Shown here one piece after another: positions 1 through 64,000 of a stretch of DNA of 64,000 bases (position 1 is the stretch's first letter; the number at the start of each line of letters is the position of its first letter). The stretch lies in the NCBI GenBank assembly GCA_025617745.1, contig CM046872.1:1622976-1686975 (forward strand). Reading direction: 5' to 3'. The position numbers were made by a program, and so were the translations under genes. Below the pieces are notes generated by a model. That model was not told the DNA's origin. It saw only the letters and a list, made by a program, of their open reading frames with translations, and ran no database searches. The stretch is from Heliocidaris erythrogramma. Taxonomy: Eukaryota; Echinodermata; Echinoidea; Camarodonta; Echinometridae.

Positions 1-3000
1 TCTACAATTTGATAATCTATATTATCAATTAACCCTTTTGTTACCACAAGACTAAAATGCTATTCACTTAATGTGAATAGTGTAGTTGACATTGGTATTT
101 CTTCAAAATATTCCATTACCAAACCTCGAGATTTGCTTTAACTTACAAAGAGGTTTCGTCGTCTTCCCTAGCTGTTGGTAAGTTCTTTTTTTTTTCGTCT
201 TCTTCTTCTTTTTTTTTTTTTTTTCTCCATCTTTCCCTGGGGTCGTGATGATAAGCAGTTAAATTATAGTTGTATTAGATTTATCAAAAACAAAAAAAAA
301 AAAATACAGAAGCGAATCCAGGATAGTTTGAATGGAGGGGAAGGGGATTTCCTAACGTTTATTTTCACAGCAACATGATTTCGGAATTCCCTACGGCCTC
401 CTTATTGGGGTCTTCAAGGTGGAAGAGGAGAGACATAATTAAAACCATCAATTTTTAACCGTGAATTATCAAGAGTCCCAAAAGTCTTCTCAATTTTCTA
501 AGGGAGACACCAGATTTTCCCCTTGAAAAGTAGGACTTTTAGCTCCTCAAAAAGGTAATTTTCATCAGACTCTCTTAGCACTTAAGGGGTAGGGGAGAGA
601 CGGGATAAAATGAATTTGTTTCAAGCCGGGAATATGATTTGGAGAATCCCAACAGACCTACCAATCCCTTAAGGTGATCTACGGGATTTCCCCTCGAAAA
701 AGGGTGCAATGCCTTTTATCTTTTGCAAAATTCAATATGCATGACACCAAAACGTTACCATTTAAGAAAAAAATCTTCAGGCCAACTATTTTGATGAAAA
801 ACCCTGACAAAGTAGAAACCGCTTGTTGGGAATTGCTTAAACATGTTTAATGAGCAATCCATTTGGGGGGGCTATGATTTCAACTTTCTCTTCCCCATTA
901 TAATTAGAAGACAGTGCTGGTCATTGTTATTAATTTGGTTCTAATTTAGTTATAGTCTCCCAAAGGGAGTTCCAGGATTGTGTAAGGGGGAGCAATTCTA
1001 AATAGATTTGTCTGATACCCCCCCCCCCCCTCCCACCTAAAAACAAAGGTTTTCGTATGCTTCCGGTCAAAGCTTACTTTTAAAAATCTGACTAACACAA
1101 AAAATGCCTACAAATTTTCAAAAGCCACATTTTGCCTCCTCCCTCCCAAATTGTCCAAGTGGTCTCCCATGCATGTGATGGTTTTTAATGGAAACTTCGG
1201 CTTCATCTTATGTCGCCACCAATCCCGCCATTATATGAAATACCTAAATATATTATTTAATCCGCTGCCTTGTTGAAAGGCTTGACTGTATAATATCAAT
1301 GCAGTTCCCCTGAATGTCCTTGAGTCGGCTTTGTATAATTATATACGAGGTTTAAAAGAAATGGAGGACCGCTCACGGCTTGCGTTAAAAGAACATGATA
1401 AACCATGACCAGTAAAGATTAATAAAAACATATATAGGAACATTAACTCTCCCCCCCCCCCCCCCCTTTCCCCATTGATAAAAACAAATCTTGAAACCAA
1501 CCTTCTTTCGGGATAAAGACGCACAGTATAATATGTAACCGGGCATCCATTCAACACAGTATCAAGTTTCTTTAATCTTACAAGACAATTTGAATAGATA
1601 TCTTCCTCTGAAAGATTATATCAGGCCTGAATCGAGGGTTTGTTTGAGAAGTACCGTAAATATTATCTTGTCTTTTTTAATTAAGAATCCCTTCCTCGAT
1701 GAACGTCTTTGCCCGAAACGTCGTCTGCTTCTGATCTGGGCGTACGCTTCAATGAATAGACTTCCGTTGTGGCGCCAAAAAATCAACATAAATAATTAAA
1801 GCTTAACATTGATAAAGAGTCCCAAGAAGATTATGAATGACAACGCCATGTTTAATCAAATACCCTGTCAACCCGGGGCGTCGCTAGAACATTTTACGAG
1901 GTGGTGGGGGAGGTTGGAAGGGGGGGCTTTGACATTAATTTTTTCTAACAGTTGGGGAAAAACAAGTTTTTTAGGCTTTTCCATTTTCCCGCAAGAGGGT
2001 AAAATCCTTAATTAACCAGTTTACTCCTAAAAAGAAATCATGGTCAATGAGTGAGAGAGATTAAGAGTGGGGAAATGTTGCATCCCCTCCCCCTCACCAC
2101 CGCCGCCCTCGCACAGTAAACATTTCGCTGAACGTTTTCAGCACAAGCACATGATGAAAGATGGACCGTCGTTTTTAATTTGTTAGGGAGTTAGCGCAAT
2201 CATTTTGACTGACAGCGTTGGAAAATCCAGGTTACACGCGGTCAGGTATTTGCATCGTAAAAGTTTGTTTCATAATGTATCTGAAATATATTATAATTAT
2301 GAGCACATCAAATTGAATATTCATCAATATCATGAATATGTCATGTTGATTAGGATTCATTTTTGTGTGATTTATTAGTTTGTTTAGGCCCATTCATAAT
2401 TCAATATTTGCATTATTACAATAACATGGTGAGTTAGTGAAGCGTAGAAGAGGGATGGAGTGTCCGAATTGTATTCGAGTGTTCAAGTGTTCGATAATCA
2501 TTTTTTAAAGTAATTTTGTCCTGTGATCATTCACCAGTTATTTTTTTTTTTGATAACATGGATGTTAGTGCAAAATACAAATGAGAACCTGCATACCATC
2601 TGGCTTCGGGAAAAAAAATGTGTTGGACTACGTGGGGGTGTTTAAGTTAAACTTCAAATCTGCGATAGTTAAGCTTCGAATCTGCGATAAAGTAAAAAAC
2701 TTTATGCGACAACTGCTTTCTTTTACGTTTATACAAACTCGTATCAATAAAACTAGGTCGAGTTATACTGTGCATAATTATTTGTATGATTTTCCCTGTA
2801 CTAGTCTTATTAATAAGGCGCCTGTATGAGTTTATGACCTTATACATGATCCAAACTGTAGAAAGCTATATAGATTTTAGTTTTTGATTACAGTCCATTA
2901 ACGGACTAATGAAAGTATAGCCACTGGGTTTAAGCTTCATACTTTATCAACTTGATAATTACCTTTCTGCCGGTTTGATTAAAATTCATTAGCATGATTA

Positions 3001-3270
3001 GAGCAATGATTGATGTATTCATTATTTATTACAAGCTTTTATTAGCTTAGAGACGGATAGGGCACTCCGTACTTCATCAATTTTATACTTCATCAACTTT
3101 ACAGAATAAAAGATGCTGCAAATTACCCGACAGATCACTGTTTTGTAAATGGAGCACTGTGACGATAAAATGTACATCAATTTTACCTTACAAAGGCAAA
3201 CAAATAATAATTCACCTTGATTTTTTTGTTAAGAGAATAGTGTATAGTGTTACACATAAAAACTTCCTTC
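1..3270. other. Intergenic DNA, no gene seen
   Basis: No open frame here has exon-like character: no splice-flanked open stretch and no recognisable motif. The stretch holds A/T runs, poly-C tracts near 1019-1030 and 1449-1466, and repeated G-rich phrases such as GGGATTTCCCC variants around 640-700. Nothing in it is assigned a function. Confidence 0.6.
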
Positions 3271-3281
3271 CACCCCCTACA

Positions 3282-3385
3282 TGCTCTCTCTCCCCCTCTC
3301 TCTCTCTCCCTCTCTCTCTCTCTCTATATATATATTTCTTTCTCCCTCTATCACTCTCTCTCTCTCTCCCTCCTTTCTTTATTCC
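3282..3385. repeat. CT/TC microsatellite with short TA core
   Basis: About 100 bp of nearly pure CT dinucleotide with a short TATATA interruption. Overlapping open frames in several phases are artefacts of the dinucleotide. Confidence 0.9.
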
Positions 3386-4712
3386 ATCCTTCCCTCCATA
3401 TCTCACTCTTACTTCCCCTGTGTCATGTTTCTGAGCTCAAGAAGTTTAATCTTTGATGAAGATTTATTAATATGTCGCCGGATTTCTCCACTACAATTTT
3501 CATTGCGTGTCCCTGTTATTCACAGTAATGGACTATGACAGGCAGCTATTGCTGATGAATGGTACTTTTTATACTGTGTGTATTAAAATTATAATCTATT
3601 GTGCTCTTATGTTTGATTTACTCCCATCAGTTTTTATTTTCTCTGTCATTATTAAAGAACAATTAAGCCTATACCAAATTCAGAAATGAAATTTGTACAT
3701 TATCAAAATTCGTTAGCATCATCTCATCAAAGCTCATAAAATGAAAAATTGATAATCATTCTCACTCGTTCACTTTACTCCAACACCAGCGAATATAGAT
3801 TGTCTCATGCAATAACAAAATTAATTTCATTTCTATCCGTACCATTAATTAGACTAGTACTCATTATCGTCCTTTCCACAAGAGTTCTAAATTATAATTA
3901 GCATGTCCATATTTATTCACTTCATATTTTGACAAGGTTCTTGAATTGCTTGACGTTTGTCTTAGAAAGTGAAAAATAAATCACTGAGAAGGTTCTTAAC
4001 ACTTGCTGTGCCGTTGTGCCATTTGGCACAGAATTAACACACAAATCCCATAGAAGAATATTTATGTGGCATACAAAGAGTTAAATGATGTCTGTCTAAT
4101 AGTGCAAACATGAAATGAAAATGATCATTTTATAAGAATTGTCTTTGTCCCGCTGTACGAATAATCATAACAACTAAAGAAGTAAGTTCAAAAGAATTCC
4201 GTACCCGTGTCACCACCTTGCTTTCCATATAACCTTCTGTCTTGATTTTTCGACATGTTTGTCAGTTTCAAATCGAATATTAAAAGAGGAATGCAAAATA
4301 ATTATTGTTGGTTCTTAAAAACCATTCGGGAAGCTATTTCATGATTATGATGAAATCCAACACCTAAAGGAGGGGGGGGGGGGTAAGGTGAGAGACAGAA
4401 AGAGCGGAAGAGAAAGGAAGGCTAGAAGAAGAGAGTATGCCTAAATCAGGTTTCTATACATCGTAGACGTACCATGACCATAATAGCTAAAATATTGTCG
4501 CTATTTCCTTTCCGAGATGGCTGTGTTATGACACGATTCCTGTCTACTATGCCATTCAGCTGTCGCTAAGTATGCGTCTTAGAGGTGCCTCACCACTTCA
4601 AAATGGGATGAAAACCTCCCTCAGACTACTCCAAATCCCATCATTCACCACTCTTCATTTTTCTGTAGTATTTTTTTATCCAATATCCCCTAAAATGTCC
4701 TCCATTTCTTCT
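3386..4712. other. Non-coding stretch, nothing recognised
   Basis: AT-rich DNA with a poly-G run near 4371-4382. No exon, RNA gene or terminal inverted repeat was identified. Confidence 0.5.
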
Positions 4713-4716
4713 TCTC

Positions 4717-4777
<61 letters not shown>

Positions 4778-4830
4778 CCCTCCCCACCTCTCTCTCTCTC
4801 TCTCTCTCTTTCTCTCTACCTCTCCTTTTT
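4713..4830. repeat. CT microsatellite
   Basis: Roughly 115 bp of CT repeat with CTTT and TATC interruptions. It has the same composition as the tracts near 3300 and 14300. Confidence 0.9.
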
Positions 4831-5199
4831 AATTGCGCTTTTACACATTACCCAAATGCTTGGCCCAGACGACGTCTTTACGAATAGATGCTTCTTGACG
4901 CAGGGATACAATTTTTTTCCCTCTCAAAGAAACTACAAGCATGTACAAATTGTAAATTTCGTATTAAAATACCATTCCAGTTTCAGTATCAATTTCGGTT
5001 TATTTATTTAAATATTCAAAGCTTGGCATAGCTGTTTTTTAGCATGTCCGTACAAATCCAGGTTTATTGTTTGTTTGTTTGTCGTTATAGACAAATACAC
5101 TGTTGAGTGAACAATGGAATTTTGAGAGCTATAATAAGCTTCTATTTTCTATTTTTATTATATTGTTTGTCCTTCATTGTTTCATAACATAGGCACCAT

Positions 5200-5345
5200 C
5201 CTCGATTGTGTCGACCCCATACTCTCTTCTGCAGAGCGCCATCTTCGACTTCATGTCGCCAAGCCTACGCCAAACCTACTATGACTGGCGCAAATAATCT
5301 GAGGAGATTGAAGAGCGCCATCATAAAGAAGAACCAACCAACCAA
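5200..5345 (+). repeat. Dispersed repeat, copy 1 (AACC-tailed)
   Basis: First of three copies of a ~100-bp unit built around AGCCTACGCCAAACCTACTA and a GACTGGCGCAAATAATCTGA block. It ends in an AACCAACCAACC tail. A simple-sequence tail on a short non-coding unit suggests a SINE-like retroposon, but no tRNA A/B box is evident, so this is inference. Confidence 0.6.
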
Positions 5346-5819
5346 TTAATAGGGCACACATAAGTAATTCATCCGCTCGCAATGCATGCCGGTGAGGCGG
5401 AGCAAAGATTATTTGAAATTAATTGATTAGAAATATTCATATAAAATCGATTGATTGTCTTCAGTAAATTTAAAAAGCGTAAATGGTGTTTAATAGACAT
5501 ACTCTTTTCAGTTTGACACCTTAGCCGAAGTTGGCTAGCTTTTTATTATTTTTAAAGGATTTATTTTAGCACTGGTGCACTTCCACTGTTTCTATGTGCA
5601 AATGGGCTGAAATTTCGGCTAGCCTTGTTTCAGCCTAAATATCTTTTTTTAACGGCGGGAAAGTGCCCAAATTAGGTACTTTATTTGAGAGATATTTATA
5701 TTTTGTCTCTATTCTGTGAATTTAATCGATTTCTACCGAGGGGTGTTCGAAATATGATTTATAGACAACGTTCGTTATAACACGTGAGTGAATGGGGCCG
5801 TGAATTACTTATGTGAGCC

Positions 5820-5935
5820 CTATAACACCATTTTCACCACAAAAAAGTCGCTCGTGGGCTCTCCGAAGCCTACGCCAAACCTACTAATATGACTGGCGCA
5901 AATAATCTGAGGAGATTGAAGAGCGCCATCATAAT
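5820..5935 (+). repeat. Dispersed repeat, copy 2
   Basis: Second copy of the unit seen at 5200-5345. It is preceded by ATAACACCATTTTCACCAC, which also precedes copy 3. It has no AACC tail and runs directly into LINE coding sequence at 5936, so it may be part of that LINE and not an independent SINE. Confidence 0.6.
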
Positions 5936-6130
5936 GATACTGGTCTCTGTGAAGCGTGTCAAGAATTTAAGACGATTGAACATTTTATTTTATATTGTTC
6001 AAAATACGATAAAAAGAGCCGTCTCTTAAAGGAAGGATTAAATTGAAAAATCCTAATTTAAAAGAATTATTGATGTCTAACCCAATTTTCACTCGATCCT
6101 GTTATATAACTGATCTTGATGCAAATGGGT
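5936..6130 (+). pseudogene. LINE ORF2 C-terminal fragment (CCHC motif)
   Basis: A short + strand reading frame encodes CEACQEFKTIEHFILYC. The spacing C-x2-C-x7-H-x4-C is that of the C-terminal cysteine/histidine motif of many non-LTR retrotransposon ORF2 proteins. It breaks down after about 35 residues and no reverse transcriptase core lies next to it, so this is a relic. A TA microsatellite (6150-6170) and a poly-C run (6194-6213) follow. Confidence 0.5.
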
Positions 6131-6329
6131 AAAGAGTAAAAAAAAGATATATATATATATATATATATATATTAATGAACAACTGGAATTTCCCCCCCCC
6201 CCCCCCCCCCCCTCTGTTATTTCCGATTGGTTGCTTGCGTATCTTGATATTATAGGGAATAATCACGAATAATCACGATCGACAGCTCACTTAGGAGATG
6301 GGATACTAACATCTTATCGTACTAATGAT

Positions 6330-6465
6330 GACCAGTAATAACACCATTTTCACCACAAGTCGCTCGGGGGCTTTCCGAAGTCTATGCCAAACCTACTAAA
6401 GTGACTGGCGCGAATAATCTGAAGAGATTGAAGAGCACCATCATACCAAGAACCAACCAACCAAC
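6330..6465 (+). repeat. Dispersed repeat, copy 3 (AACC-tailed)
   Basis: Third copy of the unit at 5200 and 5820. It shares the ATAACACCATTTTCACCAC leader with copy 2 and the AACCAACCAACC tail with copy 1. Confidence 0.6.
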
Positions 6466-6540
6466 GCTATGCAAGCAACATCCGTTATGATACCTTCAAT
6501 TCTAATTGTTAGAAAAAGTCACATAGAAGTTGACAATACT

Positions 6541-6654
6541 CAGAGGCGGCGGAACGTTTGGTTCGGACAATGGAAGTGGGGTGCACTTTATGTTTGGCGG
6601 ACAAAAGGTGCCCCTCCACTTCAGTTGTCCGAGCCCGATGTTCCGCCGCCTCTG
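6541..6654. mobile_element. 114-bp hAT-type MITE
   Basis: The sequence begins CAGAGGCGGCGGAAC and ends with its reverse complement. The arms pair nearly throughout, so the whole element folds as a hairpin. It is flanked by ACAATACT (6533-6540) and ACAACACT (6655-6662), an 8-bp duplication with one mismatch. CAG...CTG ends with 8-bp duplications are typical of hAT elements. It has no coding capacity. Confidence 0.8.
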
Positions 6655-6662
6655 ACAACACT

Positions 6663-7844
6663 ATCATCCTAATTCACATATAATTAGTCGATAAGATTGG
6701 TACTTTTATTTTGGAGTAATTGATTACCTTCCATACTGAGTGCTTCTTTGCTGATACTGTGAATAGAATGTTATGGTTCACGGATCATAGTCGATGACAA
6801 CACGAAACCATTATGATCATTACATCGGTCTAATATAGTTCGGTTGCAAAGTAGTCCAATATCATTGGAGCTCTTTTCATGTTCCCAATTATCTTAATTA
6901 CCTATGCCTATAATATTGTATATCTTAATCTATTTCCGTCAGTAATAAAGATGGCACTGTTTTGACAACAACTTTTTTTTTCTTCTCGATCCACTCTCGA
7001 CAAATATTTTTGTATTTTAGATAATTATGTTTCTTGTATAAAGCAAGATGGCCTATATCAGCAAAAGCGGACTGAGTTTAACGTAAAGCTTAATGTATTC
7101 CATTGATTTTTGGAGTATCAAGTGCTGACCTATTTAGTCCGTACAGGTTACTATAGTTATTTATGGAAATACATAAACATAAATAATTCCTCATGAAATT
7201 AAAGCAAAAAACAATTCAATTTCGATATTATTTTCGTTATATTAATTACTATACATAAAGATAATGGTAATTTGTTTAAGGGATACAGAGACTTTGCTCT
7301 CCTTAAAGGTAAAGGTGAGTCCTGGTCATGCGATTACATTATGAAAGAAACTGTTTCAAAGTAATTTGGGAAAGACTGATCATGTCTACATAAGAATTGA
7401 GGTTTTGCTCATCACAATAATAAGAAACTGATCCAATCTCGCTGAAAAGCACATTCACGGCACACAGAAATGGTTACTGTCTATTGTACTGCACACACAC
7501 GTGGCATGAATATTCGGCCCGAACACATCAGCTATTTCTCGGCATGTTTAGAATATGAGGGCATTTTAAGAGCAATCCTTTCAGGTGACATTTCTACTGT
7601 GATGTTCTTCCAACATAACAGGAATGACAAAGCTCACTAATTATTTTTCACCGGGAAGTTTCCCAGAACTCAATCTTCTCTTTAAGTCTCTACCATGGTC
7701 TCTGCCCATTTTGTCGGGTTAAAAGTGGAATAAAGTAATCTTGCTTTATGAATCCCGGTCGCATGGTTTCAGACATCTCCGATTTAATAGCATTTGATAA
7801 TTAATGAGAACGCTCGATCGTAAGGCATTGTCATTGTAGCTTGC
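6663..7844. other. Non-coding stretch, nothing recognised
   Basis: AT-rich single-copy-looking DNA. No exon, TIR pair or RNA gene was seen. Confidence 0.5.
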
Positions 7845-8395
7845 ACTTGGGTGTTTCCATTTGCTGACCCACTTTTTTCTGACACCCTGTCACACTTTTT
7901 CTCCATTCACTTTGTACACAGGGCTTTTTTATTTTTTATTTATTCTTTTATGAGACAGTTTCCGTGATTGGCTTTCGTGCTAGTAAATATTCTTTAGCTA
8001 TCTAATTGGTTTTTTTTTATTAGGAGAGGCTTGGTCTGATTCCGTTTCTGTGATTTTCTTTTATGCTATTGAATATTCATTAGCTATGTAATTGATGTTT
8101 CAAAACAGTGGTTATCTTTCGGTCGCGCGATAAATAAAGTTCCTGAAAATGACTCTTTAAAAGCGAGAAACTTTTAAAATGAGTCAACTTTGTGATCTTT
8201 GAGGTATGTATTTTGATTTGGTAATATTAAAAAGGTTAGTTGAAACTGACGTATATTTGTTCTCAGGAACATGTTTGGGGGCTGACAGGGTTTGAACTTT
8301 CCTGCTAGCCGCAGCTGCCCGGGGACGTGCCGGGACCTAGTCATGCAAGGGTGAAATGCAGAATGCTCCGATAAGCAGCGTACATTTTCAGACAT
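7845..8395 (-). repeat. Dispersed repeat R1, copy A
   Basis: Read in reverse complement, this segment matches 21340-21926 joined to 23641-23765 in order. Shared blocks include one around ATCACAAAGTTGACTCATTT, one around AAATCACAGAAACGGAATCA and one around AGTGGGTCAGCAAATGG. It is an uninterrupted copy of a repeat that is split at the other site. No coding potential is evident. Confidence 0.75.
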
Positions 8396-8788
8396 AAAAT
8401 TGGCATGACTGCATGAAAAATTATAAATTAAGAGAACAGAGGTACTTAAAATGTGTGCATATCACAAAAATCCTGGGTTTTAGTAAAGATTTCGTAATGA
8501 CGTACAAAGCTCATTATTTGGAATCTAGGATGTTCCTTCCCAGGTAATTTATCATTTTGAACTTTGAAGGAAATAAAAACAATGGCCCGTATTCTGAACT
8601 CCGGTTTAACTTAAACTCCAGTCTAAGTGTGGTTTAAACCCAGTCTAAATCTGCCCTTTAAACTGGAGTTTAAGCAAAACACTTTCTGAACTGCGTTTTA
8701 GCTTAAACTCCAGTCTAAGTGTGGTTTAACTTTGTACAGAAAGTTAGACTGCAGCTAGGGGTAGTTTAAGCCCGGTTTAACATCCAAT

Positions 8789-11700
8789 ATGGCCGACCTC
8801 CTAGCTGCGCTACGACGGAGAGATCAACTCGCAGACTTGCTAGAGAGGGTGCATGCTGGTCTAGAGAGGCTCATTATTGAAAGAAAAAACCCACCCCACC
8901 TCTATGACGACGATGAATTCTTACACAGATACCGTCTAATGAAGCAGACGACAATGGAATTGAATCGCCAAATGTCTCCTGCACTCGAGCGTCACACTGC
9001 TCGCAGCGATTCACTCCCAGTCCACGTTCAAGTGCTAACGGCCTTGCGTTTCTTTGCAGTGGGTGAGTATCGGCGTACCGCGCATCATGCATAGCCTAGC
9101 GCCTACGGCATGTACGGAGTACGAGGACGGGTGGGTAGTGGGGAGAGCTGCAAACCCCGTAAATTCCGCGGCCAAAACAGAAGATAAAGCGAAAATGGAA
9201 AAGAAAGAGAGAAATAGAAGTGAAGAAGGTAATAAAGAAATAAAATGAAAGCTGTAAACTTTTCGCTCGGCCACTACACTGTCTCCAGATCTAACTTAGA
9301 TCGACGCTGTTATTTTTTTTATTTAAAAATAAATCCGAACTGACGAGTACTGTACTACTAGGGTCTAGGCCTAACGTTTAATATTGAAGTGTACATTGCA
9401 GATCGCAACCGGATTAGGCCTAGCCGAAATTTGGAAGTTGGGGGGGGGGAAATAATACCGGTAACTGATTATTTTAAAGAAGAGAGAAAAGGGGTTAAAT
9501 TTTGATTTGCCGTAGACTAACTTAAATTGAAATTGCTATAAATGCCACAATCAAAACGTAAAAACTTTAATGTTCATTCATTGAAGTAGATTGGGAATAA
9601 GACCTCATTTTGCAATGCGAAAGCTATACGGACGGTACGGACGGCGCTGCCTTTGGCTAGTCAGCCGTGGTTGAAGCGGTGGAAACCAGTGCGTGTGAAG
9701 ATATTGTCTAAGTATGCTGTATTAAAATCATGAGTGGTTTCCTGTGTCGGGAGGATGCCCAGGCATTGGTCAATATCTTATATATATATATATATATTTG
9801 TGTTTGATATATTTACCTATCTAGGTCTAATAACATTTTATTTAATTTAAGAAAATACAGTGACCACGGAACGGGGGGGGATGTAGGAAAAAAATCGCCA
9901 AACCTTCAAAAATCGATCAGTAAGGGCTTATGGGGGCCCAGTTTCCCTCCATAATTCCCCGACAAGCAAAAAAAAAAAAAAAAGGTCCTCAGTCTAAAAA
10001 AAGCGGGGGGGGGGGGGCACAATCGAGAAAATGGCAGGTCGTCTATGCCTATGGTCAAAATTCATACTTCTCTTCCAAAAGGGGGGGGGGGCACGGGCCG
10101 GCTGTGCCCCCCCCCCCCCCCCCCGGATCCGCCACTGGATCTACCTACATCACAAAATGGAAAAGGGAATAAGTCTACTTCATGTTTAAACCTAATCTAC
10201 GGACTAGGCCTGCACATTGCAGCAATTATTTTTGATAGTGATAGGGTGATCACTCTTATTATAATTTACATTAACACTGTCAAATCTAGACCATGTTATT
10301 TCGATATCCTTGCACTCCACACCTCCAGGATCCATAGACTGGCTTGTGAGAGGCATGTGTATTTCCCCTTTATTTTACTGATTCTTTATCGTATACAGCT
10401 ATGTTCATTTAATTCCCCTACCCCCACCCCAACGATCATTTATTAAATATATCATAAAGAAATATGAGAAAATTACAATGCCCCTACCGGGATTCGAACC
10501 CGGGACCCTAGATTACATGAACAGTGCTCTACCAACTGAGCATTTATTACTTTTTCATTTTAATTCTCTTTTTTTTTATGCAGGATCATTTCAAATCCTC
10601 CATGGCGACGAGGTTGGAGTCTCTCAACCCTCTCTCTCGAGAATTATCCTTGATGTGTCAACTCAGCTTGCTCAGTGGCGAGCAAGGTACTGTAGCTTTA
10701 AATAATTAATTCAGTGAAGATAGTGGAATCATTGGATGCATACATTGTATTTTAATGCCTTAAGACATGAATCTTAAATAGATGATAACATATTTCTCTA
10801 TTGGAGTATATATTCCCAATGCTTTCCTAAATAAATTGAATTAATTCAGTTATGCGGTGGTATGACTGTATTGTTAAATAGCAGTACGAATGTTTATTAA
10901 ATTTGACGCTTTATGATAAAAATAAATCTGTGAATAGGAGTGGTTAAGCATCTCAAAGCAAACTGTGTAAAAGTGATGGAATATTCTTAAAATAATGAAG
11001 TATTATATGATTAACAGATTATAACATGAAACATAGAGATATAGATTTTTCTCATGAGTTTTGTGATGTCTCAATGATTAATGATTATGAAGGTCACACG
11101 TGTGGCGGAAAGTGGGTCCGTATACATATCCCGATTGTACCAATAATTATTAATCAACATTGTGCATGAATATGATACTGTCTTTTCTGGAATAGAGCTA
11201 AGTGAACTTCATATTTTAGAAGTCATGATTTATTTCCCAAACATTTTGTTCTTTTTTCTGACACAACAGATATATCCATTTTCCTAACACAGCAGAGGAA
11301 GTTCTCCGTACACAACAGGAATTTTACGACTACTGTCATTTTCCTGGGGTTGTGGGTGCAATAGATTGCACCCATGTCCCCATAAGATCACCTGGAGGTG
11401 AAAATGGGCAAAGATTCCTCAATAGGAAAGGCCGATTCTCTGTGAATGTTCAGGTATTTATATATCTTTAAATGGTTTGATAAATCACAGGGATGGAGGG
11501 AAAGCTTGTTTAAAGAATTCTTTAAACATTGTAATCTAACAATGGATTAAAACCCACAGTTTAAAGAAAAAAAAAAAATCCTCCAATTTAAGTTAATTAC
11601 TCAATTTTTCAATTAGTAAAATTTCTTGATTAATGCACTATGAAAGAGCTTCAGATAAGCACAATTTGTAATTACATTAACGATTCATGCTCAAATGCTT

Positions 11701-13471
11701 GTTAGCCTGTGTTTATATGCTCTCTTCAAATTTCTTTTTTTTTTTTACGAAACTTTCCCTCGTTACCATTCCTGGATGTATATGAAAGTCCTTAATATTG
11801 TTTAATAACCTTTGTTTTTGTTCATATTTCATTGGCATTATTTTTTAGGCTGTCTGTAACCATGGTGAACTTATTACCAATCTTGTGGCGCGTTGGCCCG
11901 GAAGTACTCATGACTCCCGGATTTTTCGTGAATGTATGTTGAAAGACAATCTTGAAAGAGAAACTCATGAAGCAAAGTGGCTCCTGGGTGACAGTGGGTG
12001 AGTACCAAATGATGGTTTTGAAACTGTTTGCAGTGAAACCCCAGTTACACTGGAGGTATTGTCATCTGCCAGCTTCTGACAATACTGGTTTGGATTCACC
12101 TTAAAGAGGTTTTTGGAAGTCTGTTAAAAGTTATCCATGTTCGGAAAAGTCGTCTTCCAAGCACATTAGTTGGTGGAAGGTTTTGCATGTCATCATATGT
12201 AGTTGTTTGAGATAGCGTGACAGTTCATTGAGACGGGGGTTATAATCTGAAATCGATGTTATTATTTATGTTATTAAAACAAAGTTAATTATCAGATCAA
12301 ATCAAAATTAGGAAAAGTCATTGGTTAATGTCTGGCTGCATACGCGTGAAGTTAACTGTTTATTCCGCACAATTTCAGTTTGATATGACAATTAAAATTG
12401 TCCTCCTCAACTTTAAAAGATATTATTGATAATACGGCCGGCACCAATTCCCAGTTTGCTAATCTCAAATAAATTGCCAAACTTCTTTTACTATTCGGAT
12501 TTTGATACTTGAAATATGTTCTACGAGAAATTGTTATCTTTTATTTCCAGCCATTCCAGAAAGTTGTCATGCATGTTGAACAACATTGCTCAAATGAACA
12601 TGAAATGGGGTTTAAGCTATTTATTAGCTTGTTGCCCCCCCCCCCCCCCCTTTCTCTCTCTCTATATATATACCTTTTCATTAAGCATTTATGCTAGTTT
12701 TCTCCAATTAAAATCCAAATCCATAATTCATAACCACCGCCTTACTTTCCTCCAACCTTTATAGCACATTTAAGACTCGCATTAAATATTCCAATTAAAG
12801 ATACCGTAGCATTTAAGCACTTTAAAGAAAAGGTTCTGGTAAAGTTGAAAAAAAATTGTAATCTTTTGCTTTTTTTTTTTAATTTTCAAAAATTATCATT
12901 GAATTAAATTTCCATTGGAAATGATTGATCTTAAAGTAATCTAATATTCAAACTATTCAAAGTATGTGAAGAAATAGCTCAAAGGTTTGGACTAAACTGA
13001 CCATGCATATATATATATATTTTATTTTTAGGGTATTGAGCTATATTTATTGACAGCCAGCTGGTTCATTTCATCCAATGTGCGTTATTTTTATGTCATT
13101 TTCTACTCACTTCTATTTGCAGGTATGCATGCTTACCGTACCTCATGACCCCAATACTGAATCCGGTAGACAGAGCACAAGTGCGATACAACAGGGCTCA
13201 AATAAGAGGGCGAAATATCATCGAACGCACCTTTGGTATGATAAAGAGGCGGTTTCCCTGTCTCAACGAATTGAGACTGAAGCTTGAAACAACTCTGATC
13301 ACAATAGTAGCAGTATGCGTTCTCTGGAATATATCAGTTATGCGTAATGAGCCAGAGTTGGATGGTCCGGAGGTCCCACAAGTACCAGGTGACCAGCTAC
13401 CTCCTCCAGTGGCAAATAATGTGGCTGGTCATCTGAGGCGACAAAGAATCATTCAAGAAAATTTTGTATAA
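8789..13471 (+). CDS. HARBI1-like: HARBI1-like transposase (DDE nuclease), five exons
   Basis: Exons are 8789-9062, 10584-10686, 11270-11453, 11849-11997 and 13123-13471. All introns are GT-AG and all phases match, giving 352 codons and a stop, close to the ~350 residues usual for HARBI1. The N-terminal part includes a helix-turn-helix-like block around VGVSQPSLSR in exon 2. The DDE nuclease follows: first Asp in AIDCTH (residue 158), second in LLGDSGYA (235), Glu in IERTFG (271), 35 residues between the last two. THDSRIF and GMIKRRF are family hallmarks. No frameshift or stop was seen. The assignment of catalytic residues is by family pattern. It would cut and integrate the element's ends in the nucleus with the Myb-like partner. 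A possible AATAAA signal lies near 13711 or 14036. Confidence 0.9.
10479..10550 (-). repeat. tRNA-like fragment (degenerate)
   Basis: On the - strand there is a good T arm with B box (GGTTCGAATCC) and a D arm GCTC-AGTTGGTA-GAGC, but the anticodon arm pairs poorly, position 33 is not U, and the 5' half of the acceptor stem does not pair with the 3' half. It is therefore a tRNA pseudogene or tRNA-derived SINE head, lying in intron 1 of the transposase gene. The apparent peptide MPLPGFEPG on the opposite strand is just this T arm translated. Confidence 0.6.
12632..12675. repeat. Poly-C, CT and TA tract in transposase intron 4
   Basis: A C run of about 18 bp followed by CT and TA repeats, within the intron between the fourth and fifth transposase exons. 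The rest of that intron (11998-13122) shows nothing else. Confidence 0.8.
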
Positions 13472-14154
13472 CTCTTTGATGTTCATTGCTCTAAATGTAG
13501 ATATTCCAGAGAAAGCCTACTGCTGACTACTGTTGTTGAACAGCTGAATTTTCACTGAATGTCATTTTTTCTCTAACACTTGCGTTAGTTTATTAATTGA
13601 TTAAGTGAAAGTGTACCAGTCTACTAAAAATATCATTTGTAAGCAGCTAGAATGTATTCGACACGTTTACATTCAAGGATTACTCGTTTACATTTAAGGA
13701 GTCGAAAGGAAATAAAAAGGGAAAACAGCAGAATACCCACTCGGAACCCAATTCAGAGTTTTGTGGTTCTATGCTAGCGCGTATGGGTGCTTTAACTAGT
13801 TTTACCACATGATGCTTTTACGTCTTTGGGGAATGCACCTATACTTTCTATTTATAGAAGTAATATTTGAAGTTCCATTTTGAATATAGTATAGCAACAT
13901 GGAACAAATATAATATAATATATATTTTTAACTGGTATTTCATATTTAAATTTTAATATTGTGCTTAAGAACATATAAATCTGTATCAAGTCATACATGC
14001 TTGTACTTATTTCAAGCCACTTGTATATTTTAAAGAAAATAAAATTAACTGCGGTAATGTAATGTTATCAATAGTTGGATATTTTGTCATTTTGTGAACG
14101 TAAATTTTAAATGTGAGCATCGGAACACTTAAATTAATTATATTTTGGATATAA

Positions 14155-14156
<2 letters not shown>

Positions 14157-14193
<37 letters not shown>

Positions 14194-14340
14194 GTTTACT
14201 TGGGAAATATCTCAATACAGTTTGATTTACATGAAACATGTATTCTTTTTTTCTTCTTTTTTTTCTTCCTTCTCTCTCTCTCTTTCTCTCCTCTCTCTCT
14301 CTCTCTTTCTCTCCTCTCTCTTTCTCTGTCATTTTCTTTC
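14157..14340. repeat. TA repeat followed by CT microsatellite
   Basis: A (TA)n run at about 14157-14189 and CT-rich sequence at 14265-14340 lie between the two convergent Harbinger genes. Open frames here in both strands are low-complexity artefacts. Confidence 0.9.
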
Positions 14341-14469
14341 TCTATCTCCTTTTTGCCCTCTTTCCATATATACACGCCTCCCTTCACTTTCTCTCTGTCT
14401 CTGTTAAACATCTCCTTAACTTTCTGTTCTTTTCCTTCTTCTTCAATTCTTCAACTCTTCTATCTCCTT

Positions 14470-14650
14470 TTCATCTTACCTCTGATGGCCGAAATTTTTA
14501 TATAGTTTTTAATTATTCATGTTTCTAGTCATTCTTGTTTTGATCATTTGTTTTGTACATTTGATTTTGTAAATTGAAAAATTTCAGCTGTCAAGCTGCA
14601 TGTTCTTTTATGAAAATATAATGAATAAAATCAAATCAATTCTGAAATAA
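14470..14650 (+). mobile_element. Probable LINE 3' tail
   Basis: The stretch resembles a LINE 3' untranslated tail: it is T-rich, has GCTGTCAAGCTGCATG, and ends AATGAATAAAATCAAATCAA. Similar tails occur near 55850-55886 and, inverted, near 40557. No coding part is attached, so this would be a very short 5'-truncated copy. This is inference from composition and tail form. Confidence 0.4.
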
Positions 14651-15434
14651 ATCTAAGGGAACATTAAATTTCCTACCAGTGGACAAACTGATTTGAAAAT
14701 TAATGCATTCCCTATAGAGAATACATTTTTTAATCAAGTTGTGATGTTCATGTGAAATTTCTCAAATACTTAGTATACTCTTTGGAATATAAATGGTAAC
14801 ATATGTATTATCATTAGCAGTGTCAATAATGATTTTGGACATGCTTAGTTAGCTACATGTAGAGACTTAATAACAGATTTTCTCAAGAAAAGTTTCAGAG
14901 TAACATTAGATGAAACTTTAATGACATTTAACAGAAAACTTCAAACAAGTGATTTCATGTCATGAAAATTCATAGACTGTCTTAAAGTTCCTGTTGTTTC
15001 GGAAGAAGTTCAAGCTTTCTCAGCTCTACTTGTTTCTTCAATTGCAGTATTTCCATTTTCAACTCATGCTGTTTCTCAAGGTACTGCACTTTGAGGCAAT
15101 GTTCTACTTCAGCATGTGTCTTGAGGATTTCTTCTAGGGCGGGCGATTGGGCTACAACTGTTGCAGGGGATGGGGTTCCAGATCGTTGTCTCTTCATTTG
15201 TGGAGGCCTAAGGAGGATGCACAAAAATAATGCAATCTTGTAAAATCACAACTTAACATGTTTTAGTTATAATGTTTTGTTTACAAAATATCTTTAACAT
15301 ATTGTAGCATGGAGGCAGGATAATAAACACATTTAGAATCATACTCTCTGTAACAGCTTTTTGAATTCACCAAGAAAAGCAATCCTGGTAATCGCTTGCA
15401 ACTACATGTATTTACCTTCACATTGTCTAATGGG

Positions 15435-15712
15435 GAGGTGTCCTGGTTTAGTGGACACGTCACCGGACTGTGGATCTCATGGTTCGCGGACCGAGTCCCG
15501 CCGCGGCACTAATGTCCTTTTGCAAGACAGTAATCTACATTTGCCACTCTCCACCCAGGTGTAGTAAATGGGTACCTGGTTGGAATTTATTCCTTGAAAT
15601 GCTTTGAGCGTCTTATAGGGCAGCTCGGCTAAAGCCAGGGTAATATTGGAGCGCCTTGAGTGTGCACCATTGGTGGATATGAGCGCTATATAAATAACCA
15701 ATATTATTAATG
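15435..15712 (+). mobile_element. tRNA-derived SINE, copy 1
   Basis: The head GAGGTGTCCTGGTTTAGTGG resembles a Pol III A box and GGTTCGCGG...GAGTCC a B box. A non-tRNA body follows, with TTTGCCACTCTCCACCCAGG and CAGCTCGGCTAAAGCCAGGG. The 3' end is GCGCTATATAAATA followed by an ATT-rich tail. It matches the - strand copy at 26259-26516. It sits in an intron of the Myb-like gene, so it is younger than the Harbinger copy. Confidence 0.85.
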
Positions 15713-16559
15713 ACTTGTATTTTTTTTTTTAATTAAATGGGTAATGGTCTATTTTAACAATTAACTGAAGATAAATTTGATCTCATATTAGTACAATCCA
15801 TTGTTATTGTAAAGATTTGTATGTTCAATGACAAATATATTATTAAATATTTGTTATATATTTATAAGCAAAAACGAAAATATTCATTATTGTATAAAGA
15901 TACATGGAAACAAAAAAGAAAGGAAAAGAAATATACCGTTTCACAGGAGTGACATCAATGCAGGTACATGTACTTGCTGATGCACGATAAATGTCTGTGG
16001 TTGTGGTAGTGGTAGTGGTCGTGGACGTCGTTGGAGCCAAATCATTCTCCTCACAGGACATGAAGTCAATTCTGTGAGATATGAGAAAGGAGAGTTGGAA
16101 ATGGAATCAATCGAAACTTATGAGGGTTCAGACAGTCACAACCAAAATCGTATTCAGACCACTTGCTTGTCAAACATCCAAACATCTTGACGTTCTATAT
16201 GTAATACTAAACACACATGTAAGAATGAAGGCCGGGGTTGGGGCGTATTGGCAGTAATTTAGAAACCTATAGGCCTACAAATTTGGGCACATCAATACAT
16301 TCTTTCATGGGTTCCACAAATTATGACTTTAATTCCTCACCCCATCAATTTTAAAGAACTTTTTTTTTAAACAATATAATTGAGAAAAGGAAAACTTAAA
16401 TTAAAGAAATGTAATATAAAATCAACAAATAGCAATTGACAAGGTTACAATTAGGCCCTATACGAGAAAGACAGCCACAGAGAGACAGAGATGTGTGTTT
16501 TTATTAATTTATCTAGGCGAGATGCTGCGAGAGTATGAATTGACTGCAGAGTCGGATTT

Positions 16560-16745
16560 TTTTTTATTTTTTATTTTTTTGGGGGGCACATTTTTGGGGC
16601 CCCCCCCCCGCTTTTGGAAGAAAAATATGCATTGTGCCCCGCCCCCCCCCCCCCCTTAGAATGAAAACCCTTTTTTGGGGCTTGTCAGAGAATTATGGAG
16701 GGGCATGGACCCCATATACCACCCCCCCCCCCTTTTTTTTTTTTC
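16560..16745. repeat. Poly-G/poly-C rich dispersed repeat fragment
   Basis: Runs of G and C flank a block reading GGCTTGTCAGAGAATTATGG. A related block occurs near 9950 (inverted), 35372, 39107 and 42160, usually beside GGATCCGCCCCTG-type ends. It is probably a decayed copy of the hAT-type repeat seen intact at 35277-39179. Confidence 0.5.
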
Positions 16746-16849
16746 TCCCCCTCTTTTTTGTTCAGTTTTAACAATAACCCTGTCACAACTGTCATGGGTA
16801 AACTAATTAATTAAGTCATTATCAATGGTCATTGTTGTACAATTTGTAC

Positions 16850-17660
16850 CTAGATCAAGATCTAAGTTAGATGTTGATTTTAAGTCGACAAAGTTCAATT
16901 AGGCCTAGATCTAGATCGATCTAACTACATCTATAGATCTTAGATCTATGGGTTCGATTAGGTCGCGAGTTAGGTTATGTTCTAGCATAGCATAACTCTC
17001 GACCTATTCTAGATCTACATGTATACTTATATATTATAAAACTAGGACTACCAGAACTAAATCAAAAATCTAGACTAGGGCGGGCTAGGCTAGGTCAATA
17101 CATGTAGGTGGCAGATCGTGCGCGCGCGAGGCTATCGCGCGTAATACAAGTATCAGGCTAGGCAACTGTATTAGTGCCATTTAATGGTGGCATGTACAAT
17201 GTCCTGTGTTAGATCTAACTTTAAATCTCACTTAGATCTTGTGGTCGTGCTACTGCTAGGACCTCACGCATAGCCAGGTGTATTTAACTGTTAGATCTAA
17301 TGTTAAATCTACTGAATGTCTTACTCTAAGTTAGGTCTAAAGTTTGATCTTTTTAATATTTAACGTTGAATGTATTAGGCCTAGTTTTGACTAATACTAA
17401 TATTATTGGTACAAAAAGAAGTTAGATCTAACAATAGGCCTAACTTTAAGCTAGGCCTATATCCAGACAAATTTTGTTAGATTCTTATCTAGAACCTAGA
17501 TCTATTGAGATGTAAATGTTAATCTAACCTAGAAATTAAAAATATCACAGACTAACAGCTATGAGTTAAAATAGTGGTCTAGGTGTCTAGATCTACTCTA
17601 GAATAGATCTCATCAGAAGTAGATCTAGGGCCTAATGAATGTTAGACTTAGCTACAGACG
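16850..17660. repeat. AGATCT/CTAGGCCTA-rich intronic tract
   Basis: About 800 bp of the first intron of the Myb-like gene is unusually dense in AGATCT, TCTAGA, AGGCCTA and TTAGATCTAA. The words are not in a fixed period, so this is a compositional feature and not a tandem array. Similar words appear near 42240, 42910 and 63950. Confidence 0.6.
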
Positions 17661-17829
17661 CGCACGCGACATCGACACAAGTTGATTTCTTGCAATTGTT
17701 AGAGTTGGGTTTAGCGCGAAGGGGGCGCTAATCTACTTTTGCAGCGGGTAGAATCGATCTTTACCAGATCGATGCTGGAGTGATTTAATCACAAGGTTAC
17801 GGTTTGGGTACCGGCCCAGTAGCGGATTT

Positions 17830-18012
17830 TGCGGACCCACCCCCCCCCCCCCCCCCTCCTTCGTAATAGAAGTAAACATTTTGTCATCATCCCCCTTTCT
17901 AAGATAGAACTGACAGATGTTTTCTGCTTGTCAAATAGAAACAGGACCCATATTAAAATCTAATACTGTAATAGTACGGTAACACCCCCCCCCCCCCCCC
18001 CCCCCCCCCTTT
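17830..18012. repeat. Poly-C tracts in the Myb-like intron
   Basis: Two C runs, about 20 bp near 17839-17857 and about 27 bp near 17983-18009, lie just downstream of the donor site of Myb-like exon 1. Confidence 0.85.
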
Positions 18013-18915
18013 ACTGTCGGGGCGACTTTTGGTGGGCTGCTAAAAATCTCGCCCTCCTCCCACCCACACCCCTGAGCGAGACTATGGAAGGGTTGGCGGA
18101 AAAAAAATGGGTCCATACCTTGGCTTTGCCTTTGCCTTTAGCAGTGCCCCTGCTGCTAGATACTCCATGACAGTCACCGCTTCCGAGTTCGTCTTCGCCG
18201 CATCATCGTCGAATCTATTAACAATCTGGAGAAATTCCTGAGGCACCAAGTCCCTGTCAACTAGAGTAAGGGCAGAAGGTTGATAAGGGGGTTCTCCTCC
18301 TCCCGTCTTCCCCCTCTCCCGGCAGAAGTCGCCCCATTCGGCCTTCGCCGACAGCTTTATTCATTTCCATTGGTCACGGATCTCTTTTGTTTCTCGACTT
18401 GTTCCAAACCTAGTTTGGAAATCTCGATGTACCTGTTCCCAGGCCTCGGATCTCGCACAATTCACTTCGAAATCGTTTCTCTTTCTCTCTATTGTTTCTA
18501 CCTTATCGGAGATCAGTTGAACCAGAAAGTCCTGTTCAACCGACTCCCAGTTCTTCTTCCTTGTTTTAGGAATTTTAGTTGAGCTTTCGACATCCATGAT
18601 AGCAAATAGATTGAGACGTCTAGTGCGCATGTGCAAGAGAAGCAGACTACGAGCTTAAAGGTATCCGAAGTAGTCTGCTTGTACCGCACATGCGCAGTAA
18701 ATGATCTCCATGCCAACTAAACTGAAGTTTAAATTTAGACTGCGGTTTAAATTTAGACTGGACTTAGACTCTGGTTTAATTAAACCGGACTTTCAGAAAC
18801 AGAAATGGAGTTAAACCCGACTTAGACTGGACCTCCGGTCTAAGTCGGGTTTAGTTAGACTCTGGTTTAACTTAGACTGGAGTTTAAGTTAAACTGGAGT
18901 TCGGAATACGGGCCA

Positions 18916-19254
18916 CTAAGTCTAACCGTGCAAGCTATTTTGTGTAATAGAGTGTTGCAAGGGGGTTGGGGGATGGTTGCCGACACCCTCTTCGAGATTT
19001 TTTAATGAGGGTTGCAATGCTAAATGTATGATTTGGTACCAATGGATAGATACAGGTTTTCTTCTATCTAACGATACCAAAATAATCAGATCTACCAACA
19101 GTGTGACACAATTGTCAACATATTTTCCCCATGTGAATGGATTGACATTTTACCGAGTTTTTAGACCGTTACATTAAGTCCAAATCCAAATGGACTTGAA
19201 TTCAGAAAGGTAATGACATAAATCTCTAGTCAAGGGCCTATATCATTGGCCTGG
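18916..19254. other. Non-coding stretch, nothing recognised
   Basis: Sequence to the right of the Harbinger element. No gene or repeat structure was identified. Confidence 0.5.
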
Positions 19255-20075
19255 AGACTATAGGTGGCGACCTGGTGGCGACTCAAGTCTCCGCTGGTTG
19301 CGGAGATGTCTCCGCAACGTCTCCTGGAGACTAGCCGGGTCTCCGGGGTTGAGGGAAATTCAAACATGTTAGATTTTTCCAGTCTCCAGCAGGTCTCGGA
19401 GACGTATCCGCGACGTCTCCATCAGATGCGGCGACATCGCGGAGCCTAATTTTGTCCACGACGTCTCCGAGACCTGCTGGAGACTAAAGCCCCCTTCACA
19501 CCGGGACTGCATAGAGTTGCGTTATGCATACCAAGTATGCCGAAATTACAGGTAGGATCGGCGTAGTCCCTGCGTAGGTTATGCACTGGACAGCGTATGG
19601 TTGCCTACCCTGTGCATATGCAATTGGCGTACCTACACGTAGGATTGCGTATTGCTGAACCCACACTAAGCAAAATTACGCAACACTACGCCCTTCCATA
19701 GCCAGCCTCCAAGGATTTTTCGTCAGACTGGCGTAGGGTAGCGTACTAGTAATTGCGTATGCATGGTGAACAGTAGCGTAGTGTTGCGTAGACTTGCGTA
19801 AAGACTACGACGTCGCTGCGACTCGGCCCGAAAAAAAACCCTTGTGCTCTCACCAAGGCGACGTCACAGAGACGTTTCCACGACGTCTCCAGACAAGGTG
19901 ACAATCAAGTCATGGGGACGTCTCCGCAACCTTGCGGAGACCCATGGCGACCTATTCGAGACGTCGCGGCGATGTTCCCGCGACTTCCGGGCGAATCGGT
20001 GTCACCTTGTCTGGAGATGTTTCGGAGACATCTCGGACGAGTCGTGGCGACATCTCCGCCAATGCACATAGACAA
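19255..20075. repeat. GAGACGTC-rich repeat block with a possible nested insert
   Basis: Both ends (19255-19490 and 19845-20070) are packed with variants of GGAGACGTC and GGCGACATCTCC in both orientations, ending in similar GGCGAC-rich sequence. The middle (about 19490-19840) differs: it opens CTTCACACCGGGACTGCAT and carries many GCGTA/TACGC words. The simplest reading is an inverted-repeat element interrupted by a second MITE-like sequence. The boundaries are approximate. Confidence 0.5.
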
Positions 20076-20650
20076 AATTAAATAAAAACTTTGATGTACA
20101 AGTTGATTTGTATTTTTTTTTTTAATATGATTTGATTATCTTGATATTCAGTGCCAGATACGCATAGGTGTAAGAGCACTGATCCCATGATCGTCCGTGG
20201 GGGCCGGGCGCAGGTGTTTTTCCCGATCATTGGTTGCCTATTTCGCCTAGCTACCAGTAAAATGTCTACTCTTTCTAGCTGTCTACCAAATAGTATAGGT
20301 TCTCACCATGGTTCTCACGCCTTCTTTGCCCGAAAATTTAATATTCTTGCCCCTAATCACTGCTTCGAAAATCTGAGCTCCCTGGCCTGGCTTCTAACCC
20401 TAGTCCTAGATCTATGTCTATGTAGAGTATTTTTGTTCTTCATTTTTTTCTTTCTTATTGAAGAAGTCTGAGAATATATTAAAGATATGGATACAGTGCA
20501 GAGATAATGAATATTCAGCTATTTATCACTCATAGGCCCACCCCTTATGTGGGACTGTGTCAAACATGATTCACTGTTGCAGTAGGTCTAGTCTAAAACA
20601 GACAACAAAATTGCTCTTTGCATGATTAAATTTTCTTAAATCTGCTAGAT

Positions 20651-21030
20651 TAATAATAATAATAATAGTGTATATTTATAGAGCGCACACACCGTCCAAA
20701 GACGCTCATGGCGCTAGCCCAGCAACAGTTCTCTTATACCTGGCAAATAAACACATACATGTGCACATATATCTACCTATATACATATACCTAAAAGCCT
20801 ACATACTGTACATATCCACAAATCAACACACAACCCAAAAAAAAACAAAAAAACAAAAAAAATTACATCACTCATCGGAATTCTTAGCAACATCTCGTTG
20901 GGGCCCCCTTGCTTGCTGCTCCGTTCACCAACAATTTAAGGGTCAAGCCCGGTCGGCTCAGTACTCACAGGAGCTCTGGCATAAAGAGGGCACCATTCCC
21001 CAACAGGCAGCCAATAATAAGAACAAGATT
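20651..21030 (-). repeat. Retroposon-like repeat with TAA tail
   Basis: Begins with a TAATAATAATAA run followed by GTGTATATTTATAGAGCGC, which matches in reverse complement the GCGCTATATAAATA-ATT 3' ends of the SINEs here and of the LINE at 60275. It is therefore probably the 3' end of another SINE or LINE copy on the - strand. The body up to ~21030 has no coding potential that I recognise. Confidence 0.45.
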
Positions 21031-21339
21031 TAGATAATATATGTAACATTTATATTTATATTTCATTTCTCATAAATCATTGGGTTATTTTTTAGGATAC
21101 TATATGTTAAACAGAAAAGTCTTAAGGTGCTTGATTTAGGGACTTTTCAACTCTTACTATGCTACAAATTTAAGGTTTCAGAGTTTCAAGTGAAATTTTA
21201 AATAATTATTTTCCTGAATGAATGATTTAGAATGGACCAATTCCCGCTAATACACACAAAACATATAGAAGCCTATTCACCAGTTGAAGATATTGTGGAG
21301 TGCAGCTTATCATCAGATAAGCTTGTACATGTAGAAGTC

Positions 21340-21926
21340 TTCACCCTTGGATTAGGCCCCGGCAGGTCCCCGGGCAGCTGTGACTAGCAGTCGTGAACAT
21401 TAGCTGCGATCACCTCCGCTGAACTACATAGGGGGAAAACCTGCCGGTGCCCCCTCTTTTGAAACCCAACTGGCATACTTTAAGTACACAATGAAAAAAA
21501 TTGCCCCCTTAATTGTTTTTTTTCATGCTCAGTGTGCCCCCTCTTTTACAAAATCCTGGATCCGCCCCTGCCCCAAATCATGATCCTTAGAACAAATTAT
21601 ACGTCAGTTTCTGAGTTTTATAACATTTCAATATTACCTAATCAAAATACACACCTCAAAGATCACAAAGTTGACTCATTTTAAAATTTGCTCGCTAAAA
21701 GAGTCATTGTCAGGAACTTTTTAAAAAGTGAATCGTATTCATCGCCCGACCAAAAGATGGCCACTGACTTGTTTCGAAATATCCATTACATAGCTAATGA
21801 ATATTCAATAGCATGAAAGGAAATCACAGAAACGGAATCAGACCAAGCCTCTCCTAATGAAAAATCAATTAGATAGCTAATGAATGGTCAATAGCAAGAA
21901 AGCCAATCACCGAAAGAAAAAAAAAT
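21340..21926 (+). repeat. Dispersed repeat R1, copy B, left part
   Basis: Matches the reverse complement of 7845-8395. It contains an extra insertion at about 21450-21575, rich in GCCCCC and ending CTGGATCCGCCCCTG, typical of a hAT-type MITE end. It stops at the TTAA that borders the element at 21931 and resumes at 23641. Confidence 0.75.
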
Positions 21927-22270
21927 TTAAAGACCTGGTCCGGTGACTGAACAACTATATATCAATGGAAAGCTTATTGGACGTAGAATACAAAAATATA
22001 TGATTAAGACCAATGAGACATTTCGTAATTGCACAATAAGCAAAACAAAAAATAATTTTCAGCCTCCCCGCCATTTACGGGTGAGCCGGTCCGAAATAAA
22101 TCGCAAGCGCTATGACGTCATCTTATGAAGACCCGCTAGAACTTGAACTTAGTATTAGAAGGCCGCGACGCAATCGTGCATGTATTTGTACATAAACAAC
22201 ACAAGTTGAGCGGGGAGAAGTCCATTGAACGCTGCATAATAAAGTTTCTTTACAAAAGTTTTGAGTTGTC

Positions 22271-22558
22271 ATGGCGTCAGTTGTGATCGAAGAAGATCAG
22301 GATGATTTGCTGATGGACTGTGAATACGAGGAGGTAGAGGATGGTGAGGAAGTAAGTGGAGAAGATGAGGGAAACGATGAAAGTGAATCGAGTTCTGGCA
22401 GCGGCAGCAGTGACAGTGACGAGGACAATACTGATCTGGCCGGTGATGAAGACGGGGATGCTGCCGCAGGTGAAGGGGCAAGGTTAGGGGTAGTAGCGTG
22501 GGAGTATGAGCCACTGCCAAGAGGAGGACCGGGAGAAAATGTAGGAGATAGAGATTAG
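22271..22558 (+). CDS. Acidic hypothetical protein, probable first exon of the TTAA element
   Basis: Opens MASVVIEEDQDDLLMDCEYE, followed by an Asp/Glu/Ser-rich tract (SESSSGSGSSDSDED) and a short tail with LPRGGPGEN. It is 95 residues if it runs to the TAG at 22556. A GT in GAAAATGTAGGA could instead be a weak splice donor. The frame is strongly biased to acidic residues, unlike random AT-rich DNA here. A CRE-like TGACGTCA lies about 155 bp upstream of the ATG. I do not recognise a domain. It could be the N-terminus of a protein carried by larger relatives of this element or a captured host exon. Confidence 0.45.
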   Translation: MASVVIEEDQDDLLMDCEYEEVEDGEEVSGEDEGNDESESSSGSGSSDSDEDNTDLAGDEDGDAAAGEGARLGVVAWEYEPLPRGGPGENVGDRD

Positions 22559-22665
22559 CAAAACCGTGACAACAGAATGCATGCAAATGTAGAAGATTGG
22601 TGAGTTTTGTGATTTCTTGTTGATGATTTCAATAATGATCTGAAACTATAGCAGAATGTTTAGAT

Positions 22666-23420
22666 TCAGCAAACTCTCTCACCATGCTCACCTAGGGCTA
22701 GACTAAATTTAATCGATAAATGGCGACTGGGCTTAACGAATTTGGCCATTTGTGATTTATATATAAAGTATTTCTTCAAAATGAACCAATATTTTGAGCT
22801 TGGCTGTAGGGCCAATAAGTTTAACGCGAGGACATCGTCGACTGTCAACTTCGACAACTGCGGCCATAGCTATAGTATACCTACTAACCTAGCGTTCGCG
22901 GCAGCTCCCGGTAGGTAGGCTACCCGCAGCGCGGGCGGCATAGACGTGCTACGATAGCCCTGATGCAGGCCAGCCACGTATGCAGTCCATGCATCCGAAA
23001 ATGCAATTTCAAGATTCCTGCAATAAATATTTTACAAAGCATCGAAGAATCTCGTCTAAATATATGGTAAGAATGATTCCTTTTGCATTTTGATGGCTAT
23101 AATTTTGCTAAATCTAGACTAAACCAAATCTAAAGTTTAACAAACATGACAAAGTTAAAACCTAACAGTAACACAAGCAATGCACTCATTATTGTGCGAG
23201 ACATGCCTACAAACGTGAAGAGCATAATCGACTCATAACAGCCCCAAAATTAAATGGAACGACGATTAATCCCCATTCATATCTATTCTATTCAGTTTTA
23301 ATTAAAATAATCATTTTAATTAGTAAAATAAGACACAAAGTCTCATCGAGTTACGTACCATTCCGTATTGACATCGCCTACTGTGTGCAGAAAGATCACA
23401 GGCTCGCGATCGATCGCTAC
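22666..23420. other. Remainder of the TTAA element, nothing recognised
   Basis: No downstream exon with a family motif was found after the acidic frame. The content is ordinary AT-rich DNA with a few GC-rich patches (22900-22960). Confidence 0.5.
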
Positions 23421-23640
23421 ATAATATGACGTCATCAGCTCGAAGGCTCTTATTCGCGATGTAACTTCAGGGTTTTGAAGCACTTGAATTCCACCGGAAT
23501 TCCAGATTTCAAACCACTATTTCTCATCCGCATGGCAATTTCTGGATAAATAGTGGTGATTTTCCTCTTCTGTGTCCCCTAAGCTTCAGACTGATATATA
23601 ATTCACCTATTTGATTTCCCGGTTCGGACCAGGTCCTTAA

Positions 23641-23765
23641 AAATGAATTTTTTAAAGCCCCCCCCCCCCCCCCCCCCCATGTACAAAGTGAACGGAAAAG
23701 AGTCTGACAGAAAAAGTGTGTCAGAGGTGTCAGAAATAAAGTGGGTCAGCAAATGGAAACACCCC
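23641..23765 (+). repeat. Dispersed repeat R1, copy B, right part
   Basis: Continuation of 21340-21926 after the TTAA element. It has a ~23-bp poly-C run, then GTACAAAGTGAACGGAAAAG and AGTGGGTCAGCAAATGG as in copies A and C. Confidence 0.75.
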
Positions 23766-24055
23766 TTAAAAATTAATTAGCATGAAAGGAAATCACAGAA
23801 ACGGAATCAGACTAAGCCTCTCCTAATGAAAAATCAATTAGATAGCTAAAGAATAGTCACTAGCAAGAAAGCCAATCACAGAAAAAATATCCAAAAAAAT
23901 TCCAAAAAAAATTTTAAACATGTTTTTAAAAAAAATTAAAATTAATATTTTTAAGCCCCCCTCCCCCCGTACAAAGTGAACGGAAAAGCATCTGTCAGAA
24001 AAAGTGTGTCAGATGTGTCAGAAATAAAGTGGGTCAGCAAATGGAAACACCCCTT
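23766..24055 (+). repeat. Dispersed repeat R1, copy C (partial tandem duplicate)
   Basis: Repeats about 270 bp of copy B, from AGCATGAAAGGAAATCACAG to AAATGGAAACACCCCTT, but without the 1.7-kb TTAA insertion. It therefore shows what the insertion site looked like when empty. Confidence 0.8.
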
Positions 24056-24740
24056 GCACGTGGAGAAATGTATGCACACTAGGCATATAAACATAAGACA
24101 GGGCTTTTATAATGCATTCTGGTTCGAAACATTGTGCTCTATACTCCTGTTCTTCGACCAACTTGGAAACTATACCTGTTTGGTTTTCCCCTTTCGGAAC
24201 GTTTCATAGATGGCAGTCTCTACGGCTATGGTGAGGGTCATTTGAGCAGTGGCGTATCAAGAAATTGGCAACATGAGGGCGAAATTGCAAATGTATTTGA
24301 CAATAAAAATACATAATTTTGTTGTTTGGAAACGTTTATAGATTATTAAGTTGCTGTCTGCACCTACGCTGAAAGATGTATATTTTTGTAAAGTCTTTTC
24401 TTTCTATGTTTTCTTTGCAAAACCGCTTTCAAAGTACTGATTTAAATATTCAATCAAAATTTGGATATTGTACGTTACCTGATCGTATGCTAAGGAAGCT
24501 AAGAACAAAAAAAAAATATTACTTATCTTTTGGAATGATAATTTCAAAATGAGTTTAGAAATCATGTTTCGAATAAAATTTATCGTCAAAATTCTTCTAA
24601 TAATAATTTGACCGTATTAATGTGACAATGAACATGTACAGACAAAATAGAATGTATATCTCGCCAAATTTCGTATGCACGAGAGGCTCTTGTGTTTTCA
24701 TAGTAATTATTATTTTTCTTCTCATAACTTTATCTTTCAG
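24056..24740. other. Non-coding stretch, nothing recognised
   Basis: AT-rich DNA upstream of the candidate exon at 24749. No promoter or first exon of the fibrinogen-related gene could be picked out. Confidence 0.5.
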
Positions 24741-24748
24741 ATGACTTT

Positions 24749-24911
24749 GTTTATTGCCTGTTCAAGCATCCAGTATGCAGGTAATGATCCCTTTGTTCAC
24801 TGTTTAGAAGGTTTACGGCCCCACATACCCTACAATGCTAACTTATCAGTGAGATGCAATTTAAATAACTTTGGATTTAATGGCTATTGTGTGGGGAATT
24901 ATGAGTAAAAA
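24749..24911 (+). CDS. Candidate upstream exon, uncertain
   Basis: A pyrimidine-rich acceptor (TTTATCTTTCAG) precedes an open stretch that encodes LEGLRPHIPYNANLSV and NNFGFNGYCVG and ends at a possible donor TGA|GTAAAA. Two residue patterns (L-R-P, G-F-[SN]-G followed by a Cys) loosely recall the exon at 27285. However, a phase-2 end here does not fit the phase-1 start there, so a further exon would be needed. I recognise no domain. It may be chance. Confidence 0.25.
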
Positions 24912-24919
24912 AACGACTC

Positions 24920-24961
<42 letters not shown>

Positions 24962-24962
<1 letters not shown>

Positions 24963-26256
24963 ACTGTTAAAACATGTATTAAAAAACTACGGATTAAAAA
25001 AATGGTGATTAAAAATCGCTCAACATTGGTTATAAAATGAATGTTGGTTAAAAATGACTTTTAATCTTGCGTGGGTTAAAAATATTGTTGATTAAAATTA
25101 TTGTTTTTATTCTTGTTGGTTACTTTGTAACCAACATTGATTAAAAACAGTGTTCTCTGCTTTCCCGCCAAACTGATAGTGCTAACTGTCAACACACTTT
25201 TTATATCTTTTTGTTGGTTAAAAGTTTGGTCAAAGTTGATTAAAATACCAATCGCGTGACCGAACAGCGCATGCGCATATTGGTTTGGAACAAATTCGCT
25301 GCGCACAAATCTATCACAGAAATTGTTTGCGATAAAAATGGAAGGCATTGTCATTCAAGTCGCTGAATGAGTGGGGACTTTCAAAGAGTTTGTCGGCGTG
25401 TTTGAAGGTGAGAAACTATTATTCATATATGTGATTGTTGTCCAGCTTAATCTTGGGAAGACATAGATCTACAGTGTGCTCTTTCTTTCTAATTTAAACG
25501 GCGTGGGAGCAAGTTCGACCTGCTCGATCTGGACTAGACCTGGCTAAGCCAGGCCCACCGGTAGATTTACTGACTGCGCCTATGGCAGCGAGGAGGCGAC
25601 GCCGGCGGTATCGCGGTGTGTTCAACTTCGCGCATGTCCATATTTCGCGGACAGGGCAATATGACAAACACTGAAACTAGAACAGTTTTTTGAGAAAAAG
25701 ATATAAGCACCAATGTAGGCGTAGGCGTAGTCTACCGGTGGGCCTGCCTTAGTCAAGTCTAGTCCAGGTCTGAGAAGGTCGAACTTACCAAACCGCTGAA
25801 AGTAGATCACTGAGTAGATCTATTTCGTTATAAGGCTAGCTAGACAACAATTACAGATATGAAAAGAGTTTCTCCGGGGAGTTTCTCATCAAATAAATCT
25901 AACCAACAATTTGTTTAAGTTTAATCGACACCATTTTAACCAATGTTGAGCAAACTATGATTAACCAACAAATGGTTAAACATTTAACCAACAAAATAAA
26001 ACTAACCAACAAATGGTTAAACATTTAACCAACAATATGTTTTAGTTTAATCAACACCAATTTAACCAACGTTGAGCAAAATACGATTAACCAACAAATG
26101 ATTAAAACTTTTAATCGACCACAGGTGACAGGAACTTTAATCAACAGGCCGTTGATTAAAGTTTTAACCTACAAATGTGTGGTTCACCTGGTAACCCTCG
26201 GTTGATTAAAATTTTAACCAACAAGACTAAAAATTTTAATCAACGTTCTAACAGTG
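24962..26256. mobile_element. 1.3-kb MITE-like element with CACTG ends, TA-flanked
   Basis: Starts CACTGTTAAAAC and ends GTTCTAACAGTG, flanked by TA on both sides (24960-24961, 26257-26258). Both arms are built of many short TTGATTAAAA / TTAACCAACAA words in opposite orientation. The centre (25500-25800) holds a second inverted repeat around TCTACCGGTGGGCCTG. There is no transposase. CACTG ends recall CACTA/EnSpm elements, but the 2-bp TA duplication does not, so the superfamily is open. Confidence 0.75.
25264..25280. promoter_or_regulatory. NRF-1-like palindrome inside the MITE
   Basis: CAGCGCATGCGCATATTGG contains GCGCATGCGC, the consensus palindrome of NRF-1 family sites. It lies ~75 bp upstream of a short ATG frame followed by GTGAG. 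Site function is inferred from sequence only. Confidence 0.35.
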
Positions 26257-26516
26257 TACATAACATTTATATTGCGCTTAATACAATGTTTCTAAGCGCC
26301 CAAGTAGTATTATTACCCTGGCTTTAACCCAGCTGCCCTATAAGGCGCTGAAAGCATTCAAGGAATAAATTCCTACCAGGTACCCATTTACTACACCTGG
26401 AGAGTGGCAAATGTAGATTAATGTCTTCCCAAAGGACATTAGTGCCGCAGTGGTACTCGAACCGAGAACCATGAGATCCACATTCCAGTGACGTATCCAC
26501 TAGACCACAACACCTC

Positions 26517-27284
26517 TACTGATATATTTCTCTTTGATATATTTCTCTTTGGAAAAACAATTGTAGAACATTTTATATCTTCCCATATTGGCAAGAAAAG
26601 ACATTGGGATATTTATGCAAGAGAGGTAAATATCTATTTGTATTTATTTAATATTTGTTTAGGTCTTCTCTATTTTATACTGCAGGGTTGGCCTGTTCGG
26701 TTTTGAAAAACTGCTTTCGAAAGGCATCCTGCAGTTTAACCAATCATTCTACATGAAAGTACATAATACATTACAATTAGGTAACATGGTAAATTACAAA
26801 CAAACAAATTTCTTTTTGAACACCGTCAACGATGAAATAGGCGCAAGACACTGGAAAGCTGCAACATCATTCTGATAATGTATTGTTCTTTAGGAGAGTA
26901 AATTAAAGACAAATATAATTATCTTACAAGCAATTAATTACTAATATATGCTATTCGGTTTTATTTGGACCTACATGAGAGTAACAAGTTTGTTTACTTC
27001 AGTCACATTTGTATATGATTATAGCATGTGTTCTCAGCGACTGATCTTCTTCAAAATGTTTCAATGGAGAGGATTTTCCGTGAGAATTCAACAAAGTATT
27101 CAAAGATGCAAATGTTTCTTCCTTTTCTTTTATATTGTATTTTCTTTGTTATCTTGTTGTTTCACCTTGGATATTCTTAACCCAAACCAAACACATCTGC
27201 CTTTTTAATACTCATAACTGAGAAATCATTGTTCTTATCTAATAATCTATATACTCTACCCTTACGATATTTTTCTCTACAAAG
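26517..27284. other. Non-coding stretch upstream of the fibrinogen-related exons
   Basis: AT-rich DNA with an 18-bp direct duplication (TGATATATTTCTCTTTG, twice, near 26519-26552) at the SINE edge. No supported exon. Confidence 0.5.
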
Positions 27285-30200
27285 TGGCCAGCGGATGGCT
27301 TTTCAATAGGTCAGTCACTGATCTACCGTGTGGATATATCGAAGGCCCCATGAAGGAGGTCATCGACCTTGTACCACAGACCTTTGAACTTCGTCCTTTA
27401 GGTTTTTCGGGCACATCATACGTTTGTACACTACCAGGTAGGTTTATTCAAAACAATCTCTCTGACATGGAAATATTTTTCAGAAATGAACAAAACTCTG
27501 TAATGCTAAGAAAGATGATTAAAAAAGGGAGAGAGAGAGAGAGAAAGCCTTTCAAAATCGTATTTACGGAATATGTGAATAAATGAATGTAATGAGTCTG
27601 ACGTGAGTAATGTGAATAATATGAATATGAACGATAGGATATGACATGAACATCACCAGAAAATAGTCAACATGCTCAATTTTCTGACCTGTTTACGTAA
27701 CTCTAACACGTTTGGGTCATCTAGTAAGTAAATAATATGTGTAGACCTTTAGAGACACACGTAATGATTTCACTTCATCTCTCGATCAGTCACTTAAAGG
27801 GAAGGTTGAGTTCCAGGAAATGTGAAAAATTTGTGAGCTTTCTCATTCCTTTTACGTCAGTTTGAAATAACTCATAGAAGAATAGTATTCCCTGAAAAGG
27901 ATTGCCCTTCAAATGCCCTCATATTCGATATCTGACGAGAAATAGTGTTCGGGCCGAACATTCATGCCACATTGTGTGTTCAGTCCCATATACCCATACC
28001 AAAAATATAGACGATAGTGTTCAAAGGTGTTATTAATTCCTACTTGTTAGACTATATGGCTTCGCGTCAAAATATACGAGATCGATACAAATCAAATTTT
28101 TCTGAGCAAAATTTACCATCTGCTAGCAATATGTATCGTCTGCTAGCAGCACATGGGGGCTGCCATTTTGTTTATGTGTACAAGAAGATTTTCTTAATCC
28201 AAATGCTCAATTGCCTTTTTCAAAATTAAAAACCCATTTGAGATTAAAAATATAGAATAGATATGTCAATTTATTTTTAAACTGAAGATTTCCTTATATA
28301 TTTCTGTTGAAAATCGATATTCGCTTAATAGAAATCTATTTTCTCGATACTGGACGTATGGGACGGAGCAAATTAATTCAAATTTTATGGATGCTTCTTC
28401 CCTGAGCATCTATAGCGGCAAACTATGCATTCACCTGCTTTCGGATAATGGACTTGAAAAGTCAGAATGCATGCTGCATATATTATGTTCTGCTCTGTTT
28501 GGCAAACCCAAGAAAATAAATTTTTGTTAAGCAAAACCAGACAATTTAAAAGTATCATTATAAAGATTTAATTTTTATAATACATGTAAACACCCACTTT
28601 ATATTTTCCGTCACATATGTGATTTTAGGTAATGAAGAAAATCAATTTAGGATTTGGATTCAAAATATCTTCCTGACTGGAACATTTCATGTACAACTCC
28701 AAATCAGCAAGAAAATGGCAGCCCCCATGTAAATGAGTAGGAGACGATACCGGGTGTTGGAATATCTTTATTTATACCCTTTTCTGATATCTTATTAGAA
28801 AATGATTTAGGACACTAAGTAGGAATATATTACACCTTCCAATATAAGTAAATTTGTCATGAGGGCTTAATTCTCCTTTAATGTGGGTCTTTAAACTTTG
28901 CATTACCATCAAACAGCGCCGACGGACAAAACAGATTGTGGAGCTTACAATAACCAAGTGGGCCTACGTCCGATCCACCCAGGAGGAGATGAACAGTTTT
29001 ACGTTTACTGCGAAGAAGACGGTTATGTTGTTCTTCAGGTATACGAATGGCATTTTAAATTCTGAAAATATATTTGAAACCTCTTACATAGCTCATGCTC
29101 ATCATATGCACTAAACAATGTGCATTTAGCAATAAGTATTGATGTTCACAAACTCTGGAAAAGCAACGGATTGGAACCATTACTACCCTTTCACTACAGC
29201 ACCCGTTCTCAAACACCGTGTCGTATGTAGGAAATGAATGAAGTGGCCTTGACCCTTTCATGACTGGCATTATTCAAGTGCTAAATTAATAACATTTTGT
29301 TCTTCTAATTGGCACCAAAAAAAAAGTGCTACATGGTTCTTATAAAATGTAAAGTCTTTGAAAAAAAATATACATGATAAGAAACGTCGAAAAGTTGAAA
29401 AATTTCCAATTTCGATAGAAAACAATAATTTTGAATATCCCAGTGTGTTGCCAATTTAACCCATAGACTACGGGAATTGGGTGGCTCCTGTATTAAGCCT
29501 ATGATAGTTAAAGAATTAGGTAGGCAACGGGTTAAGGATAAGTTAACGGGAGTGGCAAGTCGTAATCCATGGGCCTGACCAGTTGGCCTGACTCGGGGAA
29601 ATTCGGATACAATCAGGTCCAATCGTGCGCTACCGAAGGAATGTTATTGCCGAATTCCTCGCGTGATCGTTAACTCGAATCCCTACATACGTAACCGACC
29701 AATGAGATTCAAATACTGGAAGAAAGAACGCGCGATCTTTTTTACTCAAATTTGGGTCAATGTGCGAACTTTTATTAGCTGCGCGCGATAAATTGAAGTC
29801 GCTTTGAACTTTGATCCAGAGAAAGGAGCAGCCAACTGTAAAACCGCCCATAGATTGCGACTTGTCGCTCCCTTTAAGCTTATTCCCCTTTTTCTAAAAT
29901 TCCTGGCATCAAACGCAATAATACAATAGTACAGCATGTAAATATATATATATATATATGCAGCAATGGAAATACCCACGCGGGATTCTACCCAGGGTAG
30001 GGCCCCCCAGGGTAGACAACCCCTGGTCGATTAGGGAACTTAAACATTTTATGTATGTTTCTGGCCATTTAATCAACCAAGGGTAAATAACACTTCCAAC
30101 TATTTATATCACAGGTGTCCCAGATATTTTAATTTATTATCAACCCAGAGTAGTATTTGTGGCCATTTAGTCCACCCGGGGTAAGATAAGAATCCCAAAT

Positions 30201-33200
30201 GCCTATACAACAATCATCCTACACATTAGTTTATTGTCAACCCAGAGTTGTCTATGTGTCCATTAAGTCAACCCAGGGGTAGATAACAATTGCTTTATCA
30301 CAGGCATCCTAGACGTGTTAGTTTGTTGTCAGACCAGAGTAGTTTTTATGGCCATTTAGTCAACCAAGGGTAGACAACAATTGCTATTGTCTATATCACA
30401 GGCATCCTAGACGTTTTAGTTTGTCAACCCAGCGTAGTTTTTGTGGCTATTTAGTCAACCCAGGGTAGATAACAATTCCAACTGTTTTTATCGAACGTGT
30501 CTCAGATGTTTTAATTTGTTGTGAACCCAGACTCGTATTTGTGGATGCCTCTGATATAGATAGTAGGAATTGTTATCTACCTTGCGTTGACTAATGGACA
30601 CAAAGACAACTCTGGGTTGACAATAAACTAAAGTGTCTAGGATGATTGTGATATAGGCAGTTGGGATTCTTATATATATATATATATATAATATACAGTT
30701 AACAACAAAATTATTCATACCCCTTGGAAAATTCTAGTTTTTTGCATTTTTCCTAAAAATGAATGGTTATCTGAATTTAATTGCACATCACATAAATACA
30801 TTTAGTTATCATCTGCAAATGAATGCTGTTTCTGGTTTCACCTCATTTGCATAACAATAGAAAAGGTGAATTATCCAAACTGGGTGATGTTCAAAATTAT
30901 TCATACCCTTGGTGATCTATTGACTTTGTCAATCAGTATGAATCCAGTCCTTGTGATTAATGCTCGTAACACTTTCTTCACACTGTCACAATGCTTCTGG
31001 AGGTCTCTACTGAGATATCAGGCCAATACCTGGTCTCCAATGGCCCAATCTCCTTGAGGATGTTGTCCACACATGCCATCACCTGGTCTTCAGGGGATTC
31101 GATGGATTTAAAGCAGATTTTGTGTTTGCAGGTGGTGTAGTTTTAGACGTCATGAGGATAGGACTATGATATTGATATTTTCGTTAATATTCCTTACATT
31201 TTAATGACAATTCTGTATCTAAGTTGAAACAAAGCACTCTTCCTGGAGAGACTTCCCTAGAGGCATTCACTGTTGCACTGTCAAGGGAAGGTATTTCCTG
31301 ATACTTTTGTTCCATTATGTTTAGGGAGGCCATGGTAGTTGTCTAAAGGTTGGATGGTGCCAATTTTATCAGTTTATTCAGTTACACTGATTGACACATT
31401 TTTGATATGGACACCTGCAAGTGGGTACTCTAGTGAAGCTTAAAATACTGATCTTTATGTTCCAGTGCACTGTCAAACTGGTAGCATTTTGTGCACTGCA
31501 GCTGGTAACATGGAGGGCATATGGTATAAATTTGGTTTGCATTCATTTTGATATCAAGGATTGTAGCTTTCATACCAAAGATACAAAGAATATACCATAT
31601 GAAGATTTATATACAGTAACAGTCAATGTGGGATGTGTATGGTACTCAAAGGTTACATACTGTTATTCATGGTGACCTGACGTTAGAGTCATGAAATGAC
31701 TTTAATATCACCAACATGGCCTTCCTGAGCACTCTGATTAAGAATGGGGCCAATGAATAAAGGTGAACCCTCCCACAGGCAGTGCAAAAGGGAAGGGCTC
31801 TTCAGGAATGGTGCTTTGCTTCATAAGTAGATATAGAATTTTCATTAAAATGCATGGAATAAATGACCGAAAATTTCAATATCATAGTCCTGTCATCATG
31901 AAGTTGATAACTGCATCACCTGTAGGACACGAAATCTAATGAACTCCCTGAAGGTCAGGTGAAGGCATGTGTGGACACATCCTCAAGGAGATTGAGCCAT
32001 TGGAGAACAGGTACTGGCCTGATATCCCAGCAGAGACCCCTCCCGGAAGCCTTGTGACCGTGTATTATAATAAAGTGAATTACAAGCATTAATCACAAGG
32101 ATCGGATTCATAATGATTGACAAAGTCAATAAATCACCAAGGGTATGAATAATTTTGAACATCGCCCAGTTTGGATGACTCGCCTTATCTATTGTTATGC
32201 AAATGAGGTGAAACCGGAAACGGCATTCATTTGCAGATGATAACTAAATGTATTCAAGTGATGTGCAAGTAACTTCATTTAACCATTCATTTTTAGGAAA
32301 AATGAAAAAAACTAGAATTTTCCAAGGGGTATGAATAATTTTGTTGTTAACTGTATATATATACTTGTAGGGTGCTCTCCTTGTAGGACTGAGAGTGCTC
32401 GATGCGTTGCAGAGCAATATAGACAAAGACAAAGAATGCACACTAACACATGGTATTAGACCCAGGGCAGCTAACACTTCCGACAATTAAAATCACAGGT
32501 GTCCCAGATGTTTTAATTTATTGTCAACCCAGAGTAGTATTTGTGGCCATTTAGTCCACCCAGGGTAGATAAGAATCCCAACTGCCTATATCACAATCAT
32601 CATAGAGATTTTAGTTTATTGTCAACCTAATTTGTCTTTATGTCCATTAAGTTAACCCAGGGTAGATAATTCCTACTGTTTATATCACAGGCATCCTAGA
32701 CGTTTTAGTTTGTTGTCAACCCAGAGTAGTCTTTATGGCCATTTAGTCAACCCAGGATAGTTTTTGTGGCTATTTAGTCAACCCAGGGTAGATAACAATT
32801 CCAACTTTCTATCACACGTATTTCAGATGTTTTAATTTGTTGTCAACCCAGACTCCTATTTGTGGACGACTGTGATACAGACAGTAAGAATTGTTATCTA
32901 CCCTTGGTTGACTTAATGGACACAAAGACAACTCTGGGTGGACAATAAACTAAAGTGTCTAGGAGGATTGTGATATAGGCAGTTGGGGTTCTTATCTATG
33001 GGTGGACTAAATGGCCACAAATACTACTCTGGGTTGACAATAAATTAAAACATCTGGGATACATGTGATATAAATAGTTGGAAGTGTTATTTACCCTGGG
33101 TTGATTAAATGGCCAGAAACATACATAAAATGTTTTTAAGTTCCCTAATCGACCTGTGTTTGGTCTACCCGGGGGGGGGGAGCTACCCCGGGTAGACTCT

Positions 33201-33226
33201 CATGTTGGTATTTCCATTGCTGCGTA

Positions 33227-33258
<32 letters not shown>

Positions 33259-33345
33259 AAGTAAATGAAAAGTTCACTCAGAGACAAATAAAACACAGCA
33301 GTAAAAAGGTTTCCACAAGCGCTTTTATTTATTTCTTCAGGTGGA

Positions 33346-33382
<37 letters not shown>

Positions 33383-36300
33383 AGTGTAAGGAAATAACAT
33401 ATACAACATCTTTGGCAAATCTCGTGGAAATAAATACAAATGTGAAAGAAATAGCGAGAATAACGTTGCGTAGCTCAATCAAAGTTCCCCAGAGCTGTCC
33501 TCCCTTTTTGAAATTTTTGCAAAGGCTGAAAAAATGTCTCCGCCGGGAATCGAACCCGGGTCGTTGGCTCAGAACGCCAATGCCTTAACCACTAGACCAC
33601 GGAGACGGGTTAGTGGTTTCGGCGACACCAGATTCAATTGACCGACAGATTGACAAATCCTCAACCTTATTAATTAATTCCTTTGTCGGGGGCAGGTGAG
33701 TTTTGAACAAAGACAAGCCGCGTGCCTCAGCTGGATCCAAGCGAATGCTTTGAATACATGTATACATTAGAATAATTATTAACAAGTGTAAGGAAATAAC
33801 ATATACAACAGCTTTGGCAAATCTCGTGGAAATAAATACAAATGTGAAAGAAATTGCGAGAATAACGTTGCGTAGCTCAATCAAAGTTCCCCAGAGCTGT
33901 CCTCCCTTTTTGAAATTTTTGCAAAGGCTGAAAAAATGTCTCCGCCGGGAATCGAACCCGGGTCGTTGGCTCAGAACGCCAATGCCTTAACCACTAGACC
34001 ACGGAGACGGGTTAGTGGTTTCGGCGACACCAGATTCAATTGACCGACAGATTGACAAATCCTCAACCTTATTAATTAATTCCTTTGTCGGGGGCAGGTG
34101 AGGATTTGTCAATTTGTCGGTCAATTGAATCTGGTGTCGCCGAAACCACTAACCCGTCTCCGTGGTCTAGTGGTTAAGGCATTGGCGTTCTGAGCCAACG
34201 ACCCGGGTTCGATTCCCGGCGGAGACATTTTTTCAGCCTTTGAAAAATTTCAAAAAGGGAGGACAGCTCTGGGGAACTTTGATTGAGCTACGCAACGTTA
34301 TTCTCGCAATTTCTTTCACATATATATTTATATATAGTATATATACATGTATATATTAATAGACATATTATAAGCGCGTCCGCGAAAGCTGAACACTGTA
34401 CCAGGTATAACAGATTTTCAATTATGACTATCTTGATATCTTAAAGGTAAAAAAAAAAATCAGATAATTTTTAATGATAGTCCAACTGTAATTATAAATA
34501 TTGCCCCTATACACAGCAGTCATGAATTCAGAAAATTAATTCTAAATTTCGAGAAGTGTTACTGTATGCCTTAAAACTCCACAGCGAAGGACGGGACCCT
34601 CGCTTGATTTCAATCGCTCCTGGACTGATTACCTTCATGGATTTGGAGACCTACACGGAGATCATTGGCTGGGACTTACGAAGATGGCGCGGTTAATGAA
34701 GGGGAGATACAATATAACGGTACACTTTGAGGACGGTGAAGTCATTAACGCTACCTTTATGGCACTTCTACGTCCAGAACATGAGTACGTATAGCCATAA
34801 TTTTATATTTGGAGTATACTGCTTCTTGGTTTGGATCAGTAGTTTTCCACTATTTTCTAAAGTAGCAACTTTTCGCTATTGTGTGATAACTATCGATCTG
34901 GACGCGCACGCTTCGCTTGTTGTAGCATTGCATCATTCCTTCTTGATCGAACATCAAGGCAATGTTATCACTGTATCATCCAATTATACCTCAGTCACAC
35001 CGCCAAACCGACCCCACACCTACTCCAAAGTGACCGATTCTTGATCACTGGTAGCAATGCAATTTTGTGTTCGGTTTGTGTTCGGTTTGTTGTCGGTCTG
35101 GCGTCGGTCTTGCTGGTGTGACTGTAGTAATCTCACATGGAAAGTTGGTTCATCCTCTCATATGCATGTTTTGTTATTTTTGTTTTGTTTTGTTTCGTTC
35201 ATTGGTTCGTTGTTCGTTGATTTTTTCTTGCCTTTCAAAATGAAAATATCATGAGCTGTTATATCATTATGATACACAGTGGCGGATTTAGGGGGCCGTG
35301 CCCCCCCCCCCCCCATTGAAAGAAAAAGTAACCTTTTTCTTCTTTTTTTTTTTTTTTGGGGGGGGGGGGGTTTGTCGGAGAATTCTGGAGGCAAATTGGA
35401 TTTTTAAAATGTGATATAACCCTTTTTAGCTCACCTGAGCCTATGGCTCGAGTGAGCTATTGCGATGGAAATTTGTCCGTCGTCCGTCGTGCGTCGTGCG
35501 TCGTGCGTCGTCCGTTAACTTTTTACATTTTCATCTTCTTCTCCAAAACCCATGATCAGAATTCAACCAAACTTGGTAGGAATCATCCTTAGGGGTAGGG
35601 GACCCAAAGTTGCTAAAATGGTACATGTGGCCCGCAGGGGGGCCCAGGGGGAGGGCCCCCAATTGTAAAAGCTATGTAAATTTCAAACATCATCTTCTCC
35701 AGAACCAGGCATAGCTCAGACTTGGTATTGTGTATGGAGATACCTCTATAGATGAAGAATGAATGTTGTTCATGAAATTTCTCTGAGTGGCCCTATAGGG
35801 GCCCTGTGGGGGTAACATACTGAAGGGGGGGGGGGGCGCTGCCAGGCAAAATGTACATTCTGATCTTCTTCTCCAAAACACATGATCAGAATTCAACCAA
35901 ACTTGGTAGGAATCATCCTTAGGGGTAGGGGACCCAAAGTTGCTAAAATGGTACATGTGGCCCCCAGGGGGGCCCAGGGGGAAGGCCCCCAATTGTAAAA
36001 GCTATGTAAATTTCAAACATCTTCTTCTCCAGAACCAGGCATAGCTCATACTTGGTATTGTGTATGGAGATACCTCTATAGATGAAGAATGAATGTTGTT
36101 CATGAAATTTCTCTGAGTGGCCCTATAGGGGCCCTGTGGGGGTAACATACTGGAGGGGGGGCGCTGCCAGGCAAAATGTACATTCTGATCTTCTCCAAAA
36201 CACATGATCGGAATTCAACCAAACTTGGTAGGAGTCATCCTTAGGGGTAGGGGACCCAAAGTTGCTAAAATGGTACATGTGGCCCCCAGGGGGGCCCAGG

Positions 36301-39300
36301 GGGAGGGCCCCCAATTGTAAAAGCTATGTAAATTTCAAACATCTTCTTCTCCAGAACCAGGCATAGCTCAGACTTGGTATTTTGTATGGAGATACCTCTA
36401 TGTAAAGGATAACACACGAGTAACTGTCCGTTCGTGTGTGAGAATGGGCTGAGGGCGTAGCCCGAAGCTCATTCTCACCCACGAACGGACAGTTACGAGT
36501 TGTGTTATATGATTTAACACCCAGCTCTGACGTCTGTCTATTGTTCTTTCACTACATTATTTTCCACGAATGGAGTGATAACATGTGTTTATTAGTAACC
36601 ACATACTGTATTGTTGGAAATTCAAGCGTAACAGTGTTATGCACCACGACAACAATGATCACATTCCAAACACAGTACATTTGAATTTAATCACTGCTGC
36701 ATTATACACTTGACCAGCGATTAACAATAACACGCCATTCGTACAAAATAGTTAAATAATACAATCAAATGTGAATGGGTTGCATGCATCACGGATCAAC
36801 TGTTTCATTCATTCTCTCATTGGTCAGCGATCAGTTACGTTGTCAAAATTTGAATCAAGATGTTCAGCTACAGTGAAAGCGAACTGTTCCAAACGCAAAA
36901 TACATTCAGGGACTCTGAAATCGATGTTAGTTCAGATGCTATCGTTGAAGATATATTAAATATGGAGGAGTCAAAGCCATCAACATCAGGTTCCTTTCAA
37001 CATATACAACATGACGCTGAAATGAGACATAGGTATGTGTTACTTTCATTTATTTTTTTTATTATGTTCCATTTGATCCATTCGTAGAAAACAATGTTGG
37101 GCATGAAAAGGAGAGTACATATAGCTTAAAAAATTAATACTACAAATTGTAGTAAAATAATGTTTGCATGAAAATTAAGGCGACTGAGCCAATAACACAA
37201 ATGCTTATTAAGTTGTACCACATTAATGACTCCTTTATTAGACCATTTCACAAATGGATTCAAATTTATGGATATTTCTACCAGAAAACCTAGTGACAAG
37301 CAATGTCATTCAGCTGTTCAAAGTTATTGTGTTTCTTTTATTTCCATTGTGCATACATTAGTTGTTGCTATATCAGGCAAGCTTTGCCCAGACCTCGGGC
37401 AAGCCATGATCTGAATACATTTATGAAATTGTCTATTGGGTCGATAACCAAGATAAGATTAAAGTTTCAACTAACTTGAATTACGATTTGTCAGCCATCT
37501 ATGATTATAATAGTGTTAAAATTGTAGTATTAATTTTTTCAGCTATATGTACTCTCCTTTTCATGCCCAACATTGTTTTCTACGAATGGAGCGATGATAT
37601 TCATACTCGTACTACTCAGTATAACAATTGTTGTTAATGGCGTGTCATTAGCATCATTCCATTTGCGGAAAACAATGAATGTACTCTCCTTTTTATGCAC
37701 TACATTGTTTTGACGAATGGAGCGCTGATAATCATAACAAGCCGTTCGTACTACAACAATTGTTGCGAAAGGCGTGTTATTACCGATATCACTCCATTCG
37801 TTGAAAATAATGTCGTGAAAGTACAATAGACAGACGTCAGAGCTGGGTGTTAAAGATGAAGAATGAATGTTGTTCATGAAATTTCTCTGAGTGGCCCTAT
37901 AGGGGCCCTGTGGGGGTAACATACTGAAGGGGGGGGGGCGCTGCCAGGCAAAATGTACATTCTGATCTTCTTCTCCAAAACACATGATCGGAATTCAACC
38001 AAACTTGGTAGGAATCATCCTTAGGGGTAGGGGACCCAAAGTTGCTAAAATGGTACATGTGGCCCCCAGGGGGGCCCAGGGGGAAGGCCCCCAATTCTAA
38101 AAGCTATGTAAATTTCAAACATCTTCTTCTCCAGAACCAGGCATAGCTCATACTTGGTATTGTGTATGGAGATACCTCTATAGATGAAGAATGAATGTTG
38201 TTCATGAAATTTCTCTGAGTGGCCCTATAGGGGCCCTGTGGGGGTAACATACTGGAGGGGGGGGCGCTGCCAGGCAAAATGTACATTCTGATCTTCTTCT
38301 CCAAAACACATGATCGGAATTCAACCAAAGTTGGTAGGAATCATCCTTAGGGGTAGGGGACCCAAAGTTGCTAAAATGGTACATGTGGCCCCCAGGGGGG
38401 CCCAGGGGGAAGGCCCCCAATTGTAAAAGCTATGTAAATTTCAAACATCTTCTTCTCCAGAACCAGGCATAGCTCATACTTGGTATTGTGTATGGAGATA
38501 CCTCTATAGATGAAGAATGAATGTTGTTCATGAAATTTCTCTGAGTGGCCCTATAGGGGCCCTGTGGGGGTAACATACTGGAGGGGGGGGGGCGCTGCCA
38601 GGCAAAATGTACATTCTGATCTTCTCCAAAACACATGATCGGAATTCAACCAAACTTGGTAGGAATCATCCTCAGGGGTAGGGGATCCAAAGTTGCTAAA
38701 ATGGTACATGTGGCCCCCAAGGGGGCCCAGGGGGAGGGCCCCCAAGTGTAAAAGCTATGTAAATTTCAAACATCTTCTCCAGAACCAGGAATAGCTCAGA
38801 CTTGGTATTGTGTATGGAGATTTTTTCTGGGTGGCCCTATAGGGGGTCTGTGGGGGTAACATACTGGAGGGGGGGGGAGGTGGGGCAAGTTGTCCGCCAT
38901 CCATAAACTTTTTACATTTTCAGCTTCTCCAAAACCCATGATTGGAATTTAACCGAACTTGATAGGAAGCTCAGACTTGGTATTGTGTATAGAGATACCT
39001 CTATAGATGAAGAATGAAAGTTGTTCTTGTGCTAGAGAGAACATGCACCAGATGTGAATTGATCCACCTCAGGTGAGCGTCGTGCCCCCTGGGGCTCTTG
39101 TTTATGTTGCTTGTCAGATAATTCTGGAGGCACGAGATTTGTGTCCCCACCTTTTTTTTTAATCCTGGATCCGCCCCTGATGATACATGTCAGTAATTTC
39201 ACTTCCTTTTTAAGACATTCGGACCTGAATATGGGCTTCCTTTTCATTGACTCACACTGTATATAGCAATCAGATAAAATAAATCTAAATGACCTTCCAC

Positions 39301-39618
39301 TCTAGACTAATATTCCCTCATCTTTCTTGGTATAGTTTTTCAGGAAGTTTCTATCATTTCCGGAGCAGCCACAGAAACACTGAATGGAAACGACGCTTGC
39401 AACCGAAGAGTATTCCTGCTGTGTTCACCGCACCTGGAGAGGGTACGATAAACTCAACTTGTGCAAATGTGTGTGGAGGAGGGTGGTGGTACTGGATTAG
39501 TTGCATATGGAACATCAATGGCATACTTACTGCTCCTAGCAATAACACAGAATATGATTGTGGGTGGCGGGATAAAAGGGTTGTAAAGACTCTAATGATA
39601 ATGAGGGCAGAATTTTAA
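27285..39618 (+). CDS. Fibrinogen-related domain (FReD) gene, partial model
   Basis: Exons seen: 27285-27437, 28917-29038, 34585-34788, 39344-39618 (terminal, stop TAA). Exon 1 to 2 joins in phase (Pro-Ala-Pro-Thr) and exon 2 to 3 in phase 0. Exon 2 starts the fibrinogen C-terminal domain (TDCGAY, GGDEQFYVYC, GYVVLQ). Exon 3 continues it (DFNRSWTDYLHGFGDLHG, HWLGL). Exon 4 holds the C-terminal core (CANVCGGGWWYWISC, NINGIL, DCGWRDKR, VKTLMIMRAEF). The first visible exon encodes ~50 residues with two Cys and no domain I know. Exon 3 ends in phase 0 but exon 4 needs one preceding base, and about 10-15 residues of the domain are missing there, so a small exon of length 3n+1 is unfound or lost. 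FReD proteins are usually secreted lectin-like molecules; a signal-peptide exon would lie further 5' and is not seen. Confidence 0.8.
27798..28877. mobile_element. TTAA-flanked element, 1.08 kb
   Basis: TTAA at 27794-27797 and 28878-28881. The ends read AGGGAAGG and, in reverse complement, AGGAGAATTAAG. An internal inverted repeat is marked by ATGGGGGCTGCCATTTT (28146) and its reverse complement (28712), the same block found in the TTAA element at 49629. No coding sequence. It ends only ~40 bp before a fibrinogen-related exon. Confidence 0.65.
29547..29873. mobile_element. TTAA-flanked MITE, 327 bp
   Basis: TTAA at 29543-29546 and 29874-29877. Arms of about 35 bp are inverted copies: left CGGGAGTGGCAAGTCGTAAT, right ending GCGACTTGTCGCTCCCT. 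Non-coding. It lies in the fibrinogen-related gene's second intron. Confidence 0.75.
29957..33229. mobile_element. 3.3-kb foldback element with tandem-repeat arms
   Basis: The outer ends are inverted copies (GCAGCAATGGAAATACCCAC on the left; the right ends TTTCCATTGCTGC). Each arm (about 30000-30680 and 32450-33190) is an array of ~110-bp units built on GTCAACCCAGGGTAGATAAC and TTTGTGGCCATTTAGTC. The arms are in opposite orientation, and the orientation also flips inside each arm near its inner end. TA microsatellites border both outer ends. The centre is occupied by a Tc1/mariner-like element. No coding sequence of its own was found. Confidence 0.75.
30696..32353. mobile_element. Non-autonomous Tc1/mariner-like element with ~580-bp inverted repeats
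   Basis: Starts CAGTTAACAACAAAATTATT and ends with its reverse complement, flanked by TA on both sides, as expected of Tc1/mariner insertion. Inverted similarity extends from the ends to about 31280 and 31770, leaving a ~490-bp unpaired middle. The phrase TATTCATACCC recurs at the outer end and ~200 bp inside each arm. No transposase frame is present, so it must have been moved in trans. Confidence 0.8.
33226..33381. repeat. TA microsatellites flanking a short spacer
   Basis: (TA)n at about 33233-33257 and 33347-33380 lie on each side of ~90 bp of unique-looking sequence. Frames reading IYIYIY are artefacts. Confidence 0.9.
33536..33606 (-). tRNA. tRNA-Arg(UCU)-like gene, copy 1
   Basis: A 71-nt cloverleaf: acceptor GTCTCCG/CGGAGAC fully paired, D arm with GGTCTAGTGG A box, anticodon stem TTGGC/GCCAA with loop GTTCTGA (anticodon TCT), and T arm CCGGG-TTCGATT-CCCGG. 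A TTTTTT Pol III terminator follows directly. By anticodon it reads AGA, but the body resembles Glu-type tRNAs, so identity is uncertain. It lies in a duplicated repeat and may be a tRNA-derived element. Confidence 0.65.
33938..34008 (-). tRNA. tRNA-Arg(UCU)-like gene, copy 2
   Basis: Identical to copy 1 in all stems, the TCT anticodon and the T-run terminator. It lies 402 bp away in the same orientation, within the second repeat unit. Confidence 0.65.
34156..34226 (+). tRNA. tRNA-Arg(UCU)-like gene, copy 3, inverted
   Basis: The same 71-nt sequence on the + strand, head-to-head with copy 2 with 147 bp between their 5' ends. It is followed by ATTTTTT. It belongs to the inverted repeat unit. 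Confidence 0.65.
34988..35129. mobile_element. Short MITE with CAGTCACACC ends
   Basis: Inverted ends CAGTCACACC...GGTGTGACTG enclose ~120 bp rich in CGGT/ACCG words, with partial pairing along its length. The exact boundary and target duplication are unclear. Confidence 0.55.
36408..36512. repeat. Hairpin (near-perfect palindrome)
   Basis: Arms around ATAACACACGAGTAACTGTC and its inverse pair along ~45 bp, with core CTGAGGGCGTAGCCCGAAG. One of four such hairpins in the window (others at 45887, 49253 and 51419). Confidence 0.8.
36860..37032 (+). CDS. Possible first exon within the insertion
   Basis: ATG opens 57 codons (MFSYSESELF, then MEESKPSTSGSFQ) ending at a consensus donor ATAG|GTATGT. 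The composition is Ser/Glu-rich and protein-like. No later exon was found before the element ends, so it would be an orphan 5' exon of a transposon protein or a captured host exon. No domain recognised. Confidence 0.35.
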
Positions 39619-39654
39619 TAATTGAAGTAAGTTTTTACCAAAAAAGGGCAAATG

Positions 39655-40276
39655 CTCGCTTAAAGGTATTGTACTGATATCGAAACTGCATGATTTTCAA
39701 GTCAAGACGTATAATTATTATGTTTCGCTGTGATTCGATGTTTGTTTGACTATAGTAATGCTGCTTGGTATAGCAGTCTGGGCAATATTGACCTTAAAAA
39801 AGGGTTAAGAATAATAAAAAATAGGATTGTAAGATTTATTAATTAATTCATTAATTGCTCAGGCCAGAGAATACATGTCAGGGAAAAGCGACTTTGAATG
39901 AGCAGGTGTTCTCCGTTTTTAATTAATAAATAATTAGTTGTGTTGTATTTGTTATTATCCCGCTCTTCTTAAGATCACCTGGTTTGAAAAATCTTTAAAT
40001 TGTAGACACGGCAATAATATGTTGAATGTATTTGATCTTTTTCCTTCTAAATGTAAGAGAATTTGATATCAATATACTCCCTATTCACTGGCAGATTTTT
40101 AGTAGGGGCACAATCGGCCCCGCGGATCTACGGGGGGGGGGGGGGTGGGGGGGGGGGGGTTAACCCCCCCCCCCCCCCCCCCCTCTTTGGCTGCCAAGTA
40201 AAAATGTAAATTTTTAATGTGCATAGAAAAACGCCATCATATGTCCAGACCCACACAGTATGTTCCTATAGCATTG
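39655..40276. other. Downstream of the fibrinogen-related gene, nothing coding
   Basis: AT-rich 3' flank with an AATAAAAAATAGG possible polyadenylation region near 39812. Long G and C runs at 40130-40185 begin a repeat fragment. Confidence 0.45.
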
Positions 40277-40556
40277 TTATGCTTTTTATGGTCTCCATTG
40301 CGTTAGTAGATGCCAGGAAAACATCACTTACGGGGGTTCAAAATAGCAAAAAAATCGGTTCGCCGCTACGCGGCTTGTGGACGATGCTCCGCATTTTTTA
40401 TGCTTTTTATGGTCTCCACTGTGTTAGTAGATGCCAGGAAAACATCACTTACGGGGGTTCAAAATAGCAAAAAAATCGGCTCGCGGCTTGTGGACGATGG
40501 CCCGTAATTTTTATGCTTTTTATGGTCTCCATTGCGTTAGTAGATGCCAGGAAAAC
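40277..40556 (+). repeat. Minisatellite, left part (~115-122-bp units)
   Basis: Units beginning TTATGCTTTTTATGGTCTCC start at 40277, 40399 and 40511. Each contains ATCACTTACGGGGGTTCAAA and GGCTTGTGGACGATG. The third unit is cut by a LINE after GCCAGGAAAACAT. The array resumes at 44103. Confidence 0.85.
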
Positions 40557-43500
40557 ATTTAAGATTCAAGATTCATTTTATTTAACCATAATAAGAAAAT
40601 AACAATATAACGATAACAATAGTACAGTATACAATTTACAAAAGAAATTACAGGATATAAACATCAAATTATCATTATGGTAAGGACCAAAAGGAAAAAG
40701 CAATGCTTGTAATGAAATTGGCCCTGACAAATTACATAATAGGTATCAGTGATAAACAAAAATAAACAAAAAAGGATTTATACATACAAATTCACACTTA
40801 CTCACCCGCATGCATACACATACAACACACACACACCAGCAACCATACAACAAGCTAAACACGCACACCCACACACACAGATATAAAATGTGCCAATCCT
40901 GAAACAGATTCAAAATTAATAATACATGTATATACAATATAATACAATATAATATATGAAGGAAAATAATATGCATCAATGACCAGTAATAGACAAATTA
41001 TACATTTATTGCCTTTGACAGAGCTTTTTAAACAGAGATAATGTAGTACTTGATTTAATGGTTTCGTCTTATTGATTCCAGAGCTTAATGCCAACAAAAT
41101 AAAGAGAATTGAGTGAGATTGTCAATTTGACCTTTGGTAAGTGAAAATCTTATTTTTAACGGGTTGAATAAGAGTGAAGACTAGAGTTTTGGACAAACAT
41201 ATTGCAATATATGCTTGGAATACATGTATATCAAAGAATTTAATGAAACTAATTCAAAAATTGGTGAAATATTCAGTTTTTTAAAGAGGGGAATGCTGGT
41301 TGATTGAAAAGAAGATTTTGTAATAATTCGAACTGATTTTTTTTTGAAGAATGAACAATTTCTTTAAGTGAGTTTTGTAAGTATTTCCCCAAATATGATT
41401 ACAGTAATTTAAATGTGGAAGAACAAGAGTGTTATATATCATTTTCAAAACAGTACTGGGTACAATAAATTTAAATCTGGAAAGAACACCAACAGCCCTG
41501 GAAATAGATTTTGATATCACAGATACGTGGGTACTCCAGTCCACAATTCATTCAATGTAACGCCAAGAAATTTAACATTATTTACCTTACAAATTCCGTA
41601 TTCTGAACTCCGGTTTAACTTAAACTCCAGTCTAAGCTAAACCAGAGTCTAACTAAACCCGACTTAGACTGCATGTCGGGTTTAACTCCATTTCTGTTTC
41701 TGAAAGTCCAGTTTAGTTAAACTCGAGTCTAAGTCCAGTCTAAGTTAAACTGTGGTTTAGTTGCCATGGAGACGTAGTCTGCTGCTACTGCACATGCTCA
41801 GTAGAGCTCAATTTATATTCAAGAAGGCTGAACTTTGCTTATTCCTTTCATTTTTAAGATGTTTAATCAAGAAATGTCACGAAATACTTTATACACAAAT
41901 TAAAGGCATACCATTTGGCACTTCATATGTCATGATTAGCCTACTGGAGTTTTCTGGATCGTAAATGAAGACTATTTAAGGTTATGTTGGTCGGTTTATG
42001 TAGTCCTAGGGAAGATACTGAACGCAGGCACTACGCCTCTGTATTCAGCTCCTTCTTAGCTATATATACCATTTCAAAATGGCTGGATCACTAGCGTAGG
42101 CTTCGGGGGGGGGGGGGGGGCAAATACTGCTAGGGGCAAACCCGGCGAGAAACCCTCATTTTTGGGCTTGTCGGATATGGAGGAAAACATCTGATAACCT
42201 CTGCCCCCACTGAGCGGTGGTGAAAAACAGTCATGGCAGACTCTAGATCTAAAAGTTATATCTATATTATCTAACAGTTAGGCCTGCAATGTCCATCATG
42301 TGGGAGCAGATCAAGGATTTTGTATTTTGAAAAAGGGGCTCAAGCAATTGACACACAACTAAAACATAAAAAGCATCAGATTTGGGGGGTTGATTTTTTT
42401 ATTTTTTTTTTTTTTTTTGGGGGGGGGGAGTTTGATGACTTAGTTACGTCTGACATTTAAAGCAAATAAAAAAAAATAAAATGTGTGTGTGGGGGGGGAT
42501 GTCTGGACTTCGTGATCCCCCAAATGCCCCTGATTGGTGAGGAAAACGCAACACCGTCACTTTGCAAATTTGACTAGATTCAAAGCAAAAGGAAAGGACC
42601 CTGGCTATAGACCTCTTTATACTAGCCTGACAGATTATATATCTATTATGTTATGAGGCACAGGGGGCATTTTGAAAACAAAAACAAAAACAAAAACAAA
42701 CCAAACGAAAAATAAGATATACCGTTTCTAGAACTAGAGGTAAAATATGACAGTTAGAGCTTGGCCTATACAGTACTTTTAGACCGAAAACAAACCTGTT
42801 CGTTTCGTTTCATTGAAAAGTCAATACACTTTACTGGGTACCATATGAAGGGCACATTTTCGGAGATAATAGTTTGCAATTTGAATGCAAGTAAAAAAGA
42901 CTATAGCTAGATCTACTTTGACATCTATAGATCTAGGCCTATGTCATAGATGTATAATAAAGAAGGGCACTGTGTTACTTTAGAACCTGACGTTAGCTGC
43001 TACTAGCTGCTGGCCTACAAAAATAATCTGGTCACAATGTATTGCCATTGGTAAGTTCCTGGACTAACTTTGTTATTCATGTGTCTCAATTTTCCAAGAC
43101 GTTAACGTTAGACATAATGTAAGTTGTAAAGACTAAACTTCTAAACTACGTTTGTTACTAGTCAAGACTATGTCTACTGTACTATATATATTCTAAAAGT
43201 TAGACCCTATTTTACTAACGAAGGTTAGATATTAGCTATAACGTTAGAGGTCGAGGAGAGTTGAGTTTCAACGTTAAATCTGGGTGACTCAGCTGTCAAA
43301 TTTTGAAATTGCAGTCGGAATTGCAATAATCTCTGGAGCTGAGCTCTTAATGATATATTTGTTTTGTAGTTTCGTTGAATGTTTTTTTTTTCTGTAGCTG
43401 TAACTTCGGAACCCAACTTCCCAACAACAGTCAGCTCCGACCTACAATACATGTAGCCTGGCTCAGCTAGCTAGCTAGCTCAGCACTGCGTGGGATGGGA

Positions 43501-44102
43501 TGAGAGGGTATCGGTCGCGTCGGCTGGGCCGGCCGGCCCGGCTCGGGTCAGGGTGTAAAGAGCTATGCTTGCTCGCGCGCGAGCGCGAAAGATTGTTGCA
43601 AAGTCAGTTCTGCGATAATGACAGCGCTTGCCATGAATACTGCCGTTAACGTTAGATCCAACTTCGATCCGAGATCCAGCTAAAAAGAAAAAGAAAAAGA
43701 AGATTTTCCTCTTTACGGAGGTAAGTTTACCTTTCTCTTAGGTGGTGCCAGCAGACTTTAAAACCTTTGTTAATATCACTCTTCGCCTCAGTTGCAAACA
43801 TTATCCTGCGGTGGCCGTGCGTGAAGACAAGTTAAACCGGGCTTAAACTACCCCTAGCTGCAGCCTAACTTTCTGTACAAAATTAAACTGGAGTTTAAGT
43901 TAAACCGGAGTTCAGAATACGGGCCAAATTTTGTTTTATCAAGATTCAAGGATAATTTATTAACCCTGAACCAATCTAAAACATTAAAAATTTCCTCATT
44001 TGCTAATGATATGAGTGTATGTAAATATTTGTTACTCAATGTAATTACTGTATCATCAGCAAACAAGGTTAATAATTTTTGAAGAATGAACAATCTCATT
44101 CT
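40557..44102 (-). mobile_element. CR1/L2-like LINE fragment, interrupted by a Harbinger derivative
   Basis: On the - strand, 44095-43926 encodes the reverse transcriptase YADD region (LLTLFADDTVITLSNKY, NKLSLNLDKTKF). After the Harbinger insert, 41590-41281 encodes the thumb/C-terminal part (VNNVKFLGVTLN, LVLPHLNYCNHIWGNTYKTH). The 3' tail ends near 40557 with TGAATCTTGAATCTTAA. It is 5'-truncated at ~44100, has at least one frameshift near 41540, and lacks ~25 residues at the Harbinger junction. It has inserted into the minisatellite. Confidence 0.8.
41593..43925 (-). mobile_element. Internally deleted Harbinger copy, 2.3 kb, inverted relative to the full copy
   Basis: The left end matches the reverse complement of the right end of the 8584-18915 element, through the TIR sub-repeats to the GTAGTCTGCT block. 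The right end matches the reverse complement of its left end, through TAAACTACCCCTAGCTGCAG. Neither transposon gene is present; the interior is unrelated AT-rich DNA with G/C runs. The left terminus lacks the outer three bases of the TIR. AAATT stands outside both ends. Confidence 0.85.
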
Positions 44103-44310
44103 TCAAAATCACTTACGGGGGTTCAAAATAGCATAAAAAATCAGCTCGCCGCTTCGCGGTTTGTGGACGATGCTCCGCATTTTTATGCTTTTTATGGTCT
44201 CCATTGCGTTAGTAGATGACAGGAAAACATCACTTACGGGGGTTCAAAATAGCCACAAAAAATTGGCTCGCCGCTACGCGGCTTGTGGACGATGCTCTGC
44301 ATCGTCGTTG
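44103..44310 (+). repeat. Minisatellite, right part
   Basis: Two more units of the array at 40277, starting ATCACTTACGGGGGTTCAAA at 44107 and 44229. With the LINE removed, left and right parts join within a unit (AAAACAT / AAAATCACTT). Confidence 0.8.
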
Positions 44311-44319
44311 GGTCAAACC

Positions 44320-44408
44320 CCCCCCCCCCCCTTGGCAAAAAGCTAGATCCGCCCCTTGGCCCGTGCCCCCCCCCCCTTGGCAAAAAGCTAGATCCGCCCC
44401 TGGGCCCG

Positions 44409-44439
<31 letters not shown>

Positions 44440-44594
44440 TTGAAGCCCAAGTGGCATACTTGAAGTACACTCTCAAAATGTGCGCCCCTTATCCAAATTT
44501 TCGACCCAAATGGCACCTTAAATACGTGCTACTTTTTAACAAGAATCTGAATTGTGGCCCCGTTTTTTATACGAAATCCTGGATGCGCCCCTGT
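44320..44594. repeat. Poly-C rich hAT-type repeat fragments
   Basis: Long C runs (up to ~32 bp near 44407) separate copies of AGCTAGATCCGCCCCT and end CCTGGATGCGCCCCTG, a degenerate hAT-type terminus like that at 39165-39179. Part of the sequence (CCCAAGTGGCATACTTGAAG) also occurs near 21460. Confidence 0.55.
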
Positions 44595-44699
44595 TTCTAT
44601 TAGCCCCCTACCGAAAAGTGATCTTTGTATATGTCTGACTGTCATTATACTGTATGACTCTCAGATACTGTCATGGCTTTGAACTAGAAAGTGGGTTTT

Positions 44700-45805
44700 C
44701 ACGGAGCACAAATATAAACGACTTCGTAATAAATAATCTATAAAAAATAATTCTAACAAAACGTGGAAACTTATAAACAGTGTTTTGGGAATGTCGAAAA
44801 AATGGCAAAGACCAACCTTCGGAGAGGTTTTCTCACAATGTGTCAAGATAATGGAACCGTGAACCATTCTTGCGCAGTATGTGCGAATGTCGTGTGTAGC
44901 GTTGCCGAACCTATGCCATGGCCAGCCCACATACACCGGGAACACGCGAAACATATAAAAAAGAAAAATCGATATTATAGGGCATTCTGAAACTCTCGGA
45001 CTGAAGTTAATCATGACAAATATATACGACTTCGTAATAAAGTTTACTTCCAATTCTTCATCGAGAGAAGAAGCATTATTACCTTAAAAAGTTTGAATCT
45101 ATAATAAAATAATTCTAACAAAACGTGGAAATTTATAAACAATGTTTTGGGAAAACAAAACAGATACATTTGATAAAGAAAATTACTTTGTATGCAATGG
45201 TTCTCATATTAGAGATCCTTGTGAAATTGCGAAAAAAAATTAACAAATATTTTGTTAATATTGATCAGATATTAGTATTAATTTTCAAAGCTGGAAATTT
45301 TAATTCGTTTCACTTGTACATGAATAAGCCACTCTCACATACTTTGTGTTTAAAGCAGTCGCAAAGGAGGAAATTATTGGTAAATCGCTTTAACCTGTTA
45401 AAAGTATTGGATTTGATGACATTGTTGTAAAACACATTTTACCCTTTATTGTCGGACCCTTTTTTACACATTTTAACTCTTCTTTTACAACCGGTTGTGT
45501 ACCCTCGAAAATGGAAATAGCCAAAGTTGTTCCCGTTTTTAAAAAGGATAATCCAAATCTATTTACCAACTACTGCCCATTATCAATTTTCCCATGCTTT
45601 AAAAAAAATTTGAGAAATTAGTTTTTAATAGACTGTATAGTTTTTTTTACTGCAACATAATGTATCATATGGTAGTCAATACGCTTTCCGCGAAAATTAC
45701 TCTACAGACATGGCAGTTATTGAAATTCACCATCGAATAAAGTAAAAAGCTCAACGCAATTAAAGAATTCATATGTGTTTCCGTGGACTTCCAAGAATGT
45801 TCTGT
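44700..45805 (+). pseudogene. Degenerate CR1/L2-like LINE, N-terminal reverse transcriptase part
   Basis: Across broken frames, + strand sequence encodes TWKFINNVLGK (45127), then KMEIAKVVPVFKKDNPNLF, TNYCPLSIFPC and a QYAFRENYSTDMAV-like block, ending near VSVDFQ at motif A. The order matches the fingers region of non-LTR reverse transcriptases. There are many stops and frameshifts. The TWKFINN region occurs twice (44749 and 45110), separated by ~330 bp of duplicated or inserted sequence. It stops abruptly at ~45805. Confidence 0.65.
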
Positions 45806-45886
45806 AATCTGATTGGTTCAAATCGTGTCACATGACATTCAGTGGACTGCACTGTAGCATCCATTTGCATTGGAGTGCAGACAACG

Positions 45887-45950
45887 TACTATACCAAATG
45901 CACTATACCTGCGCTCGCCGGAGTGCAGGTATAATGCATTTGGTATCGTG
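45887..45950. repeat. Hairpin with GCTCGCCGGAGT core
   Basis: Arms ATACCAAATGCACTATACCT and its inverse (45891-45912 with 45925-45946) pair almost completely. The surrounding 100 bp is also rich in TGCA/GTGCA words. A CRE-like TGACGTCA follows at 45969. Confidence 0.8.
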
Positions 45951-46087
45951 CATTTTTTGCACTCAGAATGACGTCATTCACGTCAACAATGCAAGTGGCA
46001 ATGACCGGGCGTGTCAAAGTTTGCGCGAAGTGTACGCGCAATGGTGTTCGGATAACCAATCAAATTCAGGAAAGCCCTGCGGGTACT

Positions 46088-46475
46088 GCTTTTGCTAAAC
46101 AGTCGGGTAACGTCGCGTCGCGTTGGTAGAAATTTTCGAACATTTTTCAGGAAGGTGTCTTCAAGGGGACAAATTGAAAAAGAGTCCATCTCAGTATGAT
46201 TTTTCCCGTTTTCAGGCTAAAAACGACAAACAAGGGAATAAAGAAAACAATAGAAGGATAATGCAAAGAAAAACATGAACTATAAAGAGAGAATAGAAGG
46301 GTAGGAAGGATGGAAGAAAATATGATGAAAGGAAACAAAGAATACAACAAAAGGAAAGTTGGAAAGTAAAAATGAGTGGATAAAAACAAAGAAAAACATA
46401 AAGAAAGATAGAGACATAAATGATAGAAGGATAAAGATATTAAGAGTAACATAAGGAAAGATAGAAGAGAAGATG
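46088..46475 (+). repeat. Left arm of a ~390-bp inverted repeat
   Basis: Reads GCTTTTGCTAAACAGTCGGG into purine-rich AAGGAAAG/AGAAGG sequence. Its reverse complement is 48379-48758, nearly identical apart from small indels. Purine-rich sequence continues inward to ~46960 without a partner. Long one-sided frames in this area are compositional. Confidence 0.85.
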
Positions 46476-48378
46476 ATAATTTGAATAAAGGAATAACATA
46501 ACGAAAGAAAAGATGAAAGGAAAACAAAATGATAGGATAAAAGCAAAGAATGTTTTAAGGAAAGTAAATAAAGATGGGAAGCAGAAAATGATTTTAAAAA
46601 GAATAATATAAAAAAAAAGAGAAATGATAGGAAAAAAAAAGTTTAACTTATATAAAGAAAGACAGAGAGAAATGATAGAAGGATAAAGATTAACGTGAGG
46701 AAGGTGGGGGAGAAAATGATAACAGGAAACAAAGAATATCATAACGAGAGGAAGGATGGAAAGATAATTGATAGATAAAAGCAAGAAATGACAAAGCGAG
46801 AGATAGAGAGAAAAATAAATATAAACATGAAGAAAGGTGGAAGAGAAGATGATAAAAGGGAACAAAGAATAACAAAGTGAAGATGGAAAGCAATAAAAAA
46901 AGAGGATAAAAAGAATAAATATAAACAGTAACATTATGAAAGATGGAAAACAAAATTTAATTTCATGGTGGGGCGGGGGTTATAAATATTAATTAACAAA
47001 TAAACATGGGTAACTTCGGGGTTTATCATAAAGAGTATCACAAAGGATTATGAAAAAAAACATGGTTGTCATGGTTTCTATATGCAGGCCAGTAGCCAGG
47101 GTTTCTAAAGGGGAAGGTGGACCTTTTTGTAAGGTCCTTGCTTGGGGTCCGGGTGCATGCCCCCCCCCCCGGAAAATGATAAAATATAGATGCTTACTGC
47201 TGTAATTTAATGACTCCCGAGGGGAAATTTAGGGGTTGTGAATGATGGTGAAGTGAGTTGTAGTGTTGCCAATATTTTTTTTTCATGAAAAAGCAGATAT
47301 CATCCCAAGAAGGTGGGGGTGGGGGTCGTCCGACCCCTCCGACCCCCTGGCTAGGGGCCTGATATGCAAATCGGAAAAATGTTCATTGTGACGGACGGAC
47401 GAGATAGAAATTGATTGCTTGACTTCCTCGTCCCCTTTTGTAATTACAATCCAAATAAATTAAACTTGTCAAATATTTTCTTATTAAATGTTAGTTACAT
47501 AAACAGGGTTTACAATCATCTGTCAAGTTTATGTCGAGCCCCTGATTTTGTAGCGAATGCTGAAGAGGGTGTAACGAATTTTTGCTAAACATGGCAATTT
47601 TTAACAACACCCATGCTGAAAATTGTATGGCCCAAATAAGTAGACATATCAGAATTTTCTAACAAATCATTTTACCAAGATACGAACAAGTTAGGTAAAG
47701 CCTCTCAACATGGGATATCACAAGTGTCACGGACGGACAAAATGCTCACTCTTACCTGATCAATCTCTTCTTTCTCTCTTTTTCCCCATATCCTTCTGTG
47801 CACTGAAGCTCCATTTCTCGCTTTCTCTTTCTTCCCCCTTGCTCTTGTTATTCGATCATCTTCTTTGTCTTCGTTGTTTAACCTGATCTACTAGTTCTTA
47901 ATCTCTACATTTTCTCTCTATCTCTATCTCGTTCTATATCTCTCTCGTTCTATCTCTCTCATATCTCTCTAATATATGTAAACCGCAAAAGGACAATATA
48001 GCAATGAAAAACAAAATAATTACCCTGTAAAAAAAAAATGGAACACACACACACACACACCCACACGCTACCCCCCCCCCCCCCAAAAAAAAAAGAGTTG
48101 AAGTTAGGACTTGCTCTAGAATTATTCATAGTTTAATATTTCAAAACCTTTTTTTTTAGAAAACAGAAAAAACACATTACTAAATCACTATTTTCGGAAT
48201 GATTTTTATTTTACTATTCATTACGTGATAAACATTGGATGCACATTTTATTTGTATAACGTAAAAACTTAATGAGTATCCAGTAATAGGCCTACAGTAA
48301 GTGCTAAAAATGTGAAAAGAATCTCACAGCTAGCTCGCTCGAGTCTAGCCCGGCACGCGCGCCAGCTTGCCGCAATTG

Positions 48379-48758
48379 CATCTTCTCTTCTATCTTTCCT
48401 TATGTTACTCTTAATATCTTTATCCTTCTATCATTTATGTCTCTATCTTTCTTTATGTTTTTTTATCCACTTATTTTTACTTTCCAACTTTCCTTTTGTT
48501 GTATTCTTTGTTTCCTTTCATCATATTTTCTTCCATCCTTCCTACCCTTCTATTCTCTCTTTATAGTTCATGTTTTTCTTTGCATTATCCTTCTATTGTT
48601 TTCTTTATTCCCTTGTTTGTCGTTTTTAGCCTGAAAACGGGGAAAATCATACTGAGATGGACTCTTTTTCAATTTGTCCCCTTGAAGACACCTTCCTGAA
48701 AAATGTTCGAAAATTTCTACCAACGCGACGCGACGTTACCCGACTGTTTAGCAAAAGC
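48379..48758 (-). repeat. Right arm of the ~390-bp inverted repeat
   Basis: Pyrimidine-rich partner of 46088-46475, ending GTTTAGCAAAAGC. About 1.9 kb separates the arms. Confidence 0.85.
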
Positions 48759-48767
48759 CGCGGGTAC

Positions 48768-49215
48768 TAAGCTAGACCGAAAATTCTGTCTCTCGTTCGT
48801 AGCTCTTCACTTAGAGACAGAAACGCTCCATTCACTCGCCTGTGCAAACCGAATCCCATTGACTCACACACTATACCGTTTGAATACGACTGGAAGATTT
48901 TCAAACGGAGAAAACCTTGGACCCTGAATTACCTGAAAAAGGAGCATTAAAAGGAATAACAGTCAAATTGGTAAGTTGAACATGTTCGTTTAAGTATACA
49001 GCCTAGGCCTAATCTATTTAATTTACACAAATATTGTTAAAATGTGAATAATACGATTTACAAAAACGACATGCCTACTGTCAAGCGGTTGACAGTGAGT
49101 TTGCACAGGCGAGTGAATGGAGCGTTTCTGTCTCTAAGTGAATGGCCGACCCTATCCAAATAAGAGGCTAACGAACGAGAGACAGAAAATTTCGGTCTAG
49201 TACTAAGCTAGCTAA
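48768..49215. repeat. Foldback with ~80-bp arms
   Basis: Left arm CTAGACCGAAAATTCTGTCT through CTCCATTCACTCGCCTGTGC; the right arm is its reverse complement (49095-49205), with an extra ~35 bp. The loop contains GATTTTCAAACGGAG and a possible donor ATTG|GTAAGT, but no credible coding exon. Confidence 0.75.
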
Positions 49216-49252
49216 GCGCTTACGTTACGTCCTAGTTTCTTCATCTCATTAT

Positions 49253-49419
49253 ACAGATGATGCACAGATATGAGTGGGTCGGTAGAATTGTTTGCATAAG
49301 GTAAATTTGAGCATGGTTTAAACACACGAGGCGCAGCCGAGTGTGTTTTAGACCAGGCCAAATTTACCGAATGCAAACAATTCTACCGACTCACGAAATA
49401 AATCTGTGCATCATCTGTT
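49253..49419. repeat. Long hairpin with GAGGCGCAGCCGAG core
   Basis: About 75-bp arms: ACAGATGATGCACAGATATG on the left and its inverse on the right, continuing inward through AGAATTGTTTGCAT and TTTAAACACAC to the core. Several mismatches, but clearly one palindrome. Confidence 0.85.
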
Positions 49420-49628
49420 TTATAGAATGGGCGTACAGGATAAATGGCATTATTACTGGTATCATGCAACAATTTACCGGCCAAATTTTACCGGACGCAT
49501 GATAAGAGAAAAAAACCTTATACAAGGCACTGCTTCATGCTTGCACTGGTAAATCATTTCCATGCATCATAAATAGATTTTAGAAATTTAATGACTTCCA
49601 TAGAGAACTGAAAATCTGGCTAATTTAA

Positions 49629-50395
49629 AGGAGAATGAAACTCAACGAACATTAGCTGATAATCAAGTGGAAAATTGGTAGCCTATTCGAAATATCTTGA
49701 AAATACTCCTATTTGATTACTTAATAAGGAGAACAATCTCTCTAAATTTTGCAGATTCCTTGCCAGATATTATCCCATGGGGGCTGCCATTTTGAAAAAC
49801 TGTGATGTCATATGAGTACATGTCCATTTACCTGTATATAATGGATATGATGTTGCATATTGAATAGCTATTGTACAACTAAAGCCACAATGCAAAATGG
49901 CAGCCATCTTGGTACCCCCATTGTCTCGCACAGGTGATATCTAAGAGCAGTTGTAGGTCTTTGTCACTTTTTTGTAGAATTGACAAACCTTTGTCTGACC
50001 AAACAACTTGTGCATGTTAAATCCTGCTTAACAAAAGAAACAGCTGAACCAAATATCTTGATACAAATAGTATCTTCATTTGAATGTACATGACTACAAA
50101 AATGCTTTACATGTATTATGGGAAAATCCAGTGTCATGCATTCCACAGGTGATCATGAGTGTTATTATAGCTAGTGTATAGGTCAGTGGGTATCTCATAA
50201 ATATAACTGCTCTGACATTACTTTGTAAAGAAAATGGCAGCCCCCATGGGATAATGTCTAACAAGGAAACTGCAACTTTTTGAGACACTGTTATCTTTCT
50301 TCAATAATCAAACATGAGTAATTTCAAGATATTTGTAAAAGGCTGACAATTATCTACATGATTGTAGGTTAATGTTTGTTACCTTTCATTCCCCT
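49629..50395. mobile_element. TTAA-flanked MITE, 767 bp, ~180-bp TIRs
   Basis: TTAA at 49625-49628 and 50396-50399. The ends read AGGAGAATGAAAC and, in reverse complement, AGGGGAATGAAAG; inverted similarity extends to ATTATCCCATGGGGGCTGCC (49767) and its partner (50235). It shares the GGGGGCTGCCATTTT block with the element at 27798. No coding sequence. Confidence 0.8.
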
Positions 50396-51418
50396 TTAAG
50401 GTTAAATTTCAGAATTTCATTTTATTTCAGTGTTAGAGTCTTGACCCTAAGGCTAAGCTAACTACTGTCATGACTGTCAACTTTTTTTATTTTAGAATCT
50501 GTCAGTGTCAACAACAAGCCCAAGTTAGATATAATCTAGTCTATTTACATTAAAGCAAGTAATTTAAAGAATTAATGCAAAGAGAACTTCTAGTCTTGCA
50601 TCAACAAATTTTAAGTCTGGTCATCCCATAATCCAGGCCAGCCCAGACCAGTGTATGCTGCGCTGTAGACTGTAGTGAATCACCGTACCGTATGCACTGC
50701 ACAGTGCAGTGCAGCGTACGGTACTACACAGTAACCCTCTCCTTGAAGTTTCAGTTTCACACTGCACTAATTTTCATTTAATCGCCTTTTCAGTTTGCTT
50801 GTTTTTAAACAGGTAGACCTATAATCGGATTTTATTGGGCTTACCATCAGAATCCGAAGTCAACTATCATTAACATCTGAATTTTGTCTCAAATCTTGCA
50901 ATTCTCCGTCATTAAAAAGTCGTATATCGCGGCTCTCAGCTCAGACTCTCGCACTCGCTAAAATAAATATCGATAGCATGTTTACAGTGGCTATCGTCAG
51001 TGATCGTAATAATTATTGATATCGAACGTGCAGGCCAGTAAAATTAAAGGCACAGCTCTTGACCAATGAGATTGCAGGGATTCTGAAACCCATTCTATAA
51101 TTTATTTTATTAAGCGCATTCACAGACTAGATTGTGAGACAGACTGTATCGCTAGCTAGCTACATGTAGCTGTGAATTCATTATTGAATTCATTAGCCTA
51201 GTTGTTAATTTTTTAGTGTTTTTTCTGTTCTCGTGTTCCTTTTTTTTGGGGGGGATATAGTTTTGATTTATATACAATGATGGATGACGCGTGAGCGTGA
51301 AGGTAGGAATACAATTCAATTATTTATTCATTGGCTTTGGGGGAAGCTCAGAACGACAGTAGGAGGGGGAAGTTGTATAAAACAAACAATGCACGTTTGC
51401 TTGTGCATTTGTGGGCCG

Positions 51419-51552
51419 AAATAATGCACTCTGTGCTCGACTCGCCACCTGGATATACCGCACTCGGTCCTGCGGACCTCGGTGCGGTATATCCAGGGGC
51501 TCTTCTCGCACATCGTGCATTATTTTGCCCTGAATGCACTCGCTACCGTGCA
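51419..51552. repeat. Hairpin with CTCGGTCCTGCGGACCTCGG core
   Basis: Arms AATAATGCACTCTGTGCTCG and CCTGGATATACCGCAC pair with their inverses on the other side of the core. It lies immediately upstream of a LINE fragment. Confidence 0.85.
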
Positions 51553-51559
51553 TTATCTG

Positions 51560-52487
51560 TATATTATCTCTTAAAATAGATTCAACCCCTTTGAAATTTT
51601 ATGATTCAATAAAATTTCTAGGTGTCATTTTAAACACTAACTTAAGTTGGAATGATCACATTAGTTCAGTCTGTGTCAAGATATCACGTCTTATTGGAAT
51701 TTTAAATCGATTGAAATATGCATTACCTAGTTATATAATGTTTACTCTTTATAATGCTTATATTTTGTCTTATTTGTCTTATTGTTAATCTGGGGGAACA
51801 CGTATTCTTTCCATTTACAAAAACTAATTATACTACAAAAGAAGGCACTACGTATCTGTATGAAAGCGGACTATAACGCATCAACCTCTCAGTTGTTTAA
51901 ATCATTCCGTACGCTTAAACTGCCAGACATTACAAATATTCCAATTTCTTCGATTATGCAACGCTACCACTCAAAATTTTATCACCATATTTAATCAACA
52001 TGTTCTCAATTAATTCTAACATTCACAGCCGCTATACTAGATCGTTTAATCAATTTCACAGGTGGACCTTCTCAAATGATAGATCAAGACATACAATTCG
52101 ACACACAGACCCCACTTTATGGAATGATTTGGACTTGGGCATATTTGAAAGACAATATAAACAGTTTCTATTAATCAATTATTGATTAATTAGAAACGAC
52201 CAGTTTTTCTTGTTTGTTTTGTTGTTTTTCTTAAAGTGTTTATGTTTTAAGTTTTAAGTTTAATCTATATTTTCATAACTCGGTACTTGCCACATTCTTG
52301 CTGTAATTGCTCTTGGCTTTTCCAGTACATGGCCAATTTCCATTCATTTTCTTCAACTCATCATATTGCCATTACGTACGCTGAACAACACTATTTTTAT
52401 CATAATTACTTTGTTATTTTTTTTTCTTCATGTGTTTTACTTGTTTTAGTTGTTTGTTCGTTTGTTTGTTTTCGTTTGTATCATTTG
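51560..52487 (+). pseudogene. CR1/L2-like LINE, C-terminal reverse transcriptase and 3' UTR (outer LINE)
   Basis: Encodes FYDSIKFLGVILNTNLSWND, LPSYIMFTLYNAYILSYLSYC, then after a one-base deletion at ~51787 LIWGNTYSFHLQKLIILQKK and further C-terminal residues. A T-rich 3' UTR follows. Its last bases resume at 55850 (AATGAATCGGAAATAAATAC, then GAATTGAATTGAA) after the insertion of a second LINE. It is 5'-truncated at the hairpin. Confidence 0.75.
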
Positions 52488-52493
52488 TAATGA

Positions 52494-53056
52494 TTTTTAA
52501 AGATGTCCCAGATGACCTTGAAGTTTCATGGATTAAGGTTCGCCCAACACACCTGCCAAGAAGCGTTTCCTGTATGTATTGCGCTGTTGTCTATTATCCC
52601 CAACCAGATCAGGCCTTGGAGAGAAAGCTCATCGAACACATTCTCTCCAATGTGGATGTTCTTCTGACTCGTAGCCCTGAGGCTGGTATCGTCATACTTG
52701 GAGATTTTAACCAGCTCAACACTGATCCGCTTCTTGCTGACCAGCGTTTCCGACAGATGGTGGAGGAGCCCACAAGGGGCAACAATATTTTAGATAAAAT
52801 AATAACTAATTTAGTAGATCACTACGAGAAAGGCCAAATCTGTTCTCCTATAGGTTTTTCTGATCATAACTGTGTTATTTTAAAACCAAAAATTAACCAA
52901 CATAAAGCTAACTCGTCTCGAATTCGTACATGTCGTCCTATGCCTGATAGTGCTATAAGAGAATTTGGTAGATGGGTTAGTTCACATGATTGGTCTCAAC
53001 TTTATGGATTTTCAAATGTTAACGAACAATACGAACTATTTGTAAAAAGATTTTAA
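52494..53056 (+). pseudogene. LINE ORF2, apurinic endonuclease C-terminal half
   Basis: Encodes MIFKDVPDDLEVSWIKV, then IVILGDFNQL and GFSDHNCVIL. GDFN and SDH are signatures of the APE-type endonuclease that nicks target DNA. The N-terminal half is lost by truncation. The frame closes at TAA 53054-53056; a one-base length change in the A run at ~53042-53046 would continue it into the next part. Confidence 0.85.
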
Positions 53057-54923
53057 TAGAGGAATTCATACTTATCTTCCTATACGAAAAGTAAAGTTAC
53101 ATATAAGAGATAAACCATGGATAACCCCAAGGATAAAGAGCCTTATTCGTCAAAGACAAATGGCATTTTATGATAATGACATTAATAATTGGAAACGACT
53201 TAGAAATAATGTTCAACGGAGTAGAATTGAAGCCAGAAATAAGTTTTATCCCAATCGTATTCAACACCTTAAAAGGAGTAATCCATCAGCTTGGTATCGT
53301 CAAATTAGAACACTTGTCGGGAATGTATGTGATCCAATACCTATAGCTGTTCCTGAAATTAACCCTAATGATATAGAGAAAGTTTGTAGTGCAATCAATC
53401 ATCATTTTATTGATATAGCAGTTGACCTACAACCGATGAATCCTGAGCATTTTCCTGCATATTTACCATCCCCAAAACTTTTCCAAGTTTTGCAACCCTG
53501 GGATGTTTATAAAGCATTGTCACTAGTGCAGAAGGCTAGTGGACCCGATAATATCTCTGCTAGATTAATTCGAGAATTTTCTGTTGAAATTGCAACCCCT
53601 GTCACTCACATTATAAACTCTTCTTTTCGAACAGGCTTAGTCCCTGATGCCTGGAAACGTGCAGTGGTTGTCCCTGTTCCTAAAACATCCCCAGCAAAAA
53701 TTGATAAATTAAGACCCATTTCATTGACTAATCATATAGCCAAAGTTGCAGAATCTTTTGCAGCTAAATGGTTAATACAAGATATTTCTGCAAATCTTGA
53801 TAACCAACAGTTTGGTAACAGGAAGTCATTATCAACATCTCATTATCTGATTGAAATGCTTCATTTACTTTATTTAAATGCTGATTCACCAAAAACTGTG
53901 TCAACTGCTATATTAACTGATTTTTCGAAAGCATTCGACAGAATAGACCATACTATAATTGTACAAAAACTTTACGATTTAAATGTTAGACCACCTTTAA
54001 TAACTTGGATAATTAGTTTTTTGAATAATCGCCAACAATGTGTACGATATCATAATGTGTGTTCTGATTGGCTAAATATAAAGGCTGGAGTTCCGCAAGG
54101 TACACGATTAGGCCCGATATTGTTTCTTATAATGATAAATGATTTTAAATGTATTGATGGCATTACAACCTTCAAATATGTTGATGATTTGTCTTTAGTA
54201 GAGTGTAGAAAAGCAACTCAACCTTCATTATCTCAAACTGCTGTAAATTCACTCAAGTGTTGGTGCAATAGGAATAATATGACCTTAAACCCATCTAAAT
54301 GTCAAAGGTTAGATTTTGTCTTTATGCGAAATAGACCAGCTATACAACCAGTTTTTCTTGACAATCGAGAACTAGAGTCGGTATCCAAAGCTAGAATTTT
54401 AGGTTTGATAATTCAAAATGACCTTAAATGGGAGAGCAATGTTAGAAATATAGAAAAGAGGGCAAATGGTAAACTTTATATGTTGAGATTGTTAAAACGT
54501 TATAGTGTGCCACGCCAAGATCTCCTTATACTTTATATGTCCTATGTAAGACCTGTAACAGAATATGCGGTCCCAGTGTGGAATGGTTCTATAACAGAAA
54601 ATCAAAATGCCAGACTTGAAAGAATTCAAAAACGTGCTTTACGCATAATATTGGGGAGAGATTACACAAGATATGAAGATGTATTGAACAATTACAAACT
54701 AGATACACTTGAAAATAGGAGATTAAACCTTTGTGAAAAATTTGCAATAACAACCCTGAGCAAAACGGATAGATTCCAAAAATTCATACCTCAAGTAAGC
54801 CATAATAAGAACCTGAGACGAAAAAATAGATTTACTGAATTGAAATGTAAAACTAAACGCATGCAAGACAGCAGTATTCCATACTTGGTCCGGATCTGTA
54901 ATACAGTGAGTCATTGTGTTTAA
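53057..54923 (+). pseudogene. LINE ORF2, reverse transcriptase domain
   Basis: Open from just after the frameshift; the first internal Met is at 53160, and from there it gives 587 codons to TAA. It carries the canonical order: KASGPDNISARLI, LRPISLTNHIAK, motif A AILTDFSKAFDRIDH, motif B GVPQGTRLGPILF, catalytic FKYVDDLSLV, LNPSKCQ, then a thumb with VRPVTEYAVPVWNG. YVDD holds the paired Asp residues needed for DNA synthesis. Apart from the upstream frameshift no stop is seen, so enzyme activity cannot be excluded, though the 5' truncation removes the promoter. Confidence 0.9.
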
Positions 54924-55886
54924 ACTGCGAACTTCTAATACCTCAATTTCCTTTATCTTGTCACTTTTCATGGTGATTGGAAGAATGCTTTCTCTAATTA
55001 ATTATTTAATATATTTTAATCATTAGTGGTGTATGGTGGGCTTCTCTTCATGGTCCCAGATGATTTGCTGCTGCGCTGTGGTCTACCGCTTCCGGTGGGG
55101 GCGGCCCTGGGGTGGGGGCTCTGCCTTTTCGGGGTGGGATAGCTTTGGTGGAGTGGTTGAGCTGCACTTGTTTATATGAGAGTGAGTGAGTGTGTGTGTG
55201 CGTGCGTGTGTGAGTGAGTGTGGTGTATGAGATAGAGAAAGAGAGAGAAAGAGAGAGAATGAGAGAGAGAGTGAGAGAGGAAAAAGGTGGTGTGTGGGGG
55301 TGTGCGTGTGTCTGTTAGTATGTATGGGTGTGTGGTGTCTATGTGTCCGTGTGTGAATGAACGTGAGTGTACGTACGCCTCAGTCTGCTGGTGTAAGCGC
55401 TGGTGTGCCCATCCGCTCATGGTCTGTGCGCGGAGTGCGCTGCGCATATCATTGGGTTGGGTTGACCTTAGTCAGCCTAGCCGGGTGGTGTGCGCGGTGT
55501 CTATTGTGCACGGACCGTGAGCGGATGGGCGTCCCAGTGGTGCAAGTATGAATGAATGTTTGTGTAGTTCACCCATCCTGTCGCAGCGGACCGTCCCCTG
55601 AATTGGCGTGGCGTCTCCGGTCCCTGTGGCTTTCCCTCTCTGGCGGTGGTGGACCATGGCGCAGTATTATTCCTGGCATTGTGCAGATGTGGCCCGCCAT
55701 TCACCACACTTTAATTATGATGTTGTAGATATATATTTCTTCTTGTATTTCTAAAGTTATTTATATGTAAATTCCTCTGTAATTCAGCCTTCGGGCTGCT
55801 AAAGAGAGATTTTTAATCAATAAATACCATTACTACTACTACTACTACTTAATGAATCGGAAATAAATACTGAATTGAATTGAAAA

Positions 55887-57240
55887 AGAAGATACGACTG
55901 TTGCCAGGTTTCGACATTCCCATCCATCGCGAATCGTTCGCTGCACCGTGAAAATCCTACTTAACTCTTAACTTCACTCTAACCCAATTGGATTATAATA
56001 TAGGATCAATGAAATGTCACTGGTGCTGAAGGCCTATTATATGGTGGAATATATAACCAGGGCCCACTTCTTCACTGGTTCAAATCGGTTGTAACTTACT
56101 TGATATCAGTCGGAACTATGTACTTAATATTCAAGATTTTGTCTCTTTATAATAATCTTTTTCCAGCAAAGCGCGGAACGAGATTTTCAATTAAAGGTAA
56201 ACCGTCCTATAATGTGTCTACGTGTGACTATGCTCGAGTCTGAGTTGGGCAGCTCTATAGGGTGTGCCTTTAATGAAAAATCTCATTGTCATTATCGTTA
56301 TCGGACGTTTATACAGAGGCCGTATTTCCAGACTTTTCTAGTAATGTTCATGTCTCAATGAATGTCAAATTGATTATGCGTGTATTATGTATGCTTGTAT
56401 ACTGTGTTTGTTTTTTCTTTAGATCAGAATTCAAACTTTTAATCTCGATTTTCTAATGCTTACTCTGATACTGCCTATTCAAATGAACAGGAAGATGAGT
56501 GAATGACTGGATTCGCGAATATTGTCGTTTTGCATTTCAGTTATATGAATAAATAAGTTACTTCATATCGAGGTTCGTGGACCTGGTTCTTATCATTGTT
56601 GTGTATATTAATATACCTTTCTTTGAAATAAGGGAATGATTACAAATAATCCAAAAAGACAATTATCATTCCCGATAACTGAGATGTGAATACCTGGTCG
56701 ATTTTGTTTTCTGAAGAAACTCAACTTGCTGTCTATAACATAATCTGGCTTACTTTTTGATCGTATAATATGTTTGTTAAGTGCGATACACAGCCAATTA
56801 ACAAATTCATACAATATGTCTATTTCATCTTTACTAAATGTTCCGCATCACGGTTACATTGATATGGGTATATCAGCTATATTCCCATCGGTCCAATTTG
56901 TACAAGTAAACCATTTTGATAAAAAAACAACTACCTCCCTGGTTTCTAAAGAAAAATTGAAAAGAAAATCTAGGAGTAATTTCGATAATTGAAATCATGG
57001 AAGCGAATGCATCAATTTGAAGTTCAACGCACTATTGAACCCATGAGAATATTTGTACATGTATATCGTGGTTACCACGGTTACCGTAAACTAGAATCTC
57101 TAATCAGATCCTCAAGAAGAAAAGCACTTAGAGCCAGTTCGTATAATTTTGATACATGCACGTGTTCAGATCAATTGCCAAAATTATTGATAGTAATTAT
57201 TGATTATTGATAGTCTCGAAACTGTAAACTGCCTTCAACT
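55887..57240. other. Non-coding stretch, nothing recognised
   Basis: AT-rich DNA. Several open frames of 60-70 codons are at chance level and lack splice or domain support. Confidence 0.5.
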
Positions 57241-57261
57241 GGCAACATTGTGGGGTGGCGT

Positions 57262-57306
57262 ACTCCCCCCCCCCCCCCCACACACATACACACACATACA
57301 CACATC
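57262..57306. repeat. Poly-C and CA microsatellite
   Basis: A C run followed by CACACATACACACA repeats. A second C run lies at ~57445-57458. Confidence 0.85.
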
Positions 57307-57754
57307 CTACTCTTCTCACTCCTATTTCATGTAAGTTGGAATGTTGGAATTTACTCATTAGCGTATGACGGGAAGGCTCGTGCCTATCTGGCAAACCTTA
57401 GGTACCCAGAAATAAATGGCCAAATGTGTAAGTGCGTGCACCGTCCCCCCCCCCCCCCGGCGATCTTTTTCTTTTATTTCTGCCTGTAATATATTTTTGG
57501 ATCCGCAAATGTTACTGATTCTTTTAAGATTCAGCAAGAAGAAAGACGAATAATATATATATTATAATATATATAACGTGCTCAGTGATGCATTATCCCG
57601 GAAACCTGAATTAGGTACATGTATATTTTCTCTTTTTTTTCTAGGTCAATCCGTAAGTTTCAAGTCAGACGTGAACGTAGAGTTAAACTGCTGCTGCCGC
57701 TGCTGATGGTGACAATGACATCATGATGATGGCAGTGATGCATGGAGTTGTTGA

Positions 57755-57905
57755 TTGTAGTGATGATGATGATGATGATGATTACCGGTATGATGATAAT
57801 GATGATGATGATGATGATTACCGGTATGATGATAATGATGATGATTATGAGAATTACGATAATGATGATCATGGTGATAACGAAAATCGTGATTATTATC
57901 ATCAT
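57755..57905. repeat. GAT trinucleotide microsatellite, two blocks
   Basis: (GAT)n blocks separated by ATTACCGGTATGATGATAAT, which itself occurs twice (57781 and 57820). Frames of poly-Asp, poly-Met or poly-Ile are artefacts. Confidence 0.9.
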
Positions 57906-59370
57906 GATAACGTTTGGTTGTCAATGATCATACAGAAAATACAATAATTTCCACAAAGGTAGTCATAGTAATGAAAATAATGATGACAAAATTACCTCAA
58001 TGAGTAAACCAAAGATTTCAGGTTATTGTTTTTCATTACTTTTCATAATAAAATTATTCACTTACCTTAACATGGATCACAAAAATGTAAATTTACTCTG
58101 CAGTAATTACGCTCCATAAAATATAAACGTGTGAATGTGAAAAAATATATTATTCACATTTCAGACCTCACGTTTAACCATTATGATCAATTATGTGTAA
58201 TGTTCATAAAACATGCTTGGTAGAAAATGGAAATATTCTAATTTGAGATATAAATATACATTAATTTCTTCCTAACAACTACTCTGAATATATAGGGGGG
58301 AAGTTGTGCACAAAGTCATAGTACTATTGAAATATAGAAACATATACATGTACGTGTAATTGACACATTTAAAATTCTCCCATAAAATAAAGTAGGTTCT
58401 TTATGTCTTAGGGGTAAAATAAAGCTCCCATACAGGCAAATAAACATGTAATGTGTAGAAAGAGAGGAAGATATAGAGTGTTTTGTAAAGATACAGTGCT
58501 ATCCACAATTCATACCACTGATATAAAAGTATGTATATTCTGCACACAAAAGAGATTTTCACAAAAATATTTTTATATGGTAGGGGTTTTGGAGCTGCAT
58601 AAGATACACAGCTTCTTCTGTTTTACCACTGCTTCATTTCATTGTATTAGGTATTCTGACCTAGCTCTATGGCATTTCCAATTCCCAAGTCAATATGCAA
58701 AAGTATTATGGCCAACAGAATGTCTTGACAAACCTCCTCCATAACTCAACTTCTAAACCTCTCTCTCTCTCTCTGTCTCTCTTTGTTTTTCTTCTAATAA
58801 GCAAAATGGAGATACAAAATAAAAATAGTCCACTGGTAAGTAAACAATAGAATTACAACTAAAACATAAAATGTTTATGTAATAAACATGGGGAATTAAA
58901 CTCAGCAGGAAATTGTGGTCCCTTTACAATAAACAAATATGGTTACAGATACTATTTCACCATCGGATGGTACTACACAATAGGATAGAGAAAAACACTG
59001 CTATTTTTAGACCTTAGCTTCTAGAGAGAGTGCAGTCGGATACGATGTATCAATAACAGATTGTGGTAAGTAACTTACTAAGAATATGACATTCAATGGC
59101 TTAAATTTCGAAGAATATCCTTGTCGAAGAATATGGGTCATACTAAACAATTGTCCACAACTAAAAATGATGGTCAAGGGCGTGTCTCACCTTAACGGTA
59201 ACGATAAATCATTCCCAAATCGCTTCCCTGTAGTATCTTTGGTTTCGGGTCCCTGTCAACGATATATGCCAATAGACCTCCTTCAAATGTCTAATTGTCT
59301 TGTTGGTATTGGTCTTTTTTCCTATTTTTTGGTCATTTTCACCGTGACTCGAACTTATTTTTAGACTTTA
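57906..59370. other. Non-coding stretch, nothing recognised
   Basis: AT-rich DNA with a short CT run at 58759-58782. No supported exon or element. Confidence 0.5.
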
Positions 59371-59371
59371 A

Positions 59372-60155
59372 TGCCCCTGTCACACATTGCCGGATCGGCC
59401 CAACGTACAAGAAACGGACGGTATTTTGTTTATCCGTCGTTCAAATCGTCAGTCCGATGGACAAAATGTGAATTTCCATTTTGCAGGAGCGTACACGCAC
59501 GGTCCAGGGGCCGAATAAAACGCACAAACAACGCACCTGGGGCGATTGTATACAGGACAGTGGAACAGTGGAACGCAAACGCATGAGAAACGAACATGCA
59601 CTGCATGGCCCACCGGATAAAACGCATGAGGAACGAATGAGTGACGCATGAAACGTTGCAGGCCGGTACAGTTCCATGTCCTGTTCATATACTGTGGATG
59701 TGCTGTAGATATCCTCTAGATATGCTGCAATCATCACTTATGGCCGTCCTGTCCATTTGTCATCCGTAACTACATGCGTTCTGACTGGTAGTCGTCCTGC
59801 AGGCGTCCTGTAGCTATGCGTTTGATGTGCTTTGCATGCCGGTTCCATCCGTCCCATCTCTTGTAGCAATGGACCCTGCAGGACGCCTAGCGGATGGAAA
59901 CGTGTGGAAAACGACCAAGTACAGTACACATACAGGAAAAACGCAGAACCATCAAACAAGGGTCGGATCTCGCTATTCGTTTCTTGCGAGAAAAATTATG
60001 CATGCACAAAGTTTTCTGGCCGCTTTGACGGAAATCACCTGACGAGGAACGTCCATCCAAAGGATAAAAGAACATTTTAACGGATATCAGCGGATGCCAA
60101 AAATCGACTTTCGTTTCTCATGCGTTTGCCTTATCCGGCAAAGTGTGACAGGTGC
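59372..60155. mobile_element. MITE-like element with GTCACAC ends, ~785 bp
   Basis: Ends GCCCCTGTCACACATTGCCG and, in reverse complement, GCACCTGTCACACTTTGCCG. The interior is unusually rich in AAACGCATGAG, CGGATGG and CGTCCTG words in both orientations. No transposase. The target duplication is not clear. Confidence 0.65.
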
Positions 60156-60269
60156 AAAATATGGCTGTTAGGCAGGCGGACAGCTCGTCCGCCTCCAGCC
60201 ACGGAATGCACAATACGTCTATGGAATGGTGAAACCGGCAAGAAAACAGCAATAACGTCAAAGAAACAT

Positions 60270-61272
60270 TAATAATAATAATAATAATAGATACTTATAT
60301 AGCGCAAAATGCTAAAGCTTCTAAGCGCTTTTTAGAAGTGAAGAGAAAATACATGTATTATATTGAATAATTAATACACAACATAAACATTTAAGTGATA
60401 CATTTATAAAACAGTACATTCAAGCGTAGGCAACATTAAACAAGTAGGTTTTTAACAAGGATTTGAAAGTTTTCACATTGTTTGCTGTACGAATATAAAG
60501 TGGTAAGTCGTTTCATAATGCAGGGGCGGCATGTAAAAGTGATCTTCGTCCATAGGATGTAGATGAAATGCGGCGTGGAAGTTGAAGGAGGGATTGAGAT
60601 GAAGAGCGTAGAGTCCGTGATGGGATATAACGTTGTAGGAGATCAGATAGATATGTAGGAGAGAGTCCAGCCATTGACTTAAAGGTGAGGAGGTTAATCT
60701 TGTAGGTGATGTGCATGTTAATAGGTAACCAGTGAAGATTTTGAAGAATAGGTGTAATGTGGTAAGATGGAGGGACGCGTGAGATGAGGCGGGCAGCTAT
60801 GTTTAGGATACGTTGGAGTTTAGTAAGATCTTTACCAGGGAGACCAAAAAGAAGAGAGTTGCAAAAATCAAGTCTGGAGGTGACAAGGGCATGAACTAAT
60901 CGAGATACAGTGTCATCATCAAGATAACGACGAATTTTACTGATCTTTCTAATGGCCATGAGTGCTGACTTACAAAGATGATCGATGTGGTTTCTCATGG
61001 TTAAAGAAGAGTCCATAAATACTCCTATGTTTTTGGCGACATGCGATGGGGTGATGGTAGAGTGACCAATTTGGAAGGTGGGAGGAGGTAGTGATGTGGT
61101 AAATCGTGAACTAAAAAAAATTATTTCAGTTTTAGAATCATTAAGAGCAAGATTATTTTGGACAGCCCAAGATTTCACGTCACGAATACAGGCTTCCATT
61201 TTAGAGACGGCAGATGCACGTTCAGCAGGGTCAAAGGTGATGTAGAGCTGGGTATCATCGGCATAAGCTCAC
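60270..61272 (-). mobile_element. CR1-like LINE 3' half
   Basis: On the - strand the sequence enters at the catalytic motif (AYADDTQLYITF, ~61268-61233), runs through the C-terminal reverse transcriptase region, and ends in GCGCTATATAAGTATCT with an ATT-repeat tail (60271-60288). The 5' part is lost. The 3' end is almost the same as that of the SINEs at 15435 and 26516. Confidence 0.85.
60420..61272 (-). pseudogene. LINE reverse transcriptase C-terminal region, one nonsense codon
   Basis: Encodes YADD, then NLALNDSKTEIIFF, VAKNIGVFMDSSLTM, LVHALVTSRLDFCNSLLFGL, LQRILNIAARLIS, ILQNLHWLPI and YLSDLLQRYIPSR, typical of CR1-group elements. TGA at 60515-60513 replaces an expected Trp before NDLPLYIRTANNVKTF; the frame then continues to the natural stop at 60422-60420. 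It is therefore a truncated, nearly intact relic. Confidence 0.85.
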
Positions 61273-61639
61273 TTAACGAATACATGAGCACCTGATCTCA
61301 GGCCAAAGACAGTCCTCTTGACGGTACAAAGCGGGTGGATACGGATAGAGGAATGTTATTAACGTCTAATTACGTATGAATAACGGTCAAAACGCATGTA
61401 AAAGTTAGAGATAATTGCGAGAAACGCCTTGGCAACGGCCAGACGGGCAGAAACGGACAAATTTTATTTATCTCTTTTTTATAAACAGCTTTATCAACAA
61501 ATATAATACTATTGACATCTCTCTTTTTTTTTTTGGGGGGGGGTAGTTATTATTTTTTTTGTCACTATTATCATGATTATGATTTTACTTTAAAGATGAA
61601 ATAGTATCGTGCCAGGTTACCGAATCCTGTCGGTTAAAA

Positions 61640-61835
61640 GAAAAAGAAAGTAAAGAAAGTAACCTCGCTAGTCATAAGGACCGCTAGTCATGATGACCAC
61701 TATTCATAAGGACCGCTATCCATAACGCGTGACTAAATGAATAGCGGTCCTTTATTAATGGCGGCCCTTATGAATAGCGAGCAAACCATAGACAAATTAC
61801 CTCCCTAGTCATAAGGACCGCTAGTCATAATGTAA
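61640..61835. repeat. Short repeats of a GGACCGCTAGTCAT motif
   Basis: AGTCATAAGGACCGCTAGTC occurs at 61670 and again near 61808. Variants (ATTCATAAGGACCGC) and inverted forms (GAATAGCGGTCC) lie between, giving a locally palindromic patch. No boundary or duplication was found. Confidence 0.6.
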
Positions 61836-62100
61836 GAAGGTGTTGTTTGATAAATGTTGTACAATGTTTAACGTTGGTGACAGGCGCTAGCCCTAAATCA
61901 TGTGACCTTCATCCTGCTTTCTCCCATCTTTAGCAAGTCATTTTTAGTATTGTTTTCTAAATTTAACATTTGAGGAAGATTCAGTTATTCATGTTATACT
62001 GTTGTCATATCACTAAAATGTCATCTTAAGTATAAGAAACATAAAATGTGTAGAGAGAATTTAATATTTAATTTAAGAAAGTGTGAGTTTAAGGATATTT

Positions 62101-63057
62101 CGTCACCGGTTTCACGAAGTACCCCTTTTTACCAAAATTATAGAAATTTTCAAATTTTAGTTTTACTCGGATCTAAGATGTCCATAATGATATCTTCAAC
62201 TTCAGCAAATTTTAGAATATGATTGTGACTCCCTACGTCACAGATGACATCACCGGGATAAAAATATGTGAGCCAAATTGATTTCTTCGGTTTCACGAAC
62301 TATCCCATTGTGGATTATTGTGCACAATTTTTAACCGCGCACGATGGATTAATGTACTGTACATATTTGCGCGTTAAGAGATTACGGAGCAGCGCGCGCC
62401 ACATTATCCAAAATGGGATAGTTCGTGAAAACGTAAAAACCCATGCGCGCTATATATAACTGCATGGCAGCGCGCGACAGATTATTGTACGCTACATATT
62501 TGCGCCTTAACAGGGCACAGTGCAATTTTCGTTTTCACGAACTATTCCCTTTGAAACGGTTGTTTTATGGCTTTAAAAAATGAACTTAAACAACCATGCT
62601 AAAAAAAAGGTCATATGATTTGAAAGATTAGATACTATACTACAACATATGTTTAAATAACCACGGGAGTGTGGTACCAGGTCACAGAAATCACCTTTCC
62701 AAAGTATTGAAATTTTCAAACACGATTATCTCGAATATAGATTTTGAGAAGGAGCGCGCAAAAGGGCTACTTCGTGAAACCGGCGACAGTGCAATTTTCG
62801 TTTTCACGAACTATTCCCTTTGAAACGGTTGTTTTATGGCTTTAAAAAATGAACTTAAACAACCATGCTAAAAAAAAAGTCATATGATTTGAAAGATTAG
62901 ATACTATACTACAACATATGTTTAAATAACCACGGGAGCGTGGTACCAGGTCACAGAAATCACCTTTCCAAAGTATTGAAATTTTCAAACACGATTATCT
63001 CGAATATAGATTTTGAGAAGGAGCGCGCAAAAGGGCTACTTCGTGAAACCGGCGACG
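62101..63057. mobile_element. 957-bp TIR element with internal tandem duplication
   Basis: Starts CGTCACCGGTTTCACGAAG and ends with its near reverse complement; ATTT stands at both flanks (62097-62100, 63058-63061). Inside, a 269-bp segment is duplicated in tandem (62518-62786 and 62787-63055) with only a few differences. TTTCACGAACTAT or its inverse recurs several more times. The 62268 frame is not convincing as coding. Confidence 0.75.
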
Positions 63058-63061
63058 ATTT

Positions 63062-64000
63062 GTACGTTATGTAATGTCAAGTGGGTATGGCTAACGTCGT
63101 AGATTTCACGTATACGGTGGGAATGCGTGTACGTCTACGTAGGGTGAATTTACATATGTATACGCCGGACGCGTCTTTTTTTTTTGTAACCAAGCCTAGG
63201 CAGATTTTGCATTTTTTCATGAATATTCATGACGCAGGGTCGGGAAACGGTTCCGATTGGTCTTCATGAAAGCACGGTCGGTGATGGGGGAAAAAAGTCC
63301 CTGGCCTGCACGTACGTACGCATATTACGTGCAGCGCTATATTTCCATCGTGTGTGTTCAACGTGTAGGCGCCTAGCCTACGTTCATGTATGTATTGTTT
63401 AATTCTCAACATTTTCACCCCACCTATGCAATGTGACACGTAAAAAATTGGATTGAGCAGTCAATTTCAAAATCAAGTTTTGCATTAATTTATTGCATGT
63501 GCGTAGATCTAATTTAGTAATTAGCTCTTTTGAGGACACCCTCCTTTTCCGACCAAAATTGACACTGCCACTGGCTTTACTCTGAAAATAGGTCTAGGCC
63601 TAGGCTATGCGTATATTGACAATTGCCCATCGTAATGTTCTCCACAAATGAACTTTACAACAATATGCAGAATCAAGACACAGACTCTAGGCTAGGTCTA
63701 ACAACGTTAGAGTCTTACTGTTCACGTTAGAAATTAAATTTCCTTGCATGCACACTGTAATTAGCACTTGCACCCTGCTCCAGTAACGCACATTGCCCTG
63801 AGTTAGAAGAACTGCAAGAGTCTTCAGGACTGAAAGAAGCAGACTACTACTAACGTTCCAATAGTAGTACTAACGTTAGTACCAAGAAAACAAATTATTT
63901 TGGTGACCTTTTAGCTGATGAAAACAAAGTGCGTAACTAGTTATTGTAGGTAGATCTAAAATCATCTAGATGTAGATCTACCCCATCATCAATCATTTAC
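63062..64000. other. Non-coding stretch to window end
   Basis: Contains TACGT-rich sequence (63100-63340) and AGATCTA words near the end. No gene is supported. Confidence 0.5.

Follow-up and report, generated by a model that had tools for sequence, protein, structure and literature searches.

Why should hairpins with unrelated stems share a centre? The preliminary description of this locus reported four hairpins with different arms and a similar GC-rich core, at 36408, 45887, 49253 and 51419 of the window (the whole 64,000-nucleotide stretch of Heliocidaris erythrogramma DNA analysed here). All four are present in the sequence. Those at 36408, 45887 and 49253 were detected by both repeat finders; the 51419 hairpin, which has one extra base beside its loop, was overlooked by one finder and fell outside the 25 longest of the other, and is plain in the sequence and in the fold. 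The common centre holds for 36408, 49253 and 51419 and fails for 45887, whose apex (CTC-GCCG-GAG) is Watson-Crick paired up to a tetraloop.

The shared centre as a DNA structure

The core is clearer as a DNA structure than as a plain sequence motif. On the strand opposite to that first described, it consists of a GNA triloop closed by C-G, a stem of 3-5 bp and then GA facing GA, written as CGAGGCGNAGCCGAG and stem variants thereof. Read in this way, the centre of 36408 is GGGCT-GA-GGGC-GTA-GCCC-GA-AGCTC on the plus strand, that of 49253 is CAC-GA-GGC-GCA-GCC-GA-GTG on the plus strand and that of 51419 is GCACC-GA-GGTCC-GCA-GGACC-GA-GTGC on the minus strand. The exact CTCGGCTGCGCCTCG occurs at 49327-49341 of the minus strand, within hairpin 49253. 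As plain sequence the core was too weak in the window (three matches at up to three mismatches with 0.64 expected, one of the three in a hairpin), and we therefore adopted the structural reading. A UNCG-type loop on the TC strand was ruled out, as the triloop is closed by C-G and is not C(UNCG)G. GNA mini-hairpins in DNA have reportedly been studied by Hirao and Yoshizawa.

We queried the genome (1.06 Gb) for the core and found 901 exact matches, while the reversed pattern had none. Leaving the loop open (CGAGGCNNNGCCGAG) gave 993 matches genome-wide versus 40 for the reversed control. GNA accounted for 901 of these 993 loops, the chance share being 4 of 64 triplets, and 92 were non-GNA; the middle base of the loop varies between a constant G and a constant A. 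A second stem, GTC/GAC (CGAGTCNNNGACGAG), matched 516 times versus 55 in the control, with GNA loops in 87 of the 100 listed matches and other loops in 13. We do not assign these matches to the elements described below, because a locus of this type (L172) has only a short stem. The paired stem variants were GGC/GCC, GTC/GAC, GGCC/GGCC, GGGC/GCCC and GGTCC/GGACC.

A stem-variant search that had CGAGCGAGCGNAGCGAGCGAG among its matches yielded 4967 matches versus 1793 for the reversed control, which by our reading is inflated by the CGAGCGAGCGNAGCGAGCGAG repeat. CGAG/CGAG occupied 17 of the 100 listed places of this search, alongside many other variants. We set CGAGCGAGCGNAGCGAGCGAG aside as a separate repeat, its copies at L175 and L176 lacking extended arms; the GCCGC/GCGGC stem of L173 was also discarded, as it sits in a tandem repeat of 100 bp and has no long arms. 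Twenty 10-kb stretches, taken at even steps along contig C1, contained seven hairpins and none with the core, by a finder that can overlook core hairpins and had overlooked 51419. A core scan of viral contigs matched at least 120 stretches, from which we draw no conclusion.

Hairpins at the ends of dispersed elements

The hairpins terminate dispersed non-autonomous elements with asymmetric terminal inverted repeats (ATIRs). The window contains the following features of families F, G and C:

36399-36508, minus strand: 3'-terminal hairpin of family F (36408); the element extends rightward and the G.A strand is the plus strand
36457-36459: GNA loop (GTA) of the family F hairpin
36451-36452 and 36464-36465: its apical G.A/G.A
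36418-36419 and 36497-36498: its outer G.A/G.A
36505-36521, minus strand: putative 3'-ATIR of family F, TTATATGATTTAACACC on the plus strand, just inside the hairpin
45787-51563, plus strand: family G element, in which a family C element is nested, probably along with a further insert
45787, plus strand: conserved 5' start of family G, ACTTCC
45872-45964, plus strand: 5'-subterminal hairpin of family G (45887), apex CTC-GCCG-GAG, without the core
51368-51380, plus strand: 3'-ATIR GGAAGTTGTATAA of family G, the inverted counterpart of TTATACAACTTCC at the family 5' end
51381-51563, plus strand: 3'-terminal hairpin of family G (51419)
51471-51473: its GNA loop, GCA in the minus-strand reading
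51464-51465 and 51479-51480: its apical G.A modules, with more G.A-type modules outward
51557-51563, plus strand: 3' end of family G, CTGTATA
49250-51100, minus strand: non-autonomous family C element with both ends present, nested in the family G element
51089-51100, minus strand: 5' ATIR of family C, TTATAGAATGGG
49420-49431, minus strand: 3'-ATIR of family C, inverse of 51089-51100, just inside the hairpin
49250-49419, minus strand: 3'-terminal hairpin of family C (49253), core CGAGGCGCAGCCGAG at 49327-49341 on the plus strand
49250-49256, minus strand: 3' end of family C, CTGTATA

The 36408 hairpin was scored at 40 places, the window's own included, with 96-100% identity, and these copies place the family F boundary at about 36399-36402. 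No inverse copy of its 3'-ATIR, which would mark the 5' end, was found within the window at up to three mismatches. Hairpins 45887 and 51419 belong to one family, the former as its 5' hairpin and the latter as its 3' hairpin: 25 of the 40 scored family G 3' blocks were preceded within 12 kb by a 5' block on the same strand, and there were no opposite-strand pairs. The family end begins with TTATACA, as read from a head-to-tail junction at L178, and these 7 nt are missing from the copy in the window. Beyond the family ends, the flanks are mutually unrelated.

Families A, A', C and G have a 5' ATIR at the terminus and its inverse immediately inside the 3' hairpin; B, D, E and F are known from one end only. 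The hairpin is 3'-terminal in A, A', C, C2, F and G, and by the limit of similarity also in B and E. Family G also has a 5' hairpin, which is subterminal and excludes the ATIR. Since A/A' and C/C2 are sister families (around 80% identical), there are fewer independent lineages than families. The elements end in TTATA...GTATA and lack the canonical Helitron1 features (5'-TC, CTRR-3' and a hairpin about 10 nt from the 3' end). Exact head-to-tail junctions (GTATA|TTATA), a trait of rolling-circle elements in general, were found in three families: one in A (L017), three genome-wide in C/C2, one of which was read, and one in G.

One insertion, in a reverse transcriptase (L001), had a readable empty site. 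Joining its flanks restores one open frame, in which RVT_1 matches residues 2-78 of 99 and spans the junction at about residue 50. This site, the one of its kind, has no target-site duplication, and the target reads A|T. In all ten listed rows the base preceding the element is A or T, while the following base varies. A row that spans two neighbouring copies (L028) is given without a length. We rejected a TA target duplication, as TA closes the 5' flank in some of the listed rows but not in all. MITEs have inverted repeats at both ends and a fixed-length duplication; here the repeats are asymmetric and the one readable site is without duplication. Of the earlier proviso that the stems might prove to be distinct MITE families, the distinct families are borne out, but they are of Helitron2/Helentron type and not ordinary MITEs. 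This architecture is shown by the anatomy of the elements.

Helentron-type (RepHel) proteins are encoded in the genome, with 103 PF14214 matches and open frames of up to 4199 aa; one frame that we read carries PIF1 and Exo_endo_phos. No RepHel gene was found near the 178 examined places with hairpin or end copies, so the autonomous partner is not linked to these ends. The nearest lay 70 kb from the 58 core places on C1, 136 kb from 40 family F places, 180 kb from 40 places of the 45787 type and 547 kb from 40 family C 5' ends. No hairpin was present in one stretch between the genes of a RepHel array (L171).

Stem drift, mismatch modules and strand polarity

Compensatory changes represent 12 of the 19 varying stem pairs between C and C2 and 11 of 22 between A and A'. 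Among all pairs these are 12 of 71 and 11 of 76, with 0-3 in slid controls; the remaining varying pairs (7 of 19 and 11 of 22) are not compensated on both sides. Conservation of the core and compensatory drift of the stem are both shown. The impression of a conserved loop on changing stems was thus well founded, the core being enriched and the stems changing partly by compensatory pairs. Repeated selection on the core, one of the two explanations originally offered, is likewise supported by the enrichment, the variable middle base between constant G and A, and the compensatory stem changes.

G.A-type mismatches recur at about 30 bp from the loop and, less cleanly, at about 52 bp. Across L174 and nine family representatives, non-apical 2x2 loops were RA/RA in 10 of 14 cases versus 2 of 32 (RA/RA or TY/TY) in 18 control hairpins (Fisher, 1.3e-5), and GA/GA in 5 of 14 versus 1 of 32 (p = 0.007). 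The four of 14 that were not RA/RA all lie at least 96 columns from the loop, probably outside the hairpins. Apart from its apical module, family B is devoid of G.A modules, and at the third module position only A and G show a clean 2x2 loop. In every family of known orientation (D and L174 left out), the G.A strand is the bottom strand, which suggests that the functional fold is probably on the template strand. In nine of ten core hairpins the G.A strand has the more favourable computed DNA energy, by 0.5-4.9 kcal/mol; in L026 the opposite strand does.

Readings of the hairpin tip

We consider it likely that the core hairpins are the 3'-terminal hairpins of several non-autonomous rolling-circle families of Helitron2/Helentron architecture, with the tip read as a terminator. 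By analogy with Helraiser, the terminal hairpin would be the stop or processing signal of rolling-circle transposition. The transposase or the fork may read its tip, a GNA mini-hairpin backed by tandem G.A, while the stem would need only to pair, its sequence being free; the core would therefore be retained across families whose stem sequences drift. The available text on Helraiser (PMC4778049), where a stem swap keeps about 90% of activity and a loop change is as bad as deletion, suggests that the tip rather than the stem sequence is read. At the weakest step of this scheme, a hyperstable template-strand hairpin might pause the helicase or polymerase at the 3' end. More tentatively, there could be a modular DNA-structure code, a C-GNA-G mini-hairpin plus tandem sheared G.A spaced about 3-5, 26-34 and 51-58 bp away from the loop, on the bottom strand in all cases and read as a folded single strand whatever the stem; its modules would fold the two palindrome strands unequally and so give the terminator a direction. 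The RepHel source of these elements and the function of the G.A modules are putative.

The fold could instead be selected in RNA, if the G.A strand were transcribed and the hairpin RNA were structural, gave rise to small RNAs or resisted Dicer/ADAR through its G.A modules. Computed RNA energies do favour the G.A strand in eight of ten core hairpins, by up to 10 kcal/mol, and tandem sheared G.A is common in RNA. However, the GNA triloop closed by C-G is characteristic of DNA, whereas RNA prefers GNRA tetraloops. No Rfam family reached the threshold on the window hairpins, and a location at a transposon terminus suits a cis DNA signal, which makes selection in RNA unlikely.

An origin as ordinary MITEs that have long inverted repeats and derive from a DDE transposon, their core being inherited from one ancestor and kept as a duplex binding site, would account for the long hairpin arms, the shared ancestry of the sister families and the AT-rich insertion sites. 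We nevertheless regard such an origin as quite improbable: a longer element carries the hairpin at one of its ends, and the repeat that matches the opposite end in inverted form lies inward of that hairpin; the readable insertion has no duplication, the head-to-tail junctions are exact, and stems changed in a compensatory manner while mismatch modules were retained. The proposal that a mobile core generates palindromes at its insertion site, by self-templating (snap-back) from local unique DNA, fits a common core on stems that differ among families, but we give it hardly any credence. Dispersed copies have nearly the same stem although their flanks are unrelated, and snap-back synthesis would have removed the G.A/G.A mismatches that are still present. 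Because the stems are family sequences recurring at unrelated sites, neither arm of any hairpin was templated by neighbouring unique DNA, and the multi-copy family stems rule out palindromes templated from unique flanks.

Under the terminator reading, the hairpins bear on 3' end recognition in Helitron-like elements, which is poorly understood, as is the overshoot that carries off flanking host DNA. A natural set with differing stems and a constant tip and mismatch modules distinguishes the parts that are read from those that only serve as scaffold, and offers precise mutations for testing. Strand polarity, if it matters, would tell which strand is folded when transposition stops. The very long 3' hairpins, the GNA/tandem-G.A core and the fixed strand polarity are new here; titles and abstract openings in open-licence PMC text pointed to no report tying GNA loops, tandem G.A or mini-hairpins to Helitrons.

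The following comparisons draw on the available portions of the cited papers. Helitron2 (Bao and Jurka 2013, PMC3627910) has short ATIRs, the 5' one at the terminus and the 3' one immediately upstream of the 3' hairpin, and shares with our elements this layout, hairpins towards both ends (here in family G) and a 5' T. Its 3' ATIR lies 20-30 bp from the end, whereas the hairpins here span about 100-180 nt; its 5' hairpin includes the ATIR, whereas that of family G starts about 85-92 bp inside, and the available account makes no mention of a GNA/tandem-G.A core. Helentron/DINE-1/HINE elements (Thomas et al. 2014, PMC4067079) resemble ours in being non-autonomous, with sub-terminal inverted repeats, a 3' palindrome and, at the one readable insertion, no target duplication; a preference for T-rich sites may be common to both. 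RepHel-endonuclease proteins are encoded in this genome too, although they are not linked to these elements; the 3' palindrome of mite HINEs is 5-10 bp, much shorter than here. In Helraiser/Helibat (PMC4778049, PMC5876387), the 3' hairpin is a termination signal in which the loop matters and the stem is exchangeable, but it is a 19-bp palindrome with an ATT loop, a CTAG end and an A/T target. In Helraiser it is the top strand that is cut and moved, and the stable fold of our elements is, by contrast, a bottom-strand one. The d(GCGNAGC) mini-hairpins, exceptionally stable and nuclease resistant (PMC4686876), have the identical loop and C-G closing pair; this is in vitro work, and the available text mentions no tie to transposon ends. 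FoHeli1/2 of Fusarium (PMC5148889), which are of Helitron2 type, differ in being fungal and in carrying a short top-strand hairpin at the 5' end, yet these 5' ends contain AGCC-GAA-GGCT and AGTCC-GAA-GGACT, which we read as C-GNA-G triloops too.

Core fold and its genome-wide occurrence

All four hairpins of the preliminary description, at 36408, 45887, 49253 and 51419, are present in the window. The shared GC core that it placed at their centres is found in three (36408, 49253 and 51419) but is absent from 45887. On the opposite strand, the core CTCGGCTNCGCCTCG is CGAGGCGNAGCCGAG, which parses as C, GA, GGC, GNA, GCC, GA, G. Read as a fold, this is a short stem capped by a GNA triloop with a C-G closing pair and followed by a 2x2 internal loop in which GA faces GA. 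The apex is GA-GGGC-GTA-GCCC-GA at 36408 and GA-GGTCC-GCA-GGACC-GA, plus one additional C, at 51419. In a Y-GA-R context, tandem G.A forms sheared pairs. DNA mini-hairpins with GNA loops and at least two G-C pairs are described as exceptionally stable (PMC4686876).

The window covers 64 kb of a genome of 1.06 Gb in 26 contigs, eukaryotic to judge by its size and retrotransposons. Across this genome, the exact core had 433 + 468 matches and its reversed control none. A pattern with unconstrained loop bases, CGAGGCNNNGCCGAG, matched 993 times versus 40 for its control. GNA loops occupied 901 of these 993 matches, and all four bases recurred at the middle position among 100 matches listed. A second-stem pattern, CGAGTCNNNGACGAG, matched 516 times (control 55); among 100 matches listed, 87 had GNA loops, mostly GAA, and the GAA-rich matches are probably one family. 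A pattern with unconstrained stem bases, CGAGN{1,4}CGNAGN{1,4}CGAG, matched 4967 times versus 1793 in the control. Among 100 of its matches listed, the free positions were fully paired in 32 and paired on either side of an inner mismatch in 38; the latter were mainly a CGAG-rich repeat, which was set aside.

Many places matching the pattern with unconstrained stem, and L175 and L176, share a 21-base motif, CGAGCGAGCGNAGCGAGCGAG, in which 2-bp stems alternate with GA/GA about a GNA loop; longer arms were absent in the two copies read. A 100-bp tandem repeat (L173, contig C1:5878450-5878790) carries GCCGC-NNN-GCGGC mini-hairpins with GAA, GTA and ATA loops. Four GTC/GAC-type cores on one strand of contig C2 (52418520-52429962), spaced 3.6-4.1 kb apart, likely form a tandem array.

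Element families and rolling-circle marks

The first 30 of the 901 core places, all on contig C1 and aligned in a single orientation, sorted into a small number of families: A, A', B, C, C2, D and E. In all of these except D, the hairpin's outer end marks the limit of similarity, which extends on the other side. Elements start with TTATATGACACC in A, TTATACAACACC in A' and TTATAGAATGGG in C and C2; the inverse of the start sits immediately inside the hairpin, and the end is TTTGTATA or a near variant. Eight copies of A, A' and C2, measured at both ends, were 465-1349 bp long. Another family, F, has the 36408 hairpin at its end, with 40 scored places including the window's own (96-100% identity) and 166 first-look candidates. 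At L013/L014, a C2 hairpin has an apex region repeated in tandem, so that two cores lie 154 bp from each other.

Features of the window
33535-34259, two on the minus and one on the plus strand: three matches to Rfam RF00005 (tRNA), each scoring 63.6 bits
49250-51100, minus strand: family C element, 1.85 kb, with the 49253 hairpin as its end
52406-54923 and 60513-61268: non-LTR retrotransposon-type open frames
53046-54923: Pfam RVT_1 match

A large inverted repeat (33905-34065/34099-34259, 96%) holds two of the three tRNA matches in its arms.

The hairpins at 45887 and 51419 belong to one family, G. When the blocks around them were searched separately, with 40 places scored per search, 25 of the 40 3' blocks had a same-strand 5' block at most 12 kb upstream, and none had one on the opposite strand. 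Spacing was 492-563 bp in 15 of the 25 pairs and over 6 kb in two, apart from the window's own pair, where the 5.5-kb gap is due to insertions, the family C element among them. This pairing identifies 45887 as a 5'-subterminal hairpin. Helitron2 elements are described with a hairpin at each end (PMC3627910). By eye, the family G element contains inverted copies of one sequence, at about 46085-46300 and 48590-48780, which are probably a further insert; it also seems to break a reverse transcriptase frame at about 45787.

At L001, a 1286-bp family A' element lies within a reverse transcriptase. Its flanks join as one uninterrupted frame with a Pfam RVT_1 match spanning the junction, so that insertion at this site, the one empty site read, involved neither duplication nor loss. 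Exact head-to-tail junctions, GTATA/TTATA (boundary at the slash), were found in family A at L017, in C/C2 at three places, one of which was read, and in family G at L178, where the junction confirmed the 5' end predicted from the 3' asymmetric terminal inverted repeat.

Stem divergence and mismatch modules

Pair-keeping changes on both sides of the stem affected 12 of 71 pairs between C and C2 (19 vary) and 11 of 76 between A and A' (22 vary); slid partners gave 0-3 in either comparison. Mismatches were retained between sister families despite these stem changes. Among non-apical 2x2 loops of ten core hairpins, 10 of 14 were RA/RA, compared with 2 of 32 RA/RA or TY/TY in 18 control hairpins (Fisher 1.3e-5); GA/GA accounted for five of the 14 and one of the 32 (p 0.007). 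In families with unrelated stems, G.A-type modules are found at distances from the loop of 26-34 bp and 51-58 bp. The second module position is a clean 2x2 loop in C, C2, A, F, G, D and E, takes an irregular form (CGA/GAA) in A' and has no module in B. At the third position, only A and G have a clean loop; C, C2, A' and E have an asymmetric one, and the F and D hairpins stop short of it. Replacement of CGA by CAA could reflect CpG decay.

Strand polarity and proposed class

All families that could be oriented, namely A, A', B, C, C2, E, F and G but neither D nor L174, have their element body to one and the same side of the hairpin. With the hairpin taken as the 3' end, the strand bearing the G.A fold is therefore the bottom one in every case. 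Computed DNA energies prefer this strand in nine of ten core hairpins, by 0.5-4.9 kcal/mol, with L026 reversed; computed RNA energies do so in eight of ten.

In the rolling-circle transposon Helraiser, the 3' hairpin is reported to stop transposition, a stem swap to keep about 90% of activity, and a loop change to be as harmful as deletion (PMC4778049). A required loop on an exchangeable stem matches the evolutionary pattern here, in which the tip is kept and the stem is free. Probably the tip is read by the transposase or halts the fork. Because Helraiser is described as cutting and moving the top strand alone (PMC5876387) and the G.A strand is the bottom one, the fold could, speculatively, act as a template-strand roadblock.

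Helentron-type proteins are encoded in the genome (103 PF14214 matches), and the one such frame read combines PIF1 and Exo_endo_phos domains. None lay within 70 kb of the 178 places examined among the matches listed (58 cores on contig C1 and 40 each of family C 5' ends, 45787-type places and F), so membership of Helitron2/Helentron rests on end anatomy, the absence of duplication and the junctions. On contig C4 (56402096-56420265), four Helitron_like_N domains lie on the same strand at 5.8-5.9 kb spacing; L171, between two of them, contains a helicase/endonuclease frame along with a degenerate minisatellite whose unit is like AGATCAAGGAATAGATATCATGGCAAGTG.
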